A DNA stretch of 64,000 nt from Alkalimarinus alittae (GTDB lineage Bacteria > Pseudomonadota > Gammaproteobacteria > Pseudomonadales > Oleiphilaceae), in the NCBI RefSeq assembly GCF_026016465.1, contig NZ_CP100390.1:1340001-1404000 (forward strand), written 5' to 3'. The notes below the pieces were generated by a model that saw nothing but the letters and a program-made list of their open reading frames with translations, did no database searches and was not told where the DNA came from. A program made the position numbers and the translations under genes. Positions 1-64,000 of the stretch are shown here, in pieces (the stretch's first letter is position 1; each line of letters opens with the position of its first letter).

Positions 1-227
1 TGATTTTTGGTTACCCTATTTAATAGGGGTAATGGAAATTGCAGCTTATTCTCTACTGTTAAAATCAAACGTTAGCAACGTATGTTGGGGCTTGGCTTGC
101 TTTTAAAACCGTCAATCGTTGGCATTATAGCCCTGGAGTTGGTAGAGGGCTCTTTAATCGTTACTTATTTTCAAATGGTATAGTTTTGATTTCGGCCTTT
201 ATCTTAGCTAAAAATATTTATGAATAG
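1..227 (+). pseudogene. 3' part of a small membrane-protein gene, apparent frameshift
   Basis: No product family is recognised. From the left edge, frame 2 reads a hydrophobic stretch (DFWLPYLIGVMEIAAYSLLL). After about position 65-80 the hydrophobic coding sense continues in another frame (TYVGAWLAFKTVNRW, then LFSNGIVLISAFILAKNIYE) to a TAG at 225-227. Neither frame alone covers the stretch, so a frameshift or sequencing slip is likely. The start lies outside the window. An attC site begins at the stop codon, so this is probably the gene of the first visible cassette. Confidence 0.4.
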
Positions 228-353
228 CAAGTGCAGGCAACCTCGGGCACTACGTGCCCTGGACAGTCTTTCCGTGGCCCTATTTGTGCGTGGCTCCGCC
301 ACTATTGCACAAATCGCTCCACTCCAAGCCTGCCGTTGCTGCAGGCGTTATCA
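224..353 (+). repeat. attC site 1
   Basis: The left end is degenerate (TAGCAAGTGCAGGC) and the right end is GCAGGCGTTATC. The outer arms TGCAGGC and GCCTGC are complementary. It separates the partial membrane gene from the GFA gene. Confidence 0.7.
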
Positions 354-370
354 AACAAGGAAGTGCATCA

Positions 371-769
371 ATGAAGCAAACGGGTAGTTGTCTCTGCGGA
401 GGCATCGAATACGAAATCAGCGGTCCGTTGACCGATGTTTTGAACTGTCATTGCTCAATGTGCCGGAAGCTACATGCTTCAGCGTTCAGAACCCGCGCCA
501 AGGTAAAGTCTTCTGACTGGCATACCGTTAAAGGTCAGGAGCTGATGAAGTTCTACGAATCCTCTCCGGGTGAGCATAAGGGATTTTGCTCAAACTGTGG
601 TTCCAGCCTCTACACAAAATTCGATGCAAACCCCGCTATCTTTGGTTTTCCACTCGGAACACTCGATACCGACCCAGGAGTTAAAGCCGAGCGCCACGTG
701 TTCGTTGGCAGCAAGGCTCCTTGGTTCGAGATTACTGACGACCTGCCTCAGAGTGCGGAGTATGACTGA
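371..769 (+). CDS. GFA-domain (CENP-V/GFA family) zinc protein
   Basis: This 132-residue protein has the GFA zinc fold. Visible cysteine motifs are CLCGG near residue 7, CHCSMC near residue 24 and FCSNCG near residue 71; these bind two zinc ions in the family. Members are often called glutathione-dependent formaldehyde-activating enzymes, but most have no proven substrate. I start at 371 because the frame upstream to 254 runs through the attC site, whereas 371 gives the normal N terminus directly before the first zinc motif. It is a single-gene cassette with no visible promoter of its own, so it probably relies on read-through from the array. Confidence 0.85.
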   Translation: MKQTGSCLCGGIEYEISGPLTDVLNCHCSMCRKLHASAFRTRAKVKSSDWHTVKGQELMKFYESSPGEHKGFCSNCGSSLYTKFDANPAIFGFPLGTLDTDPGVKAERHVFVGSKAPWFEITDDLPQSAEYD

Positions 770-775
770 GACAGT

Positions 776-834
776 GATAACAAGCCGCGTAAGGCGGACG
801 TCCCTGACGGGCCGCCGCTTCGCTCCGCGTTATG
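776..834 (+). repeat. attC site 2
   Basis: A short site of about 59 bases from GATAACAAGCCGC to CGCGTTATG, with complementary GCGG/CCGC arms. It lies just after the GFA stop codon. Confidence 0.8.
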
Positions 835-850
835 TACTAATGGAATTCCA

Positions 851-1258
851 ATGAATAAACTTTTTATATTACTACTCAGTATCTACTCTGTTAATGCTTT
901 GAGTGATGAATTTGATTGTAATGAAGCAATGACTACTCCTCAGATAAATTACTGTGCTGGAGTTGAATTAGAAAAAGCTCAACATGAAATGAATACATAT
1001 CTAGCTAAGAGCAAAGAACATAATAACTATGACCTTGAGCTAATTAAATCAATTAATGTAGCCCAAAAAGCATGGCTGTTGTATGCAAATGCACATTGCG
1101 ATTCTATTTATACGCAGTGGCGTGATGGGACAATAAGAGGAGTGATGTCTTTGAGTTGTAAAACGAAAGTTACGAAACAACGGACACACGAAATCTGGGC
1201 TAACTTTCTAACTTATATGGATAGTACGCCCGCTGTTTTACCAGAACCCGAGTTGTAA
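851..1258 (+). CDS. Secreted LprI-like (DUF1311) protein
   Basis: The protein has 135 residues with a signal peptide (MNKLFILLLSIYSVNALS). The mature part carries the DUF1311/LprI pattern: cysteines in FDCNEA, NYCAG, AHCDS and SLSCK that probably pair in the periplasm, and a central helix rich in AQKAWL-type residues. LprI was described as a lysozyme inhibitor in Mycobacterium, but most proteobacterial members are uncharacterised, so only location and fold are claimed. It is alone in its cassette, 16 bases after attC site 2. Confidence 0.75.
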   Translation: MNKLFILLLSIYSVNALSDEFDCNEAMTTPQINYCAGVELEKAQHEMNTYLAKSKEHNNYDLELIKSINVAQKAWLLYANAHCDSIYTQWRDGTIRGVMSLSCKTKVTKQRTHEIWANFLTYMDSTPAVLPEPEL

Positions 1259-1271
1259 TAAATTGATCGTA

Positions 1272-1361
1272 CATAACAAGTTGCTTAAACGGAATAAAAA
1301 CAGTTGGCCATCGCTTCGCGAATATAACCAACCATTTTTATCCGCTTAGCAAGGCGTTATA
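1272..1361 (+). repeat. attC site 3
   Basis: It runs from CATAACAAGTTGCTTAAACG to CAAGGCGTTATAA. The inner arms GGCCATCGCTTCGCG form a hairpin. Its ends resemble sites 7, 15 and the inverted site at 11,418 (AAGTTGCT and TTAGCAAGGCG). Confidence 0.85.
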
Positions 1362-1375
1362 AATTGAACTAAAAC

Positions 1376-1675
1376 ATGAAGCTTCTTCCAATAATTGTAC
1401 TACTTATGTTTTCGACTAAATCTACGGCTAAAGAAGTTATAATTGTCACGGACGTAAACGGTTTACCTATTGCTGGGGCTGAGGTAATAGCGATGTCATA
1501 TTCAATCAATATGAAAAGTATTTTTACTAACTCTGAGGGTGAGGCTGTTCTTAAAAGCAACATCCAAACTTTGAAGTGGGTAAACATTGAAAAAAAAGAA
1601 TATGAAACAACTCATACTCAAATTACAGGGGAGTGGCCTTTGTATGTTCAGCTTCACAAGGATAAAACTTTATAA
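1376..1675 (+). CDS. Small secreted protein with Ig-like beta-sandwich repeat
   Basis: The 99-residue protein starts with a signal peptide (MKLLPIIVLLMFSTKSTAK). The mature part, VTDVNGLPIAGAEVIA followed by FTNSEGEAVL, follows the carboxypeptidase-regulatory/CarboxypepD_reg-like pattern, in which a loop GxPIxGAxV is followed by TNxxGxAxL. Such domains are structural and carry no catalytic residues. The reverse-strand open frame in the same place is a shadow. The stop codon lies within the start of attC site 4, as expected for a cassette gene. Confidence 0.65.
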   Translation: MKLLPIIVLLMFSTKSTAKEVIIVTDVNGLPIAGAEVIAMSYSINMKSIFTNSEGEAVLKSNIQTLKWVNIEKKEYETTHTQITGEWPLYVQLHKDKTL

Positions 1676-1721
1676 CAAGGCCAATCAACATCAACCACTT
1701 CGTGGTTTGGTCAGGGTTAGA
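1671..1721 (+). repeat. attC site 4 (short)
   Basis: The site starts TATAACAAGGCC and ends CAGGGTTAGAA. CCACTTCGTGG makes the central hairpin. The right core is GTTAGAA without the usual GC before it, so this is a weaker match than its neighbours. Confidence 0.6.
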
Positions 1722-1961
1722 ATGCCAAATATCATAAAGTTTATCTTGCTAGCTATACCTGTTTTATCTATTGGTATATTTATGAGTTACCGAGACTTTG
1801 ATGAGGTTGAGCGCATTGCTTTCGATGGACGTGTCTCCTTCATTGAATGGGAGTCACGCAATCATGATATACCGTTGATAGAAGTAAGTCGTAATAATGG
1901 TACCAAGGTGAAATTCAGTAGTAGAATCGTAACCGGTCATTTTCAGACGTTATTGCACTAA
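1722..1961 (+). CDS. Small single-span membrane protein, unknown
   Basis: The protein has 79 residues and begins immediately after the attC core. An N-terminal membrane segment (about residues 6-21, KFILLAIPVLSIGIFMSY) is followed by a short extracytoplasmic beta-rich tail. No family is recognised. The start at 1722 was chosen because earlier in-frame codons overlap the preceding attC and the previous gene. Downstream there is no attC. An IS66 remnant follows instead, so the original cassette end was probably lost. Confidence 0.5.
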   Translation: MPNIIKFILLAIPVLSIGIFMSYRDFDEVERIAFDGRVSFIEWESRNHDIPLIEVSRNNGTKVKFSSRIVTGHFQTLLH

Positions 1962-1975
1962 CAGTCTAATGCTCT

Positions 1976-2269
1976 TTACGGTTCCAGCGATAAAACGATT
2001 CTAATGATCTCACGTAAATCCTCTTCTGTAATGATCTCGTATTCATCATAAGTGTTCAGCGTATATTTTGAGAGTATCCCATTCATTTTTGAGAACCCGC
2101 CAAGGATCTTATGCCGATGTTTAGATTTCAACCCCTCAAGGGCTAACCCTGCATAAGCCCCTGCCACCAAGTGGCTCTTCTGCCATAGCTCTAACGAGGA
2201 GTCAGACGCAATCGATCTGACTTTGGCCGCACTATCAGACCAGTCCTGGTAAACCTTTTTATCTGCCAT
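1976..2269 (-). CDS. Hypothetical protein next to the IS66 remnant
   Basis: This 97-residue frame, starting MADKKVYQDW, overlaps the end of the IS66 transposase fragment by about 11 bases, as in a translationally coupled pair. It is mostly helical and contains no catalytic motif that I recognise. It may be a passenger or accessory gene of the IS66-type element rather than a cassette gene; that is inferred from the strand and overlap only. The first 14 codons of the longer open frame overlap the transposase more deeply and were not used. Confidence 0.5.
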   Translation of the reverse strand: MADKKVYQDWSDSAAKVRSIASDSSLELWQKSHLVAGAYAGLALEGLKSKHRHKILGGFSKMNGILSKYTLNTYDEYEIITEEDLREIIRIVLSLEP

Positions 2270-2489
2270 AATTGACATTCTCCACATCTGAACGCATTGG
2301 GTTAGCGGCAAACTTTTCTTTCCACTCCCGAGGGGTTAGTTCTTCTACCTTACTGGCAGGGTGACAACTAATACGCTGTAAAACATCAATTAGGTAGTCA
2401 TAAGGGTTAACGCCATGCAGCTTGCAAGTCACTAGTAAGCTTTGAATAACACCCACCTGTTCCGCGCCAATCTCATACAAAGCTACGAA
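2259..2489 (-). pseudogene. IS66-family transposase TnpC, C-terminal fragment
   Basis: About 70 residues match the conserved end of IS66 TnpC: IQSLLVTCKLHGVNPYDYL, then DVLQRI, HPAS and the terminal ELTPREWKEKF and NPMRSD blocks. The catalytic DDE core and the other IS66 genes are absent. The match fades at about 2,489, where a forward reading frame begins. It is therefore a relic that cannot transpose by itself. Confidence 0.8.
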
Positions 2490-2657
2490 GGAAGTTTATC
2501 TTCTGTCTCTGAAAATGAGTGCACTGATGAGGATGAATTTTCTGAAATACAAGATGACAGGCTATATTTAAATCGATTGCTCTCTTTGGTTAATCTACAA
2601 ATAGATGAACTAGAGAATAGTATGCCAAGCCTTAACCCTGTTCGTGATAAAGACTAG
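2442..2657 (+). CDS. Small acidic hypothetical protein, 5' end replaced by IS66 sequence
   Basis: The frame runs to TAG at 2655-2657. Its last 55 residues (from SYEGSLSSVSE onward) are acidic and helical, ending in NSMPSLNPVRDKD. The first dozen codons are IS66 remnant sequence read backwards, so the natural start was probably lost when the element arrived. No family is recognised. An attC site follows directly, which supports this being the end of a cassette gene. Confidence 0.35.
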   Translation: MNNTHLFRANLIQSYEGSLSSVSENECTDEDEFSEIQDDRLYLNRLLSLVNLQIDELENSMPSLNPVRDKD

Positions 2658-2661
2658 AAAT

Positions 2662-2764
2662 GTATAATCAGGCCATCTTGTGGATCTTCGTTTTCTGTCA
2701 CCGTTTATGCAAAGAAACGCATAAACGTCGCCATCAAACTCAGCCCGCAAATGGCAGCGTTATA
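2662..2764 (+). repeat. attC site 5
   Basis: It runs from GTATAATCAGGCCATCTTG to GCAGCGTTATA. Inner arms GTTTATGC and GCATAAAC are complementary. It is a near copy of the site at 10,902-11,003. Confidence 0.85.
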
Positions 2765-2767
2765 TCT

Positions 2768-3013
2768 TCATCGTTTTCCCACAGATATCACGGTAACTAT
2801 TACTATTTCATCATTAACTTCATAAACTAATCTATATCCAGCCTGCCTTAGCTTAATTTTATAAAGCTCGTTTGCCCCTGATAGTTTGGCGCTTTTAATT
2901 TTGGGGCTATCTAAAACTGCGGCTAGCTTTTTCTTAAATTGTTCTTTTACCGTAGCGCCTAGTTTATTCCACTCTTTCAGGGCAGACTTTTTAAACTCTA
3001 GCTCATAGGTCAT
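2768..3013 (-). CDS. relE: RelE-type mRNA interferase toxin
   Basis: The toxin has 81 residues, the normal size for RelE/StbE. Recognisable parts are the N-terminal YELEFKKSALKEWNKL helix, the SGANELYKIKLRQAGYRLVY core with the conserved basic residues, and the C-terminal VISVGKR strand. RelE toxins cut mRNA in the ribosomal A site. The gene overlaps its upstream antitoxin by 11 bases and shares its transcript. It reads against the direction of most cassettes, so it must have its own promoter near 3,260-3,300. Confidence 0.9.
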   Translation of the reverse strand: MTYELEFKKSALKEWNKLGATVKEQFKKKLAAVLDSPKIKSAKLSGANELYKIKLRQAGYRLVYEVNDEIVIVTVISVGKR

Positions 3014-3251
3014 TCAAATTAACCTTTACACTTTCTTCACTTTTCCGTTTCTCAGCAAGTGTAATAAGCTCGAGATCTTCAATTCTATCCATTAAGTATT
3101 CGTAGGTTTCAGCAGGTATACAATAAAATGCAGGCTCATTTCTATTCAGTACAGCTATTGGCTCACCGTCACCGCTGAGTGCTACTCTCATTGGATTTGC
3201 TTTGAGCTCGCTTATGCTTGCAGCCATTTCAGTTAAAATTCGCGTTGTCAT
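3003..3251 (-). CDS. Phd/YefM-fold antitoxin (StbD/RelB type)
   Basis: The 82-residue protein has a Phd/YefM N-terminal DNA-binding fold: ASISELKANPMRVAL, then GEPIAVLNRN and PAFYCIPAETYEYL. The acidic, flexible C terminus binds the RelE toxin. It is the first gene of the pair, the usual order for autoregulated TA operons in which the antitoxin-toxin complex represses the promoter. The closest architecture known to me is StbD of the StbDE system. Confidence 0.85.
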   Translation of the reverse strand: MTTRILTEMAASISELKANPMRVALSGDGEPIAVLNRNEPAFYCIPAETYEYLMDRIEDLELITLAEKRKSEESVKVNLNDL

Positions 3252-3307
3252 AAATTCACCAGTACGATAAAATGGTCGCTAATTAGGTCTTACTATAAAG
3301 CTTAAAA

Positions 3308-3392
3308 TATAACAAAGCAATCAAAGATCGCCCACAAAAAGCTGTGGGTTGGACGCGCAAAGATACGCGCGCCCTTTATTGCGGCGTTATAA
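3308..3392 (+). repeat. attC site 6
   Basis: It runs from TATAACAAAGCAATCAAAGA to GCGGCGTTATAA. The arms GATCGCCCACAAA and TTTATTGCGGCG resemble site 10 at 5,721. Confidence 0.8.
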
Positions 3393-3415
3393 GTCCTCAA
3401 GGAGAATTGAGCCAC

Positions 3416-3559
3416 ATGCTTAATGAACGAGAAATTGAATTAGCTGAAAGACTTATAAAATTGCACGACGGGAAAAGTTATCGCGCACTCCAAGAAATGT
3501 CTATGCCGCCTAAAGATCCGAAAGATAACAGAAGATATGTACATACAAATGTGCAGTGA
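3416..3559 (+). CDS. Small hypothetical protein (47 aa)
   Basis: The frame starts at an ATG preceded by a good ribosome site (AAGGAGA at about 3,399). It encodes a charged, mostly helical peptide ending MPPKDPKDNRRYVHTNVQ. I recognise no family. The longer frame beginning at 3,344 runs through attC site 6 and is not used. The stop overlaps the start of the next small frame by 23 bases, suggesting either a coupled pair or a single gene split by a frameshift. Confidence 0.45.
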   Translation: MLNEREIELAERLIKLHDGKSYRALQEMSMPPKDPKDNRRYVHTNVQ

Positions 3560-3737
3560 CATAGATAATGAAATGGGTGATATAGAGAGCATCGAACCCA
3601 TAGAGGTTTTAATGAGAGCTGATTCAAAGTTTACTCTCTGGAAGGCAAAGTACAGTAAAAGTAACTTTATGGTATTCTGGGCAATAGGCTTTGATTTAGA
3701 GACATCAAAAGTTCAAGACGTCTTGGTTCAGTGGTAA
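3537..3737 (+). CDS. Small hypothetical protein (66 aa)
   Basis: This frame, overlapping the previous one, encodes an acidic N terminus (IDNEMGDIESIEPIEVLM) followed by FTLWKAKYSKSNFMVFWAIGF. No family is recognised. It ends four bases before attC site 7, the expected place for a cassette gene. It could be the second half of one frameshifted gene with 3416-3559. Confidence 0.4.
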   Translation: MYIQMCSDIDNEMGDIESIEPIEVLMRADSKFTLWKAKYSKSNFMVFWAIGFDLETSKVQDVLVQW

Positions 3738-3740
3738 GTG

Positions 3741-3838
3741 CATAACAAGTTGCTCAAGCCTCGTTCCGGCGCAAAAACACGCGCCTCCACTGGACAGTCA
3801 AACCATCAATTTGCCTGCCGCTTAGCAAGGCGTTAAAT
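3741..3838 (+). repeat. attC site 7
   Basis: It runs from CATAACAAGTTGCTCAAG to TTAGCAAGGCGTTAAAT. It shares both ends with sites 3 and 15. The toxin stop of the next cassette overlaps its last bases. Confidence 0.85.
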
Positions 3839-4150
3839 GCCGGTAATGGCAAAGTCCAACGCATCAATTATTTCTTGTCTTAAGTGTCCTAAAGAACCAA
3901 TTGGAGACTTTAGCAGTTTCTTAGAAATTGAAGATATTTGTGGTGTCATTAATACTAGATCTTGGCCTTCGTAGTGAATCTCTAGTTGTAATCTCTGCAT
4001 TATTTGGTTTTTAAAGTTTTCAGTTTTTCCTAGAGGTATTACGATTCTAGTCTCAATATCTGAAATATAGTTATTTTGTATATCTACTAGAAAAGGGTAA
4101 AACTTACTTGAAGCCTTGCTTGGGTTTTTGTAAACATCAAGTTGCGACAT
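3833..4150 (-). CDS. ccdB: CcdB-family gyrase toxin
   Basis: The protein has 105 residues, close to the 101 of F-plasmid CcdB. Matching features are the start SQLDVYKNP, PFLVDIQNNYI, the strand ETRIVIPL and the end IDALDFAITGI, where CcdB carries the helix that contacts GyrA. CcdB traps DNA gyrase on cleaved DNA. It follows ccdA with a 1-base overlap. The pair is a self-contained cassette on the minus strand. Confidence 0.92.
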   Translation of the reverse strand: MSQLDVYKNPSKASSKFYPFLVDIQNNYISDIETRIVIPLGKTENFKNQIMQRLQLEIHYEGQDLVLMTPQISSISKKLLKSPIGSLGHLRQEIIDALDFAITGI

Positions 4151-4395
4151 CAGAAGCTCCTGAACTCATCACCAAAACAACCATGTGTTTCAACGAACTC
4201 GTTATAAGCTTTAATTGCTTTTTTGTTTTCTTTTTTCCATTGTTCGGCTTCAGATTTGGCAAGTTCCGCTCTCAAGGCTAACTCAAGAGTCGCAGACAAG
4301 TTGATATTAATTGAGCGTGTTTTTTTTAATAAATCACTGTTTATACTTAGGTTTGTAGCTTTCTTTGGTGCGCTGGTATCATAAAGTTCTTGCAT
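4150..4395 (-). CDS. ccdA: CcdA antitoxin
   Basis: This 81-residue protein has a ribbon-helix-helix N terminus (KKATNLSINSDLLKKTRSIN) that binds DNA. The C-terminal helix has the family ending GCFGDEFRSF, which wraps CcdB. It is upstream of ccdB, as expected for autoregulation. A palindrome-like TGCGCATAAATGTGCGCA at about 4,432-4,450 lies upstream and may be the operator; that is inferred from position. Confidence 0.92.
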   Translation of the reverse strand: MQELYDTSAPKKATNLSINSDLLKKTRSININLSATLELALRAELAKSEAEQWKKENKKAIKAYNEFVETHGCFGDEFRSF

Positions 4396-4457
4396 TGTTT
4401 ACACTCCACTTATTAGCAATAAATAAATTATGCGCATAAATGTGCGCATTGTAAGGC

Positions 4458-4556
4458 ATTTAACCACAAGCGGCTCCACCGGACAAATTTTAGTGTCATC
4501 ATTTTTGTTCCAAAAATGCCGCCACAAAAAATTGCTCGGTGAGCCGAGCGTTATAA
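4458..4556 (+). repeat. attC site 8
   Basis: It runs from ATTTAACCACAAGCGGCTC to GAGCCGAGCGTTATAA. CGGCTC and GAGCCG are outer complementary arms. The left core is degenerate. Confidence 0.75.
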
Positions 4557-4584
4557 ATATCATTAGGTATAGAGGAAGCTCTTA

Positions 4585-5019
4585 ATGAACAACATTAAAA
4601 TATGGACGTTCTTTGTTCTATTAGTTACAGCCCAACTCACGTACGGAGGGTCATTTTACTCTGCACCCTCGTCTGGTGGCTCAATTGCGACCTCGGTTTC
4701 CATTGAAGACAAAGGCATATACAACTTAGTAGTTTCTGTTCAATTCTTAAATGAACCTTTCGATAAAGCTCCATACACATCTGAAGATTATGAAGAAATG
4801 ATTAACCGTCTTAATGTAATGTGGCGTGGAGTCGTTTTAAAAAGAGTGCTTGGCCAAAGTAACTATAAAGTTTCAGACCTAGCAGGGTTAAAGCAAAAAA
4901 TTGATGAAGATATCTTTCAACTTGTAGGTGAAGCTAGGAAAAAGCATGGAGTTAAGGCTAGTGCAGAAGTAGTCTATTCTATTGGCAGTTTTTACTTGGT
5001 AAATTTAAATAAAGAATAA
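4585..5019 (+). CDS. Secreted hypothetical protein
   Basis: The protein has 144 residues with a clear signal peptide (WTFFVLLVTAQLTYGG). The mature part starts with a Ser/Gly-rich stretch, then two beta strands (IYNLVVSVQF) and charged helices. A ribosome site (GAGGAAG) precedes the ATG. I do not recognise a family, and it has no cysteines. It occupies one cassette by itself. Confidence 0.6.
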   Translation: MNNIKIWTFFVLLVTAQLTYGGSFYSAPSSGGSIATSVSIEDKGIYNLVVSVQFLNEPFDKAPYTSEDYEEMINRLNVMWRGVVLKRVLGQSNYKVSDLAGLKQKIDEDIFQLVGEARKKHGVKASAEVVYSIGSFYLVNLNKE

Positions 5020-5023
5020 GATA

Positions 5024-5105
5024 TTTATAACAAGCAAATGTTTAGGATAGTTTTGCTCCACGGCTTCGCCGTTCCACAAATCTACCTAAAATTAGGGCGT
5101 TACAA
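5024..5105 (+). repeat. attC site 9
   Basis: It runs from TTTATAACAAGCAAATG to AGGGCGTTACAA. TTTAGG and CCTAAA pair, and CGGCTTCGCCG makes a strong central hairpin. Confidence 0.85.
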
Positions 5106-5173
5106 ATTCTATACGCAGCTTCGCCATCTGTACTATAATGTAATACAAGTGAATACATTAAGAGGTAAATAAA

Positions 5174-5440
5174 ATGGCTGTTACAAGTATTCGTCTAAAT
5201 TCTGAAGTGGAGCTACCACTTGAAAATTTGGCTCACAAGTTAGATAGATCTAAAAACTATATTATAAATCAAGCTATTAAAGAGTTTCTCCAGCGGCAAT
5301 CAATGGATGATGCTCGCTGGGAAGATACGCTGGAAGCTTTAAACTCAATTAAATCTGGCAAAGCTATAGATGGTAATGAAGTTGCTGCGTGGCTGGATAG
5401 CTGGGGAAGCAATGAAGAATTGTCGCCACCGAAAGTATGA
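5174..5440 (+). CDS. Ribbon-helix-helix antitoxin of a ParE toxin
   Basis: The 88-residue protein begins with an RHH fold (TSIRLNSEVELPLENLAHK) followed by SKNYIINQAIKEFL, which are the beta strand and two helices of CopG/ParD-like repressors. The acidic C terminus should bind the toxin. The stop overlaps the toxin ATG by four bases (ATGA). The pair reads in the cassette direction. A promoter-like segment with TAATGTAATACAAGTG lies just upstream at about 5,137. Confidence 0.88.
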   Translation: MAVTSIRLNSEVELPLENLAHKLDRSKNYIINQAIKEFLQRQSMDDARWEDTLEALNSIKSGKAIDGNEVAAWLDSWGSNEELSPPKV

Positions 5441-5724
5441 AAATTCAGTATTCATCAGAAGCAATTGATGATTTAGTTCGGCTACGAGAGTTTATTGCAG
5501 CAAAGAACCCATATGCTGCAAAACATGTAGCGCAGAAGCTTCTTTCTGGTATCGAAAAACTGAAAGATTTTCCTGAAATTGGCTTGTCGGTTCAGCGGTC
5601 CCCAGAACCAGAAAAGATCAGAGACTTATTTATTACAAATTATACTGTTAGGTACCTTATTGGTCAGGAAGCCATTTTTGTACTTCGGGTTTGGCACGGC
5701 AAAGAAATCGAAAAAGACTTGTAA
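5437..5724 (+). CDS. parE: ParE-family toxin
   Basis: This 95-residue RelE/ParE-fold toxin shows KIQYSSEAIDDLVRLREFI, then NPYAAKHVAQKLL, LKDFPEIGLSV and the end ILRVWHGKEIE-like strand (VLRVWHGKEIE). ParE proteins poison gyrase. Its internal segment (about 5,509-5,596) has a decayed relative at 11,035-11,155 on the other strand. Its end lies inside attC site 10. Confidence 0.9.
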   Translation: MKIQYSSEAIDDLVRLREFIAAKNPYAAKHVAQKLLSGIEKLKDFPEIGLSVQRSPEPEKIRDLFITNYTVRYLIGQEAIFVLRVWHGKEIEKDL

Positions 5725-5811
5725 CAAGTACATCAATGATCGCCCACAAAAGAGCCTGTGGACTGGACCTTCACTGCTACGCAGTTCCGGTCCTTTATCG
5801 CGGCGTTATAT
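5721..5811 (+). repeat. attC site 10
   Basis: It runs from GTAACAAGTACATCAATGA to ATCGCGGCGTTATA. It shares the arms GATCGCCCACAAA and TTTATCGCGGCG with site 6. Confidence 0.85.
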
Positions 5812-5837
5812 TTTTATTCATAGTGTAGGAGGTAACA

Positions 5838-6490
5838 ATGGCTCATATCCCAGAAGAAGCACATGTCGTGGCCTACTATTTGGTAACCCCCCAGGTTCTT
5901 ATAAAAATATTGAGCCTAATAAAAATATGACGAATTTGCTTATTAGTTACTCTCGGTTCTTTTCAATGCCAGACAGCTCATTGAAGAGACTGCGAGATGA
6001 ATATGATGCTTTTTTCCCACATAGAGCCGGTTATAAAGGTGCAGAAAAGAGATCATCTCGTGTAAAAGTTAATGATTCTCTTAAAAATCTAAGTGAAACT
6101 GAGTTACATGAAAAAGTATTAAGTATTGTAAATGAAGAGTCAGCTTTATTACCTGAAATCGAAACAGACGCTCCTTTGTGGGAAGGAAAAAGAGTTAAAA
6201 TTCAAGTCAGTAAATTTGAAAGAAATAGATATGCACGTGCTGCTTGTATTGAGCACCACGGATTAACATGTCAATGCTGTTTAAATAATATGGGTGAACT
6301 TTACGGGGCAATTGCTGACGGTATTATTGAGGTTCACCATATCAAACCTATTTCTGAAGTTGGTATTGATTATCAAATTGACCCCATCAATGACCTAGTT
6401 CCACTGTGTCCTAATTGCCATAGGGTTGTACATAAACGAAACCCACCGTATACAGTTGAAGAAGTGCAGTCAGCGTTTAAAAAAATATAA
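5838..6490 (+). pseudogene. HNH endonuclease with apparent frameshift near its start
   Basis: An excellent ribosome site (TAGGAGG) precedes ATG 5838, which reads MAHIPEEAHVVAYYL and then runs into a stop about 15 codons later. The coding sense continues in another frame from about 5,880 (FGNPPGSYKNIEPN) and runs 200 codons to 6490. This main part has CQCC at about 6,271, the HNH core EVHHIKPIS at about 6,331, then PLCPNCHRVVHK, giving the zinc cysteines and the metal-binding histidines. If the slip is real the gene is broken, although ATG 5927 could still start a product that keeps the nuclease domain. Such nucleases occur in restriction and toxin roles; the role here is not known. Confidence 0.65.
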
Positions 6491-6510
6491 CAAGGCATTT
6501 AAAACGGAAC
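6485..6510 (+). repeat. Half attC site (left end only)
   Basis: TATAACAAGGCATTTAAAACGG resembles the left half of an attC, but no matching GCGTTA appears before the next gene at 6,612. The site is probably decayed, leaving the HNH gene and the next gene fused in one cassette. Confidence 0.5.
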
Positions 6511-6611
6511 TAATATTTATCGTACCGAAATGGGCAAAGGCAACATAGGTAAATCAATTGAATACCCAAACCCTTCGCTCGATACTGGTCCACTCTAAAA
6601 GGAGAGGCTAA

Positions 6612-7160
6612 ATGTTTTATATATTAGAGTGCCAACATCATAAACTAGTAGGAAGAATATCCTTTCAGAGTACTGGTTGGGGGTTAGACTTTACTGAAGG
6701 AAAATTACTTGACCCTGAATTTGGGGGGGATATTACGGTTGAGTTCGAAGACAATCATGGTTCATTACCTGACTATTTTGAACTAGACGAAACGCCTATT
6801 GTAAGTGAGGATTTTATAAAGGTATGGAAGTCATTACCGATTGATAATTATCAACTATTTCCTGTCACGGTTAAATATCCTGATAGCCAATTACAGGGAT
6901 ATTACATATTAAATATTGTTGGTCGTGTTGCATGTATTGATTTGGATGCGAGCAACTTGAAAATGTTTAAAAATGTAATTGTTAGAATAAAAAAGTTAGT
7001 TTTGAATACCGATATTCAATTAGTTGAGCTTTTCAGGGCTAACGAGTTTCCACTTGCTATATTCATATCTGAGACGATTCAACAACAATTGAGTTTGGCA
7101 AAATTATCCGGATTACTAATGAAGCCTGTTGATGGTTGGAATGATAAACATCGTTTTTAG
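6612..7160 (+). CDS. Possible DUF1629/immunity-like protein
   Basis: The protein has 182 residues, no signal peptide and no cysteine-rich motif. The middle section VSEDFIKVWKSLPIDNYQLF followed by PVTV resembles the pattern of DUF1629 (MXAN_0049-type immunity) proteins, in which a helix is followed by an N-x-x-x-F-P-V strand. This match is by eye and moderate at best. A ribosome site (AAAGGAGAGG) precedes the ATG. It lies 121 bases after the HNH nuclease with only half an attC between, so a nuclease-immunity pairing is possible but unproven. Confidence 0.4.
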   Translation: MFYILECQHHKLVGRISFQSTGWGLDFTEGKLLDPEFGGDITVEFEDNHGSLPDYFELDETPIVSEDFIKVWKSLPIDNYQLFPVTVKYPDSQLQGYYILNIVGRVACIDLDASNLKMFKNVIVRIKKLVLNTDIQLVELFRANEFPLAIFISETIQQQLSLAKLSGLLMKPVDGWNDKHRF

Positions 7161-7239
7161 GCTGTAGGTCATATTATGCTGGAATATCCAGTTATCGATC
7201 CATGTTCTAATAAGTTACTTTTTAATGAACTATCAAACA

Positions 7240-7324
7240 CATAACAATCAGCAGCAAGGGGCAACAACAAAAGCGGCCAAAGAGCCGGCCACTTTTGCTG
7301 TTGCCCATGTGCAAGGCGTTAGCA
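7240..7324 (+). repeat. attC site 11
   Basis: It runs from CATAACAATCAGCAGCAAGG to GTGCAAGGCGTTAGCA. Long inner arms GGGCAACAACAAAAG and CTTTTGCTGTTGCCC pair with one extra base. Confidence 0.85.
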
Positions 7325-7405
7325 GTATTAAAACCTGTCTCATATATTGTACATGAAGTAATATTAAGTTATAGTTGTTCAACTAATTGTACATGTGGGT
7401 GATAT

Positions 7406-7660
7406 ATGAGAGTTGTATCTTTTACTGAAGCAAGAAATGGATTAAAAGCTGTTTTAGATTCTGTCGTTAACGATGCAGATACCACCGTTATAACGCGCAG
7501 AGACTCAGAGGACGCTGTGGTAATGTCTTTAGATTACTACAATAGTTTAATGGAGACTGTTCATTTGTTAAGGTCTCCTGCAAATGCCGAGCATCTAAGT
7601 AAATCTATAGCGCAATACAAAAGTGGCCAAACAACTCAAAGAGAAATAATTGATGAGTAG
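7406..7660 (+). CDS. yefM: YefM antitoxin
   Basis: The protein has 84 residues. It starts MRVVSFTEARNGLKAVLDSV, followed by TVITRRDSEDAVVMSLDYYN, the canonical YefM signature. The C terminus (SIAQYKSGQ) matches the toxin-binding tail. It has its own promoter region with repeated TTGTACATG-like words upstream (about 7,347 and 7,388), plausible operator half sites. Its stop overlaps the toxin start. Confidence 0.95.
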   Translation: MRVVSFTEARNGLKAVLDSVVNDADTTVITRRDSEDAVVMSLDYYNSLMETVHLLRSPANAEHLSKSIAQYKSGQTTQREIIDE

Positions 7661-7916
7661 CAGGTTGCTTAGTTGGACAGATGAAGCGTGGAATGACTAT
7701 ATTTATTGGCAAGGTCAGGATAAAAAGACTTTAAAACGTATCAATAAATTAATTAGTGACACAATGCGCTCGCCATTTGAGGGTATAGGTAAACCTGAAC
7801 CTCTTAAAGAAAATTTGTCAGGTTTCTGGTCTCGTAGAATAGATGATACAAATAGGTTAGTGTATGTAGTCAATGACAAAGCATTGACCATAATTTCGTG
7901 CAGGTATCATTATTAG
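7653..7916 (+). CDS. yoeB: YoeB mRNA interferase toxin
   Basis: The toxin has 87 residues. Recognisable blocks are LLSWTDEAWNDYIYWQ, RINKLI, PFEGIGKPEPLKENLSGFWS, then RRIDDTNRLVYV and the C-terminal CRYHY with the catalytic His-Tyr end. YoeB cuts mRNA at the ribosome. The ATG at 7653 overlaps yefM by eight bases; a TTG at 7650 would add one residue. Confidence 0.95.
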   Translation: MSSRLLSWTDEAWNDYIYWQGQDKKTLKRINKLISDTMRSPFEGIGKPEPLKENLSGFWSRRIDDTNRLVYVVNDKALTIISCRYHY

Positions 7917-7935
7917 TATGGATATCAAACAAACT

Positions 7936-8039
7936 GCCAACAAGTGCCTGCATAGGACAAAGTACAGTTATCACCTTTTGTGAAAAAAACACTCACAAAA
8001 GTCGCCAACTGCACTTTTCCCATGAGGCAGGCGTTAACT
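7936..8039 (+). repeat. attC site 12
   Basis: It runs from GCCAACAAGTGCCTGC to GAGGCAGGCGTTAACT. TGCCTGC and GCAGGC are outer arms, and ACTTTTGTGA-like segments pair inside. Confidence 0.85.
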
Positions 8040-8048
8040 TACAAAACT

Positions 8049-8645
8049 ATGATCAAGATAATTGAAAACGAACTAGATAACGCTTTTCTGAAAAGAAAAA
8101 AGAAGGCAGTTCTTAAAAAGTTTGAGCCTAGAAAATCAAAGACTATTGAAGCGGCAAATCTTCTTTGTACTTTTTTAGTTGCCACAGACCGTCCTGCTGA
8201 GGCGCTTGAAATACTAAAGTCTTATTCTGAAAACATCCCTTTCATCGAACACAGATGGGAGCGCAGAATTGCGACTTGCCAAGCTATTTTGTTGCAAGCT
8301 TACATTGAAAAGAAAAACGGTAATATCGACGAAGCTAATCGACTTAATGAAATCGTCGTTAACAATGATTACTACCCTTATATTGAGTCGGGCCCTAAAG
8401 AAGCATATTTCAAAAAACTCTTAGAAGGTCTTAGGTCTACACCAGGTTTGCTTGTTTCTTGCGAAGTTGGGCACAGTGATACTTGCGTCATATATGCCGA
8501 AACTTTATTAAGCATGCTGTACTTCGAGCAGTTACACAAATCAATTTGTACGTTCAGTAAGGCTGAGGAAACATTGCTCCAAGCAGCTATGTCAGAAACA
8601 ATTGAAATGCTAAACAAGTACATAATTCATGGAATAAAAAGCTAA
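8049..8645 (+). CDS. Helical hypothetical protein (198 aa)
   Basis: I start at ATG 8049 because the longer frame to 7,980 lies inside attC site 12. The protein is almost all helical: paired helices such as ETANLL-like EAANLLCTFLV, RPAEALEILKSYSE and AILLQAYIEKKNGNIDEA look like TPR-type repeats in residues 35-115. There is no signal peptide. I recognise no named family. Its stop codon sits at the edge of the minimal attC at 8,641. Confidence 0.6.
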   Translation: MIKIIENELDNAFLKRKKKAVLKKFEPRKSKTIEAANLLCTFLVATDRPAEALEILKSYSENIPFIEHRWERRIATCQAILLQAYIEKKNGNIDEANRLNEIVVNNDYYPYIESGPKEAYFKKLLEGLRSTPGLLVSCEVGHSDTCVIYAETLLSMLYFEQLHKSICTFSKAEETLLQAAMSETIEMLNKYIIHGIKS

Positions 8646-8672
8646 CAAGGCTATCGTAGGGGCGTTATGGAG
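8641..8672 (+). repeat. Minimal attC-like site (about 32 bp)
   Basis: GCTAACAAGGCTATCGTAGG is followed directly by GGCGTTATGG. Both cores are present but the internal arms are almost gone. It may be a deleted attC or a hybrid. Confidence 0.6.
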
Positions 8673-8713
8673 TTCCAGGAACGAGTTCTGACAAATACAT
8701 GAGAATTGGTTTG

Positions 8714-9589
8714 ATGAAAACAGCTTTAAGTTTTTTTGTGATGTTTTTTCTGGCGGTATTCCCATCTATGCCATTTGCTGATGATGATAACTCCCTTATC
8801 ACAACAGTAGAGCGAATCGCCGACGAGCTAGGAGCTCGCGTGGGCTTTGGTGCTTATGATTTGGAGTCTGGTCAGCGGTGGGAATATCACGCTGACCAGC
8901 GATTTGCGATGTCCAGCACGTTTAAAACGCTTGCTTGTGCCGCACTGCTTCACCGGGTCGATGCGGGACAAGAGAATCTCGACAGAAAGGTGAGTTTTTC
9001 AGAGTCTGATTTGGTTACCTACTCCCCTGTTACGGAGAAATACGCTGGCGGGCAAGCCATGACCCTCTCGGATCTCTGTGAGGCCGCTTTGACAATGAGC
9101 GACAATACAGCCGCAAACTTAATATTGAGAGTTCTGGGTGGGCCGGCAAATGTTACATCGTTCGCCAGGGGATTGGGGGATGGTGTAACCCGTCTCGATC
9201 GGTGGGAAACGGACCTCAATGAGGCCGCGCCAGGCGATCAAAGAGACACCACAACTCCAAATGCGATGGTGACGAATCTTCAGGATTTGCTGTTGGGCGA
9301 CGCATTATCTGCAAAGTCTAGAGGTCGACTACGGGACTGGCTTGAGAGAAACCAGGTTGCAGATGGACTTTTTAGGGCTGTTGTACCCGAAGGCTGGATC
9401 GTTGCTGATCGAACTGGGGCTGGAGGTTTCGGATCGCGATCTATAACAGCAATAATATGGCCACCGGAGCGCCAGCCTATCATAGTGGCTTTGTACCTTG
9501 CGGAAACTGAGGCGCCTTTTTCAAAAAGAAATGACGCTATCTCGGAGATAGGTAAAGCGCTAATTGTGACCGTGAATAGGGGCCGATAA
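8714..9589 (+). CDS. bla: Class A beta-lactamase, RTG-box (CARB-like) type
   Basis: The precursor of 291 residues has a signal peptide (residues 1 to about 22). Active-site motifs are STFK (about 68-71), SDN (about 129-131), the omega-loop glutamate in RWETDLNEA, and RTG instead of KTG. The arginine in this triad is typical of carbenicillin-hydrolysing CARB/PSE enzymes, and RTG in particular marks the RTG subgroup. Cysteines at about 75 and 122 fit the usual class A disulphide. Start 8714 gives a compact signal peptide; ATG 8699 would add five residues. It is a complete cassette between attC sites. Spectrum and expression cannot be judged from sequence. Confidence 0.95.
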   Translation: MKTALSFFVMFFLAVFPSMPFADDDNSLITTVERIADELGARVGFGAYDLESGQRWEYHADQRFAMSSTFKTLACAALLHRVDAGQENLDRKVSFSESDLVTYSPVTEKYAGGQAMTLSDLCEAALTMSDNTAANLILRVLGGPANVTSFARGLGDGVTRLDRWETDLNEAAPGDQRDTTTPNAMVTNLQDLLLGDALSAKSRGRLRDWLERNQVADGLFRAVVPEGWIVADRTGAGGFGSRSITAIIWPPERQPIIVALYLAETEAPFSKRNDAISEIGKALIVTVNRGR

Positions 9590-9590
9590 A

Positions 9591-9660
9591 ACATAACCAA
9601 TGGCTGTTGGCGGACGCACCTACGCTGCGCTCCGGCACGCCGCAAAACCAAGCGTTATGG
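9591..9660 (+). repeat. attC site 14
   Basis: It runs from ACATAACCAATGGCTGTTGG to CAAGCGTTATGG. GGCGGAC, GCAGCGTAGG-type and GCCGC segments give the inner hairpin. The following toxin stop overlaps the core. Confidence 0.8.
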
Positions 9661-9957
9661 GTGTACAAGTCTTTCTCTCGCATCCATGTTTTTATGTAAA
9701 ATACGAACGATTTCAATACTTGTCTCGCTCGTACCACGGTAAAAAACAATGTGACTGGTAACTGGGAATTTTCTGTAACCTGTCTTAATATAATCGCATT
9801 CAGTTCCAACTCTTGGGGTTTTTGACAACATATGAAACGTATCATCAAATTGTCGTATATAAATTTTACGTTGTTCTTTTCCCCATTTTCGTTGGGTATA
9901 AATCGCAATCGATTTCAAATCAGCTCTAGCTTTAGTAGTAAGCGTAAATGTACCCAT
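9655..9957 (-). CDS. parE: ParE-family toxin
   Basis: This 100-residue toxin shows FTLTTKARADLKSIAIYTQ, RKIYIRQFDDTFHML, GTECDYIKTGYRKFPV and HIVFYRGTS, the ParE fold in order. The final strand IEIVRILHKNMD contains the conserved RILH motif. It overlaps parD by one base and reads leftward, opposite to the array. Confidence 0.92.
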   Translation of the reverse strand: MGTFTLTTKARADLKSIAIYTQRKWGKEQRKIYIRQFDDTFHMLSKTPRVGTECDYIKTGYRKFPVTSHIVFYRGTSETSIEIVRILHKNMDARERLVHP

Positions 9958-10196
9958 TAACCAAGTTCATCATCAAGTTCATTCATCAGGCTTTCATAGC
10001 TGTACTCTGCCGTACCACTTTTTTCACCTTCGTCGAGCAATTGCCTAAGAACGGCTATCTTTCTTTCGTTATCTTCAAACATTCTAAGCGCAGCTCGAAC
10101 AACTTCACTTGCTGAGGCAAAGCGACCTTCATTAATTTGGTTGGCAATAAATCCATCAAAGTGCTTACCAAGTGTCATACTGGTATTTTTTGGCAT
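9957..10196 (-). CDS. parD: ParD-family antitoxin
   Basis: The 79-residue protein has the ParD ribbon-helix-helix signature: SMTLGKHFDGFIANQI, followed by GRFASASEVVRAALRMFE. The acidic C terminus (ESLMNELDDELG) binds the toxin. It is first in the operon, consistent with autorepression. TATTATTAATTGGTACTTTA upstream is AT-rich and may hold the promoter. Confidence 0.92.
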   Translation of the reverse strand: MPKNTSMTLGKHFDGFIANQINEGRFASASEVVRAALRMFEDNERKIAVLRQLLDEGEKSGTAEYSYESLMNELDDELG

Positions 10197-10241
10197 AAGA
10201 TTACCTTATATATTATTAATTGGTACTTTATGGTACTACCC

Positions 10242-10295
10242 CATAACAAGTTGCTCAAGTCGGATTGTGGTAAATCGCTTAGCAAGGCGTTACAT
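10242..10295 (+). repeat. attC site 15
   Basis: A short site from CATAACAAGTTGCTCAAG to TTAGCAAGGCGTTACAT. GTCGGATTGTGG in the centre is shared with the inverted site at 11,418. Confidence 0.85.
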
Positions 10296-10296
10296 G

Positions 10297-10560
10297 CTAG
10301 CGAAATAGCTCACTATGAGTTCCAATCCTTGCAAGTTTTAAAGAGTTGTTATCTACTTTATATATCAAAACTAAATCTGGCTTAACATGACAATCACGGT
10401 AACCTTGCCAATTACCCGACAACAAATGATCAACATATTTATCTGGCAAAGTTTCACCAAGTTGTAATAGTTTAATCACGTGCCCAACTTCAACTACATC
10501 AGGTATTGGCAGTTTCGCAATTTTCTTAAAATCTTTTTTTAAATTGCGTTGCGTATTCAA
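10297..10560 (-). CDS. yafQ: YafQ-family mRNA interferase toxin
   Basis: The toxin has 87 residues. The blocks LKKDFKKIAK, LPDKYVDHLLSGNWQGYRD, CHVKPDLVLIYK and RIGTHSELF match YafQ, including the histidines and aspartates of its active site (CHVKPD and the C-terminal TH). YafQ cuts in-frame AAA codons on the ribosome. It follows dinJ with a 9-base gap. Confidence 0.93.
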   Translation of the reverse strand: MNTQRNLKKDFKKIAKLPIPDVVEVGHVIKLLQLGETLPDKYVDHLLSGNWQGYRDCHVKPDLVLIYKVDNNSLKLARIGTHSELFR

Positions 10561-10569
10561 GTGTGAGCA

Positions 10570-10842
10570 TTATTTCAAGCCATCAATGTCTAAATGGTTA
10601 AAAAGCTCTTCAATCGTTCCAGCTTTAGTGCCATTTCCAGACTCTAGCTCTTCAATTGCATTTGCTGTCAAGGTATTTGGTGTTTTTGCTTTAAGTTCAA
10701 AAGGTATTCCACCATAATTAATAACAGCTTTGGCAAATAGCTTTAAGGCTTGCGAGGTGCTTAGACCCATATCGTCACATACATTAGTAAATGCTAGCTT
10801 TGTGTCATGGTCTATGCGTGTACTTAGCATTTCTGTCTTCAT
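10570..10842 (-). CDS. dinJ: DinJ antitoxin
   Basis: The antitoxin has 90 residues with the RelB/DinJ N terminus (MLSTRIDHDTKLAFTNVCDD), then GLSTSQALKLFAKAVI and GGIPFEL, the hallmarks of DinJ. The C-terminal part ending EELFNHLDIDGLK is the toxin-binding region. It lies upstream of yafQ in the standard order. Confidence 0.93.
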   Translation of the reverse strand: MKTEMLSTRIDHDTKLAFTNVCDDMGLSTSQALKLFAKAVINYGGIPFELKAKTPNTLTANAIEELESGNGTKAGTIEELFNHLDIDGLK

Positions 10843-10901
10843 GTTTGATACCTATTTGCTTAATATGTAATACATAGTAAGACGAGGTATAGCAAAATGC
10901 A

Positions 10902-11003
10902 TGTAACAAGGCCATCTTGCGGATCTCGTTTTCTGTCACCTTTTATGCAAAGAAACGCATAAAAGTCGCCATCAAACTTCGACCGCAAATGACGGCGTTA
11001 GGT
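10902..11003 (+). repeat. attC site 16
   Basis: It runs from TGTAACAAGGCCATCTTGCG to GACGGCGTTAGGT. It matches site 5 over nearly its full length, including TTTATGCAAAGAAACGCATA in the loop. Confidence 0.9.
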
Positions 11004-11034
11004 GTGCTAACTCCTTGTATTTATAGTGTATATT

Positions 11035-11155
11035 TTACAGGGTTGTGACCGATAAACCTATTTCAGGAAAATCTTTTAGTTTATCGATACCAGAAAGAAG
11101 TTTCTGCGCGACATGTTTTGCAGCATATGTTTTTTTCTGCGACGAACCAAGTCGA
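11035..11155 (-). pseudogene. ParE toxin fragment, frameshifted
   Basis: On the minus strand this stretch reads YAAKHVAQKLLSGIDKL then KDFPEIGLSV and a stop, nearly identical in protein to residues 25-53 of the ParE encoded at 5437-5724. The start and the C-terminal half are missing, and two bases are lost at the join with the antitoxin frame (ACATATGC instead of ACCCATATGC). Differences from the intact copy are mostly third-position changes. No active toxin can be made from it. Confidence 0.85.
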
Positions 11156-11362
11156 AACTTCTTCACGGATTGCCTGCTCGCCTTTTGCGATACCTTCCAA
11201 AATTATCATCCGATCTACCATCAACTTGTAATCAGCTACATCAAGCAAATAGGCTGATGGCTGACCATGCTCAGTTATGAGAATAGGTTCTTTTGACTCA
11301 TGAAGGTCTGCAAGCAGTTTCGTTGCTTGCCTCTTTAAAGTAGTAACGGCTTCGGTTCTCAT
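11081..11362 (-). CDS. Phd/YefM-family antitoxin with foreign C terminus
   Basis: Residues 1 to about 68 are a normal Phd/YefM DNA-binding domain: TLKRQATKLLADLHES, PILITEHGQPSAYLLDV and MIILEGIAKGEQAIREE. After VSTW the frame runs out of phase through the ParE fragment, giving a tail (CCKTCRAETSFWYR) unrelated to any antitoxin. The natural C terminus has been lost, so it probably retains DNA binding but has no partner. The promoter probably lies at about 11,365-11,400, where TGATAC repeats occur. Confidence 0.7.
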   Translation of the reverse strand: MRTEAVTTLKRQATKLLADLHESKEPILITEHGQPSAYLLDVADYKLMVDRMIILEGIAKGEQAIREEVSTWFVAEKNICCKTCRAETSFWYR

Positions 11363-11417
11363 AGTGACACCTTAGATTAAAATGTATCACTACAGTATCA
11401 CTCTTCTTCAAAAAAAA

Positions 11418-11468
11418 ACTAACGCCTTGCTAAGCTGTCAACCCATCACAATCCGACTTGAGCAAAGC
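11418..11468 (-). repeat. Inverted attC site
   Basis: The complement reads TTGCTCAAGTCGGATTGTG and ends TTAGCAAGGCGTTAG. It is the same type as site 15 but in the opposite orientation to every other site in the window. Confidence 0.85.
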
Positions 11469-11483
11469 AATTAAAAAAGGCTT

Positions 11484-11512
11484 GTAGTAAAGCAATCTTG
11501 CGGAACTCGAAT
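11484..11512 (+). repeat. Half attC at the array end
   Basis: GTAGTAAAGCAATCTTGCGG then AACTCG resembles the left half of site 16 (GTAACAAGGCCATCTTGCGG). No right half follows. It marks the last recognisable array sequence. Confidence 0.5.
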
Positions 11513-11609
11513 TTCCTCACAATTAGTGGACACCTTGCTATAGTTATGGTTCACCCCTAGCGCTATAGATATCTAATAGCGTTGCAATGAAACTTAACTG
11601 GAGTCCAAT

Positions 11610-11927
11610 ATGACCAGCAACTTAATCAAGAAAATGCTCGACAATTGGGAGCTACGTTCAGCTCATATTAAAGAGCAAGTAAGTACCAAGGTTGTTCTCA
11701 ACAGGGAGGACCTAGTCAAGATAGAAGCGCTTGCAGAGGCTTATAAAATGCCTGCCAGTGATTTGCTAGCCGACCTCATCAATACTGTTTTGTTAGAAAT
11801 AGAAGAACAAATGCCCTATGTGGCTGGCGATAAAGTGATTCGAATTGAGGAGGGTGAGCCCATATACGAAGACATTGGGCGGACACCCGAATATATGGCT
11901 GCAAAAGCCAGATTGGAAAAGCAGTAA
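11610..11927 (+). CDS. Small protein of the 'type 1 pili tip component' family
   Basis: The protein has 105 residues. The C-terminal half carries the family pattern MPYVAGDKVIRIEEGEPIYE followed by DIGRTPEY. The middle (VVLNREDLVKIEALAEAYK) looks like a DNA-binding or dimerisation helix pair. Pseudomonas homologues are annotated as type 1 pili tip component, but that name has little experimental support, and no pilus genes are nearby. It is the first ordinary gene after the cassette array. TGGAGTCC precedes the ATG. Confidence 0.6.
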   Translation: MTSNLIKKMLDNWELRSAHIKEQVSTKVVLNREDLVKIEALAEAYKMPASDLLADLINTVLLEIEEQMPYVAGDKVIRIEEGEPIYEDIGRTPEYMAAKARLEKQ

Positions 11928-12206
11928 TAAAAGTAGACGCATTCATTTTATTGGTATCAAGATTAGAGGCCGTTTCTGGTTGTTTGCAGTGATTTGAAAC
12001 GTGATATCTGTTAGTGAGTTTAGACTCTGTTAAGTTGATATTTCAGTGCACGACAGACCAAACGATTCGGTATAGAAGTACTGATATGGTTCGCCCCTAA
12101 TGGGTAAGTGCGTACAAGTACGGATTATTTTGTCTATTGTGTTACGACAAAATGCTTTTTGGGTGAATATGAATAATAAAAACGACTATTCTTGGGGCGA
12201 GTATCT
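11928..12206. other. Intergenic region, no gene seen
   Basis: About 280 bases without a convincing reading frame on either strand. I see no attC core and no clear terminator. It probably carries the promoter of the following solute-binding protein. Confidence 0.5.
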
Positions 12207-12995
12207 ATGCTTATGAAGAAGCAAATGCCTATATTTGTTCATTTTTATATTGCGCTTGTTGTCTGTTGTTTAAATAGCAACGTGTACGCTGAAACCGTAC
12301 GGGTGTATGTGGAGACGCCGTCGGTGTTGGTGGACGAAGAGGGGCGCTCACTAGGCATCTCTGTATTTAAGGCAATGGAGAAGGTTTCAGACCTTAGATT
12401 TAAATTTACTCGGTCAACCTATTCGCGTGCGTTATTGAACCTCAAAAAAGATAAAGCAGATGTTGTTTTACACCTCCCTTATGGGGTGGAGCCGGGCTTT
12501 GATGAGTACGGTATTTATCTAGACTGGTCTGTGCCAGTTAAAGCCGATTTATATGCAGTGGATCCTAAGTCTTTCAAAAATCTCTCTGAGATAGGGGATA
12601 AACAAATTGGTATCCCTAGAGGTAATGCTAAATTTGCGAGCAAATTGACAGGGATTCCTCAAGAAAAGTTCTACGAAGTTGATACGATGAATTCGCTGAT
12701 TAAAATGTTAGCGGCAAAGCGGGTCGATTTGATATGGTTTGACCGAGTAGCGGTTAGGCAGGCTCTTAAACAGTACAATGTATCTAATATTTACTACTAT
12801 GAATATCCTAAGCTAGGCAAGCAAGGCAGTATTGGTGTGGGCCTTCAAAACACTGAACGAGGAAGGCGGCTAAAGAAAGTGATAGATGAGCTGATTCCCC
12901 TGATTGATGTGGATACTATTCTTGCTCCTTACTATAAGCATCTTCAACCTGACCTCCCTGCAACAGGGAAGGTTAACTTGGGTGGAGCAGGTTAA
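12207..12995 (+). CDS. Periplasmic solute-binding protein, family 3-like
   Basis: The protein has 262 residues with a signal peptide (HFYIALVVCCLNSNVYA). The mature part has the type II periplasmic binding fold of family 3: VRVYVETPSVLVDEEG, GISVFKAMEKV, FKFTRSTYSRALLNLKKDKA, then IGIPRGNAKF and a second lobe. No permease or ATPase gene is adjacent, so it may be a stand-alone binding protein or signalling partner. I start at ATG 12207; ATG 12213 is equally possible and both precede the signal peptide. Confidence 0.75.
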   Translation: MLMKKQMPIFVHFYIALVVCCLNSNVYAETVRVYVETPSVLVDEEGRSLGISVFKAMEKVSDLRFKFTRSTYSRALLNLKKDKADVVLHLPYGVEPGFDEYGIYLDWSVPVKADLYAVDPKSFKNLSEIGDKQIGIPRGNAKFASKLTGIPQEKFYEVDTMNSLIKMLAAKRVDLIWFDRVAVRQALKQYNVSNIYYYEYPKLGKQGSIGVGLQNTERGRRLKKVIDELIPLIDVDTILAPYYKHLQPDLPATGKVNLGGAG

Positions 12996-13152
12996 GGCTG
13001 ACACCGTTATAGCTGAGTCTTGGCTACCTTTCCCAAACAAACCTGTTACCTTGACTCTACTGTCTGCGCGACCTACAGTGAAAGAGCGCCTACCGTGGGC
13101 AAGTATGTCCGCGATGTATCTGTGTTAGGTATTGCTCACGAGGGATATTTGC

Positions 13153-15909
13153 ATGATAACTAATAGCTTTGGCACACGCGACACGTTGCTGGTTGATGAC
13201 TCCGCCTACCATATCTACCGACTTGATCAGATTAAAACGTCGCATAGGCTCCCCTTCAGCCTTAAAGTGCTGTTAGAAAATTTGCTGCGTAATGAGGATG
13301 GCCGTCTCGTCACTCGTGAACAGATCCAAGCACTCGCCGATTGGAAACCGCAAGCTTCTCAGCAACATGAAATTCAATTCACACCGTCGCGGGTATTGAT
13401 GCAAGATTTTACCGGTGTGCCTTGTGTGGTTGATTTGGTTGCGATGCGTGATGCGATTATCGCACTGGGTGGCGACCCTCAGCGTATTAACCCACTAGTG
13501 CCCAGTGAGTTGGTGATTGACCACTCTGTGATAGCCGATGTGTTCGGCCAAGCTAATGCCTTTACGGCTAATGCTGAGCTTGAGTTTCAGCGTAACGTTG
13601 AACGTTATCAGTTATTGCGTTGGGGGCAGCAGGCGTTTGATAACTTTAAGGTGGTACCACCGGGAACAGGCATCTGTCATCAGGTTAACTTGGAGTATTT
13701 GTCGCGAGTTGTATTTACGCGAGAAGGGCCTGATGGCATGGTGGCGTACCCGGACACGTTGGTTGGTACTGACTCTCATACACCGATGGTTAATGGATTA
13801 GGCGTATTGGGTTGGGGGGTGGGAGGTATCGAAGCGGAAGCGGCGATGCTTGGGCAACCGATGAGTATGCTGATCCCTCAAGTCGTTGGCCTCAAACTGA
13901 CGGGAGAGTTCCCCCCAGGAACGACAGCTACAGACCTTGTGCTTACTGTCGCGGAATTATTACGTAAGACGGGGGTAGTGGGTAAGTTTGTTGAATTTTA
14001 TGGCCCTGGTGTCGCCAACATCCCATTGGCCAATCGCGCAACGCTAGGCAATATGAGCCCTGAGTACGGCTCAACGTGTGCTATTTTCCCGATTGATGAT
14101 GAGACGTTAACATACATGCGATTGACGGGTCGGTCTGAACACGAGATTCGGCTGGTAGCGGCTTACGCAAAAGAACAAGGGTTATGGCATGACCCGAACA
14201 ATGAGCCAGAGTACTCGCAAACCGTTGAGCTTGATCTGGGCTCATTAGTGCCATCCATCGCTGGGCCTAAGCGGCCGCAAGATCGTATCTCGGTAGATGT
14301 TGCACCAGACACAGTTAGGGCGCTATTGGCCGGTGAGTCGGTGATTGCCAGCGACACGATGACCATCATACCTGATTCAACCGCTATCAAAGCTGAGGAC
14401 TTATACGATTGTGGGGTCGATCATAACTGGCCCCATAGACCTGTCGGTATCACCTTGGTTGATGGCACTCAAACTCAACTCGACAATGGGCATGTAGTGC
14501 TCGCGGCTATCACGTCTTGTACTAACACATCGAACCCGTTGGTGATGATTGGGGCGGGGCTGTTGGCTAAGCGTGCGGTGGAAAAAGGATTATCTCGAAA
14601 ACCTTGGGTTAAAACCTCGCTAGCGCCTGGCTCTCGTGTGGTGACTGATTATTATGAGCGAGCGGGGCTTACCGCGTACTTAGATAAGCTTGGTTTCAAC
14701 TTGGTGGGTTATGGTTGCACTACTTGTATCGGTAATTCAGGGCCGTTAATACCGGAAGTCGCGACTGCTGTGGATGAACATAATCTTAACGTTAGCGGGG
14801 TGCTCTCGGGTAACCGAAATTTTGAGGGGCGCATTCATCCACAAACACAGATGAACTTTCTTGCCTCACCTATGCTGGTGGTCGCCTATGCCTTGGTGGG
14901 GACGATGCATACCAATCTGTTGAAAGATTCGCTCGGCACAGGCAGTGACGGTAAACCGGTATATCTACGGGATATTTGGCCTTCGATTCGTGAGATTCAA
15001 GACGTGATTGATGAGTGTGTACAAGCCGATATGTTCACGAACGGCTATGCCGATGTCTTTGCGGGTGACGAAAACTGGCGCAGTCTTAAGATACCTGACG
15101 GTAGTGCCTTTGTGTGGGATGCTGGCTCAACTTATGTTCGTCAGCCTCCATACTTCGATGGTGTGGGTCGAGAGCCGGTCGCTATTACCGATGTAAAAGG
15201 GGCACGGTTACTGGCTAAACTTGGTGACTCTGTGACTACCGACCACATTAGCCCAGCCGGTGCCATTGCAATTGACTCGCCTGCGGGCAAGTATCTGAGC
15301 GATCATGGTATTGATCAAAAGGGGTTTAACTCCTACGGTTCGCGACGAGGTAATCATGAAGTGATGATCAGAGGTACCTTTGCCAATATCCGCTTGCGTA
15401 ACCAGTTGGCACCGGGAACCGAAGGTGGTTTCACGCGTGATTTTACGCAACAGGGTGGGCCTGTTAGTAGTATCTATGATGCGTCTGTTAACTATATCAA
15501 GGCAGGCACGCCGCTAGTGATTTTAGCCGGTAAGGAATACGGTTCAGGATCTTCTCGTGACTGGGCTGCCAAGGGCACTGCGTTGCTAGGTGTTCGTGCG
15601 GTCATTGCTGAGTCATACGAGCGTATTCACCGTTCAAACCTCATTGGTATGGGGGTTTTGCCGTTGCAGTATAATGACGGTGAAAATGCAGAATCATTGG
15701 GGCTCACGGGGGAAGAAGTGTTTGATATTAGTGGTTTGGCAGGGAATGAGATGCCACCGCACGAAGTGCCTGTATGTGCGACGGATGAGCAGGGGAACGC
15801 GACTAGGTTTGTGGCGAAGGTGCGTATCGATACACCTGTTGAGGCTGATTATTATCGACATGGGGGAATTCTACCCTACATGTTGCGACAACTGCTTGAT
15901 AACGAGTAA
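13153..15909 (+). CDS. acnA: Aconitate hydratase A
   Basis: The protein of 918 residues converts citrate to isocitrate through cis-aconitate in the TCA cycle. Iron-sulphur cluster ligands are the cysteine in [12 protein letters not shown] (about residue 457) and the two in [12 protein letters not shown] (about 523-526). Substrate-binding blocks include [24 protein letters not shown] and the swivel-domain [12 protein letters not shown]. The start at 13153 follows GAGGGAT and gives the normal N terminus ([12 protein letters not shown]); the TTG 21 bases earlier is less likely. It is monocistronic; the convergent exonuclease gene ends 16 bases downstream. Confidence 0.97.
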
Positions 15910-15925
15910 GCCAACGCACAGGCTA

Positions 15926-16657
15926 TTAACGTTTCATAATACGAAGTCGTTTATAGCCTTTAATTTTTTCAGCTAACTGGGCTAATGTGTCGATTGCTTG
16001 TTTTTCGGCTTCTCTCAGTAGAATCAGCATGATCTCAGCGGTCGCTAAGGCGTCTGCTGAGGCGTTGTGACGATTGCTAACGTTAAGTCCAAAGTGATTC
16101 ACCCAGTCATCTAACCCTGCCTGTTGCATCGAACGGCCAACTTCGATGGATGGAAGTAAAGCGGCCGCAATATCGGCTACATCAAAGAACGTATGCTTAA
16201 GCGGTAACCCTAGATCACGCTTTAGTGCGCGGGTTAGCATGCCTTGATCAAAAGGTGCGTGATAGGCGAGAAAAACGGACTCGCCGGTATAGGCCATAAA
16301 TTCAGCTAAAACAGCTTCTGCGGGTTCACCACTAGCCACTTCGTTGGGCGAAATACCGTGAATTAGAACGGTATCATCCACTTTGTTTAACTCTCTGAAT
16401 ATCGTTCGCTCAAAGGATTGGGTCAGTTGAATTTCATTGTTTTCGATCACCACAGCGCCGACTGCAATGATTTGATCTTTGTGAATATTAAGGCCTGTGG
16501 TCTCAAGGTCTATAACCACAAATCGAGTGCTTTTTAACGGTGTAAAATCGATTTTTTGAGGCGGCGGAAAACCCTTAGCGTCAGCCTTGAGGTTAGATGT
16601 TTTTTTAAAACGGCTTAACCAGTTAAGGTTAAGAAAACGTCCGGTTTTATTACTCAT
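15926..16657 (-). CDS. DnaQ-like 3'-5' exonuclease
   Basis: This 243-residue protein has a DEDDh exonuclease domain from about residue 44. Exo I is VVIDLETTGLN, Exo II lies around FLAYHAPFDQGML, and Exo III is RHNASADALATAEI with its catalytic histidine and aspartate. It resembles the PolC/DnaQ-type exonucleases encoded next to DUF294 nucleotidyltransferases in Pseudomonas and Marinobacter relatives, as here, 75 bases downstream of such a gene. It is a second exonuclease, probably not the epsilon subunit itself, because it lacks the usual polymerase-binding tail. Confidence 0.88.
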   Translation of the reverse strand: MSNKTGRFLNLNWLSRFKKTSNLKADAKGFPPPQKIDFTPLKSTRFVVIDLETTGLNIHKDQIIAVGAVVIENNEIQLTQSFERTIFRELNKVDDTVLIHGISPNEVASGEPAEAVLAEFMAYTGESVFLAYHAPFDQGMLTRALKRDLGLPLKHTFFDVADIAAALLPSIEVGRSMQQAGLDDWVNHFGLNVSNRHNASADALATAEIMLILLREAEKQAIDTLAQLAEKIKGYKRLRIMKR

Positions 16658-16732
16658 ATCATTATCGCGTGTGTTTAAGGCTCATATTCTAATACACTTG
16701 TACTGAGGCCTTATGCCAAAGCAGGGGGCATG

Positions 16733-18724
16733 TTATAAGGCATAGGTGACTTCTAGTTTGTGTTGAAGTCGCTTAGCTTGCCTGAATGCTTCACGCAATA
16801 TGCGTTGATCGAGCTGGTTTAATTGCGCGGGTGATATTCGGTTTGTCAGTGTTTTTCCGTGGCGTGATAGCTCTTGATGGTTGCGCATTCTAAGCAACTG
16901 AATAAGACCGTAAGACTCGATCCAAGCATTCGCATCTTTGCGATCCATGGCACCACACTCGACGAGTGCTTGAATTCGGTCAATGGTATTCGATTCGATA
17001 ATACCGCGCCCCAACGAAAGAATTCGTGCGGCATCCACAAATGGGGTTAGTCCCTGTATTTTTAAGTCGAGGGTATTTTTCTCACCCCCCTTGGCATACA
17101 CAAATCCCTTAAACATATTTAAAGGGGGGCGATTATGCATGGCACAAACGGCCATCATTTTTTGAAATAGAGTATTTTTTTGGATCGCGGCAACGACTCG
17201 CTTAAACATATCTGTTGCGATTTTTTCATCACCCCAAATAGGCCGCATATCGAGAAATATGCTTGAGTTTAATAGGTTCTCAGGCGTATTGGTGTTGATA
17301 AATTGGTAATACCATTCTTCCCATTCACTTCGGCTGCGGCAAAGGTCTGGGTTACTGGCCATAATGTTACCTTTGCACCAGGTGAATCCGCATTCATCGA
17401 GCCGAGTATTTATTTCTTTTGCTAGCGGTAAGAGCAGACTGCGGGCTTGGTCATTGGTCATACCTTCAGGTGCTTGAAACAGGATGCCATTATCTTGATC
17501 GGTTACCAGTGTTTGTTCCTTGCGGCCCTCGCTGCCAAACACCAACCAGGTAAAGGGGACTCCTGGGTCTCCGAATGATTGGATAGTGAGCTCTATGACG
17601 CGCACAACGGTGTAGTCGTTAAGTAGTGTAATAATATGGTTCAACTGCTGCGAAGCTGCACCGTATGCAATCATGGTATCAATAAGTTGGGTGATATCTT
17701 CACGAATACTCAGTAGAGTCACGACGCTCGAAGCGCTTGCGATGGCTCTTGCTAAGTGAACAAGGTCAACACGTTGTAATGAAAATAAATCTCGCTCAGA
17801 GACAACGCCTGTGAGCTTGTTATCTTCATCTACGACACAAACGTGGGCAAAGTGGTGTGTTGCCATTAATAACGCCGCTTCAAATGCAGAGGCGGAAGAG
17901 GGCAGTGACATTGGGTTAGGGGTCATCACGCTGGATATCGGCACATTAAAATCACACTGACCTTCTGCAATCACACGTCTGACATCTCGGAGGGTGAATA
18001 TTCCGCTCGGCTCTCGGCTGTCATTGGTGATAATAATACTGCCAACATTTTTGTTATGCATCACGCTAATGGCTTTTTGCAGCGGTAAGTCGGGCGTACA
18101 AACGATGGGATTACGAATAGCGAGTTCAGATATCGCTTGGTCTAATGAATGTTGGCGACCGAGTGTTTCTACGGCTTTTTTTTGTATTTTCTGGTTTACC
18201 TGATCAAGCAAACTGCTTACACCCCTGACGCAGAAATCGCGGAATATGTCACTTTGAGTAAAAATCTTAACAAAGTGGTCACGGGGGATTTTTAAACAAA
18301 AGGTATCGCCAGAGGCTCTATGAACGGTCTGGGTGGCTCGCTCGCTGACCAGTGCGGCAATGGGAAAACACTCTCCAGGGGCAATTTCAAACGTGGTGCT
18401 CGCCGGTGCTTTAGCGGCATCATTCATTTTAGAGGAGGTGTCAGGGGTAGAGTATGTCTCACCGTTAATAAGGGCTTGGCGTTGAGTAGACTTTCGCTCG
18501 CCGCGGATATTGCCTTGCTTTACGATATAGAAGTGGCCTACAACCCCTAAGTCTGGGCTTAATATAACGTCCCCATCGGCATAAAACGTGAGTGTTGCCT
18601 GTTCAAGTAATGATGCAATATGACTATCTTCCATTTGACTAAAAGGCGGGTATTGGTTCAAAAAAGTCATGAGCGCTCGAATGTTTTGTTGTACTGCTGA
18701 CTTTCCTGTTTCTTCTTGAGTCAT
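16733..18724 (-). CDS. DUF294 nucleotidyltransferase with cNMP-binding and CBS domains
   Basis: The protein has 663 residues in four parts: a cyclic-nucleotide-binding-like fold (about 20-150), two CBS motifs (about 205-325, with GSIIITNDSREPSGIFTLRD and VCVVDEDNKLTGVVSERDL), a nucleotidyltransferase domain with GSEGRKEQTLVTDQDNG (about 395-415, where GSEGR and DQD provide metal and substrate contacts), and a helical DUF294 C-terminal domain. Homologues are predicted signal-transduction proteins of unknown substrate. It leads the operon with the exonuclease. Confidence 0.9.
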   Translation of the reverse strand: MTQEETGKSAVQQNIRALMTFLNQYPPFSQMEDSHIASLLEQATLTFYADGDVILSPDLGVVGHFYIVKQGNIRGERKSTQRQALINGETYSTPDTSSKMNDAAKAPASTTFEIAPGECFPIAALVSERATQTVHRASGDTFCLKIPRDHFVKIFTQSDIFRDFCVRGVSSLLDQVNQKIQKKAVETLGRQHSLDQAISELAIRNPIVCTPDLPLQKAISVMHNKNVGSIIITNDSREPSGIFTLRDVRRVIAEGQCDFNVPISSVMTPNPMSLPSSASAFEAALLMATHHFAHVCVVDEDNKLTGVVSERDLFSLQRVDLVHLARAIASASSVVTLLSIREDITQLIDTMIAYGAASQQLNHIITLLNDYTVVRVIELTIQSFGDPGVPFTWLVFGSEGRKEQTLVTDQDNGILFQAPEGMTNDQARSLLLPLAKEINTRLDECGFTWCKGNIMASNPDLCRSRSEWEEWYYQFINTNTPENLLNSSIFLDMRPIWGDEKIATDMFKRVVAAIQKNTLFQKMMAVCAMHNRPPLNMFKGFVYAKGGEKNTLDLKIQGLTPFVDAARILSLGRGIIESNTIDRIQALVECGAMDRKDANAWIESYGLIQLLRMRNHQELSRHGKTLTNRISPAQLNQLDQRILREAFRQAKRLQHKLEVTYAL

Positions 18725-18966
18725 GTTGCCTTTCGCCTCTGAATATCCACGGTTATTGTTCCTAGAATCACGTTTGAAATAAGCATGCTAGGGAGGACAG
18801 TAACCTCATTAGTTTAGTTTAGTTCAGTGTGGTGGGGTTTGATCTAAGACCTATGTCTAAGTGTTAATATCAATGCCTAATAATCGATAACTAGTTGGAG
18901 AAAAGAAAAAGAAATGATAACTTGCCTCTTAACTGGCGTTTGGATTAAAGATAAATATTACTGAAG

Positions 18967-19554
18967 ATGGTTATGGCTGAAGAAGATTCTGATCTGTTTT
19001 TTGAAGAAATGGGCGATGTAGAGCCGTTAAAAAAAAGAGACAAAGCACACCTTGATGCCCAGAAGGCGCTTACCCCTGGTCATTTGGTCAGGCGAGTAAC
19101 GGCCGTTACAGAAAAAACAGTTGATGATAACCACTTAACCGCTACAGACCATATTGAAATACTCTCATCGACGGACGTACTGGAATACAAGCAAGCTGGC
19201 ATACAGCATGGTGTGTATAAGAAACTTAGAATGGGGCGATACCCGATTGATGCAAGGCTTGATTTGCATCGAATGACGGTTGAGGTTGCCAGAAAAGAAG
19301 TCTTTCGGTTTATTCATGACTGTATGAAGTATGACTTACGTACCGTGATCATTTTGCATGGGAAGGGGGATCGAAACCCAGACAAAAAAGCGCTTCTTAA
19401 AAGTCATTTGGCTAAATGGTTACCCGAAATGGAAGACGTGATGGCGTTTCACTCTGCACAAAAGCACCACGGTGGAACTGGTGCCGTGTATGTTTTATTG
19501 AGAAAAAGTGACAATGACCGCCAAGCGAATCGGGAGCGTCACGGTTTACGATAG
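18967..19554 (+). CDS. smrA: Smr-domain endonuclease SmrA
   Basis: The protein has 195 residues. An acidic N terminus (AEEDSDLFFEEMGDVEPL) and a linker precede the Smr domain, which shows LDLHRMTVEVARKEVFRFI, VIILHGKGDRNPDKKALLK and HHGGTGAVYVLLRK. LDLH and HGKG are the family hallmarks. Smr proteins nick DNA or RNA; the stand-alone YdaL/SmrA type has no firmly proven role. ATG 18973 is an alternative start two codons later. Confidence 0.9.
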   Translation: MVMAEEDSDLFFEEMGDVEPLKKRDKAHLDAQKALTPGHLVRRVTAVTEKTVDDNHLTATDHIEILSSTDVLEYKQAGIQHGVYKKLRMGRYPIDARLDLHRMTVEVARKEVFRFIHDCMKYDLRTVIILHGKGDRNPDKKALLKSHLAKWLPEMEDVMAFHSAQKHHGGTGAVYVLLRKSDNDRQANRERHGLR

Positions 19555-19573
19555 CGCTTACCTTAACATCTGA

Positions 19574-20344
19574 TTAAGGGTAAGTTCTTAGACAGTCATT
19601 GATAAAAAAGTAAAAGCCTCGATAATCTTGCCTGAAATGCGAAATATCCATTAATAAGCTGTCACGTGTAGCAAAGTAGATGGCTCGTTGTCCATGATAA
19701 TCAATTACTTGGCTAGCTTGAGTCAGGTATATCCCAAACTGATCTAGCCGCCTCACCAATTTGGGCTCAATTGCTAAAAATACAATGCTACGGTGGCTTT
19801 GGATAAAGAGAGAGATAGCGGCAAGGTATAACCCTATATTGATAAACGGAAACTTTCGCTGCTGCTCGGTCATCTCAGTCGATAAGTCGTTAATGACGCC
19901 TCTGGGAGAGAGCTGTTCTCCACTCCTCTGCCTGAAATTTTTAGTAATGACCATGCGAGAAATTTCGCAGTAGGAACCATAAGGTAGTGTGTCTGGGTTA
20001 ATTAAATTTCGGTAAAATGCTTGGCTGTAATTCCGCTCAAAAGGGAGTAATAGCCCGCGCTTTTGAGTCGGCGGGATAATCAGTCTTATGCTGCCAGCGG
20101 CTTCTTGTGTTGTTTGAAGCCTGAGTAAACACTGTAGAGAAAAGCGATCATACTCATCTCGCTCTCTGAGTTTATGGTGATAGATATCGTAGCCAAACTC
20201 TTCGCAGTAGGTTTGATAACGCATCTTATAGATCTCATCATACTGGTCTGGCGTGCATACCTGCTGCAGTTGAAAGTAGTCCGCAAACATTTGAGCTAAA
20301 GCTGGCGAACTGCTTTGCTTCAGGTGAAGGGGAGCTTGGTTCAT
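19574..20344 (-). CDS. PEP-CTERM/exosortase-associated acyltransferase
   Basis: The protein has about 256 residues in the GNAT-like acyl-homoserine-lactone-synthase fold. Matching blocks are EIYKMRYQTYCEEFGYD, a DEYDRFS segment, SIRLIIP, and CEISRMVITKNFR followed by RSGEQ. Members of TIGR03694 are found with exosortase and PEP-CTERM gene sets; no exosortase is in this window. The product has not been established for the family. The start at 20344 (MNQAPLHL) was chosen for size; a start at 20377 would add eleven residues. Confidence 0.8.
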   Translation of the reverse strand: MNQAPLHLKQSSSPALAQMFADYFQLQQVCTPDQYDEIYKMRYQTYCEEFGYDIYHHKLRERDEYDRFSLQCLLRLQTTQEAAGSIRLIIPPTQKRGLLLPFERNYSQAFYRNLINPDTLPYGSYCEISRMVITKNFRQRSGEQLSPRGVINDLSTEMTEQQRKFPFINIGLYLAAISLFIQSHRSIVFLAIEPKLVRRLDQFGIYLTQASQVIDYHGQRAIYFATRDSLLMDISHFRQDYRGFYFFINDCLRTYP

Positions 20345-20377
20345 AATGATTTTTTTCTCACCCTCGGTAGTTGTCAT

Positions 20378-20717
20378 TGATGAAAGAAGGGGGTCTAGAG
20401 TAGAGTGTCTCTATCTTCAGTCTAGTCCTGATTAATAAATATACAAAGCGAGATGAGAATCTTTTTCATCTTCTGTTAAAGATCTGTTTTTTCCTAACAA
20501 ATGCGCAGTTATAATCTGTTAGAGAGGCTGCTTATAGGCCTGAGCATAAGGTGTTCTAGCTTGTTTCTACTGAGACACAACAGACATTCCGGCGAAAGCG
20601 GAAATGAATGATTTTAAACGACGCTAAAACGTCGGTTCCCCGACTTTTCGTGGGTGACAAGAAGGGACCATTACGGAGTTTCTGGGTGGGCAATAGCCAT
20701 AACAAATGGGGATAAGA
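20378..20717. other. Divergent intergenic region with short palindromes
   Basis: This region carries the promoters of the acyltransferase (left) and mtnB (right). At about 20,586-20,607 CATTCC-GGCGAAAGC-GGAAATG is a small palindrome, and GTCGGTTCCCCGAC at about 20,631-20,644 is another. They resemble degenerate dispersed repeats like the one at 54.5 kb. No riboswitch is recognised. Confidence 0.4.
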
Positions 20718-21341
20718 ATGTTTGATATCACTCGCTATGCGGACGCGTCTCATAAAATTATTGAAGCGGGCCGTTTTCTTTACGCCAATGGTTGGTCGCC
20801 AGCCACTAGCAGCAATTACTCTGCTCGGATTGATGAACAACATATTGCTATTACGGTCTCAGGAAAGCATAAAGGAGCTTTAACCAGTGCGGATGTAATG
20901 GTGGTTAACCTTGAAGGAAGCCCTGTTCAGAGTGACTGTAAATCATCAGCAGAAACTTTGCTTCATTCGGTGGTTTATGCGCTTTTTCCCGAAGTCGGTG
21001 CGGTATTACATACTCACTCGATGTCGGCGACCGTGCTAAGCCGCTGGATGAAGGGTGAGAATGAGCTATGTTTAACGGACTATGAACTACAAAAAGCCTT
21101 TCCTGGTTATGAGAGTCATGAATCCACATTGACCATACCCATTTTTGAAAATACGCAAAATATTGATGCGTTGGCCGCCGAGACAAAGGCTTACTTTAAA
21201 CAGAACCCGCATATACCTGGTTACCTTATCCGAGGGCATGGTTTATATACTTGGGGTAACACTATGGCAGATTGCCTTCGCCACGTTGAGGCATTTGAAT
21301 TTTTATTGCAGTGTGAATTAGAAATGAGAAGGTTACCCTAA
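20718..21341 (+). CDS. mtnB: Methylthioribulose-1-phosphate dehydratase
   Basis: The 207-residue enzyme dehydrates methylthioribulose-1-phosphate in the methionine salvage pathway. It has the class II aldolase fold: NGWSPATSSNYSARID, then VLHTHSMSATVLSR with the zinc histidines HTH, and YLIRGHGLYTWG with the third histidine. ATG 20718 is used because GGGGAT lies at a good distance before it; ATG 20706 would add four residues. The stop overlaps the mtnD start (ATGA-type). Confidence 0.95.
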   Translation: MFDITRYADASHKIIEAGRFLYANGWSPATSSNYSARIDEQHIAITVSGKHKGALTSADVMVVNLEGSPVQSDCKSSAETLLHSVVYALFPEVGAVLHTHSMSATVLSRWMKGENELCLTDYELQKAFPGYESHESTLTIPIFENTQNIDALAAETKAYFKQNPHIPGYLIRGHGLYTWGNTMADCLRHVEAFEFLLQCELEMRRLP

Positions 21342-21901
21342 TGAGCAAATTAACGGTTTATGAAGATCAGGATTTCAATACGCCTGCATTGGTGACAGAA
21401 GATAGCGCTAAAATAGCGGATCTACTTAATGAGAAGGGGGTTCGCTTTGAGCATTGGCCCACTCAATCTCTCTCTGCAAATGCTGAACAAGAAGAAATAT
21501 TGGCGGCTTATAGCGCTGATGTCTCTAGATTAAAAAATGAATGTGGCTTTACCACTGCTGACGTAGTCAAGCTTACGCCTGACAATCTACAAAAAGATGA
21601 ATTCAGGAAAAAGTTTTTAGCTGAGCATATACACGTCGAAGATGAAGTTAGGTTTTTTGTTGAAGGCCAAGGTCTATTTTTTCTAAATATTGATAGTAAA
21701 GTGTATGTGGTTCTTTGCCAAAAAAATGACCTAATAAGCGTCCCAGATGGCGTCACGCATTGGTTTGATATGGGGCCTAAGCCTTCGTTTACGTGTATTC
21801 GCTTGTTTACCAACCCAAAAGGTTGGGTTGCCGAGTTTACGGGAAGCACTATTGCTGATCAGGTGCCAGGTTGGGAGCAGTTAATGGAGACTGCAGAATG
21901 A
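21341..21901 (+). CDS. mtnD: Acireductone dioxygenase
   Basis: This 186-residue cupin enzyme oxidises the acireductone intermediate of methionine salvage. The metal site is in EHIHVEDEVRFFVEGQG (HxHx3E, about residues 97-103), with the last histidine in TGVTHWFD-type GVTHWFDMGP. The bound metal (iron or nickel) decides the product and cannot be told from sequence. It overlaps mtnB by one base and mtnC by four bases, indicating tight translational coupling. Confidence 0.96.
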   Translation: MSKLTVYEDQDFNTPALVTEDSAKIADLLNEKGVRFEHWPTQSLSANAEQEEILAAYSADVSRLKNECGFTTADVVKLTPDNLQKDEFRKKFLAEHIHVEDEVRFFVEGQGLFFLNIDSKVYVVLCQKNDLISVPDGVTHWFDMGPKPSFTCIRLFTNPKGWVAEFTGSTIADQVPGWEQLMETAE

Positions 21902-22605
21902 TTAAGGCGATTGTCACTGACATTGAAGGCACCACTAGTTCAATTAGCTTTGTGCATGAGGTTTTGTTCCCCTACGCAAAAAAGCATATGGCCGGATTTA
22001 TTCGTCATGCAGAGGCGCTAAATGATCGCGCGCAGCATGACGTGAGTAATCAGTTAGATGAGGTCGCGCACCTTTCTGGTATTCAGCGAGATGACACAGA
22101 AGCCCTTATTCAGCAGTTATTAGACTGGATTGACGAAGACAAAAAAGCCACCCCACTTAAGGCCCTGCAAGGGATGATCTGGCAACAAGGTTATCGGCAA
22201 GGTGATTTTGTGGGGCATGTTTACAAGGATGCCGCCGATTATTTAAAACAATGGCATGATCAGGGCATAGATCTTTATGTTTACTCGTCAGGCTCGGTTA
22301 ATGCACAGAAGTTGATTTTTGGTCATACTGAGTTTGGTGACCTTACGCCGCTGTTTAAAGGGTACTTTGATACTCAAGTAGGGGGAAAGAGAGAGGTTGA
22401 GTCATACCAACATATTATTCGTGAAATCGGGCTAAAAGGAGAAGAAATTTTATTTTTATCTGACATCGAACAAGAGCTCGATGCCGCTACAATTGCAACA
22501 ATGCAAACCTGTTGGTTAATAAGGAAACATGACTCAAGAATGTCGATTAGCGAAGCCGCTAAAAAGTATTTGGTGGCTAGAGATTTTAGTGAAATAGTGA
22601 TTTAA
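21898..22605 (+). CDS. mtnC: Enolase-phosphatase E1
   Basis: The HAD-superfamily enzyme has 235 residues. Motif I is VTDIEGTTSSI, motif II is VYSSGSV, motif III has the conserved lysine in GGKREVESY, and motif IV is ILFLSDIEQELDAA. It converts the diketo phosphate into acireductone, which MtnD then uses. The start ATG at 21898 overlaps the mtnD stop; the longer frame to 21,871 would overlap mtnD further without purpose. The mtnBDC operon lacks mtnA and mtnP, which must lie elsewhere. Confidence 0.95.
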   Translation: MIKAIVTDIEGTTSSISFVHEVLFPYAKKHMAGFIRHAEALNDRAQHDVSNQLDEVAHLSGIQRDDTEALIQQLLDWIDEDKKATPLKALQGMIWQQGYRQGDFVGHVYKDAADYLKQWHDQGIDLYVYSSGSVNAQKLIFGHTEFGDLTPLFKGYFDTQVGGKREVESYQHIIREIGLKGEEILFLSDIEQELDAATIATMQTCWLIRKHDSRMSISEAAKKYLVARDFSEIVI

Positions 22606-22728
22606 GTCGATCAATTGCAGTGGTAATCGTTTAAATTGTTTGTTAATCTGCCGCGCATTATTCCACTCAAAAGGACTTTGAGGGAGCGGTAGAAAACACT
22701 CACCCACACGGATGTAGGTAGTAAAAAC

Positions 22729-24084
22729 ATGGATTTGTTATTCCGGATTGAGCCAGTTCAGTCTGAAGCTCTTTTAGATACAGACAGCGCTCATAGAGAC
22801 GCTTCATTTACAAACTTATCAGCAGATAATCATTTTACCTTCTCACCTTTGGGTGGCCTAATTGGGCGCTCGACAGAATGTGATTGGGTGTTAGCTGACC
22901 CTGATCTTCGCCTCTCAGGGAAGCATGCTGCAATCTCATTTGAACATCATCAATATCAAATTACAGATCTTAGCACTAATGGGTTGTTTGTTAATGATCA
23001 GTTAGAGCCGTTAGGTAAGGGAAATACCCACGCCATTAATACCGGTGACCGGTTTGTAATGGGGCCATTTTGTATGGTGGCCAGTGTTGCTAATGCCGTT
23101 AACACACCCGACATTGATTTGACCGAAATGCTAACGGATGAAGAAGGTATTCAGCCCTTAATGCCGGATGACTCGGCCACTGATGAAATATCACTGGTTG
23201 AGCATGAGCACCTAATTAGCGCAAATGGAACGAGCTTTGATGACCTGCTTGAATTCCCCACGCCTAAGCAAGAAGAGCCTGTACCCCTCGAGGTAACGGA
23301 CCAAGCTAATGTAAGAAGGGAACCTGCTGAGCCGGTTTCTTCTCATACGATTGAATCTGTCGCTCTTCCACCTTGTAACAATCCGCCTACAGTCAGCGCA
23401 AAAAGAACATTACATCATACGGCTGAACCATCTGATCGAGGCGACAAGCATTTACCATTATTTCAGTTTTTACGTGGCGCGGGTTTAGATGATGAGCTTC
23501 TTTTGCACCCCGAACTCAATGAATTGATGTTCAACTTTGGCGCTTTATTAAAGCGTTATACGGGTGAGATTATGAAGTTGATGGGAGAGCGAAGCCGCTA
23601 TAAAAACCAATGTCGGTTAGATATGACATTGGTGGCCGCCGAGCATAATAACCCGCTGAAATACTGTGTAAATGAAGTACAAGCATTACGTGAGATGATC
23701 ATTTCCCCGCAGCGCGAAAATCTATCTGGCGGGCAGGCCATTGAGTCAGCGATGGAGGATATCCGTGATCATTTTTCTCGCGTAGAAAAAGGGTATCAAG
23801 GGACGCTATCTTCGCTGATTGATTTTATCGGCATGACAGACGGGAAGACGGCTTCTTCTGCTATTACACCCCATAAAAAACAACCCACTCAAACCTTATC
23901 TAATATGCCTTGGCATTACCGTAAGCGACTAAAACAGTTGCAACAAAAAACGGCGATGTTAAAAGACCCAGGGTATTACTCCGATGAGTTTTTCTCTCCT
24001 CGCTTTGCCTATTTTTATCAAAATCCTGAGCGTGCCAACCAGTATTTAGACTCAGCTACCCCTAAAACAGAAAACCCCAGGTAG
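22729..24084 (+). CDS. tagH: T6SS-associated FHA protein TagH
   Basis: The protein has 451 residues. The N-terminal FHA domain (about 38-105) shows IGRSTECDWVLADPD, LSGKHAAISFE and DLSTNGLFVND, the Gly-Arg, Ser-x-x-His and Asn residues that bind phosphothreonine. After an acidic linker, residues 240-430 form the ImpI/VasC-type C-terminal domain (LFQFLRGAGLDDELL-like FQFLRGAGLDDELLL, then AIESAMEDIRDHF). FHA proteins link threonine phosphorylation to secretion assembly. It begins the operon; no PppA or PpkA gene is present here. Confidence 0.88.
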   Translation: MDLLFRIEPVQSEALLDTDSAHRDASFTNLSADNHFTFSPLGGLIGRSTECDWVLADPDLRLSGKHAAISFEHHQYQITDLSTNGLFVNDQLEPLGKGNTHAINTGDRFVMGPFCMVASVANAVNTPDIDLTEMLTDEEGIQPLMPDDSATDEISLVEHEHLISANGTSFDDLLEFPTPKQEEPVPLEVTDQANVRREPAEPVSSHTIESVALPPCNNPPTVSAKRTLHHTAEPSDRGDKHLPLFQFLRGAGLDDELLLHPELNELMFNFGALLKRYTGEIMKLMGERSRYKNQCRLDMTLVAAEHNNPLKYCVNEVQALREMIISPQRENLSGGQAIESAMEDIRDHFSRVEKGYQGTLSSLIDFIGMTDGKTASSAITPHKKQPTQTLSNMPWHYRKRLKQLQQKTAMLKDPGYYSDEFFSPRFAYFYQNPERANQYLDSATPKTENPR

Positions 24085-24221
24085 AGTGCTTTAGGTGCAC
24101 CAATAGCAAGCGTTAATCGTATGTAGGGTCACCGTCCGCTGGATAGCGGTCTGTAGGATAGCTGCCTGAAGGGTAACAATAGGCTGGTAATCCTAAACGG
24201 GATATAGAGGAAAGGAACTCA

Positions 24222-24686
24222 ATGACTAAGTATTTCATATCAGTGTTTTTAAGCGTGATGCTATGTAGCATTTTGAGTGGGTGTGCGAGTTGGTTTGTAT
24301 CTGACATCACAAAACTAGATATTCGGCTCACGGCATCAGGCGATTTAAACCCCGATATATCGGGTAGGCCTTCACCATTAGTGGTCCGGCTCTATGAGTT
24401 AAAAGCGCCTTCTATATTTGAAAATGCTGACTTTTACAGCCTTTATGACTACGGCAAAGAAACGCTTGGTCCTGATTTTGTGGAAATGGAAGAGCTGACA
24501 CTCAAACCAGGCGAACAATTAAAGATGAAGTTGGCTCTTCAAAATGACACTAATTACATTGCTATTTTAGGCGCATATCGTGATATGAATGGGGCTAATT
24601 GGAGGCGCATTATTCCAATGTCACTAAAGAATAAAAACAGAAAGAATATTGTGTTTTCCGGCAGCAGCATAGACGTACTGGACTAG
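24222..24686 (+). CDS. tssJ: T6SS outer-membrane lipoprotein TssJ
   Basis: The protein has 154 residues with a lipoprotein signal whose lipobox LSGC ends at about residue 21. The mature domain has the transthyretin-like pattern of TssJ: LDIRLTASGDLNPDISGRPS, PLVVRLYELK, FENADFYSLYD, then a C-terminal TNYIAILGAYRDMNGANWR. TssJ anchors the TssJLM membrane complex to the outer membrane. It lies between tagH and tssK, the usual order. Confidence 0.93.
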   Translation: MTKYFISVFLSVMLCSILSGCASWFVSDITKLDIRLTASGDLNPDISGRPSPLVVRLYELKAPSIFENADFYSLYDYGKETLGPDFVEMEELTLKPGEQLKMKLALQNDTNYIAILGAYRDMNGANWRRIIPMSLKNKNRKNIVFSGSSIDVLD

Positions 24687-24709
24687 ATAACTAAATAAAG
24701 GGTTTCGCC

Positions 24710-26035
24710 ATGGATAAGGTGATATGGAGCGAAGGTATGTTTCTTCGTCCTCAGCATTTTCAGCAGTTTGAACGATATATAGAGGATCAGGTTGTTTCTC
24801 GTAACCGCTACTTTACACCCTATTATTGGGGTGTAAAAACATTAGAGTTTGATTTGTCACTACTGTCGGTTGGTAAGGTGGCGGTGGTGTTTGCTGAAGG
24901 TGTTTTTCCTGATGGTAGTTTGTTTAACGTTAATTATGACCCAGACTTTCCCTTAGTGATACAGGTAACTAAAGGGCAAGAGAATCAATGCCTTTATCTG
25001 GCTATTCCAGCTCAAATTAACGGAGCTGTAGCGAGTGACGAATCAGCGCATAGTCAAGGTGTACGATACCGACAGAAACATCAGGACATTAGAGACAGTC
25101 ACGGTGTTGATAATGATCGAGTGTATGCGATTGCAACCGGCGACCTAAACGTTCGACTGTTGACAGAAGACCAGCTAGAAGATGCGTTTATTGCTTTGCC
25201 AATTGCTCAGATTAACGCCGTTAGTGTTGATGGCTCGGTTGTGCTCAATTCACTCTTTGGTGCGCCTGCTATCGATATGTCTATTCATGCTGAATGTATG
25301 ACGAGGTTGACTGATCTCGTTATTTTAATGCACGAAAAAGCAAAGCAGCTTGCGTCGACGATAGAGAGTGGCAAGGGGAATGGAGCAGGCACGGTGGTTG
25401 ATTTGTTGATGCTAAAAGCACTTAACAGTTGGGGGGCAGAGCTAACAATACTAACTCAGCAATCACCTTTGCACCCTTACAAATTGTTTAAACGTCTCTC
25501 TATGTTTGTTGCAGAAATTAGTACTTTTGCACGGGCTGAACGAGTGGCGGTGATAGGCGTTGAATACAGTCATATAGCGTCTTCTCAGAAATTGCAGGCA
25601 CTCATAGAGAACGCGAGAGTATTGGTTTCAACAGCCTTCAAGAGTAAAGCGGTTGCTTTACCGGTGCAGCGTAAGAAGTTTGGGATAAGTGTGGTAGGCC
25701 TACCCACCGAGTCGATGGTAAATGATGAGTTTATCTTAGCAATAAAAGCAGATTTGTCAGCAGACGCCATTCGTAAACTGGTCAGCAGTAAACTTAAAGC
25801 CGGAAGTATTGATAATATTAAAGACTTGGTTAACTTGCAGTTACCTGGCTGTGTTAAAGAACTGCTACCCGTCACGCCCCGCCAGATTCCTTATCATGCA
25901 GGCATGCACTATTTTCGCTTGCTACCAGATGCTGAGATGAAAGGGCGTATAAAACACTCAAACGGCGTTGGGCTTCATGTTTCGGGGGATGTTCCGGGTA
26001 TGGAGTTGGAGTTTTGGGTTGTATCTGCAGAGTAA
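24710..26035 (+). CDS. tssK: T6SS baseplate protein TssK
   Basis: The protein has 441 residues, the normal length. It opens VIWSEGMFLRPQHFQQFER, the nearly invariant TssK start, followed by YYWGVKTLEFD. Later blocks include HPYKLFKRLSMF and the end LPGCVKELLPVTPRQIPYH with YFRL. TssK forms trimers that connect baseplate wedges to the TssL/TssM membrane complex. It is 23 bases after tssJ. Confidence 0.95.
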   Translation: MDKVIWSEGMFLRPQHFQQFERYIEDQVVSRNRYFTPYYWGVKTLEFDLSLLSVGKVAVVFAEGVFPDGSLFNVNYDPDFPLVIQVTKGQENQCLYLAIPAQINGAVASDESAHSQGVRYRQKHQDIRDSHGVDNDRVYAIATGDLNVRLLTEDQLEDAFIALPIAQINAVSVDGSVVLNSLFGAPAIDMSIHAECMTRLTDLVILMHEKAKQLASTIESGKGNGAGTVVDLLMLKALNSWGAELTILTQQSPLHPYKLFKRLSMFVAEISTFARAERVAVIGVEYSHIASSQKLQALIENARVLVSTAFKSKAVALPVQRKKFGISVVGLPTESMVNDEFILAIKADLSADAIRKLVSSKLKAGSIDNIKDLVNLQLPGCVKELLPVTPRQIPYHAGMHYFRLLPDAEMKGRIKHSNGVGLHVSGDVPGMELEFWVVSAE

Positions 26036-26133
26036 TGTTTTATCGGTATCAGCACGAAAAGCAGCACAGGCGCAGGCATTGTTACAGGTATTGTTACATA
26101 AACGATGATAAACAGACTCTAAGGAAAGAGGCT

Positions 26134-27111
26134 GTGGGATATACAGAGACAATGGATAGTTTACTTAAAGCAGAAAATCACATCTCACCTATTACAGGGA
26201 AAAACCGAGAGGTTATGTTAGAGGTCATATCTGAAAAGACTGTTGTACAAGTTGAGCCCATTGAGCCAGATCAGTCTTCAGTATTTGATGAGAAAACCAT
26301 TGTATTAGACGAGAAACCCAAACGCAGTATTAGCGATTATACGCCTGATGTGGCTGGCTCTTTTTCTGATCGCCAGAGTTCAGATGGGTATTCAGAGGGC
26401 TCGCAGTCTGCTATGCATCGTCGAACCGTTAATGACAATATGCTAGTGAATTGCGCGATGCCGTTAATCCATCAGGCAATGAGCATGGCGTCATCGTCAG
26501 AGCCTGCCGATATTCAAGCTGTTCGGTCTAGTCTGATATCTGATATGAGACGCTTTCAAAATAAAGCAGAACAGTGTATTAGCGATCAACGCCATATTGT
26601 GGCCGCTCGATATATACTCTGTTCGTTTATTGATGAAGCCATTGCCACAACCCCTTGGGGTGTGTCGCATCGCTGGGGGGCTGAAAGTTTGTTGAGTTGT
26701 TTTCATCACGAAACGTATGGTGGAGATGGTTTTTTTACGTTACTTGAGCGGGCCATGCAGCAACCCCAGCAATATTTGGATTTATTAGAGTTGATGTATG
26801 TCTGTCTTTCGCTTGGCTTTTCGGGGCGTTATCGTGTTGATGCGCAGGGCGCAACCAAGCTAGAAAACATCCGCGAATCTATGATGACAACAATCGCGGC
26901 TAATCAGAAGCCTGATAATAGAGGCGTGGTGGTAGGAGATGTTCATCGCCAGGTGGCGATAAAGAAACGAGCAAAGTGGCTAGGGCCTGTTGTTATTTCG
27001 ACACTGTTATTAGGCAACGCTGCAGGCTATTGGGTTTTATCAAATCAGTTAGAGGCGCGTATGGATACAGCCTCTGAATATGTATTAAGTAGCATGGGTG
27101 TATCAAACTAG
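26134..27111 (+). CDS. tssL: T6SS inner-membrane protein TssL (DotU-like)
   Basis: The protein has 325 residues. An acidic, poorly conserved N-terminal section of about 110 residues precedes the DotU core: NCAMPLIHQAMSMA, ISDMRRFQNKAEQ, ARYILCSFIDEAIATTPWG and LMYVCLSLGFSGRYRV. One C-terminal membrane span is VVISTLLLGNAAGYWVL. I use GTG 26134 because AAGGAAAGAG is eight bases before it; ATG 26152 is the alternative. It lacks a C-terminal peptidoglycan-binding domain. Confidence 0.9.
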   Translation: MGYTETMDSLLKAENHISPITGKNREVMLEVISEKTVVQVEPIEPDQSSVFDEKTIVLDEKPKRSISDYTPDVAGSFSDRQSSDGYSEGSQSAMHRRTVNDNMLVNCAMPLIHQAMSMASSSEPADIQAVRSSLISDMRRFQNKAEQCISDQRHIVAARYILCSFIDEAIATTPWGVSHRWGAESLLSCFHHETYGGDGFFTLLERAMQQPQQYLDLLELMYVCLSLGFSGRYRVDAQGATKLENIRESMMTTIAANQKPDNRGVVVGDVHRQVAIKKRAKWLGPVVISTLLLGNAAGYWVLSNQLEARMDTASEYVLSSMGVSN

Positions 27112-27179
27112 CGCTTTTAACGCCAACTTGAGCATACTTGCCTGAAACAACAACGAGCGGATCAAATGGAATTGAGCGC

Positions 27180-28583
27180 ATGAATTGGACGGGTATTCGT
27201 TTTTTTAGTAAAAAACGAGAACAGACATCATCAATCGAACTCTCAGAGACAACCCTCTCTTCAAAGACTTATCAAGCTTTGTTTCGGCAGCAGCTTAAGG
27301 CATTAAGAGAGGGGATGGGAGAGAAAACGTTTGAGCGTTTTTATAAAAAACCACTGAGCCATAAAACGCTCTACTGGGTGTTAGAGTCTCCTCATGCCGA
27401 CTTGGTCGCGCTGAGTGGACGCTCCGTTGCAGACGTAACCCCTCGTATTAAACATCAACAAAGTGGGTATACGTTACCTTCTTGGTACAGTGAGGGCTCA
27501 TCGTTATTCATGAGGCTGCACTTTGAGAATGAAGTGTACCGCTCAAACTACTCATACGACGATACACTCCAGCCTTTGGTCGATATGTTAGGCAAACGTC
27601 GACATGTAAAGCGTTTTGGTGGCGTGCTGATTTACCTCCACCGGCATGATCTAGAGGTCGATAGTGCTCCTGCTTGGCTGAGCAAGATGGCTTCATTTGT
27701 TGGTCAGGCTTCTTTACTAGCAAAACAAAACCTTCCCGTATATCTCGTGCTTGAAGGTGTCGGTTTATCTAGCCGTGTATCCACGCCTATAGGGTTGTTT
27801 CGAGACGAAGAAACAGTATTGGCTGAACAATTTGGACAATGGTTTTCTCAGGCACAAGCAGAACTTAAAAACCGATTATTGAGAAAATCACTTAAGGATG
27901 TTCAGTATGTTCATGATGTTGAAACCCGCAAAGCCGCGTTTGCAGAACTCAATGCAATAGAACAGGGCGTTCAGCAGCTCAAACAAGTCTCCGAGCAGTT
28001 CAATCATCGTTGGCACTTTTCTGGAAAATCTATCACCCCTTGGGTTAGAGCCGTTTTTATTGCACCTAATAGTCGCTCTGTTGTTGGTATGTATTCTGTT
28101 CATCGTTTGCTCTCCAACACTGAGCAATCTCAACCAATCGAATCTAGTAGTAATCAGTGGTGGCAGCGATTTAGCAATATTCTGCACCAAGATAGAGGGT
28201 GCGGTAAGGCTGAACCTGAAAACAACACCCACCAAAAACTGATCATGATATGTATGGGGGTTGCCGTATTGTTTGGGCTGGCTTGGAGTCAGTTGATGTG
28301 GCGGGACTATGCGCATGCGGGTGCAATGGTAGACCGGTTTAACGAACAACTTATGCCTTTGTTATCTGTTGATGCGAATGGACCGGGTAGTGTAATAGGG
28401 TTTGATCGTGTTTTAGAACGATTGATGTTTATTGATCGGTTTAATGATGACCTAAGTGAAGAGAAGCGTCTTGCGTTGTGGCCTAGTGCATTTATGAGGC
28501 AGACCGCCGACAGCCAGCAGCAAACGTTAGCTGTTATTTCAGAGAGTATGCTAATGAAGGAATTTAATACCGCATTAGAGCAC
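27180..28583 (+). pseudogene. tssM: TssM-like protein, N-terminal part, split by IS3 element
   Basis: This segment, 468 codons, occupies the tssM place after tssL. A cytoplasmic part (1 to about 350) has VYLVLEGVGL (about 190) and VRAVFIAPN (about 300), which resemble IcmF strands, but I see no P-loop and no N-terminal membrane hairpin. One membrane span lies at about 354-374 (MICMGVAVLFGLAWSQLMW), followed by a helical periplasmic segment. The frame is broken after residue 468 by the IS element. Removing the element and one 6-bp repeat joins it in frame to 29821-31056, giving about 879 residues, shorter than typical TssM (about 1,100). Confidence 0.75.
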
Positions 28584-28595
28584 ACTTTGTTCTGG

Positions 28596-29405
28596 TCAAC
28601 TCCAGCCGGACACTTTCCTAAAGGAATTCTCAAACTCAATTGGCGACTGATCAGCATTAGCTGAATGTAGTCGATCAACATTATAATATTTCATGTATTT
28701 TGTTACGTCTTCTTGCATATGTTCACGCGTTGGTTGCGGCACTTTAAGCAACCAATCATGTTTTAAACTACCGAAAAAACGTTCAACAACAGCGTTATCC
28801 CAGCACGCTCCAACATCACCCATGCTCGCACGACAATTTAACCTTTTCAATAAACGCCTAAAGCCATTACTTGTGTATTGAGAGCCGCGATCACTGTGGA
28901 ATACCACCCCTTTTGGAGGTTTTCGCAAGTGATGTGCTTTTGTTAGTGCTTTCTCCACTAGATTACGCGTCATGCGCTTAGATATATGCCAGCCAACAAT
29001 ACGGCGTGAATATAAATCCATCACAATGGCTAGATAAAGCCAGCCTTCACCTGTCTTTAAGTAACTTACATCGCCAGCCCATACTTGATTTGGCCCAACA
29101 GGGTTAAAGTTCATGTTTAGCAGGTTGTCTGCAACACTATCGCTATGTTTTCGTTTTGTTGTGACTTTATAAGCAATACGCTGGGTCACAACTAACTTCA
29201 GTTTTTTCATTAATTTAATTACGCGATAACGCGTTACTTTAAAGCCTTCTTTGCGTAATACCTTAACAAGCTCTCGACTACCCAAGCTGTTTCGACTTGC
29301 TTGAAACAAAACTTTAGTACGTCGATACAAGCGCAGTGTTTCATCGTTTATTAATTCACCTGGTTTTTTTAACCAAGCATAATAAGCGGATGAACTAACC
29401 TGCAT
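28596..29405 (-). CDS. IS3-family transposase OrfB (integrase core)
   Basis: The 269-residue frame holds the DDE integrase core: first Asp in VWAGDVSYLKTGEGWLYLA, second in VVFHSDRGSQYTS and Glu in DNAVVERFFGSLKHDWL. An HTH_21 region lies at about residues 25-80. It is produced in this family as an OrfAB fusion by -1 frameshift. The run A-AAA-AAG on the coding strand near the end of orfA (about 29,500) is a good slippery site, and the orfB frame is open upstream of ATG 29405. All motifs are intact. Confidence 0.95.
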   Translation of the reverse strand: MQVSSSAYYAWLKKPGELINDETLRLYRRTKVLFQASRNSLGSRELVKVLRKEGFKVTRYRVIKLMKKLKLVVTQRIAYKVTTKRKHSDSVADNLLNMNFNPVGPNQVWAGDVSYLKTGEGWLYLAIVMDLYSRRIVGWHISKRMTRNLVEKALTKAHHLRKPPKGVVFHSDRGSQYTSNGFRRLLKRLNCRASMGDVGACWDNAVVERFFGSLKHDWLLKVPQPTREHMQEDVTKYMKYYNVDRLHSANADQSPIEFENSFRKVSGWS

Positions 29406-29464
29406 TGCTTGGCACGCTATTGATATGGTGTACTTTGTACCAAGCTTACTGATAAATGAATATT

Positions 29465-29752
29465 TTATTTCATTTCTTTCGCAAAGAAGGCGCTGGCCTT
29501 TTTTAATATCTCACGCTCCATTTGTAAGCGCTTATTATCTTTTCTAAGCTGAATCAGTTCTGCTCGTTCATCAACTGACAGCATTTCACCTGAAGCCTGC
29601 TTTTTGTGTTTTGCGACCCAGTTATATAAGATTTTGTCAGTGACGCCTAATGATGCGGCAGCCTCTACAACGGTATAATTTTGTTCGAGCACTAAAGCAA
29701 CTGCTTCTTGTTTAAACTCGTCTGGATAACTTTTATTTGTTCGTTTAGTCAT
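29465..29752 (-). CDS. IS3-family transposase OrfA
   Basis: This 95-residue protein has an HTH_Tnp_1 domain: SYPDEFKQEAVALVLEQ, then TVVEAAASLGVTDKILYNWV. A leucine-zipper-like helix (IQLRKDNKRLQMEREILKK) follows and leads to the frameshift site. Starting at ATG 29752 (MTKRTNKSY) is standard; the upstream ATG 29782 would add ten residues. It recognises the element ends. Confidence 0.93.
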   Translation of the reverse strand: MTKRTNKSYPDEFKQEAVALVLEQNYTVVEAAASLGVTDKILYNWVAKHKKQASGEMLSVDERAELIQLRKDNKRLQMEREILKKASAFFAKEMK

Positions 29753-29814
29753 ATTCACCTCAATAATAGGATTATATTCCATTATTAAAGTGTCCTGTTA
29801 ATTCAAACACAACA

Positions 29815-31056
29815 GAGCACCCCGTTCGATTTTCAGTGGCTAATGGCAAAAAAGGCTGTGAGTGGGAAAAGGACGCGACAGGGCACTCAAAATACTGGAC
29901 CCAACAATCTACGGATGTCGATTATCGCGAGTCATTTCGTACTCAAGTAGATAAAAAACGACCTCATGAGGCGTTAATGATCGACAAAGACTTTTTACTT
30001 GATCGAGCGGCCACGACTCAGTATCCGCCACTTTTTAATCAAGCTGACTATCAAAATGTTGCTGTGTTGGTGCGCATCCCCGATGCAAAGGGGCAAGGCA
30101 AGTGGATTCTACCTCATGCTAGTTTCTCCGACGACATCAAGCAGGTTGCCACGCATTTGGGCATTCCTATCACCCTTGAAGGAGAGAGGGCCATTTCGTT
30201 TGAACATTATGATTGGGCGGCATCGGTTGAATTTATGGTCGTGGTGATGGCTTCGAACGTTGAAAAAGATCGATACGAAAACTTGGGGAGTGTATGGAAG
30301 CATCTCAACCTAGCGTTTGAGTTGGAAGAGTTTAATTTTGTTTTCAAGAATACCCAAGGTCCAAAATTGACTAAAACAATGCATTATCTGGGAGAGATGA
30401 ATCAGGTGGCGCGCGGATACTATCAGGCTGATAACCCTGCGCCCATTGTTTTTAAAGCAGATGAAAGCACTCATTTTAAAAAGAACGCTGCATTTAAACA
30501 ATTGCTGGCACTGTTTGAAGATAGCACTGCACCTAAATGGAAAGAAAAAATGGAAGCCCTAGCGGGTTGGTTTGGTGTGAGTGAGCAAGAATCCAATAAA
30601 CGACACCTGTTTGTGTCTCACTATGTGCCTGATTATGAGTCGCCTACGGGCTACGTTGTGAAAGGGATTAGACCCTTTGGAGAGGGGCGTGTTGAGGTTA
30701 TTGAGACAAATCCGCCGCAGTTAAAAGCAGACAGTTCGGACCCATTTCGTTACCAGTTTGGAGACTTTAAAACGCTGGGTAAAACAGGGTTTAGTTGTGA
30801 AAAAGCGTCTCTATATGTCACTCCTAATAACAATATACCTTATGAGTTTCGGTTTAGTGTTCCCGAGCAGTATGACGGCGATGCCCCGTGGATGAAAGAA
30901 CCCGAAAACCCTAAAGACTCTATACTGAAACAAGCCGGCATCAAGGGGAAAGAGGCTAAAGAAAAGGCATATTTAGAAAAACTGAAGGCGATTAAGAAAT
31001 GGATTGAGAAAGATACAAGATCTGTTCGCATTGACCGGAATGAACTGTATAAATAA
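29815..31056 (+). pseudogene. TssM-like protein, C-terminal part, split by IS3 element
   Basis: About 411 codons continue the frame of the upstream segment. The first residues EHPVRFSVANG follow naturally from TALEH at 28583. The sequence is beta-rich and unlike textbook TssM C termini; I recognise blocks such as LVRIPDAKGQGKWILPHASF and HYVPDYESPTGYVVKGI only as plausible folded protein. The end is basic (LKAIKKWIEKDTRSVRI). A GTG at 29836 could start a separate product, but no ribosome site is convincing. It may be a diverged TssM periplasmic region or a fused domain. Confidence 0.65.
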
Positions 31057-31082
31057 TAAAAACGATGCGCGGTCATAGCAAA

Positions 31083-31111
31083 AAAAGAGGGTGATTTCCC
31101 CTCTTTTCCTT
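31083..31111. terminator. Rho-independent terminator, probably bidirectional
   Basis: AAAAGAGGG and CCCCTCTTTT flank a short loop, with A and T runs on both sides. It ends the T6SS-like operon and the convergent lipoprotein gene. Confidence 0.85.
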
Positions 31112-31125
31112 TGTGTTTCAACCCT

Positions 31126-31854
31126 CTAAAAACAAGCCAATGTTTCGTTCACTGCTTTCGCATAGAGCGTTCCAAATTGCTCGCGATCTTTATCATTAAT
31201 GCCCACTACCCAAGCCTGAGAGGTTTGTCCTGAAAACTGATAGTACAGTTGCTGCTCAGGATATGGGGAGCTGACGCTGACTTGGTCTGCAAAATCCCAT
31301 AAGCCTGGTTGTGCGTACTCGTTATCTCGAATCTGATCTAGGATATTTCTCTGAGTGACTCGGTCATGATAGACCAATGCGGTATTGTCAGTGTTTTCTA
31401 TCAGTGAAAAACGGTGAGAACCACAAGTCTTGGGGAACTGATAATGACAGAATTGAAGTGGTTCTGCGTTTGCTTGTTTGGCTGAGGTAAGGGGTTGAGC
31501 GGTGCAGTGTATACGAATGGTTTGAATGATTTTTCTGATGGTTAAATCGTGACCGTAACGGCGGGACAGCCGGTTAATATTGCCTGATATCTCATTATAG
31601 CCATCGGCGTCATACTGCAGTTGCTCAGGTGAATCATAATGAGTTGCTGGCGGGTTTGATATCTTGCCATTTTGCGGTTGAGTTAGCCCAACAGCCCGAT
31701 ACTCAGCATCGTCAAATCGTACGTTGCTAGTACATGCGGTTAGGCTGGCCAGTACCGATGGAATAACAAGCGCCAAAACCATATTTTTGACCGGCGTGTT
31801 AAGCGCGAAAACTGAATTTAAAAAAGGGGATATAGCTAAAAAATGGTGTGACAT
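31126..31854 (-). CDS. Hypothetical lipoprotein or secreted protein
   Basis: The protein has 242 residues and no recognised family. ATG 31854 is preceded by AAGGATTC at a good distance. A hydrophobic stretch ends in SLTAC at about residue 41, a lipobox that implies lipidation, though the leader is long; a later ATG at 31782 would shorten it. The mature part has four cysteines, including HCTAQ, FCHYQF and TCGSH. It converges on the T6SS-like operon across the shared terminator; a link to secretion is not shown. Confidence 0.55.
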   Translation of the reverse strand: MSHHFLAISPFLNSVFALNTPVKNMVLALVIPSVLASLTACTSNVRFDDAEYRAVGLTQPQNGKISNPPATHYDSPEQLQYDADGYNEISGNINRLSRRYGHDLTIRKIIQTIRIHCTAQPLTSAKQANAEPLQFCHYQFPKTCGSHRFSLIENTDNTALVYHDRVTQRNILDQIRDNEYAQPGLWDFADQVSVSSPYPEQQLYYQFSGQTSQAWVVGINDKDREQFGTLYAKAVNETLACF

Positions 31855-31971
31855 GCTGCGAATCCTTCGCTCAATAATAACCACCTCTTAATCCGTTAAG
31901 AGGGCTGAGCGCCTATTCTATCAAATAGTCACTCAACACAGAAATATAAAATTGTTACTCAGTAGAAAATT

Positions 31972-33744
31972 CTATTGCCTCATACTTTGAGGTGTCACAC
32001 GTAACACTTCTTCTATGGTGGTTAAGCCTGCACCGACTTTATTTGCGCCGCTGAGTCTGAGGCTGTGCATACCCTCTTTTATGGCCTGCTTTCTTAATGC
32101 TTCAAGATCACAGTTATCGGATATAAGCGGCTTCATTGTATTGCTGATAGGCATGATCTCATAGACTCCTGCACGGCCTTTATAGCCGGTATCGCGGCAT
32201 TCAAGGCAGCCGACTGGTCTACACGTATTTGACGGTAATGGGGCTCGCCATGGCGTTGTAATGCTCTTCCATGCGTCTTCATCAATAGGGTGAGGCGCTT
32301 TGCATTTAGAACAAAGGGTTCTGACCAACCGCTGTGCCATTACCCCGAGTACGGTGGCTTTAATAATATACGAGGGAACCCCGAGTTCTATTAATCGAGT
32401 AATCGTGCTGGGGGCGTCATTGGTGTGTAAGGTTGATAGTACTAAGTGCCCAGTGAGCGCGGCTTGGGTTGCCATTTCTGCGGTTTCTAAATCACGAATC
32501 TCACCGATCATAATAATATCGGGGTCTTGTCGCATGAGTGCTTTGATGCCACTCGAAAATGAGAGGTCAATATTAGATTGAACTTGCATCTGATTAAACA
32601 GAGGCTCGACCATTTCAATAGGGTCTTCAATGGTACAGACATTGACTTCGGTGGTGGCCAGTTGGCGTAAGGTTGAATAGAGCGTTGTGGTTTTGCCTGA
32701 CCCTGTGGGGCCTGTCACCAAAATAATGCCGTTTGGTTGCTTTGCCATGCGTTCCCAACGACGGCTGTCTTCAGCTGAAAACCCTAAGTCAGGAAAGGAC
32801 CTTAATAATACATCAGGGTCAAAAATTCTCATGACCATTTTTTCGCCAAAGGCTGTTGGCAATGTTGAAAGACGAAGTTCTATTTCTTTGTCGTTTTCAC
32901 CTTTGGTTTTAATGCGGCCATCTTGTGGTTTTCTCTTTTCGGCAACGTTCAGGCGACCTAGAATTTTAAGGCGGCTAATGACCGCGATCCCCACTTGAGC
33001 GGGTAGTTCGTAAACATTGTGCAATACGCCATCTATACGAAATCTGACCTGCACAATTTCTCGGCGTGGTTCGATATGAATGTCGCTAGCGCGTTGTTCA
33101 AATGCATATTGCAGCAACCAGTCTACTATATTAACAATATGCTGGTCGTTGGCGTCTGGATTAGCATCGCTACCGAGCTGTAGCATTTGTTCAAAGTTTT
33201 GAATACTGCTTTGAGACTGACCAGAGGCTTTGTTAACAGAGTTGGCAAGCTGATAAAACTCAATGGTAAAACGTTTTAAGTCGGCAGGGTTTACAACCAC
33301 GTGCTTAATGCTTTTTCTTAATACGTGTTGTAAATTTTCAACCCAGTCATCGACAAACGGCTGAGCACTGGCAACCACCACTTGTGTTGGTGACGTTTCG
33401 ACAGCGAGTATGCCGTGACGTTGTGCAAATGCGAAAGACATGGCATTTGCACTTTTACTGGCGTCGACCTTGAGAGGGTCAATATGGAAAAGTGGCTGAT
33501 CAGCCCAGTCGGCTAACCATTGGCTCAGGTTGTCTAAGGTGAGGTTTTCATCACAGAGACGGTTTTTTAGATTAGCCCCTGCAATAATTTCTAACGGATG
33601 CAGTGATAACGCTTGTCTTGATTTTGATTGGTTAACGAGCTGGTCAGAATCTTCTTGATTAATAATGCCATCAGCTAACAATTGGTTAACAATATCGGAG
33701 AGCGCTAATGTCTGTTTAATTTTTTTCGAAACTGCATTATTCAT
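31972..33744 (-). CDS. GspE/PilB-type secretion ATPase
   Basis: The protein has 590 residues. The N-terminal T2SSE_N-like domain (about 50-160) contains HGILAVE-type strands. The ATPase domain has Walker A GPTGSGKTTTLYS (about 345), the Asp box TIEDPIEM, Walker B IIMIGEIRDLETAE and the His box LSTLHTNDAPSTI. A tetracysteine zinc site (CSKCKAPH and CLECRDTGY) lies near 510-540. Such ATPases drive type IV pili, MSHA or type II secretion. No other secretion or pilin gene lies beside it, so the machine it serves cannot be assigned. Confidence 0.92.
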   Translation of the reverse strand: MNNAVSKKIKQTLALSDIVNQLLADGIINQEDSDQLVNQSKSRQALSLHPLEIIAGANLKNRLCDENLTLDNLSQWLADWADQPLFHIDPLKVDASKSANAMSFAFAQRHGILAVETSPTQVVVASAQPFVDDWVENLQHVLRKSIKHVVVNPADLKRFTIEFYQLANSVNKASGQSQSSIQNFEQMLQLGSDANPDANDQHIVNIVDWLLQYAFEQRASDIHIEPRREIVQVRFRIDGVLHNVYELPAQVGIAVISRLKILGRLNVAEKRKPQDGRIKTKGENDKEIELRLSTLPTAFGEKMVMRIFDPDVLLRSFPDLGFSAEDSRRWERMAKQPNGIILVTGPTGSGKTTTLYSTLRQLATTEVNVCTIEDPIEMVEPLFNQMQVQSNIDLSFSSGIKALMRQDPDIIMIGEIRDLETAEMATQAALTGHLVLSTLHTNDAPSTITRLIELGVPSYIIKATVLGVMAQRLVRTLCSKCKAPHPIDEDAWKSITTPWRAPLPSNTCRPVGCLECRDTGYKGRAGVYEIMPISNTMKPLISDNCDLEALRKQAIKEGMHSLRLSGANKVGAGLTTIEEVLRVTPQSMRQ

Positions 33745-33867
33745 TTGGATATGAATGTCCGTTCAAGTTAACCTGAAAAATAGCCGCTGCAATCAGAGAG
33801 ATCGCGTGTATTACTCTAAGTATAACGGCTGTTTATCTTTATGCTGATTTCCTTCTCGTTTGTTGCT

Positions 33868-34233
33868 TTAAAGGGGCACACCGGTTCGTTTTTGCCAAAA
33901 CACATTCATCATAGAGGCGATAAATAGCAAGACGGTTGTTGCCGTAATGGCGCTTTCTAATAAGTCACCTTCGGTTAAATAGGCTGCAACGACTGAACGG
34001 GTAAAATAGAAGAGTACAACAAAGCAGAGCCAAATATGGGCACGAAGATGACCCTTTAGCAAGCCCGGCAAAAAGATAATCAAAGGGACTATTTTGACTG
34101 CGAGCATCAGCCCTCGAGAGGCTTCGGGTGGCAGCGTTGTAATCAGGGTAGAAACCACCAATAAAACCAGCAATAACAAGTAGGATAATAATGCGGTTAT
34201 TTGGGAGTACTTTACTTTTTGGTTCAATGTCAT
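33868..34233 (-). CDS. DUF2069 inner-membrane protein
   Basis: The protein has 121 residues and four predicted membrane spans: ALLSYLLLLVLLVVSTLI, AVKIVPLIIFLPGLL, IWLCFVVLFYFTRSVV and TATTVLLFIASMMNVFW. The pattern is that of DUF2069, whose function is unknown. It follows wrbA by 19 bases, the arrangement seen in Pseudomonas relatives with arsC and wrbA upstream. Confidence 0.88.
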   Translation of the reverse strand: MTLNQKVKYSQITALLSYLLLLVLLVVSTLITTLPPEASRGLMLAVKIVPLIIFLPGLLKGHLRAHIWLCFVVLFYFTRSVVAAYLTEGDLLESAITATTVLLFIASMMNVFWQKRTGVPL

Positions 34234-34252
34234 GGTGGTCTATCTCAGTGGT

Positions 34253-35250
<998 letters not shown>

Positions 35251-35347
35251 GATAAGTCCTATATGCAAAATCGAATGAGGCTATTCTATAAGATTTCGTT
35301 TAGCGTATCATTAGTGGTTCACAATCTTATGTCTATGTGGGGACGTA

Positions 35348-35797
35348 ATGTTACGAAAATTAAACGTTTTGTGGTTATTTATCGCGTTAGCGACTGTTTT
35401 GAGTACGGCGGGGTGTGGACAGACTGAGTTCACCCTCACCAATGGGGAAATAAAACCGATGAGCGACTTTCAAGGGCGTTGGCTGGTGGTTAACTACTGG
35501 GCTGTTTGGTGTAAACCCTGCGTTGAAGAGATACCTCAATTAAATAAGTTGAATGAACGCGAAGATACGGTTGTTTTGGGGGTGAATTTTGATGGTATTC
35601 AAGGTGATGCGTTGATACACCAGGCAGAAACACTGGGGATACAATACGCAATGATAGCCCATGACCCGGCTGAAAACCTAGATATAAAACGGCCAAGTGT
35701 CTTGCCTGCGACCGTCTTGATTGATCCAGACAGTAACATTAAACATGTGCTGTTTGGGCCGCAAACGGTTGATTCGATTGTAGATAAAATGCAATGA
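35348..35797 (+). CDS. TlpA-like thioredoxin lipoprotein
   Basis: The 149-residue protein has a lipoprotein signal ending in lipobox TAGC (about residue 23). The thioredoxin fold has WAVWCKPCVEEIPQL with the redox pair CKPC, VLGVNFDG and the cis-proline loop LPATVLIDPD. It probably reduces periplasmic disulphides, tethered to the membrane. It is divergent from the arsC-wrbA-DUF2069 operon. Confidence 0.92.
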   Translation: MLRKLNVLWLFIALATVLSTAGCGQTEFTLTNGEIKPMSDFQGRWLVVNYWAVWCKPCVEEIPQLNKLNEREDTVVLGVNFDGIQGDALIHQAETLGIQYAMIAHDPAENLDIKRPSVLPATVLIDPDSNIKHVLFGPQTVDSIVDKMQ

Positions 35798-35823
35798 ACA
35801 TTAAGTCAGGCGTTAAGCGCTCT

Positions 35824-38343
35824 CTAGCTTAGTCGTTTGATAATTTCATCTAGACAACGCTCTTGCTGTTCGACCCATAGGCCATAAGATAACGGGAAAA
35901 TACTTAAATTGGCTCGATTAAATAACTTGTAAGTCTCAAGCTCAAAATAATCTTGCCAGGGGCCCGGAAAACCAATGAGGTCAATGGCGAGTCGTTTATC
36001 GTTAGCATGACAAAGAATGTCTACTTTTCTCCCTGCAATGGGATAGCTCTTCCATGTTTGAACCCCTCTTTCGTTAAGGGTCTTACACACTTGAGTTTGG
36101 AACGAATCGAGGGTGTCATCGTGACCGATATGCTGGGAAGCAACGTTTGTGTAGTACTCAATAAATTGCTTTAACAAATGGTCATTCGGCAATAATTTGG
36201 GGTCGAATGAAAAAAATACATGCTGTGCTTGTCTAGCCCGAGTGATAGCGACATTAAACATGTCTTCTTTTCTTAAATACACTGCAGCCCTTTGTGAGTC
36301 GTTATCGATAGCAAATGAGAGCAACATGATGTCGCGTTCTTCACCCTGAAAACCATATGGGGTTGCGGCTCTTATGTTATGCCTGCTGATGGTGTCGTGG
36401 GTGAAGTTACGGTTTAGCTGTTTTGCGATGGCTTCTGCTTGATGTCTAAACGGTGAGATAATGCCAATAGAGGGTGGGTGGGACTTATTTTTGAACCGAT
36501 TAATCGTATCTTCTAATAATGCAGAGATTCGTTCAATCTCAACCGTGTTGGTGCCTTTTTTACACCGTGTGCCCGAGGTGCGGTGGAGGTATACATTGCC
36601 TAAAGCATCTTGGTTTGGTCTATGCTGCATGATTTTCAGTCGGCTGTCATAAAAATGATGGTTGCTGAAGGCGATGATGTCTTGCTTGCTTCTAAAATGT
36701 TCATCTAGCATGGTGACGCTTTTTTGAGTCGTTATCGCATCTGAAGCAAGGTGGAGGATACTGTTATCTCGATAACTGAGCTTATTTAAGGCTTCTTCAT
36801 CGATGTGGTTTTTTTGTAATAATTCACGCTCTTTTTCTTTAGATAAAAACGATACATGTTTAAGTTGTTTAGCGTCTCCGACGATAAGAGCGCGTTTAGC
36901 GCGATATAACGCGGGCAGGGCAGCGGCAATATTGCATTGAGTGGCTTCATCAATCAGTACAACATCAAACAGTTCTTTTTTTAACGGCAGCGTTCGATGC
37001 AAGGTATCTGCTGTGACTAACCACACCGGAAACGCTTGGAGTAAGTGTTGAGGGTCGATCGAGTTAAAAATATCTGCTTGTTTGCCAGATGATCGTGCTC
37101 GAATGGCTTGATTAAACTTAACCAGTTCGGAGCGATGATGATTCAGTAAGTGCTCAATGCGTGCTTGGGTTGTTAGCTTAATATGGTGGGCGGCTTGTTG
37201 CTCTCGTTCAGACAAGGATTGTTGAAGCTCGTCAATAATAGACCACTGTGTTTTAAGTTTAGGGAGTCTGTATTTTATATAACGATAGATCAATCGCGAA
37301 AGCAAAGACGCCCTTGGCTGTTGGGCTTGTTTGATAAAACGTCCAAATAGCATTGAGCGTTTGTTGCACTTAATGAATTGCTTCTCAAGACTCTTGGTTC
37401 GTTGCTGTGTTTGGCGCAGTTGCGATAACGAATGTTTGAGCGCATCATCGTCAATGGCTTTGATGCCGAAATTAAGCCAACTAGCGACTTGGCTCTTCAG
37501 TTCTTTGAGTACGGCTTTGTCACCAGTCCGTATATGGCAGCCGGTGAGAAAAAAATGCTCGTCTAGTTTTTGCTCAATGACATCAATGGCTTGTTCGGTT
37601 TCACAAACAATCAGAACGGATTCATTTTGGGTGACTCTATCAGCAACGGTTGCTGCAATGGTGTAGCTCTTGCCTGTGCCAGGTGGTCCTGAAATTAGCC
37701 CAAGTGTTTCTGATGAAGCGATCTTGATAGCTGTTTTTTGGGCTTTACTTAATAGTCCAGGCACGGCCTCAAAGTTGGGTGGTGCCGAAACGTTTGGCGC
37801 GACTTCTTGGTTAGATAACAACTTAAAGATAGGAGCTGACACAGAACCTGACTGTGCGATGCTTTTGAGCTCATGTATGATTCCGCTCGAACTCTTCGGG
37901 CGATCAACTAACATTACAGCGGCCGATGAAGTGACTTTGAGTCCTTTTGGCGAGACCTTATCTAACTGAGTGGTAAGTTCAGGGTATCGGAGTAGGTAAA
38001 GGGCATCTTTTATGTCGGTGTATTGCTGAATCCAGCTAACTAGGTTTGATATGTGAGTATCTGTTAGCGCTCCATCTATTTTGGGGACGTTTGAAAGCGC
38101 CTCCTCTCGATTTTCGTCGCCTACTAGCTCTAATAATAAGCGAGTATTAAGCTGGGGAGTATCATTGGTTAGGTAAACAAAGGTCGTGTTGTTTTCGATT
38201 TCGATTCTAGTGGGATAAATAAGTAGTGGACTGCAGATAGTGCGCTGTTTATTCGAGCCAAACGACCCTGCAATGCGTCCTTTGACAAAAAAAAGTCCAT
38301 ATACAAGCGCTTTTTCTCGAAGGTAAAGCGCTTGTCGTTTCAA
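35824..38343 (-). CDS. Superfamily 1 helicase with C-terminal nuclease-like domain
   Basis: The protein has at least 839 residues. The helicase has Walker A ISGPPGTGKSYTIAAT (about 216), motif II VVLIDEATQCNIAAALP (about 465), motif III VGDAKQLKHVSFL and motif VI NVAITRARQAQHVFF, the UPF1/DNA2 group. The last 130 residues, with VQTWKSYPIAGRKVDILCH and LAIDLIGFPG, look like a restriction-endonuclease-fold module. TTG 38343 is the first standard start, but the same frame stays open to 38622 with convincing protein sequence and no ATG, GTG or TTG. The true start is therefore unclear. It follows the YjfC gene and may be co-transcribed. Confidence 0.85.
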   Translation of the reverse strand: MKRQALYLREKALVYGLFFVKGRIAGSFGSNKQRTICSPLLIYPTRIEIENNTTFVYLTNDTPQLNTRLLLELVGDENREEALSNVPKIDGALTDTHISNLVSWIQQYTDIKDALYLLRYPELTTQLDKVSPKGLKVTSSAAVMLVDRPKSSSGIIHELKSIAQSGSVSAPIFKLLSNQEVAPNVSAPPNFEAVPGLLSKAQKTAIKIASSETLGLISGPPGTGKSYTIAATVADRVTQNESVLIVCETEQAIDVIEQKLDEHFFLTGCHIRTGDKAVLKELKSQVASWLNFGIKAIDDDALKHSLSQLRQTQQRTKSLEKQFIKCNKRSMLFGRFIKQAQQPRASLLSRLIYRYIKYRLPKLKTQWSIIDELQQSLSEREQQAAHHIKLTTQARIEHLLNHHRSELVKFNQAIRARSSGKQADIFNSIDPQHLLQAFPVWLVTADTLHRTLPLKKELFDVVLIDEATQCNIAAALPALYRAKRALIVGDAKQLKHVSFLSKEKERELLQKNHIDEEALNKLSYRDNSILHLASDAITTQKSVTMLDEHFRSKQDIIAFSNHHFYDSRLKIMQHRPNQDALGNVYLHRTSGTRCKKGTNTVEIERISALLEDTINRFKNKSHPPSIGIISPFRHQAEAIAKQLNRNFTHDTISRHNIRAATPYGFQGEERDIMLLSFAIDNDSQRAAVYLRKEDMFNVAITRARQAQHVFFSFDPKLLPNDHLLKQFIEYYTNVASQHIGHDDTLDSFQTQVCKTLNERGVQTWKSYPIAGRKVDILCHANDKRLAIDLIGFPGPWQDYFELETYKLFNRANLSIFPLSYGLWVEQQERCLDEIIKRLS

Positions 38344-38575
38344 TAAGTGTTCGCCCGCTTTGTAAGCTACGGGCGCACGGTGAAACGTTTGACGTGCTAT
38401 GAGCTCTTCTTCAGATAACCAGTGACAGTCAGAGCCTAGTTTATCTGTATTCCATACGGACAGATCACGATTATCTGACCGATAGCAATCACGATAAAAA
38501 TTGACCTTATTGTTAATGGCGTATTGGCCGTTTTCAATAGTATCGTTAATGGAGCAAACCCAGCATTGTTGGCAG

Positions 38576-39742
38576 TTAGTTAAGAATAATATGTGGGAGG
38601 TAGCGTGATAAATCTTGGGTGACTACCGATGCATCCTCGCGCACCGATATGCCTGCCGGCTGATCGTTGACGAGCCACGAACCAATCAGTGTGTAGTTGT
38701 CTCCAAACTTGGGAAGTGGGTGGTAGGCTTGATATATAAATCCTTCTTCGCCATATGGCCCCATAGTATCTAAGATAGGTTGGCCGTTTTTTATAATCGA
38801 TACATTTGACCCTTCCCTAGAGAAGATGGGTTTTTTTACGATATCAAAGGCTACCGAGTTATCCAGCTCGTCTTCAAAAAATGCGGGCAGCAGGTTAGGG
38901 TGATTGGGGAACATCTTCCAAAGCATGGGCAGTAATGCCTTGTTGGATAGCACCGACTTCCAAATTGGTTCTATCCATTGCGTCGAGTTTTTGTTGATTA
39001 AGCCTGCATACTCTTCTCGCTGCATAAACTCCCAAGGGTAGAGTTTAAACATGAGCTCAATCGCTTGGTTATCTAGGTCTGTGAATAGATCCCCTTCGCC
39101 ATGCCCGATATCTTCGATATAGATGAACTTAGTAGGGATACCGGCTTCATTGGCGCAATCTTCTAAATACTGAACCGTACCTCTATCTTCTTCGGTGTCT
39201 TTGCAGCAGCCGAAATAAAGGTAGGGGTGATTGGTTTTGGCGTAAATTTGACTGAACTGGTTAATCAGTTTTTCTTGCAATGAATTAAACTGATCAGCCC
39301 CTCTGTTTATTTTACCCGTTTGCACGCTTTCTTCTAACCAGAGCCATTGCCAAAAGCCTGATTCGTAAATGCTGGTAGGGGTATCAGCATTGTTTTCGTA
39401 GAGCTTTGCGTCGGTTTTGCCGTCATAAGCAAAGTCGAGTCGTGAATAGAGGCTAGGGTCGCCATTAACCCATGATGTATTAATGGCGTCCCAAAAGGCT
39501 TCTGGTATCTTAAATTTCGCGAGTAGTTCGGCATCGTTAACGACTTTATCGACGACAGCCAGACACATCTGGTGGATTTCTGCCGTAGGATCTTCGATCC
39601 CTTTTTCAATTTGCTCTAGTGAAAACTGATAGTAGGCGGTTTCGTCCCAGTACGCTTTTCCATACATGGTATGAAACTTGAAGCCGAAATCCTTGGCTTT
39701 TTCGCGCCAGTCTGGGCGCTCTTTTATTGGCATCCTTATCAT
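38576..39742 (-). CDS. Glutathionylspermidine synthase-like ATP-grasp protein (YjfC/YgiC)
   Basis: The protein has 388 residues, the synthetase-only form without the amidase domain. Blocks include KAYWDETAYYQFSLEQIE, SRLDFAYDG, LYENNADTPTSIYES, KPIFSREGSNVSIIKNG and YQAYHPLPKFGDNYTLIGSW, the ATP-grasp core of the GSP_synth family. E. coli YgiC/YjfC do not make glutathionylspermidine as far as known. It is the last gene of the YjfI-to-YjfC cluster, with its start next to the ygiB stop. Confidence 0.9.
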   Translation of the reverse strand: MIRMPIKERPDWREKAKDFGFKFHTMYGKAYWDETAYYQFSLEQIEKGIEDPTAEIHQMCLAVVDKVVNDAELLAKFKIPEAFWDAINTSWVNGDPSLYSRLDFAYDGKTDAKLYENNADTPTSIYESGFWQWLWLEESVQTGKINRGADQFNSLQEKLINQFSQIYAKTNHPYLYFGCCKDTEEDRGTVQYLEDCANEAGIPTKFIYIEDIGHGEGDLFTDLDNQAIELMFKLYPWEFMQREEYAGLINKNSTQWIEPIWKSVLSNKALLPMLWKMFPNHPNLLPAFFEDELDNSVAFDIVKKPIFSREGSNVSIIKNGQPILDTMGPYGEEGFIYQAYHPLPKFGDNYTLIGSWLVNDQPAGISVREDASVVTQDLSRYLPHIILN

Positions 39743-39747
39743 AATGT

Positions 39748-40359
39748 TTAGCCGCCCCAGCCACCTCGAGACTTTGAACCGCCCCATGAAGACTTAGCTG
39801 CCACCGTTGAGCCAAAGCCACCTCTTGACATAGTGCGTGTAACTTTTGGCTTAGGTTTGAAGGCATCACTACCCACTTCGACCTTTCTGGATCGGTTTGA
39901 CCCATAACGGTAACCGTCTGATGATACCCAATGACCATAAAGCGGCGATCGGTAAGCATTGGAGGTGAAAACGGGGTTGTTATCATATCTGTTATGGTCA
40001 AGCGCTCTGGCAAACATAAAACCTGCCATTGCAGGCATAAAAATGCTGCTTGATTGAGAGGTTTGGTTGTTTACGCAGGTGTGAGAGCCAAAATCAGACT
40101 CACAATCCCTCATGCTTCGATATTTAGGGGCTGTTTTTTCTGCTTTAGCCAGTGCGTCTTCGTAAGCGGCTCGGCACTCTTGCTCTAGTTCTGGATTTTC
40201 AGCCGTGCATTGATCAACGTTAGTATAGACCACTGCTTTACGGCTATCGGAGCATCCAGCAAGCGTCATGCTGGCAAACGCGACCCCAAGGGGAGCCAAA
40301 TGGAGCTGACGAGATACCTTTCTCATTCTGTCCAGATTGATGCTTTTAGTCCTTTTCAT
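39748..40359 (-). CDS. ygiB: DUF1190 lipoprotein, YgiB family
   Basis: The protein has 203 residues. A basic leader and LAPLGVAFASMTLAGCSD give a lipobox-like AGC at about residue 35. The mature part has the YgiB cysteine pattern (QCTAENPELEQECRAAYEDA, DCESDFGSHTC) and a Ser/Gly-rich C-terminal tail. AGGGAGAGAT precedes ATG 40359. It lies between the YjfL- and YjfC-like genes as in E. coli yjfIJKLM-yjfC. Confidence 0.88.
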   Translation of the reverse strand: MKRTKSINLDRMRKVSRQLHLAPLGVAFASMTLAGCSDSRKAVVYTNVDQCTAENPELEQECRAAYEDALAKAEKTAPKYRSMRDCESDFGSHTCVNNQTSQSSSIFMPAMAGFMFARALDHNRYDNNPVFTSNAYRSPLYGHWVSSDGYRYGSNRSRKVEVGSDAFKPKPKVTRTMSRGGFGSTVAAKSSWGGSKSRGGWGG

Positions 40360-40370
40360 GATATCTCTCC

Positions 40371-40787
40371 CTAGTAAGTCATGCACGCTGCATTAAGGAT
40401 ACCTACCGCAACGGAGAAGCCGCCAAGAACGATGCCTGCAGACACTTCGTCATCATTGATGCGCTGGACTATTTTAGGAACAAAAACGAACCGAACAATA
40501 GCAAATGCTATTACTTGAGCAATCAGTGCAACCGCAGCCCAAATCCAAAAATCTAGTAGGGACACTGAGTTTGATGCGGCGCCACCTAAAGCAATCGAAA
40601 AACCAATCACTGCGCCAATAAGCCCGATTGCGGCTGCGCTACTTTTATCTTCTTTAACGAGCTTCCATTCATCATGCGGTGTGATAAGTGTGTACAGAAA
40701 CTTAAAAATAAGGAGTAAAAAGAGCGAAGAGGCAAAGTAGAGTGCGAAGTTTCCAAGCCCTAATAATGATTGTGTAATTGCGTCCAT
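40371..40787 (-). CDS. yjfL: DUF350 membrane protein, YjfL family
   Basis: The 138-residue protein has four membrane spans in two repeats: NFALYFASSLFLLLIFKFLY, AIGLIGAVIGFSIALGGA, FWIWAAVALIAQVIAFAIV and AGIVLGGFSVAVGILNAACM. The repeated GxxxGFSxAxG-like turns are typical of DUF350. Function unknown. Confidence 0.9.
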   Translation of the reverse strand: MDAITQSLLGLGNFALYFASSLFLLLIFKFLYTLITPHDEWKLVKEDKSSAAAIGLIGAVIGFSIALGGAASNSVSLLDFWIWAAVALIAQVIAFAIVRFVFVPKIVQRINDDEVSAGIVLGGFSVAVGILNAACMTY

Positions 40788-40846
40788 GTAATGGTTCCTT
40801 TAATTGTGCTGATTGAAATTAATAAATAAGGTTGTTGTTAGCATCG

Positions 40847-41491
40847 TTAGCCGATAATAGTTATATCTGCAGGCCTAAGATCAAAACCCGTAGAAATAAC
40901 TAAGCATCGGTCGAATTGATTGTCGATTATTTTTTCCTCACCTGACACCATGAGATACTCACATAAGTCGTCATTGATACCGCGTTCATACAGCATCATA
41001 AACTGGTCTGTTTCACTCTCAGTATGTTCTTCGGTATATGTTGTTTCTGTTACTGCAACCGGAGGAGACTGGCTTCCTATGTCTTCCCATACTCTTTCAA
41101 AGGTATGATCTTCTAATAAGTAGGTCGGTTGACTAATTTTTTTACTTAACAGGTTGTTCCAGTCTTGTTCTGAGCTGACTGATTTTGTTTCATAAAAATA
41201 CCATAATTTAACATCTTCAATATGGTTTTCAGTCATGCCACCGTTAAGTATTACCTGAACAAAACTATCGTCGTCGGTATAAAAACGCAGAATGGTACTA
41301 TTATTGTCAGGTTTTACAACTCCAACAGCTTGAATAAGTTGTGTTTTAGCTGCGCCCTCAATAATTAAATGAGGTTCAATAAGTCTTAGTTTAAGTGGGT
41401 CTAACTCAAATGCGCCGCCGATTCTTAACCCCATTATTTCGGGTATGCTGGGGGTCGTGACGGTTTCTTTTTTAAAGAATTTTTTAAACAT
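40847..41491 (-). CDS. yjfK: DUF2491 protein, YjfK family
   Basis: The protein has 214 residues: IPEIMGLRIGGAFELDPLKL, a beta-rich core and the acidic end. It matches YjfK/DUF2491, soluble and uncharacterised. ATG 41491 overlaps the preceding channel gene by eight bases, showing tight coupling; the longer frame to 41554 would overlap it more. Confidence 0.88.
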   Translation of the reverse strand: MFKKFFKKETVTTPSIPEIMGLRIGGAFELDPLKLRLIEPHLIIEGAAKTQLIQAVGVVKPDNNSTILRFYTDDDSFVQVILNGGMTENHIEDVKLWYFYETKSVSSEQDWNNLLSKKISQPTYLLEDHTFERVWEDIGSQSPPVAVTETTYTEEHTESETDQFMMLYERGINDDLCEYLMVSGEEKIIDNQFDRCLVISTGFDLRPADITIIG

Positions 41492-42530
41492 AAAGTGCGT
41501 TCCAATCAAGGCCGTCGATTCGTTCGTCTGCAATGTAGTAGATGGTGGCGCCACCGTGGAGGGTTTTATTAAAGCTTGGGTTTAACTCTGGCTTTGAACC
41601 TGTTTCCGCGATCGCGATAATGGTTGCATCATGTTTTTCTTTAAAGGCAATGAAAATATCACGTATGGACACACTTTGACTGCTTTTAGGGTAGGTTATG
41701 GCGTATTGAGTCATACCGTCTTCTACATTAAGAAGATCGTGATGCAGTTCGCTAGAACCGGGGTACATAGCAGCCTTTACTATTAACTCTACGTCAACAG
41801 ATGGCGCGCACTCAATATTGGGGCAGTGTACTTTGAGCAGTTGACTCAAATGGTCATCTTGGAAGTAGGCGATCATGTGTGCATTAGGGTTTCTGCTGTT
41901 GCAGAACAATGCGGTTGTCATGGTGATATCGTCTTCAGGGGTATCAATAATAATTGATGAGGCGCTATCGATGCCTGCGCGCTGCATGTGCTCGTTATCG
42001 CTATAGCTTTCAACTTTAACAAAACCGATATCATTCGGCAGCGGGTTTTCTATGTCGGCCTTTGTGCACAAGGCTATTTTTCGTTCCTCTTCTGCGCCAG
42101 ATTGCTCTCGCAGCAAAAGTTTTATTAAATGAATGGTTCTTTTTTCATTCCAACCTATAACTAGAATGTGATTTGAGTAATCTAGATTCTTCAAGCCTTT
42201 TACTCCTTTTCTCCACTGAAATGATGCATAAGCCGCGACTCGCCCAATAAATAATGCGAAGAGGCTGAGCCCGAAAGGAACAACAAAAATACTGACGGTT
42301 AACTTTCCTAGCGTGGTAGAAGGAGAAAGGTCACCATAACCTACAGTGGAGGCGGTAATAATTAACCAGTATGGGAAGTCAGGGAAGGATGTAAGTGCAT
42401 CCTCGCCCGCAAGATGTAGCAGTAAATATGATATACACACATAAAAGAAAACTGAAAGGGCAAGACCTTGCCATTTCAGTTCCAAAAAGTGTGTAAAAAT
42501 AACCGCTCTAAGTTTAGTAAGAATAAACAT
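41484..42530 (-). CDS. Two-pore-span potassium channel with TrkA-N domain
   Basis: The protein has 348 residues. A membrane helix (ALSVFFYVCISYLLLHLAG), the pore loop with selectivity filter STVGYGDLSPST, and a second helix (LTVSIFVVPFGLSLFALFIG) are followed by a cytoplasmic RCK/TrkA-N Rossmann domain starting NHILVIGWNEKRTIHLI. TVGYGD is the potassium filter. It sits inside the YjfI-YjfC cluster, where such channels are found in several gammaproteobacteria. Confidence 0.93.
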   Translation of the reverse strand: MFILTKLRAVIFTHFLELKWQGLALSVFFYVCISYLLLHLAGEDALTSFPDFPYWLIITASTVGYGDLSPSTTLGKLTVSIFVVPFGLSLFALFIGRVAAYASFQWRKGVKGLKNLDYSNHILVIGWNEKRTIHLIKLLLREQSGAEEERKIALCTKADIENPLPNDIGFVKVESYSDNEHMQRAGIDSASSIIIDTPEDDITMTTALFCNSRNPNAHMIAYFQDDHLSQLLKVHCPNIECAPSVDVELIVKAAMYPGSSELHHDLLNVEDGMTQYAITYPKSSQSVSIRDIFIAFKEKHDATIIAIAETGSKPELNPSFNKTLHGGATIYYIADERIDGLDWNALYV

Positions 42531-42541
42531 GGATTCGGTTA

Positions 42542-43225
42542 TTATTTACCTGCAAGAATACGCGCTAGAGCATCATCTGCGCTAGTTGCTGAGCCTGCGA
42601 CGCCTGCTGCTTTTAAACGCGCATCAAGGTCGCTCCCGCTTTCTTCAGAAGCCAGTTCTTCAGCCGATTGAAGCTCAGCTGCGCGCTGAGTTTGTTTTTC
42701 CTGAATTCTTTGTAGCGACTCTGCTGCAGTTTTCATTTTGCTGTTAGCACCTAGGTGCCGTGACGAAACAGCCACTTGAGCCTTTTGAACCGACTCCGTT
42801 GCTTTTACCATATCCACTTGCTGCTCCATGCGTCGCAAATTGCTTTTCGCTTGGCTGATGCTGCGTCTTAGGTTTTGCTCGGTCTGATTAAATTGGTCTA
42901 CAAATTTTTGCTCAGTGTCTAATTGCGCTTGAAGCTCTACGACCTTCTGTGCGCAATCTAGTGCAAGTTGTTGATCGGTGCCTGCTGCTTTTCTGGCATG
43001 GCCTTCATACTCGGTAACAGAGGCGCTTAAGCTTTGCGTCTTTTGTTCAGCAAGCTTTCTTTTTGCCATTATTTGAGTCAAAGAGTGATCTGACTTTCGT
43101 AACTCTTCTTTTGCTTCCCTAATTTCTTGATCTAAGATGCGCAACGCTTGATTATCTGCGACGGCTTCAGCGGCCTCGTTTGCGCCACCCTTTATTGCTG
43201 AGACTAATTTTTTCCAAACACTCAT
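42542..43225 (-). CDS. yjfJ: PspA/IM30-family membrane stress protein (YjfJ)
   Basis: The protein has 227 residues of almost continuous coiled coil from about residue 25 to 190: AVADNQALRILDQEIREAKE, MAKRKLAEQKTQSL and so on. It belongs to the PspA/Vipp1 group, which coats damaged inner membranes. The C-terminal part (DLDARLKAAGV) is typical of the YjfJ branch. It precedes the channel gene by 11 bases. Confidence 0.92.
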   Translation of the reverse strand: MSVWKKLVSAIKGGANEAAEAVADNQALRILDQEIREAKEELRKSDHSLTQIMAKRKLAEQKTQSLSASVTEYEGHARKAAGTDQQLALDCAQKVVELQAQLDTEQKFVDQFNQTEQNLRRSISQAKSNLRRMEQQVDMVKATESVQKAQVAVSSRHLGANSKMKTAAESLQRIQEKQTQRAAELQSAEELASEESGSDLDARLKAAGVAGSATSADDALARILAGK

Positions 43226-43236
43226 AAAATTACTCC

Positions 43237-43626
43237 TTATTTAAGGTGGTCTTGGTAGGCATCGAGAAAACCCTCGATATTTTGAAAAAGCATCTGAATT
43301 TCCAGCAAAATACTTTCTTCTTTAGATTGGGAAGATAGGGCGCCAAACGCCATGTAATAATCTTCTCCGCCTACTTGAGTCATGCCCATCGTGGTTAGTG
43401 GAAATACCTGATGAGTCTTAAGTATTTCTTCATTAAGTAATGCGGTGTCCATTACTTGGGACTTGGCAAAAAGTAGCGACTCTACAATAATTTGTTCGCC
43501 ACTAACGGCTAAATAGGCATCAATTCCGTCATCATTCGTGATGCGAATACAACCATCTTCTTTAGTAATCGCCATATCCTGATTTTCGGACAGTAGCTGT
43601 TCTAGCGTGTTGAGGTTCCAACTCAT
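43237..43626 (-). CDS. yjfI: DUF2170 protein, YjfI family
   Basis: The protein has 129 residues. It begins SWNLNTLEQLLSENQDM and continues ISGEQIIVESLLF-like VSGEQIIVESLLFAKSQV, with MTQVGGEDYYMAFGALS, the DUF2170 pattern. It is the first gene of the seven-gene cluster, so the promoter lies in the divergent region to about 43,770. ATG 43626 is chosen because the extra ten codons of the longer frame have no ribosome site. Confidence 0.88.
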   Translation of the reverse strand: MSWNLNTLEQLLSENQDMAITKEDGCIRITNDDGIDAYLAVSGEQIIVESLLFAKSQVMDTALLNEEILKTHQVFPLTTMGMTQVGGEDYYMAFGALSSQSKEESILLEIQMLFQNIEGFLDAYQDHLK

Positions 43627-43772
43627 GTACATCCCCTGTATTAAAATTGAGCGCATAAGGCTTTCGAGCGCGATTTAAATATTACTTGCACAGAATTTAA
43701 TTTGAATTATAGTAATTAATAAAAACTGAATGTAAAGTATATTTTACAAAAAAACACTGAGTGAAAATACCT

Positions 43773-44063
43773 ATGTCCTCAAATATTAAGCCTGCCACGT
43801 CATGCTGGAGAGAGTTAGCATCTCGTGTTATTAAGTCCGAAATGGCAAAAAAAGGCATAAAATATAGTGACTTGAGCGATCGATTGGAGAGGTTAGATAC
43901 GCTTCAAAGCGCTGACAACTTAAGAAATAAAATCAATAAAGGCATTTTGGGTGCGGACCTTTTTTTACAAATTATGCTCGTTCTAAATGTAACAAAGATT
44001 GAGCGTGAGAACTTGGTAGAAATATTAAAAGAAGTCGGTGTGGCTGAGAGTGAGCTACAGTAA
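43773..44063 (+). CDS. DUF6471-like small protein
   Basis: The 96-residue protein is helical: CWRELASRVIKSEMAKKGI, YSDLSDRL, NLRNKINKGILGADLFLQI. The arrangement resembles a helix-turn-helix repressor fold and matches the DUF6471 pattern. It reads away from the YjfI operon, so it might regulate it; this is a positional inference. GTG 43761 is an alternative start four codons earlier. Confidence 0.7.
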   Translation: MSSNIKPATSCWRELASRVIKSEMAKKGIKYSDLSDRLERLDTLQSADNLRNKINKGILGADLFLQIMLVLNVTKIERENLVEILKEVGVAESELQ

Positions 44064-44106
44064 TATTAAGGTTGCTCGTATTTTAACAGAACTGAGTGGA
44101 GGTGTT

Positions 44107-44523
44107 ATGAAGGGTGCTGGCGGTACAAGTGGTGGGATAGGTCAGTTTTTTATTGGTTTTATCATGATGTGTGGTGGTTTTTATCTGCTGCTTAACTCAA
44201 TCTCTGTCACCTCAAGCTTTGGGTTTGGCGCAAGAATGTATGGTTTTTCGGCATTTGGCGGTAACTATGGGATAACGTCTGGGATGATTATGATCCCCTT
44301 CATGTTTGGTGTGGGACTTATTTTTTATAATTCTAAAAATGTCATGGGTTGGTTGCTATCGATTGGCGCTATTGTTGCGCTTGTGTTTGGTGTAATTGCC
44401 TCAATTCGATTTAATTTTAGATCAATGTCTGCGTTTGATTTGATAATGATTTTAGTCTTATCTATTGGCGGGCTAGGTTTGTTTCTTCGATCATTAAAGG
44501 CGATTGATAGCGCTGAATCTTGA
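44107..44523 (+). CDS. Small multi-pass membrane protein, unknown
   Basis: The protein has 138 residues with about four membrane spans: FFIGFIMMCGGFYLLLNSI, MIMIPFMFGVGLIFYN, WLLSIGAIVALVFGVIASI and LIMILVLSIGGLGLFLRSL. GTGGAGGTGTT gives a strong ribosome site before ATG 44107. No family is recognised. It overlaps nothing and follows the DUF6471 gene closely enough for co-transcription. Confidence 0.7.
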   Translation: MKGAGGTSGGIGQFFIGFIMMCGGFYLLLNSISVTSSFGFGARMYGFSAFGGNYGITSGMIMIPFMFGVGLIFYNSKNVMGWLLSIGAIVALVFGVIASIRFNFRSMSAFDLIMILVLSIGGLGLFLRSLKAIDSAES

Positions 44524-44687
44524 TATTTATTCTTATATTCCTGTCATTCACTCTGTGGTTGGTTCTAACCGCGTGCTAATATTCACTTTTTTATTACCCA
44601 TAATAATAAGTAAGCTATCCTCGGGATATGGAGATGCTTTTTAGGCATCTATCCCGTGTGTATTCATTTAAGGAATTAAAGTCGAAT

Positions 44688-45617
44688 ATGTTCTCTGAGC
44701 CTAATTTAAACGTGTTATTTAGCCAATTGGTAGGCAGTTGGCAAGATGGTGTGATGTTGCTAGACGACAGCTTGACTATTCGTTACAGCAACACAACCTT
44801 TCACAACATGACCAAAGATCAGTGGTTGATTTCAGATGAGGCGTTGCCATCGGGCTTGTTAGGGGAGGTTTTTGTGCCTCGGTTTGCTCAACAGTTACAA
44901 GGGCTAGCGGAGGCTATTTTTAGGGTTGATGATCCTCATTGGTTGAGTGATCACCTTATTATTACTGATGACTATGAGGTCGAACGGCATTTTAGTGTGC
45001 AGGCGTTGCCGCTTTCGCTAGAGGTTGATGCAGCAAGTGGCAATGAGGCACCTAAATGGGTCGCGATTTGTCTTAAGAATATATCGGCACTTATTCGGCA
45101 CGAAGTAAGAGGTAATGAGCTTGAGCTTGAATTGGAACAAAATAGCCTACGCGATGAAGTGACAGGGCTTAGCAGTCGGGCTTATTGGGAATCTTGGTTA
45201 AGTAGTGAATTTAATCGTAGCAAACGATACCAACAAGATTTATCTATTTTATTGATTGATCTGGCCACCCATCATGAGAATTTGCCTGAACTCCCTGTCG
45301 ATGCTTATGTTAATGTGTTGGCTGATGTGGCGTTATTGATACAAGGTGTACTTAGAAACTCAGATCAAGCGGCTCGTTATAGTGACAAGCGTATAGTTGC
45401 GCTACTGCCCCATACCAATAGCACTGGCTCAGAGATTTTAGCGGCGCGTATTAACGCTAAAATTGAGCATTATCTAGAAGAAAGCGAGCTGCAGGAGTGG
45501 GTTGAGTTTAGAATGGGTGTAGCTGTTTTTCATGGTGTCCCTCAGACTGATGAAGACTGTGAGATAGATCGCTATGATGATCTATTGCAGCTCGCCGAAG
45601 ATGACCTATTAAGCTGA
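44688..45617 (+). CDS. PAS-GGDEF-like protein with degenerate GGDEF motif
   Basis: The protein has 309 residues. A PAS-like domain (about 5-145) begins LFSQLVGSWQDGVMLLDDSL. The second half looks like a GGDEF fold: LRDEVTGLSSRAYWESWLSSE (about 160, the family's DxLTGLxNR position) and ILLIDLATHHE. Where RYGGDEF should be there is ARYSDKRIVALLP, so the catalytic glycines and acids are missing. It should not make cyclic di-GMP. ATG 44628 is a possible longer start. It precedes dnaE but is separated by 48 bases. Confidence 0.7.
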   Translation: MFSEPNLNVLFSQLVGSWQDGVMLLDDSLTIRYSNTTFHNMTKDQWLISDEALPSGLLGEVFVPRFAQQLQGLAEAIFRVDDPHWLSDHLIITDDYEVERHFSVQALPLSLEVDAASGNEAPKWVAICLKNISALIRHEVRGNELELELEQNSLRDEVTGLSSRAYWESWLSSEFNRSKRYQQDLSILLIDLATHHENLPELPVDAYVNVLADVALLIQGVLRNSDQAARYSDKRIVALLPHTNSTGSEILAARINAKIEHYLEESELQEWVEFRMGVAVFHGVPQTDEDCEIDRYDDLLQLAEDDLLS

Positions 45618-45665
45618 TGTTGATACAGTGTTAGCATTTAATTTTTTAGTTAAATAGAAGAGTTT

Positions 45666-48600
45666 ATGTCTGTCCCTTTTGTACATCTCAAAGTCCATTC
45701 TGAATTTTCGCTGGTCGATGGCACTATTCGACTAAAGCCGCTGATGAAAAAACTGGCAAGCTATAAGATGCCCGCTGTAGCGCTGACCGACCAGTCGAAC
45801 ATGTGTGCGTTGGTCAAATTTTACAACGGTGCAATGGGGGCGGGTATTAAGCCTATCATTGGTGTTGATTTATGGCTTCGCAATCTTGATGAAGATGATA
45901 ATCCAAGCCGAATTACCTTGTATGCGCGAAATGACGTCGGCTATCGCAATATAACTGAGCTCGTCTCTCGTGGTTTTACTGAGGGGCAGCGTTACGATAA
46001 GGCGATTATTGATAAAGAATGGATAGAAGACGCTTCTGAAGGCGTTATTGCGTTATCAGGAGCAAAGATTGGTGAAATTGGTCGAGCGCTTCTATCAGGT
46101 AAAAAAGAGCTGGCTAAAGAGCGGCTCCGTTATTGGATGAGCGTTTTTCCTGATTCGTTTTATCTTGAGCTGCAGCGAACAGGGCGGGTGAATGATGAAG
46201 AGTGTCTGCACTTAAGTGTTGAGCTGGCTACCGAAATGGGCTGCCCAGTGGTCGCGACTAATGATGTGCACTTTATGGAAACGGAAGATTTTGAAGCGCA
46301 TGAAACCCGTGTCTGCATCCATGATAGCTGCACGATTGATGACCCTCGTAGAAATAAATTTTATAGCCCAGAGCAATACCTTAAAAGCCCCGAAGAAATG
46401 GCTGAGTTATTTTCAGACATACCGGAAGCATTAGAAAACACGCTAGAAATTGCAAAGCGCTGTAATGTTGAGGTTCAGTTGGGTGAGTACTTCTTGCCTA
46501 ACTACCCGATCCCTGAAGGGATGACGATGGATGAGTTCTTCCGCAAGATATCCCAAGAGGGGCTAGAAGAAAGACTCGAGACTATTTTAGATAAAAATGC
46601 TGATGATTATCAGGATAGGCGTCAGCCTTATCTTGATCGATTGAAGTTTGAACTGGATATCATCATTCAGATGGGGTTTCCGGGTTATTTCTTGATCGTA
46701 ATGGACTTTATTCAGTGGTCCAAAAATAATGATATTCCTGTCGGCCCTGGTCGAGGGTCGGGTGCCGGCTCTTTGGTGGCCTATGTACTTAAAATTACCG
46801 ATCTTGATCCACTGCAATATGATCTTCTTTTTGAGCGATTCCTAAACCCTGAACGGGTTTCGATGCCTGACTTTGATATCGATTTCTGTATGGATGGTCG
46901 TGACAGGGTTATCGCCTATGTTGCAGATAACTATGGCCGTAATGCGGTATCCCAGATTATTACCTTTGGTACCATGGCTGCAAAAGCGGTTGTGCGAGAT
47001 GTTGCCCGTGTTCAGGGGAAGTCTTACGGCTTGGCTGATCGTTTATCGAAGATGATTCCGTTTGAAATCGGCATGACTTTGGCTAAAGCCGTGGATATGG
47101 AAGCGCCGTTGCGGGAGTTTATCGAACAGGATGAAGACGCCCAAGAAATTTGGGAAATGGCCTTAAAATTAGAAGGTATAACCCGTAATACTGGTAAGCA
47201 TGCCGGTGGTGTGGTTATCGCTCCGACTAAGCTCACCGACTTTTCACCGCTTCACTGTGATGAAGAAGGTGATGGCTTGGTGACTCAGTTTGATAAGAAT
47301 GATGTTGAATCAGCGGGGCTCGTTAAGTTTGACTTTTTGGGGTTGAGAACACTCACTATTGTGGACTGGGCTTTGAAAATGATCAATGCCCGTAAAATGG
47401 CTCACGACCCGGTTAATATCGATCGAATTCCGTTGGATGATCCACCGTCGTTTGCCTTGCTTAAGCGAGCAGAAACGACTGCAGTGTTCCAGCTAGAATC
47501 TCGCGGAATGAAAGATCTAGTTAACCGCTTACAGCCTGATGATCTTGAAGATATGATCGCTTTGGTGGCACTGTTTAGACCAGGGCCGCTTGAGTCAGGC
47601 ATGGTTGATGACTTTATCGCCCGAAAGCATGGCAAGGCTGATGTGGCTTACCCTCATGTAGATTTCCAGCATGAATGCTTGAAGCCGATTCTTGAACCCA
47701 CCTACGGTGTTATCGTTTATCAAGAACAGGTTATGCAGATTGCGCAGGCTTTGGCAGGTTACACCCTCGGTGGTGCCGACATGCTTCGACGGGCTATGGG
47801 TAAGAAAAAGCCTGAGGAGATGGAAAAGCAGCGGGCGATTTTTGCTGAAGGGGCTAAAGGACAGGGAATAGACCCTGACTTGGCGATGAAGATATTTGAT
47901 CTGGTTGAAAAGTTTGCTGGATACGGATTTAACAAATCGCACTCTGCAGCCTATGCATTGGTTTCTTATCAAACGTTATGGCTCAAAACCCATTACCCTG
48001 CAGAGTTTATGGCAGCGGTACTGACTGCGGATATGCAGAACACCGACAAGGTGGTGATACTGGTTGAAGAATGTCGGCGAATGGGGCTCGACCTCGTTTT
48101 ACCTGATGTTAATGTGAGTGAATACACGTTTACGGTAGATGAAAATGATCGGGTTGTTTATGGACTGGGTGCCATAAAAGGGTTAGGTGAGGGACCGATA
48201 GAAAGTCTGATTGAGGCGAGGCAAGCAGGAGGGCCATTTACGAGCTTGTTCGATTTTTGCGATCGAGTCGATATGAAGAAGGTCAACAAGCGAGCCCTTG
48301 AAGCCTTAATAAAGTCAGGTGCGATGGATAATATTGGCCCTAGTCGCGGTCGTTTAATGGCGAGTATTGGTGAGGCGGGGCGACGAGCAGATCAGAATAG
48401 TCGAAATCAGAGTGCCGGCATGGATGATATGTTTGGTGAAGTGATTTCTGATGAGGCTGAAGATGTGTACGCAGAAACTAAAAATATCAGAGAGTGGAGC
48501 GAGAAAGAGCGTCTAAAGCTTGAAAAAGACACGCTTGGGCTTTATCTCACGGGTCACCCATTTGATGAATACGAGAAAGAGGTTCGGCAGTTTGCTAAAA

Positions 48601-49142
48601 CGCCGATCGCTGATATCCAGCCAGGCAAAGGGAATATCAACATCGCAGGACTCATCGTTGCTGTAAGGACGATGAAGAATAAAAAAGGCAACACGATGGC
48701 GTTTGTTACGATTGATGATCGAACAGCCAGAACAGAGATAGCCTTTTTCTCAGATAGTTATGAACAGAATAAAGACCTACTTGTTAGCGATACTATTTTG
48801 GTTGTGGAAGGTGAGGTCAGCATTGATGATTACACAGGCTCAACCAAAATGAGAGTTAACGCGGCTTACGACATCCTCAGTGCGCGCATGCGTCATGCTA
48901 AATCGCTATATTTAAAAGTGGATGAAGGGGTTTTTGTTAACGGCTTTTTAAATGAACTAGAAGAAACACTTACGCCTTATAAAGGTGAGGGTTGTAAAGT
49001 GACGGTTGATTATCATCGCAGTGACGCTCGCTCGATGATCGAGTTAGGCCGTGACTGGCAGGTTAAACCTGCGGATGAGCTCATTCAGGGGCTTCGCTAT
49101 GTGCTTGGCGATACTAATGTGAAGATGCGTTATCGAGATTAA
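45666..49142 (+). CDS. dnaE: DNA polymerase III alpha subunit
   Basis: The replicative polymerase has 1,158 residues. The PHP domain opens FVHLKVHSEFSLVDGTIRL. The catalytic palm has GPGRGSGAGSLVAYVL and PDFDIDFCMDGRDRVIAY with the paired aspartates, and the third Asp lies in the KFDFLGLRTLTIVD region. The fingers include FNKSHSAAYALVSYQTLWL. An OB fold (INIAGLIVAVRTMKNKKGN) and tau-binding tail close the protein. It precedes accA as in Pseudomonas. Confidence 0.98.
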   Translation: MSVPFVHLKVHSEFSLVDGTIRLKPLMKKLASYKMPAVALTDQSNMCALVKFYNGAMGAGIKPIIGVDLWLRNLDEDDNPSRITLYARNDVGYRNITELVSRGFTEGQRYDKAIIDKEWIEDASEGVIALSGAKIGEIGRALLSGKKELAKERLRYWMSVFPDSFYLELQRTGRVNDEECLHLSVELATEMGCPVVATNDVHFMETEDFEAHETRVCIHDSCTIDDPRRNKFYSPEQYLKSPEEMAELFSDIPEALENTLEIAKRCNVEVQLGEYFLPNYPIPEGMTMDEFFRKISQEGLEERLETILDKNADDYQDRRQPYLDRLKFELDIIIQMGFPGYFLIVMDFIQWSKNNDIPVGPGRGSGAGSLVAYVLKITDLDPLQYDLLFERFLNPERVSMPDFDIDFCMDGRDRVIAYVADNYGRNAVSQIITFGTMAAKAVVRDVARVQGKSYGLADRLSKMIPFEIGMTLAKAVDMEAPLREFIEQDEDAQEIWEMALKLEGITRNTGKHAGGVVIAPTKLTDFSPLHCDEEGDGLVTQFDKNDVESAGLVKFDFLGLRTLTIVDWALKMINARKMAHDPVNIDRIPLDDPPSFALLKRAETTAVFQLESRGMKDLVNRLQPDDLEDMIALVALFRPGPLESGMVDDFIARKHGKADVAYPHVDFQHECLKPILEPTYGVIVYQEQVMQIAQALAGYTLGGADMLRRAMGKKKPEEMEKQRAIFAEGAKGQGIDPDLAMKIFDLVEKFAGYGFNKSHSAAYALVSYQTLWLKTHYPAEFMAAVLTADMQNTDKVVILVEECRRMGLDLVLPDVNVSEYTFTVDENDRVVYGLGAIKGLGEGPIESLIEARQAGGPFTSLFDFCDRVDMKKVNKRALEALIKSGAMDNIGPSRGRLMASIGEAGRRADQNSRNQSAGMDDMFGEVISDEAEDVYAETKNIREWSEKERLKLEKDTLGLYLTGHPFDEYEKEVRQFAKTPIADIQPGKGNINIAGLIVAVRTMKNKKGNTMAFVTIDDRTARTEIAFFSDSYEQNKDLLVSDTILVVEGEVSIDDYTGSTKMRVNAAYDILSARMRHAKSLYLKVDEGVFVNGFLNELEETLTPYKGEGCKVTVDYHRSDARSMIELGRDWQVKPADELIQGLRYVLGDTNVKMRYRD

Positions 49143-49395
49143 GTTAGCGTATTCTCGCCAATCAGCATTAAAATAAAGTCGATCTTCGAGGATGTTCAGG
49201 GTATTTAACTGGAAATGTGTCGAATTTCCTCGAAAATGTCCGGTTTCCTCTCGATGACTCTTGTGTTTTGATAGGTAAATTGTAGAAAATACCAATTATT
49301 AGAGTGCTTTTACTAGCCATGTTCACTTGGCTATTGGTACAGTGCCAGTATTGACTGCCCACTGACGAACTTTCTTTGCAACAGATTATAGCGAT

Positions 49396-50349
49396 ATGAA
49401 CGCTTATTACTTGGATTTCGAACAACCTATTGCTGAGCTTGAAGAGAAAATCGAAGAGCTTAGAATGGTGGGTAATGATAGTGATTTGAATATCACGGAA
49501 GAAATTAACCGCCTCAAAAATAAAAGTGTGACATTGACCGAAAATATTTTTTCGGATCTTTCCGCATGGGATGTCGCACGCCTTGCTCGTCACCCAAAGC
49601 GACCTTACACGTTAGACTATATTTCTCATATCTTTACGGACTTTGACGAATTGCATGGCGATCGTGCATTCGCAGATGATCCTTCTATTGTGGGAGGGAT
49701 CGCTCGGCTAGCAGGTGAGCCTGTGATGGTGATTGGTCATCAGAAAGGACGAGAAATAAAAGAGAAGGTCAGACGTAACTTTGGTATGCCTAAACCTGAA
49801 GGGTACCGAAAGGCCTGCCGCCTAATGGAAATGGCTGAACGTTTTAAACTACCTATACTGACCTTTATTGATACGCCTGGTGCGTACCCGGGTATCGGTG
49901 CTGAAGAGCGTGGTCAGAGCGAGGCTATTGCCCATAATTTAGCGGTTATGTCTCGCCTTAAAACACCGATTATTTCAACGGTTATTGGTGAAGGTGGTTC
50001 TGGTGGTGCGCTAGCGATTGGTGTTTGCGACCAACTCTATATGCTTGAATACTCAACCTATGCGGTTATTTCGCCAGAAGGGTGTGCTTCTATTTTATGG
50101 AAGAGTGCGGAGTATGCGTCAGAAGCAGCGGAGGCGATGGGTATAACGGCGTCTAAGCTTCAGGCATTAGGGTTTGTTGATCGATTAATCGATGAGCCAT
50201 TGGGTGCTGCCCACCGTGACCATGAGCAGATAGCCGAAAACCTGCAAGCAGCGCTAATAGCTGGACTTAAAAAACTTAAAAAGATGCCTGTTGATGAGTT
50301 GGTTGAGGCAAGATATCAGCGCTTGACGTCATATGACCGGTTCCTCTGA
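49396..50349 (+). CDS. accA: Acetyl-CoA carboxylase carboxyltransferase subunit alpha
   Basis: The subunit has 317 residues. An N-terminal helical part ([18 protein letters not shown]) is followed by the crotonase-like carboxyltransferase domain: [40 protein letters not shown] and [20 protein letters not shown], which hold acetyl-CoA. It pairs with AccD, encoded elsewhere, to make malonyl-CoA. Its last 17 bases overlap tilS. Confidence 0.98.
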
Positions 50350-51787
50350 TTCAAAACGGCATACCAAGCCTCATGTGTTAGATGAGGCTTGGTATGCCTC
50401 ATTGCCCGATTCTTTACAGCAATCTCTTCAATCCATTCCTGCTTCAAATAATTACTATGTTGCTTTAAGTGGTGGGTTGGACTCTTCATTGCTGCTACTG
50501 CTTGCAAGTCGTTATCTATCTCAGTTTCGTCAGTCGCCCGTTACGGCGATTCATGTGCATCATGGCTTGAGTGACTATGCTGATCAATGGCAGGCTCACT
50601 GCGAGCAAATGTGTCAACGATGGGGTGTCGCGTTAGTCGTTCGGAAGGTCTCGCTCACCAACAAAACCAAAGGTGTGGAAGAGGCCGCTAGAGCGGCGCG
50701 TTACACTGTTTTTGAAGATGTGTTGCCTAATGGTGCGGTGTTGCTACAGGGTCATCACCAAAATGATCAGGCAGAAACTGTGTTATTGAGATTGATGAGG
50801 GGGGCGGGCGCAAAAGGTATTGCGAGTATCCCTCGAACCCGTGAATTTAACTCAGCAATCATTGAACGGCCATTTTTAGCGCTACCTAGAAAGATACTTC
50901 TTCAAGTTGCTACAGCGTTTGAACTTGAATGGGTTGAGGATGAGAGTAATGCCAGCCTTGATTACGATAGAAATTATATTAGGCATGAAATTATCCCTCA
51001 GCTAGAAAATCGTTGGCAGGGGGCTATTAGTCGGTTGGCTATGTCGGCCAGCCATTGTCGCGAAAGTGCGGAATTAGAAGACGCACTTGCTCAGATTGAT
51101 TTAGCATCTATAAAGCATGATGTTTTTGATTTGGCGTTATCAATCACAGAATTAATGACGTTACCGATGAGTCGTCAGCGCAATGTGGTTCGCTACTGGT
51201 TACGGCAGAAAGGGGTGGGATACCCTGGAGAAAAACGATTTCAAAGAATTTGGACTGAGCTGTTGATTGCAAGAGATGATGCGAACCCATTGATTGAGTG
51301 GTCGTTAGGGTGTGTTAGGCGTTATCGAAATGCAATATTTGCTTTATCTGTGAGGGAGATAGAAGATCAAAAAGCTGCTTCCCACGATGTTATTAAGATT
51401 GGTGTTGAGCCTTCATTATATGGCGATGACCAAGGTGTCGGCCGATTAAGCTTGTTTGAGCGCACGATATTAGGGAAATGCTATACACTCTGCGTAATGG
51501 ATGGCGAGTCTAAAGAGGGTGATAGGCTTTTGCTGCGACGGCCAAAGAGAGGCGAGCAAGTCAGTATTCAGTTTCGTCAGGGCGGAGAATTATTTAAGCC
51601 AGTTGGAAAGGCGCATCATCGGCCGTTAAAAAAATGGTTTCATGATGAGAATGTGCCACCATGGTTGAGAGATTCGATTCCGTTGCTATATTACAATGAG
51701 AGCTTAGTAGCGGTTGGAAACTTATTAGTAGCGGAAGGTTTTCAGGGTATAATGCGTCCTGAAAGCATCGAAATAAAGTGGGGCTAA
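50333..51787 (+). CDS. tilS: tRNA(Ile)-lysidine synthase
   Basis: The enzyme has 484 residues. The PP-loop ATP site is [16 protein letters not shown] (about residue 43). Further motifs are [13 protein letters not shown] and [20 protein letters not shown], and the C-terminal domain has [11 protein letters not shown] and [20 protein letters not shown]. It changes the wobble cytidine of tRNA-Ile(CAU) to lysidine. The start overlaps accA. Confidence 0.95.
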
Positions 51788-51919
51788 AAGCCAAGCCATA
51801 ATCAATTGTAAAATATTGATATCAGCGATCGTTAGATAGATGATTTTCGTTGAGTCGAATTTGAGATTCTGGTACCCTGACCCCCCATCTTGAGATGACA
51901 ATCTCCCCTCACTAATTAA

Positions 51920-54450
<2,531 letters not shown>

Positions 54451-54506
54451 GCTTTAGCAAACGTTTAACGGGCTGATACAGCACACTCGTAAATGGGGTA
54501 CACCAC

Positions 54507-54614
54507 ACGTTATCTTCGCGTAGATGGGATACACAGCACGTCATCCTTGCGAATGTGGGGATCCATTGTTTTAGGTGTGCAAGTATTTGGATTCCCGCCT
54601 TCTCGGGAATGACG
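54507..54614. repeat. Dispersed palindromic repeat (MITE-like) between kdsA and eno
   Basis: CGTCATCCTTGCGAATGTGG at 54,539 and the complement of TGGATTCCCGCCTTCTCGGG-ATGACG ending at 54,614 form a long imperfect inverted repeat, about 20 of 27 positions. A weaker extra copy of one arm lies at 54,507-54,533. The core ATTCCCGC..GCGGGAAT type is a common intergenic repeat in many bacteria. Copy number in this genome is unknown. Confidence 0.75.
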
Positions 54615-54663
54615 TGAGCTGTTAAATACGGTAATAACTGAAAGAATACTTTTTAAATAGTAA

Positions 54664-55992
<1,329 letters not shown>

Positions 55993-56016
55993 CACTGACT
56001 ACTGATCAAGCGTTTA

Positions 56017-56051
56017 GAAAGGGCAGAGTAATATCTGCCCTTTCTTGTTTT
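56017..56051 (+). terminator. Terminator after eno
   Basis: GAAAGGGCAGA and TCTGCCCTTTC pair perfectly over 11 bases with a 6-base loop, followed by a T-rich tail (TTGTTTT). Confidence 0.93.
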
Positions 56052-56145
56052 AAATGCTGCTATTTCTGTGCATAAATAACAGTGGCACACTTAGCAGGTT
56101 AAACTTAGACTTAGACTTAATTTGATTGCTGTTAGTGTACCCACT

Positions 56146-56421
56146 ATGAAATGGCTCTGGCTTTTACTTTCTGTTTTTATTGTAACGTTACAAGTTCGCC
56201 TTTGGGTAGGAGAGGGCAGCTTTGCACAAGTGTGGGTGTTACAGAAACAGATTGACGAACAAATTGCAGCCAACCAATTGTTGGCTGATCGTAATGCACT
56301 GCTCGATGCCGAGGTACTAGACCTAAAGTCGGGAAATGAAGCGATTGAAGAGCGTGCCAGAAATCATTTGGGCATGATTCATAAAGGTGAGTCTTTTTAT
56401 CTGTTAATTGATAATAAGTGA
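56146..56421 (+). CDS. ftsB: Cell-division protein FtsB
   Basis: The protein has 91 residues: a short cytoplasmic tip, one membrane span (WLLLSVFIVTLQVRLWV), then a periplasmic coiled coil (LQKQIDEQIAANQLLADRN). The end NHLGMIHKGESFYLLID is the conserved FtsB close. It joins FtsL and FtsQ in the divisome. ATG 56146 is the family start; the ATG at 56122 would add eight residues. It lies after the eno terminator and upstream of ispD, the usual order. Confidence 0.92.
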   Translation: MKWLWLLLSVFIVTLQVRLWVGEGSFAQVWVLQKQIDEQIAANQLLADRNALLDAEVLDLKSGNEAIEERARNHLGMIHKGESFYLLIDNK

Positions 56422-56459
56422 GCCTATGAAAATAACGTATCGGGTGCGTACTTTCTACT

Positions 56460-57233
56460 ATGACTAATCCCACCTCCGCTATGACTAATTCCACCCCAGC
56501 GATGACTAAGACCTCCCCCCCTCGTCCATCTATTAAATATTGGGTTATCGTTCCTGCCGCCGGTGTAGGCAGTCGAATGAATGCAGACCGCCCAAAGCAA
56601 TACCTTCCGCTATCTGATAAAACGGTTATTGAGCATACACTCGAAAAACTCCTTAGCTATCCACTCTTTGATCATCTGTTAGTGGGGGTTTCGGTAGACG
56701 ATCAATACTGGGAGCGATTTCCTATCAGCTGTAATAAGCGGGTCGTGCGGTTTGATGGAGGAAAAGAAAGGGTTGATACCGTGTTGAATGGGCTTCAGCT
56801 TATTGCTGATAGGGCAAGCCCTGATGACTGGGTGCTCGTGCATGATGTCGCACGCCCTTGCATTACGCTCAACGATATTGATCGAATGGTTAAGGCGTTA
56901 GAGGCTGATGACGTAGGCGGAATACTGGGTGTGCCTGTTGCTGATACAGTAAAGAAAGTGGTGAATGGGGGTATTGTAAATACAGTAGACCGCTCATCGC
57001 TATGGCGTGCTTATACGCCGCAGATGTTTCGGTATCAAGCCTTGTATAGCGCACTCGAGAATGGTTTGAATAAAGGTGTCGTGATTACCGATGAAGCATC
57101 AGCGATGGAAGCGGAAGGCCTAACACCTAAAATGATTCAGGGTAGCGCTGAAAACATTAAAATTACTCAGCCGGGTGACCTCCATTTAGCTGAGATATAT
57201 CTATCAAGAGAAAAGGATATGGTGACTAGATGA
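56460..57233 (+). CDS. ispD: 2-C-methyl-D-erythritol 4-phosphate cytidylyltransferase
   Basis: The enzyme has up to 257 residues. The nucleotide-binding loop is [20 protein letters not shown], with later [17 protein letters not shown] and [15 protein letters not shown]. It makes CDP-methylerythritol in the non-mevalonate isoprenoid pathway. The first 20 codons are two and a half copies of a 21-base repeat that supplies three in-frame ATG codons (56460, 56481, 56502), so the true start is uncertain. The stop overlaps ispF by four bases. Confidence 0.95.
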
Positions 57234-57715
57234 GTTTACCCATAATTAGAGTTGGGCAAGGTTACGACGTTCATGCGTTTGAATCGGGTGATCATGTCAC
57301 TATTGGGGGGGTGAAAATCCCATATGCACAAGGCTTAAAAGCACACTCTGATGGAGATGTACTGCTTCATGCGCTGTGTGATGCGTTGCTAGGTGCGGTG
57401 GCACTGGGCGATATAGGGCATCATTTTCCTGATACTGATGCAGAGTGGGCTGGTGCAGATAGCCGTTCGCTACTACGAAAAGTACGATCGCTTATTCTAC
57501 CGTTCGGCATTTCTAATGTTGATTGCACTATTGTTGCTCAGGCTCCCAAGATGGCACCGTATATTCAACGCATGAGAGAGAGTATTGCAGAAGATTTATC
57601 CATAGATGTTGAAACCGTCAGTGTTAAAGCTACGACTACAGAACATTTAGGGTTTACTGGTCGTAAAGAAGGGATCGCGTGTTTTGCGACCTGTTTAGTG
57701 ATCAAGCCGCTATAG
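57230..57715 (+). CDS. ispF: 2-C-methyl-D-erythritol 2,4-cyclodiphosphate synthase
   Basis: The protein has 161 residues. It shows [20 protein letters not shown] (metal Asp and His), [30 protein letters not shown], and the end [17 protein letters not shown]. It follows IspD, with IspE encoded elsewhere, and closes the cyclodiphosphate ring. ATGA overlap with ispD. Confidence 0.98.
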
Positions 57716-57741
57716 CGAAGTTTTTGAATAGGACATTAAAT

Positions 57742-58725
57742 TTGGAATATAACCTATCGTTTCCCACCGCGAATAAAAATATAAGCTGCCAAGGTGTTAT
57801 TAGAACCTGTAATGAAGATTTCTTTGTTGAGGAGATGATGGATGTCTCATTGGCTGACGAGGGCGAGCATGTTTGGCTCTTTGTTGAGAAACGAGGTGAA
57901 AACACAGACTTTATTGCGCGCAAAATAGCCAAGCATGCCGGTGTGAGAGAAATGGACATTGGCTTAAGTGGTTTAAAAGATCGACATGCTGTGACGCGGC
58001 AGTGGTTTAGTGTTTATTTGGGTAATAACCCTGAGCCAGAGTGGGCGCAGTTAAATGATGAGAACTTACAGGTGCTCTCATACCAGCGACACAGCCATAA
58101 ACTTCGTCGAGGGCAGCACTACGCTAATCGGTTTGTACTGCGTATTCGCGATATAAAGGGTGATCTAGCATTGCTTGAGCAGTCCCTTGAAGCGGTAAGT
58201 CGTCGAGGATTCCCCAATTACTTTGGTGAACAGCGTTTTGGCAGAAATGGCGCGAATGTTAATAAAGCCGTCGCGATGTTTAAGCGTGAAATTAAGGCCA
58301 CTAAAAGTAAGCGAGGTTTTTACCTTTCAGCGGCTCGCTCTTTTCTATTTAATAGGGTACTGGCCGAACGGATAGAAAACAGTAGTTGGCTAGATAGGCC
58401 TTCTGCCGGACCACTTTACGGCGAGTTACCGCGAGACTTTGTTGATCAAATTTTTGAAGATCGTGATCCGGAAGGCTATGTTGGGTGCAGTCAGCTTGAA
58501 CGCTCGATTTTCGAACAATACCCAGATATCACTAAAGGGTTGTATGCCAACCGTTTAAAAATGGAAGAGCGCCCGCTAGCGGCTATACCGCAAGAGATGA
58601 CGTGGACGTTGCTAGAAAATGTTCTCGATGTTGGTTTTTTGTTACCAACCGGATCATTTGCTACATCATTATTGAATGAAGTAGTAAACTACAGTGTTTT
58701 TGAACGAACTTACCCATCGGAATAA
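57742..58725 (+). CDS. truD: tRNA pseudouridine(13) synthase
   Basis: The enzyme has 327 residues. The catalytic aspartate lies in IGLSGLKDRHAVTRQWFSV, and further blocks are VIRTCNEDFFVEE, RGFPNYFGEQRFGRNGANV and SAARSFLFNRVLAER. TTG 57742 with AGGAC eight bases upstream gives the normal N terminus; the frame upstream overlaps ispF. Next to it surE should follow, but only a remnant is present. Confidence 0.95.
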   Translation: MEYNLSFPTANKNISCQGVIRTCNEDFFVEEMMDVSLADEGEHVWLFVEKRGENTDFIARKIAKHAGVREMDIGLSGLKDRHAVTRQWFSVYLGNNPEPEWAQLNDENLQVLSYQRHSHKLRRGQHYANRFVLRIRDIKGDLALLEQSLEAVSRRGFPNYFGEQRFGRNGANVNKAVAMFKREIKATKSKRGFYLSAARSFLFNRVLAERIENSSWLDRPSAGPLYGELPRDFVDQIFEDRDPEGYVGCSQLERSIFEQYPDITKGLYANRLKMEERPLAAIPQEMTWTLLENVLDVGFLLPTGSFATSLLNEVVNYSVFERTYPSE

Positions 58726-58791
58726 AATAATAATAGCTACTTTAATAACTTATTTTAGCAACGTCAGTTCATCAACATAAAAAGAAAAATA

Positions 58792-58965
58792 ATGAATTTA
58801 TTAATTTCAAACGGCGATGGCGTGAGCAATCCGCTTACGTTAAATCGATCTCAGTGTGCTGCTTTTCTAGAACATGGGTTTGTTTTAATAACACCGATAC
58901 ATATAGACATGACAGGTTATGATGCAATCAGTGATGTTAACCACTGGATTGAGGGGATAAAGTGA
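58792..58965 (+). pseudogene. surE: surE remnant, internally deleted
   Basis: A 57-codon open frame preserves three separate blocks of SurE (5'-nucleotidase, normally about 250 residues): the start MNLLISNGDGV (family NDDGV, here the first Asp is Gly), SNPLTLNRS (family SNSLTL) and the end LEHGFVLITPIHIDMTGYDA. Everything between is gone. The metal-binding aspartate pair is damaged and no active enzyme is possible. The stop still overlaps the pcm start (GTGA), so it may survive as a translational leader for pcm. Confidence 0.85.
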
Positions 58966-59624
58966 GTCAAACATTCGATTTACAGGGGATCGGGATGACC
59001 TCTATGCGCACAAGAATGCGCTTAGTTCAAAGGCTTAGGGAAAAAGGCATCGATAATCAAGATGTGTTAGATGTAATGGCGAATACGCCTCGTCACATAT
59101 TTGTCGATGAAGCATTAGCGCATAGAGCGTATGAAGATACGGCATTACCTATTGGCCACAATCAAACGTTATCTCAGCCGTATATTGTGGCGAGAATGAC
59201 CCAAGTGCTGCTGCAGTCAAAACCTGCCCGAGTGCTTGAGCTCGGTACAGGTTCAGGTTTTCAGACCGCTATTTTAGCTCAGTTGGTGAATGAAGTTTTT
59301 AGTGTGGAGCGAATAAGGCCGCTACAAGAGAAAGCTAAGGAGCGATTTCGCCAAATGGGATTGCGTAATGTTTATACCCGTCACGCTGATGGAGGAATGG
59401 GTTGGCCTAGCTCGGCGCCTTTTGATGGGATTATTGTGACCGCTGCTCCGAGCGAAATACCCAAAGAATTGTTGAACCAACTCGCAGATGGTGGGCGACT
59501 GGTTATTCCTGTCGGTGATGATACGCAAGAGCTTACTGTGGTAACACGAAACGGAGATGACTTTAACTATGAAGTGATTGAACCTGTGTATTTTGTTCCG
59601 TTGCTTGGCGGTGTTATTCGTTAG
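58962..59624 (+). CDS. pcm: Protein-L-isoaspartate O-methyltransferase
   Basis: The enzyme has 220 residues. Motifs are [56 protein letters not shown] (SAM binding) and [13 protein letters not shown]. It repairs isoaspartyl residues in stationary phase. It begins with GTG 58962, overlapping the surE remnant. Usually surE-pcm act as a stationary-phase repair pair before nlpD-rpoS. Confidence 0.96.
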
Positions 59625-59648
59625 TTATTAATTTATTAGGGATGAGTT

Positions 59649-60572
59649 TTGAAACAATCAAAAGCGTTGTTGTTTTTTAAAGGTGCTGCAATGGGTGCTG
59701 CGGATATTGTTCCAGGGGTATCTGGTGGAACAATTGCCTTTATTACGGGTATTTATGAAGAGTTGATCAACTCGATTCAGTCGGTTTCATGGAAAACCCT
59801 TGTTACGTTGAAACAGGACGGCATTTCTGCTGCGTGGAATTCAATCAATGGGTGGTTTTTATTAACGCTATTTTCAGGGATTTTATTCAGTGTTTTTACC
59901 CTGGCAAAGCTAATCAGTTTTTTGTTAGTTGCGTACCCAGAAGTGCTATGGTCATTTTTCTTTGGCCTTGTTCTGGCCTCGGTTTGGCATGTGAGCCAGC
60001 AAATTAAAGTATGGCGGTGGATTAATCTGCTACCTGTTTTAGTGGGTGTGTTAGTCGCTTGGGGGGCTAGCAGTGCGACGCCTGCAGAAGTGGAGGCGAC
60101 AACATTAAACCTCTTTCTTTCTGGTTGTTTAGCCATTTGTGCCATGATTCTTCCCGGTATATCAGGGAGCTTTATTCTACTGTTGTTAGGTATGTATAGC
60201 GTCATACTTGATGCGGTAAAATCGTTAGATGTCGCGGTATTAGCTATTTTTGCAGGTGGTTGTGTTGTTGGATTGCTAACAATCGCTAATTTACTCGCTT
60301 GGGCATTTAAACGTTTTCATGACTATACATTACTCGTGTTAACGGGGTTTATGATTGGTGCACTGGATAAAGTATGGCCTTGGAAAGAAACGATAAGCTT
60401 TCGGATGAACAGTCACGGCGAACAAGTTCCACTGATACAGTCTAATGTGTTACCTGCTACCTTTGAAACCTTAACAGGGCAGTCGTCTCAGCTAGGTTGG
60501 GCATTGATTTCAGTGGTTTGCGGTATCGCTATTGTCTTGTTATTAGAAAAAGTGGGGCGCAGTAGACATTAA
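59649..60572 (+). CDS. DUF368 integral membrane protein
   Basis: The protein has 307 residues and about eight membrane spans. It begins FFKGAAMGAADIVPGVSGGT, which with the matching AICAMILPGISGSFILLLLG marks two inverted repeats of the DUF368 family. Members resemble UPP-phosphate translocases (PopT/DedA-type reports), but the role here is not proven. It lies between pcm and nlpD, as in several related genomes. Confidence 0.9.
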   Translation: MKQSKALLFFKGAAMGAADIVPGVSGGTIAFITGIYEELINSIQSVSWKTLVTLKQDGISAAWNSINGWFLLTLFSGILFSVFTLAKLISFLLVAYPEVLWSFFFGLVLASVWHVSQQIKVWRWINLLPVLVGVLVAWGASSATPAEVEATTLNLFLSGCLAICAMILPGISGSFILLLLGMYSVILDAVKSLDVAVLAIFAGGCVVGLLTIANLLAWAFKRFHDYTLLVLTGFMIGALDKVWPWKETISFRMNSHGEQVPLIQSNVLPATFETLTGQSSQLGWALISVVCGIAIVLLLEKVGRSRH

Positions 60573-60763
60573 AAGTGTGAACCAGTTGTTACTTTAGGGT
60601 GTTTCCTTTGGTAACGTTTCGCTTTTCGGGTAACTAAAGTGAGTGTCTGGCTGTATTGAAATAGTTTGCTAGAATAATAGGTTAGCGTAGATTCTTAATA
60701 TTGTGTGACTTCTTATATATCGTTTTGGAATATATGAGCTTATTTATAGTATATTAAATTATT

Positions 60764-61591
60764 GTGTATTTATTCGAAACGACTCAAAAGCACCCCCCTT
60801 TGACTGTTGGTTCCCAGCCTTTAGTTGTTCTGTTGTTTCGAAATTTATCTTTTTTTTGCCTAATTCTTTCTTTATCTGCTTGTAATTCAAGTGGAATTTA
60901 TCAAGATAAAAACTTTAACCCCCCTGTTTATTTTGGCTCTCATAAGGTCAGTCAGGGAGACACTATGTATTCCATCGCTTGGCGCTACGGTAGGGATTAC
61001 AAGGAGTTGGCCTCTGCGAATAATATTAAGCCGCCCTATATTATTAAGTTAGGGCAGAGGGTACGGCTCGACCTTAGAGGGTCAGTTTCTAGCGCGACTC
61101 AAAAAACGTCATCGGTAAACTATAAAAAAACGCGACAAGTTAAAGCGCCTACAAAAAGTAAGCCTGTTGCGTCCGCAAAAAAGAAGCCGCGTGCTAGCAC
61201 AAAATCAAAGCGCGTCAAGGGTGTAAATTGGCATTGGCCTCATCTTGGCCGAGTTATTGCAAGATACTCTTCTGCTGGCAATGATAACAAAGGTATCGAC
61301 ATTGCTGGCACATTGGGTGATTCAGTAATTTCAGCTGCCAATGGTGAAGTGGTGTATGCAGGAAGCGGATTACTAGGGTATGGGAAATTGATAATTATAT
61401 ATCATAACGAACATTACCTAAGTGCTTATGCGCATAACGATCAGATCTTGGTAAAAGAAGGCCAAAAGATAAAACAAGGTCAGAAGATAGCTGAAATGGG
61501 GAATACTGGCACTAACCGGGTGAAACTTCATTTTGAAATAAGACGAGATGGAAAACCGGTTAACCCATTGAACTATTTACCTAAACGGTAA
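60764..61591 (+). CDS. nlpD: LysM/M23 lipoprotein NlpD
   Basis: The protein has 275 residues. A lipoprotein signal (FCLILSLSACNSS) puts the lipid cysteine near residue 40. A LysM domain (KVSQGDTMYSIAWRYGRDY) binds peptidoglycan, and a basic linker leads to an M23 domain with NKGIDIAGTLGDSV and GNTGTNRVKLHFEIRRDGKPV. The M23 zinc residues are partly replaced (no HxxD), as in NlpD/EnvC activators of amidases. GTG 60764 is the start. The main rpoS promoter usually lies within this gene. Confidence 0.93.
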   Translation: MYLFETTQKHPPLTVGSQPLVVLLFRNLSFFCLILSLSACNSSGIYQDKNFNPPVYFGSHKVSQGDTMYSIAWRYGRDYKELASANNIKPPYIIKLGQRVRLDLRGSVSSATQKTSSVNYKKTRQVKAPTKSKPVASAKKKPRASTKSKRVKGVNWHWPHLGRVIARYSSAGNDNKGIDIAGTLGDSVISAANGEVVYAGSGLLGYGKLIIIYHNEHYLSAYAHNDQILVKEGQKIKQGQKIAEMGNTGTNRVKLHFEIRRDGKPVNPLNYLPKR

Positions 61592-61760
61592 AAGTTCGAA
61601 AAGAAAAGTTACAAAAAATAAAATATTGTTTGGTCCGTATCTTGTAGTCTACGGTTAATACCAAACGGGGTAGTTCATATAACAACTAGATTGTTTAGAC
61701 GTTACAACCCTTTACGGTTGTGAAGTCCTTAAAAACAATACAGAAAGCAGGGCCCGTATT

Positions 61761-62744
61761 ATGTCAGCTGAAAGAGAAAAATACGTCGAAGAAGTAGCTT
61801 TTGAGAAGGGTACTAAAGTAACAAAAGCCGTTAAGCGTGATGAAGAGAGTGTGGTTACTCCGATTGATCGTAAAAAGGCTAATAAGTACACCGCGGAATC
61901 AAAAAATTATCGTCAATTGGACGCCACTCAAATCTACTTAAATGAAATCGGTTTTTCACCGCTTTTAACACCGGAAGAAGAGGTTTACTACGCACGACTC
62001 GCACAAAAAGGCGATGAGGCAGGACGTAAACGGATGATCGAATCCAATCTTCGCTTGGTGGTTAAAATTGCTCGGCGATATGTAAATCGTGGATTAACGC
62101 TTCTCGATCTTATTGAAGAAGGTAACTTAGGGTTAATTCGAGCGGTTGAAAAGTTTGACCCTGAAAGAGGTTTCCGGTTTTCTACGTATGCCACATGGTG
62201 GATAAGACAGACAATTGAACGTGCGATTATGAACCAAACGCGCACGATTCGTCTTCCGATTCATGTTGTTAAAGAGCTTAATCTATATTTAAGAGCTGCA
62301 AGAGAGTTGACTCAAAAATTAGACCATGAGCCAACTGCAGAAGAAATTGCCGATTTATTAGATAAGCCTGTTGAAGATGTTAAACGAATGCTTGGCCTTA
62401 ATGAGCGTATCACTTCTGTAGATACGCCTGTAGGCGCCAACGGCGATAAATGCCTGTTGGACACCGTTGCTGACGAGTCTGCGTCAGACCCTGCTGAGTT
62501 GTTGCAAGACAGCAACCTTAGAGGCAGTATTGATACTTGGTTAGACCAACTATCGGGTAAACAGCAAGAAGTATTAGCTCGACGCTTTGGGCTTCGTGGC
62601 TACCAGATGAGCACGCTTGAAGAAGTGGGCAGAGAAATTGGTCTGACTCGCGAACGTGTTAGACAGATTCAGGTAGAAGCGCTTAAACGTTTGAGAGATA
62701 TCCTTGAGAAACAAGGGTTAACGGGCGAAACATTATTTAAATAG
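61761..62744 (+). CDS. rpoS: RNA polymerase sigma factor RpoS
   Basis: The general-stress sigma factor has 327 residues. Region 1.2 includes [18 protein letters not shown], region 2 [20 protein letters not shown] with [20 protein letters not shown] and [17 protein letters not shown], and region 4 [18 protein letters not shown] hairpin ACAACC-CTTTAC-GGTTGT at 61,704-61,721 lies in the leader and may take part in translational control, as rpoS leaders often do. The start at 61761 follows AGGGCC. Confidence 0.97.
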
Positions 62745-62840
62745 ACGATATTTAAATAATAGACGACATTTGAGTAGATATTGTATAAATAAAGTACAGC
62801 TGAAATATCAAATTGGGTGAGTTTAACCCTGTTTTATTAG

Positions 62841-62890
62841 AACCACGTATTTGAAAGGACTCTTATGTCTTTTTAAAACGTGGTTTTTTT
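62841..62890 (+). terminator. Terminator downstream of rpoS
   Basis: AACCACGT and ACGTGGTT pair at the base, with an inner AAAGGAC/GTCTTTT hairpin, followed by a run of Ts. It ends the rpoS transcript or a small RNA. Confidence 0.75.
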
Positions 62891-62985
62891 GTGTACAAAA
62901 TTACGATAAATAACCCTCGTTTTTATTAATTAGCATATTGTTTGAGAACTATTGAGCAGTATAATCATCAGGCTCCTGATACCAT

Positions 62986-63031
62986 CGGCTAGTGATAAAG
63001 ATTCATAGGTAGTCGACTTATCATTAGTCCG
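62986..63031 (+). other. Stem-loop in the rpoS downstream region
   Basis: CGGCTAGTGATAA pairs with TTATCATTAGTCCG over 12-13 bases with one bulge and a 19-base loop. There is no T-run after it, so it is not a simple terminator. The region 62,745-63,112 otherwise contains no gene. It could be part of a small RNA or the leader of the gene at 63,113. Confidence 0.4.
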
Positions 63032-63112
63032 GCTCGTGACTTACCAAGCAGAGAGTTGGGAGGCACGTTGGTTTAGGGCTACTAAAAATAATCAATTAGG
63101 GATGAAAGGTAA

Positions 63113-63670
63113 ATGAAACAGATAATTACAGCATTGGTATTAGTTTTAGGGCTTACTCAAGTTGCTTTTGCAAAAGAAGTTGGGGGCGTTAAAATTCCTG
63201 ATTCAATTAAAGCTGGCAGCTCTGATCTTGCACTGAATGGCGCAGGTTTACGTGAAAAGTGGATGTTTGATGTTTATGTTGGTGGTCTGTATCTCGGTCA
63301 GAAGTCTTCTGATGCAACACAAGTAATTAATGCAGATGAGCCTATGGCTATTAAACTACACATGTTGCGTGACGTGTCTGGCGAAAAAATGACAAACGCT
63401 ACACGTGAAGGTTTTGAGAACGCAACTAACGGTAACACTGCAGCTATCAAAACTGAAATTGATAGCTTCTTAGCGGTATTCGGTGATGAAGCGACTGAAA
63501 ATAACGTATACGACATGGTATATGTTCCTGGTAAAGGTGTTGAAGTTTACGTTAATGGTAAACTAGCTAACACCATTGAAGGCGCAGACTTCAAAAAAGC
63601 ACTTTTTGGTATCTGGTTGTCTGATAAGCCAGCACAGAAAAGCTTAAGAGATGAAATGCTAGGTAGCTAA
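63113..63670 (+). CDS. Secreted chalcone-isomerase-like domain protein
   Basis: The protein has 185 residues with a signal peptide (ITALVLVLGLTQVAFAKE). The mature part matches the chalcone-isomerase-like family: VGGVKIPDSIKAG, LALNGAGLREKWMFDVYVGG, a LYLGQKSSDA block, and PGKGVEVYVNGKLANTIEG ending GIWLSDKPAQKSLRDEMLG. Bacterial members have no isomerase activity shown. AAAGG precedes the ATG. It has its own terminator. Confidence 0.85.
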   Translation: MKQIITALVLVLGLTQVAFAKEVGGVKIPDSIKAGSSDLALNGAGLREKWMFDVYVGGLYLGQKSSDATQVINADEPMAIKLHMLRDVSGEKMTNATREGFENATNGNTAAIKTEIDSFLAVFGDEATENNVYDMVYVPGKGVEVYVNGKLANTIEGADFKKALFGIWLSDKPAQKSLRDEMLGS

Positions 63671-63693
63671 TCACGCTTACTACCTCTCTAAAT

Positions 63694-63747
63694 AAAAAGG
63701 TCGCATTTTGGGTGTTATAATAAACGCCTGATGCGGCCTTTTTTATT
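63694..63747 (+). terminator. Terminator after the chalcone-isomerase-like gene
   Basis: AAAAAGGTCGCAT and ATGCGGCCTTTTTT pair with one mismatch around a loop of about 25 bases and end in a T run. Confidence 0.88.
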
Positions 63748-63807
63748 GGTTTTGGTTACACTATTGTTTAGATAGGCATTTTATTAGCAGCATCACATTG
63801 AGGTGTA

Positions 63808-64000
63808 ATGAATATAGTTGGGTTGCAAAAAACAGTCATGGTCACGTTGGCTGTTTTTATGTTGGCAATAGGGCTTAATGTTCATGCCAGCGCTGGCGAA
63901 ATTCGGGTAGCGGTCGCTAGCAACTTTAGCGACACGATAAAAGCGTTGGCTCATTCGTTTGAAAAACAAACTGGGCATCATGTAGTGGTGGTCGTGGGTT
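63808..64000 (+). CDS. modA: Molybdate ABC transporter binding protein ModA (5' part)
   Basis: The first 64 codons are in the window. A signal peptide (VMVTLAVFMLAIGLNVHA) is followed by GEIRVAVASNFSDTIKALA and FEKQTGHHVVV, the standard ModA start, in which ASNF contributes to oxyanion binding. The rest lies to the right. The permease and ATPase genes should follow. Confidence 0.88.
   Translation, partial: MNIVGLQKTVMVTLAVFMLAIGLNVHASAGEIRVAVASNFSDTIKALAHSFEKQTGHHVVVVVG

What the first reader, a model, noticed from the sequence alone, without database searches (positions are those of the whole stretch)
22729..31056. Compact T6SS-like operon with only TagH, TssJ, TssK, TssL and a divergent TssM-like protein
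The operon has the FHA protein, baseplate adaptor and membrane-complex genes but no tube, sheath, ClpV, VgrG or other baseplate genes, and ends in a terminator. The TssM-like product has no visible P-loop, no N-terminal membrane hairpin, one membrane span and an unfamiliar C-terminal half. It may be a dispersed T6SS, a relic, or a reduced membrane complex with another use. Family identities of J, K and L rest on conserved blocks; the alternative use is inference.
Basis: partly seen in the sequence, partly recalled or inferred. Interest (0 to 1): 0.7.

Follow-up and report, generated by a model that had tools for sequence, protein, structure and literature searches.

The report
Type VI secretion operon broken by deletion
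The odd five-gene operon is one half of an ordinary two-part bacterial type VI secretion system whose end was lost through a large deletion at a mobile element, so the system is probably dead in this marine bacterium.

Summary
Only its first 469 residues are TssM. A 1,227-bp IS3-family element (28588-29814) follows. The 413 residues after it belong to another gene: they match residues 1142-1554 of a 1,555-residue OmpA-domain protein at 88% in congener G002, where the two break points lie about 14 kb apart.

Four of four congeners have an intact TssM (1,085-1,144 aa, above the TIGR03348 cut-off), with a kinase and Hcp downstream. In the window genome no Hcp, no TssM core and no kinase orthologue were found. 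Its sheath and baseplate genes sit in a second cluster (tssA-B-C-E-F-G-clpV, about 3.01 Mb); vgrG lies elsewhere.

Best reading: a split T6SS inactivated by an IS-bounded deletion, too recent for the remaining genes to have decayed. No other use is needed.

One real oddity survives. This genus's TssM lacks the N-terminal membrane hairpin and the P-loop; an invariant ESPHA motif may sit where GPPGAGKT should be. A profile of its N-terminal ~490 residues matched none of 292 other genomes sampled from the order.

The parts
22729..24084 (+). tagH, FHA-domain T6SS protein, intact frame
   Evidence: TIGR03354 173 bits, PF20232, PF00498
24222..24686 (+). tssJ, outer-membrane lipoprotein, intact frame
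   Evidence: TIGR03352 134 bits, PF12790
24710..26035 (+). tssK, baseplate adaptor, intact frame
   Evidence: TIGR03353 341 bits, PF05936; only TssK match in the genome
26014..27111 (+). tssL/dotU, intact frame; the true start may be downstream of the listed TTG (not tested)
   Evidence: TIGR03349 182 bits; 46-60% identical to the matching stretch of 4 of 4 congener loci
27180..28587 (+). 5' piece of tssM, residues 1-469, with one membrane span; truncated
   Evidence: 39-61% identity to congener TssM N-termini, ending at about residue 497 of 1130 in G001
28588..29814 (-). IS3-family insertion sequence (transposase ORFs 29465-29782 and 28596-29405 on the - strand)
   Evidence: NF033516 and rve hits; 4 copies in the genome; ends set from the copies
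29815..31056 (+). 3' remnant of another gene (OmpA-domain protein in G002), not tssM
   Evidence: 88% identical to residues 1142-1554 of a 1555-aa G002 protein
31083..31107 (+). terminator-like hairpin after the remnant
   Evidence: scan (7 found, 7.5 expected by chance)

Best explanation
This is the membrane-complex half of a canonical T6SS that is encoded at two chromosomal loci in this genome (genus of Oleiphilaceae-like marine gammaproteobacteria; placement from the titles of two related records). Locus A, as seen in congener G001, is tagH-tssJ-tssK-tssL-tssM-PP2C-Ser/Thr kinase-hcp; locus B is tssA-B-C-E-F-G-clpV. In an intact relative, A would supply the TssJLM channel, the TssK adaptor, the Hcp tube and phospho-control through FHA protein, kinase and phosphatase, while B would supply sheath, baseplate wedges and the recycling ATPase (inferred from the families). 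In the window's strain a deletion of about 14 kb (by G002 coordinates) joined the middle of tssM to the last quarter of a downstream gene, leaving one IS3 copy at the junction. The likely route is recombination between two IS copies in the same orientation, or an IS-adjacent deletion. TssM keeps its cytoplasmic part and membrane span but has lost the periplasmic arm that contacts TssJ, and Hcp is gone, so no secretion is expected. Shown: gene content, break, IS, and the failure to find Hcp and TssM core. Inferred: the deletion route, its size in this lineage, and the loss of function.
For: TssM is intact in 4 of 4 congeners and above the TIGR03348 cut-off (410-452 against 388 bits). PP2C, kinase and Hcp follow it in G001; a kinase orthologue and an Hcp match lie at the locus in 4 of 4. 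Flanks are collinear: two upstream genes (18967-19554, 19574-20377) match 4 of 4, the gene at 31126-31884 matches 4 of 4. In G000, PF06761, PF06744 and PF05638 each gave 0 matches, while the same searches hit the other 4 of 5 genus genomes. The downstream piece is 88% identical to a G002 gene about 13.7 kb from the equivalent tssM point. The IS is identical over 1,227 bp to two of the three other genomic copies. Locus B: ClpV and TssA also. tagH, tssJ, tssK and the tssM piece have no stops and pN well below pS, similar to intact congeners compared with each other.
Against: The ancestral arrangement is inferred from G002; in G001 the gene matching 31126-31884 follows hcp directly, so the content of the segment lost in this lineage is unknown. 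The missing target duplication is weak evidence, because I saw one at only 1 of 4 IS copies. Of the three upstream genes that I call mtnB, mtnD and mtnC (names recalled), matches were found in only 2, 3 and 2 of the 4 congener stretches. Synonymous sites are near saturation, so the loss cannot be dated. The phosphatase was not searched for in G000. No expression or secretion data exist.
Confidence: 0.93

Rival explanations
1. A reduced TssJKLM-TagH membrane complex has been kept for another job, with the fused 879-residue protein as its working part.
For: tagH, tssJ and tssK keep open frames with pN well below pS against G001 and G003; tssL is open too.
Against: The two pieces come from different genes, and an IS with transposase genes lies between them. 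Four of four congeners carry the longer operon. Locus B is still there in the same genome, as expected of a recent break.
Confidence: 0.03
2. The system still works: a distant TssM or Hcp that the profiles miss, or one on an unassembled replicon, replaces the lost parts.
For: VgrG, ClpV, TssA and the sheath and baseplate genes remain.
Against: PF06761, PF06744 and PF05638 each gave 0 matches in a one-contig genome listed as 99.99% complete.
Confidence: 0.04
3. Assembly error: the IS repeats caused a false collapse of the stretch between two IS copies.
For: The IS has two other identical copies in the genome, the classic setting for misassembly.
Against: No TssM core, Hcp or close kinase match was found anywhere in the single contig, where a misplaced stretch would be expected to turn up.
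Confidence: 0.05

Closest known systems
Canonical T6SS (TssA-M) membrane-complex operon, as in Vibrio cholerae and EAEC
   Same: tagH-tssJ-tssK-tssL-tssM gene set; the C-terminal part of congener G001's TssM matches solved TssM chains (6ixh, 6hs7, 4y7m, 4y7l)
   Different: Split over two loci; TssM has one span and no P-loop; in the window it is truncated, and no Hcp or kinase orthologue was found
Citrobacter rodentium tssM interrupted by a premature stop (PMC4256274; abstract and passages seen)
   Different: There transcriptional slippage yields the full protein; here no 3' part of tssM was found in the genome
T6SS loss in some Ralstonia lineages, and decay of auxiliary toxin clusters there, IS among the causes (PMC11481896; passages seen)
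   Same: T6SS genes lost in some members of a group that otherwise has them
   Different: Different genus; the IS cases there are in auxiliary clusters, whereas here an IS-bounded deletion removes a core gene's 3' part and hcp

Membership tests
T6SS | TssJ, TssK, TssL, TagH families at the locus | tested here: met
   NCBIfam models above cut-off
T6SS | Sheath, baseplate and ClpV (TssB, C, E, F, G, H) and TssA | tested here: met
   Second cluster in the same genome, L007
T6SS | VgrG spike | tested here: met
   1 match over cut-off in G000
T6SS | Hcp tube | tested here: not met
   PF05638: 0 in G000, present in the other 4 of 5 genus genomes
T6SS | Full-length TssM | tested here: not met
   Truncated at residue 469; PF06761 and PF06744 gave 0 matches in G000
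T6SS | PAAR tip protein | not tested
   No search was made
T6SS | Protein secretion or sheath contraction | not testable with these tools
   Needs bench work
TssM/IcmF (congener copies) | TIGR03348 score above cut-off | tested here: met
   410-452 bits against 388 in 4 of 4
TssM/IcmF (congener copies) | Three membrane spans and Walker A motif of the typical member | tested here: not met
   One span and no [AG]xxxxGK[ST] in 4 of 4; the control, G003's second TssM, shows three spans and GPPGAGKT by the same method
IS3 family | Two-ORF transposase with rve core and inverted ends | tested here: met
   NF033516 289 bits for orfB (cut-off 160); orfA alone 51 bits, below it, but PF01527 59 bits above its own cut-off; 4 copies, ends at 1227 bp; inverted ends seen by eye

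The most novel reading that the evidence does not exclude
This genus runs a working T6SS (in the strains that keep it) with a TssM whose cytoplasmic domain is a pseudo-NTPase: no membrane hairpin, the P-loop replaced by an invariant ESPHA motif at the same place, and a kinase (with a phosphatase, seen in G001) in the same operon. That would be a natural test that TssM nucleotide binding is dispensable.
Probability: 0.4. Interest if true: 0.45.

Novelty: new member of a known kind. Interest (0 to 1): 0.22.

Why it matters
It removes a false lead: the five-gene "reduced T6SS" is a deletion product, and the 879-residue protein joins two different genes. It gives a clear case of T6SS loss by an IS-bounded deletion in a genus whose other four held genomes keep the genes. 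The side result, a TssM without P-loop or membrane hairpin in all four of those genomes, bears on the open question whether TssM needs to bind nucleotide (reported important in Agrobacterium, dispensable in Edwardsiella; PMC6960284 and PMC4632598, passages seen).

Tried and rejected
A reduced T6SS with a new function was rejected on the congener comparison. A second TssM copy or a moved TssM 3' part was sought with PF06761 and PF06744 in the genome: none found. The idea that the second piece is a fast-evolving TssM end was rejected: no credible hit to four TssMs, but 88% to another gene.

A structure of the TssM piece was predicted from three sequences, with mean pLDDT 47.5, too low to use; a fold search on it failed because the machine was busy and was not repeated. 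A profile comparison of the genus TssM N-terminus with a canonical TssM places ESPHA over GPPGAGK but scores only probability 1.7%, E 0.03, so that correspondence is a lead, not a result. A PDB search with the N-terminal alignment found nothing. Rfam found nothing in window 1-32000. A literature search for TssM lacking a P-loop (TssM, lacks, P-loop, transmembrane, type VI, all required) returned 0 papers; that is one narrow search. Two wider ones gave 49 and 9 papers, of which I opened passages of a few. A search for Oleiphilus with type VI secretion gave 4 papers; in the one opened (PMC5847120, passages) the phrase "type VI" occurs once, in the reference list.

In one search my tssL query was translated out of frame, so its tssL rows are invalid; one search replaces them. 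In one search the control row for G003's second TssM read the wrong strand; one search replaces it.

Full report
What is there. HMM scans confirm TagH, TssJ, TssK and DotU/TssL in order at 22729-27111. The next open frame, 27138-28664, gave no T6SS hit in Pfam or NCBIfam at E 0.1, and neither did the frame 29836-31056. Between them lie two transposase ORFs of the IS3 family on the minus strand.

The two pieces are not one protein. A search of 58 genomes with the first piece found relatives in 5, all of the window's genus (window genome included), and in the other four it is the start of a single open frame of 1096-1159 codons. These four proteins (1085-1144 aa from the first start) all pass the TssM cut-off, TIGR03348 (410-452 bits against 388). 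The window piece aligns to their first 453-517 residues at 39-61%. The second piece has no credible match to any of the four (best E 2.3). Searched on its own in 58 genomes, it matched G000 itself, G002 at 88%, and G017 marginally (E 6.8e-4). In G002 it is residues 1142-1554 of a 1,555-residue protein with an OmpA domain, encoded downstream of that genome's tssM operon. By G002 coordinates the two break points lie about 13.7 kb apart.

The insertion sequence. Four copies lie in the window's genome. Compared, they give a 1,227-bp element at 28588-29814 that begins TGTT and ends AACA. Two other copies are identical to the window's over the full length; the fourth differs. One of four copies (L039) shows a 5-bp flanking duplication, ATAGG; at the window copy, L038 and L040 I saw none by eye. 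Its absence is compatible with a deletion but does not prove one.

What was lost. In G001, tssM is followed by a PP2C phosphatase, a Ser/Thr kinase and Hcp. ORFs of similar sizes follow tssM in G002-G004; the kinase orthologues and Hcp matches fall on them, while the phosphatase-sized ORFs of those three were not scanned. G002 has, further on, a 532-residue ORF with a VasX_N match (28.7 bits, cut-off 27), a 324-residue ORF without a hit, two ORFs of 340 and 341 residues with only a sub-threshold lipoprotein signal, and then the 1,555-residue gene. In the window's genome, searches for Hcp, IcmF-related and IcmF_C domains gave 0 matches, while each hit the other 4 of 5 genus genomes. Its best kinase match is 30% identical, which I take as a paralogue; the phosphatase was not searched for. 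Two upstream genes and the downstream gene (31126-31884, lipoprotein-like by eye) match all four congeners; the three genes that I call mtnB, mtnD and mtnC (names recalled) were found in 2, 3 and 2 of the four stretches. So this is a local event.

The rest of the machine. TssC occurs once in the genome, at 3014585-3015481. Its surroundings encode TssA, TssB, TssC, TssE, TssF, TssG and ClpV in one run. VgrG occurs once, at 3401561-3402994. TssK occurs once, in the window. So this genome has one T6SS split over two loci, and the window holds its membrane half. TssC and TssK lie far apart in G001 and G002 and on different contigs in G004 and, for this system, in G003, which also has a second system. 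No PAAR search was made.

State of the remnant. tagH, tssJ, tssK and the tssM piece have no internal stops. Their pN (0.08-0.25) is far below pS (0.64-0.76) against G001 and G003, similar to G001 against G003 (tssL was not in that test, and no significance was computed). Synonymous sites are near saturation, so this shows only that decay has not had long to act.

The oddity that remains. This holds for 4 of 4 congener proteins as well. A control, the second TssM of G003, shows three spans and GPPGAGKT by the same method. The first ~490 residues as a profile matched only G000 among 293 genomes sampled from the order. A pattern-based scan of the 84,980-species collection returned two loci, in an Oleiphilaceae and a Hahellaceae MAG, whose contig lengths equal those of the G003 and G004 contigs; it could only find relatives that share one of two short peptides. 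One of five N-termini matches Pfam IcmF-related_N, weakly (E 1e-6). An invariant stretch, VLESPHA, with more invariant positions after it, falls over the canonical WYVIIGPPGAGKTTVL in a low-scoring profile alignment. My reading is a diverged TssM N-domain that no longer binds nucleotide; the folding model was too poor to test it.

Mechanism and verdict. In EAEC the TssM C-terminal periplasmic domain is what binds TssJ (PMC3213119, passages), and the TssM C-terminal domain is needed for T6SS function (PMC4256274, abstract). The window's TssM stops about 100 residues past its membrane span. With Hcp also not found, the system should not assemble or secrete; this is inference. The finding is an ordinary T6SS, broken by an IS-bounded deletion; the claim of a reduced system with another use is not supported.

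Noticed in passing
window 1-12000: A run of small ORFs with short repeats ending in GCGTTA and toxin-antitoxin genes (RelE/StbE at 2768-3013, YoeB at 7650-7916), which looks like a chromosomal integron cassette array; no integrase was looked for.
   Followed up: partly
window 8699-9589: A class A beta-lactamase ORF inside that array (NF033103 320 bits, cut-off 200; nearest named families CARB/PSE/RTG, below their own cut-offs).
   Followed up: partly
L008 8225-11617 and its counterparts in L009, L010, L011: TssM with no P-loop and one membrane span in 4 of 4 congeners; an invariant ESPHA motif near where the P-loop would be.
   Followed up: partly
L037 10583-19925: In G002 the hcp gene is followed by a VasX_N-like ORF, an ORF without hits, two ORFs of nearly equal size (340, 341 aa) and a 1,555-residue OmpA-domain protein, perhaps an effector cassette; in G001 the gene matching window 31126-31884 follows hcp directly.
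   Followed up: partly
G003 contig C11, about 69600-106500: G003 carries a second T6SS: three further TssC matches (177 to 445 bits), a TssK, a three-span TssM with P-loop, two Hcp and a VgrG match. Its TssM served as my control.
   Followed up: partly
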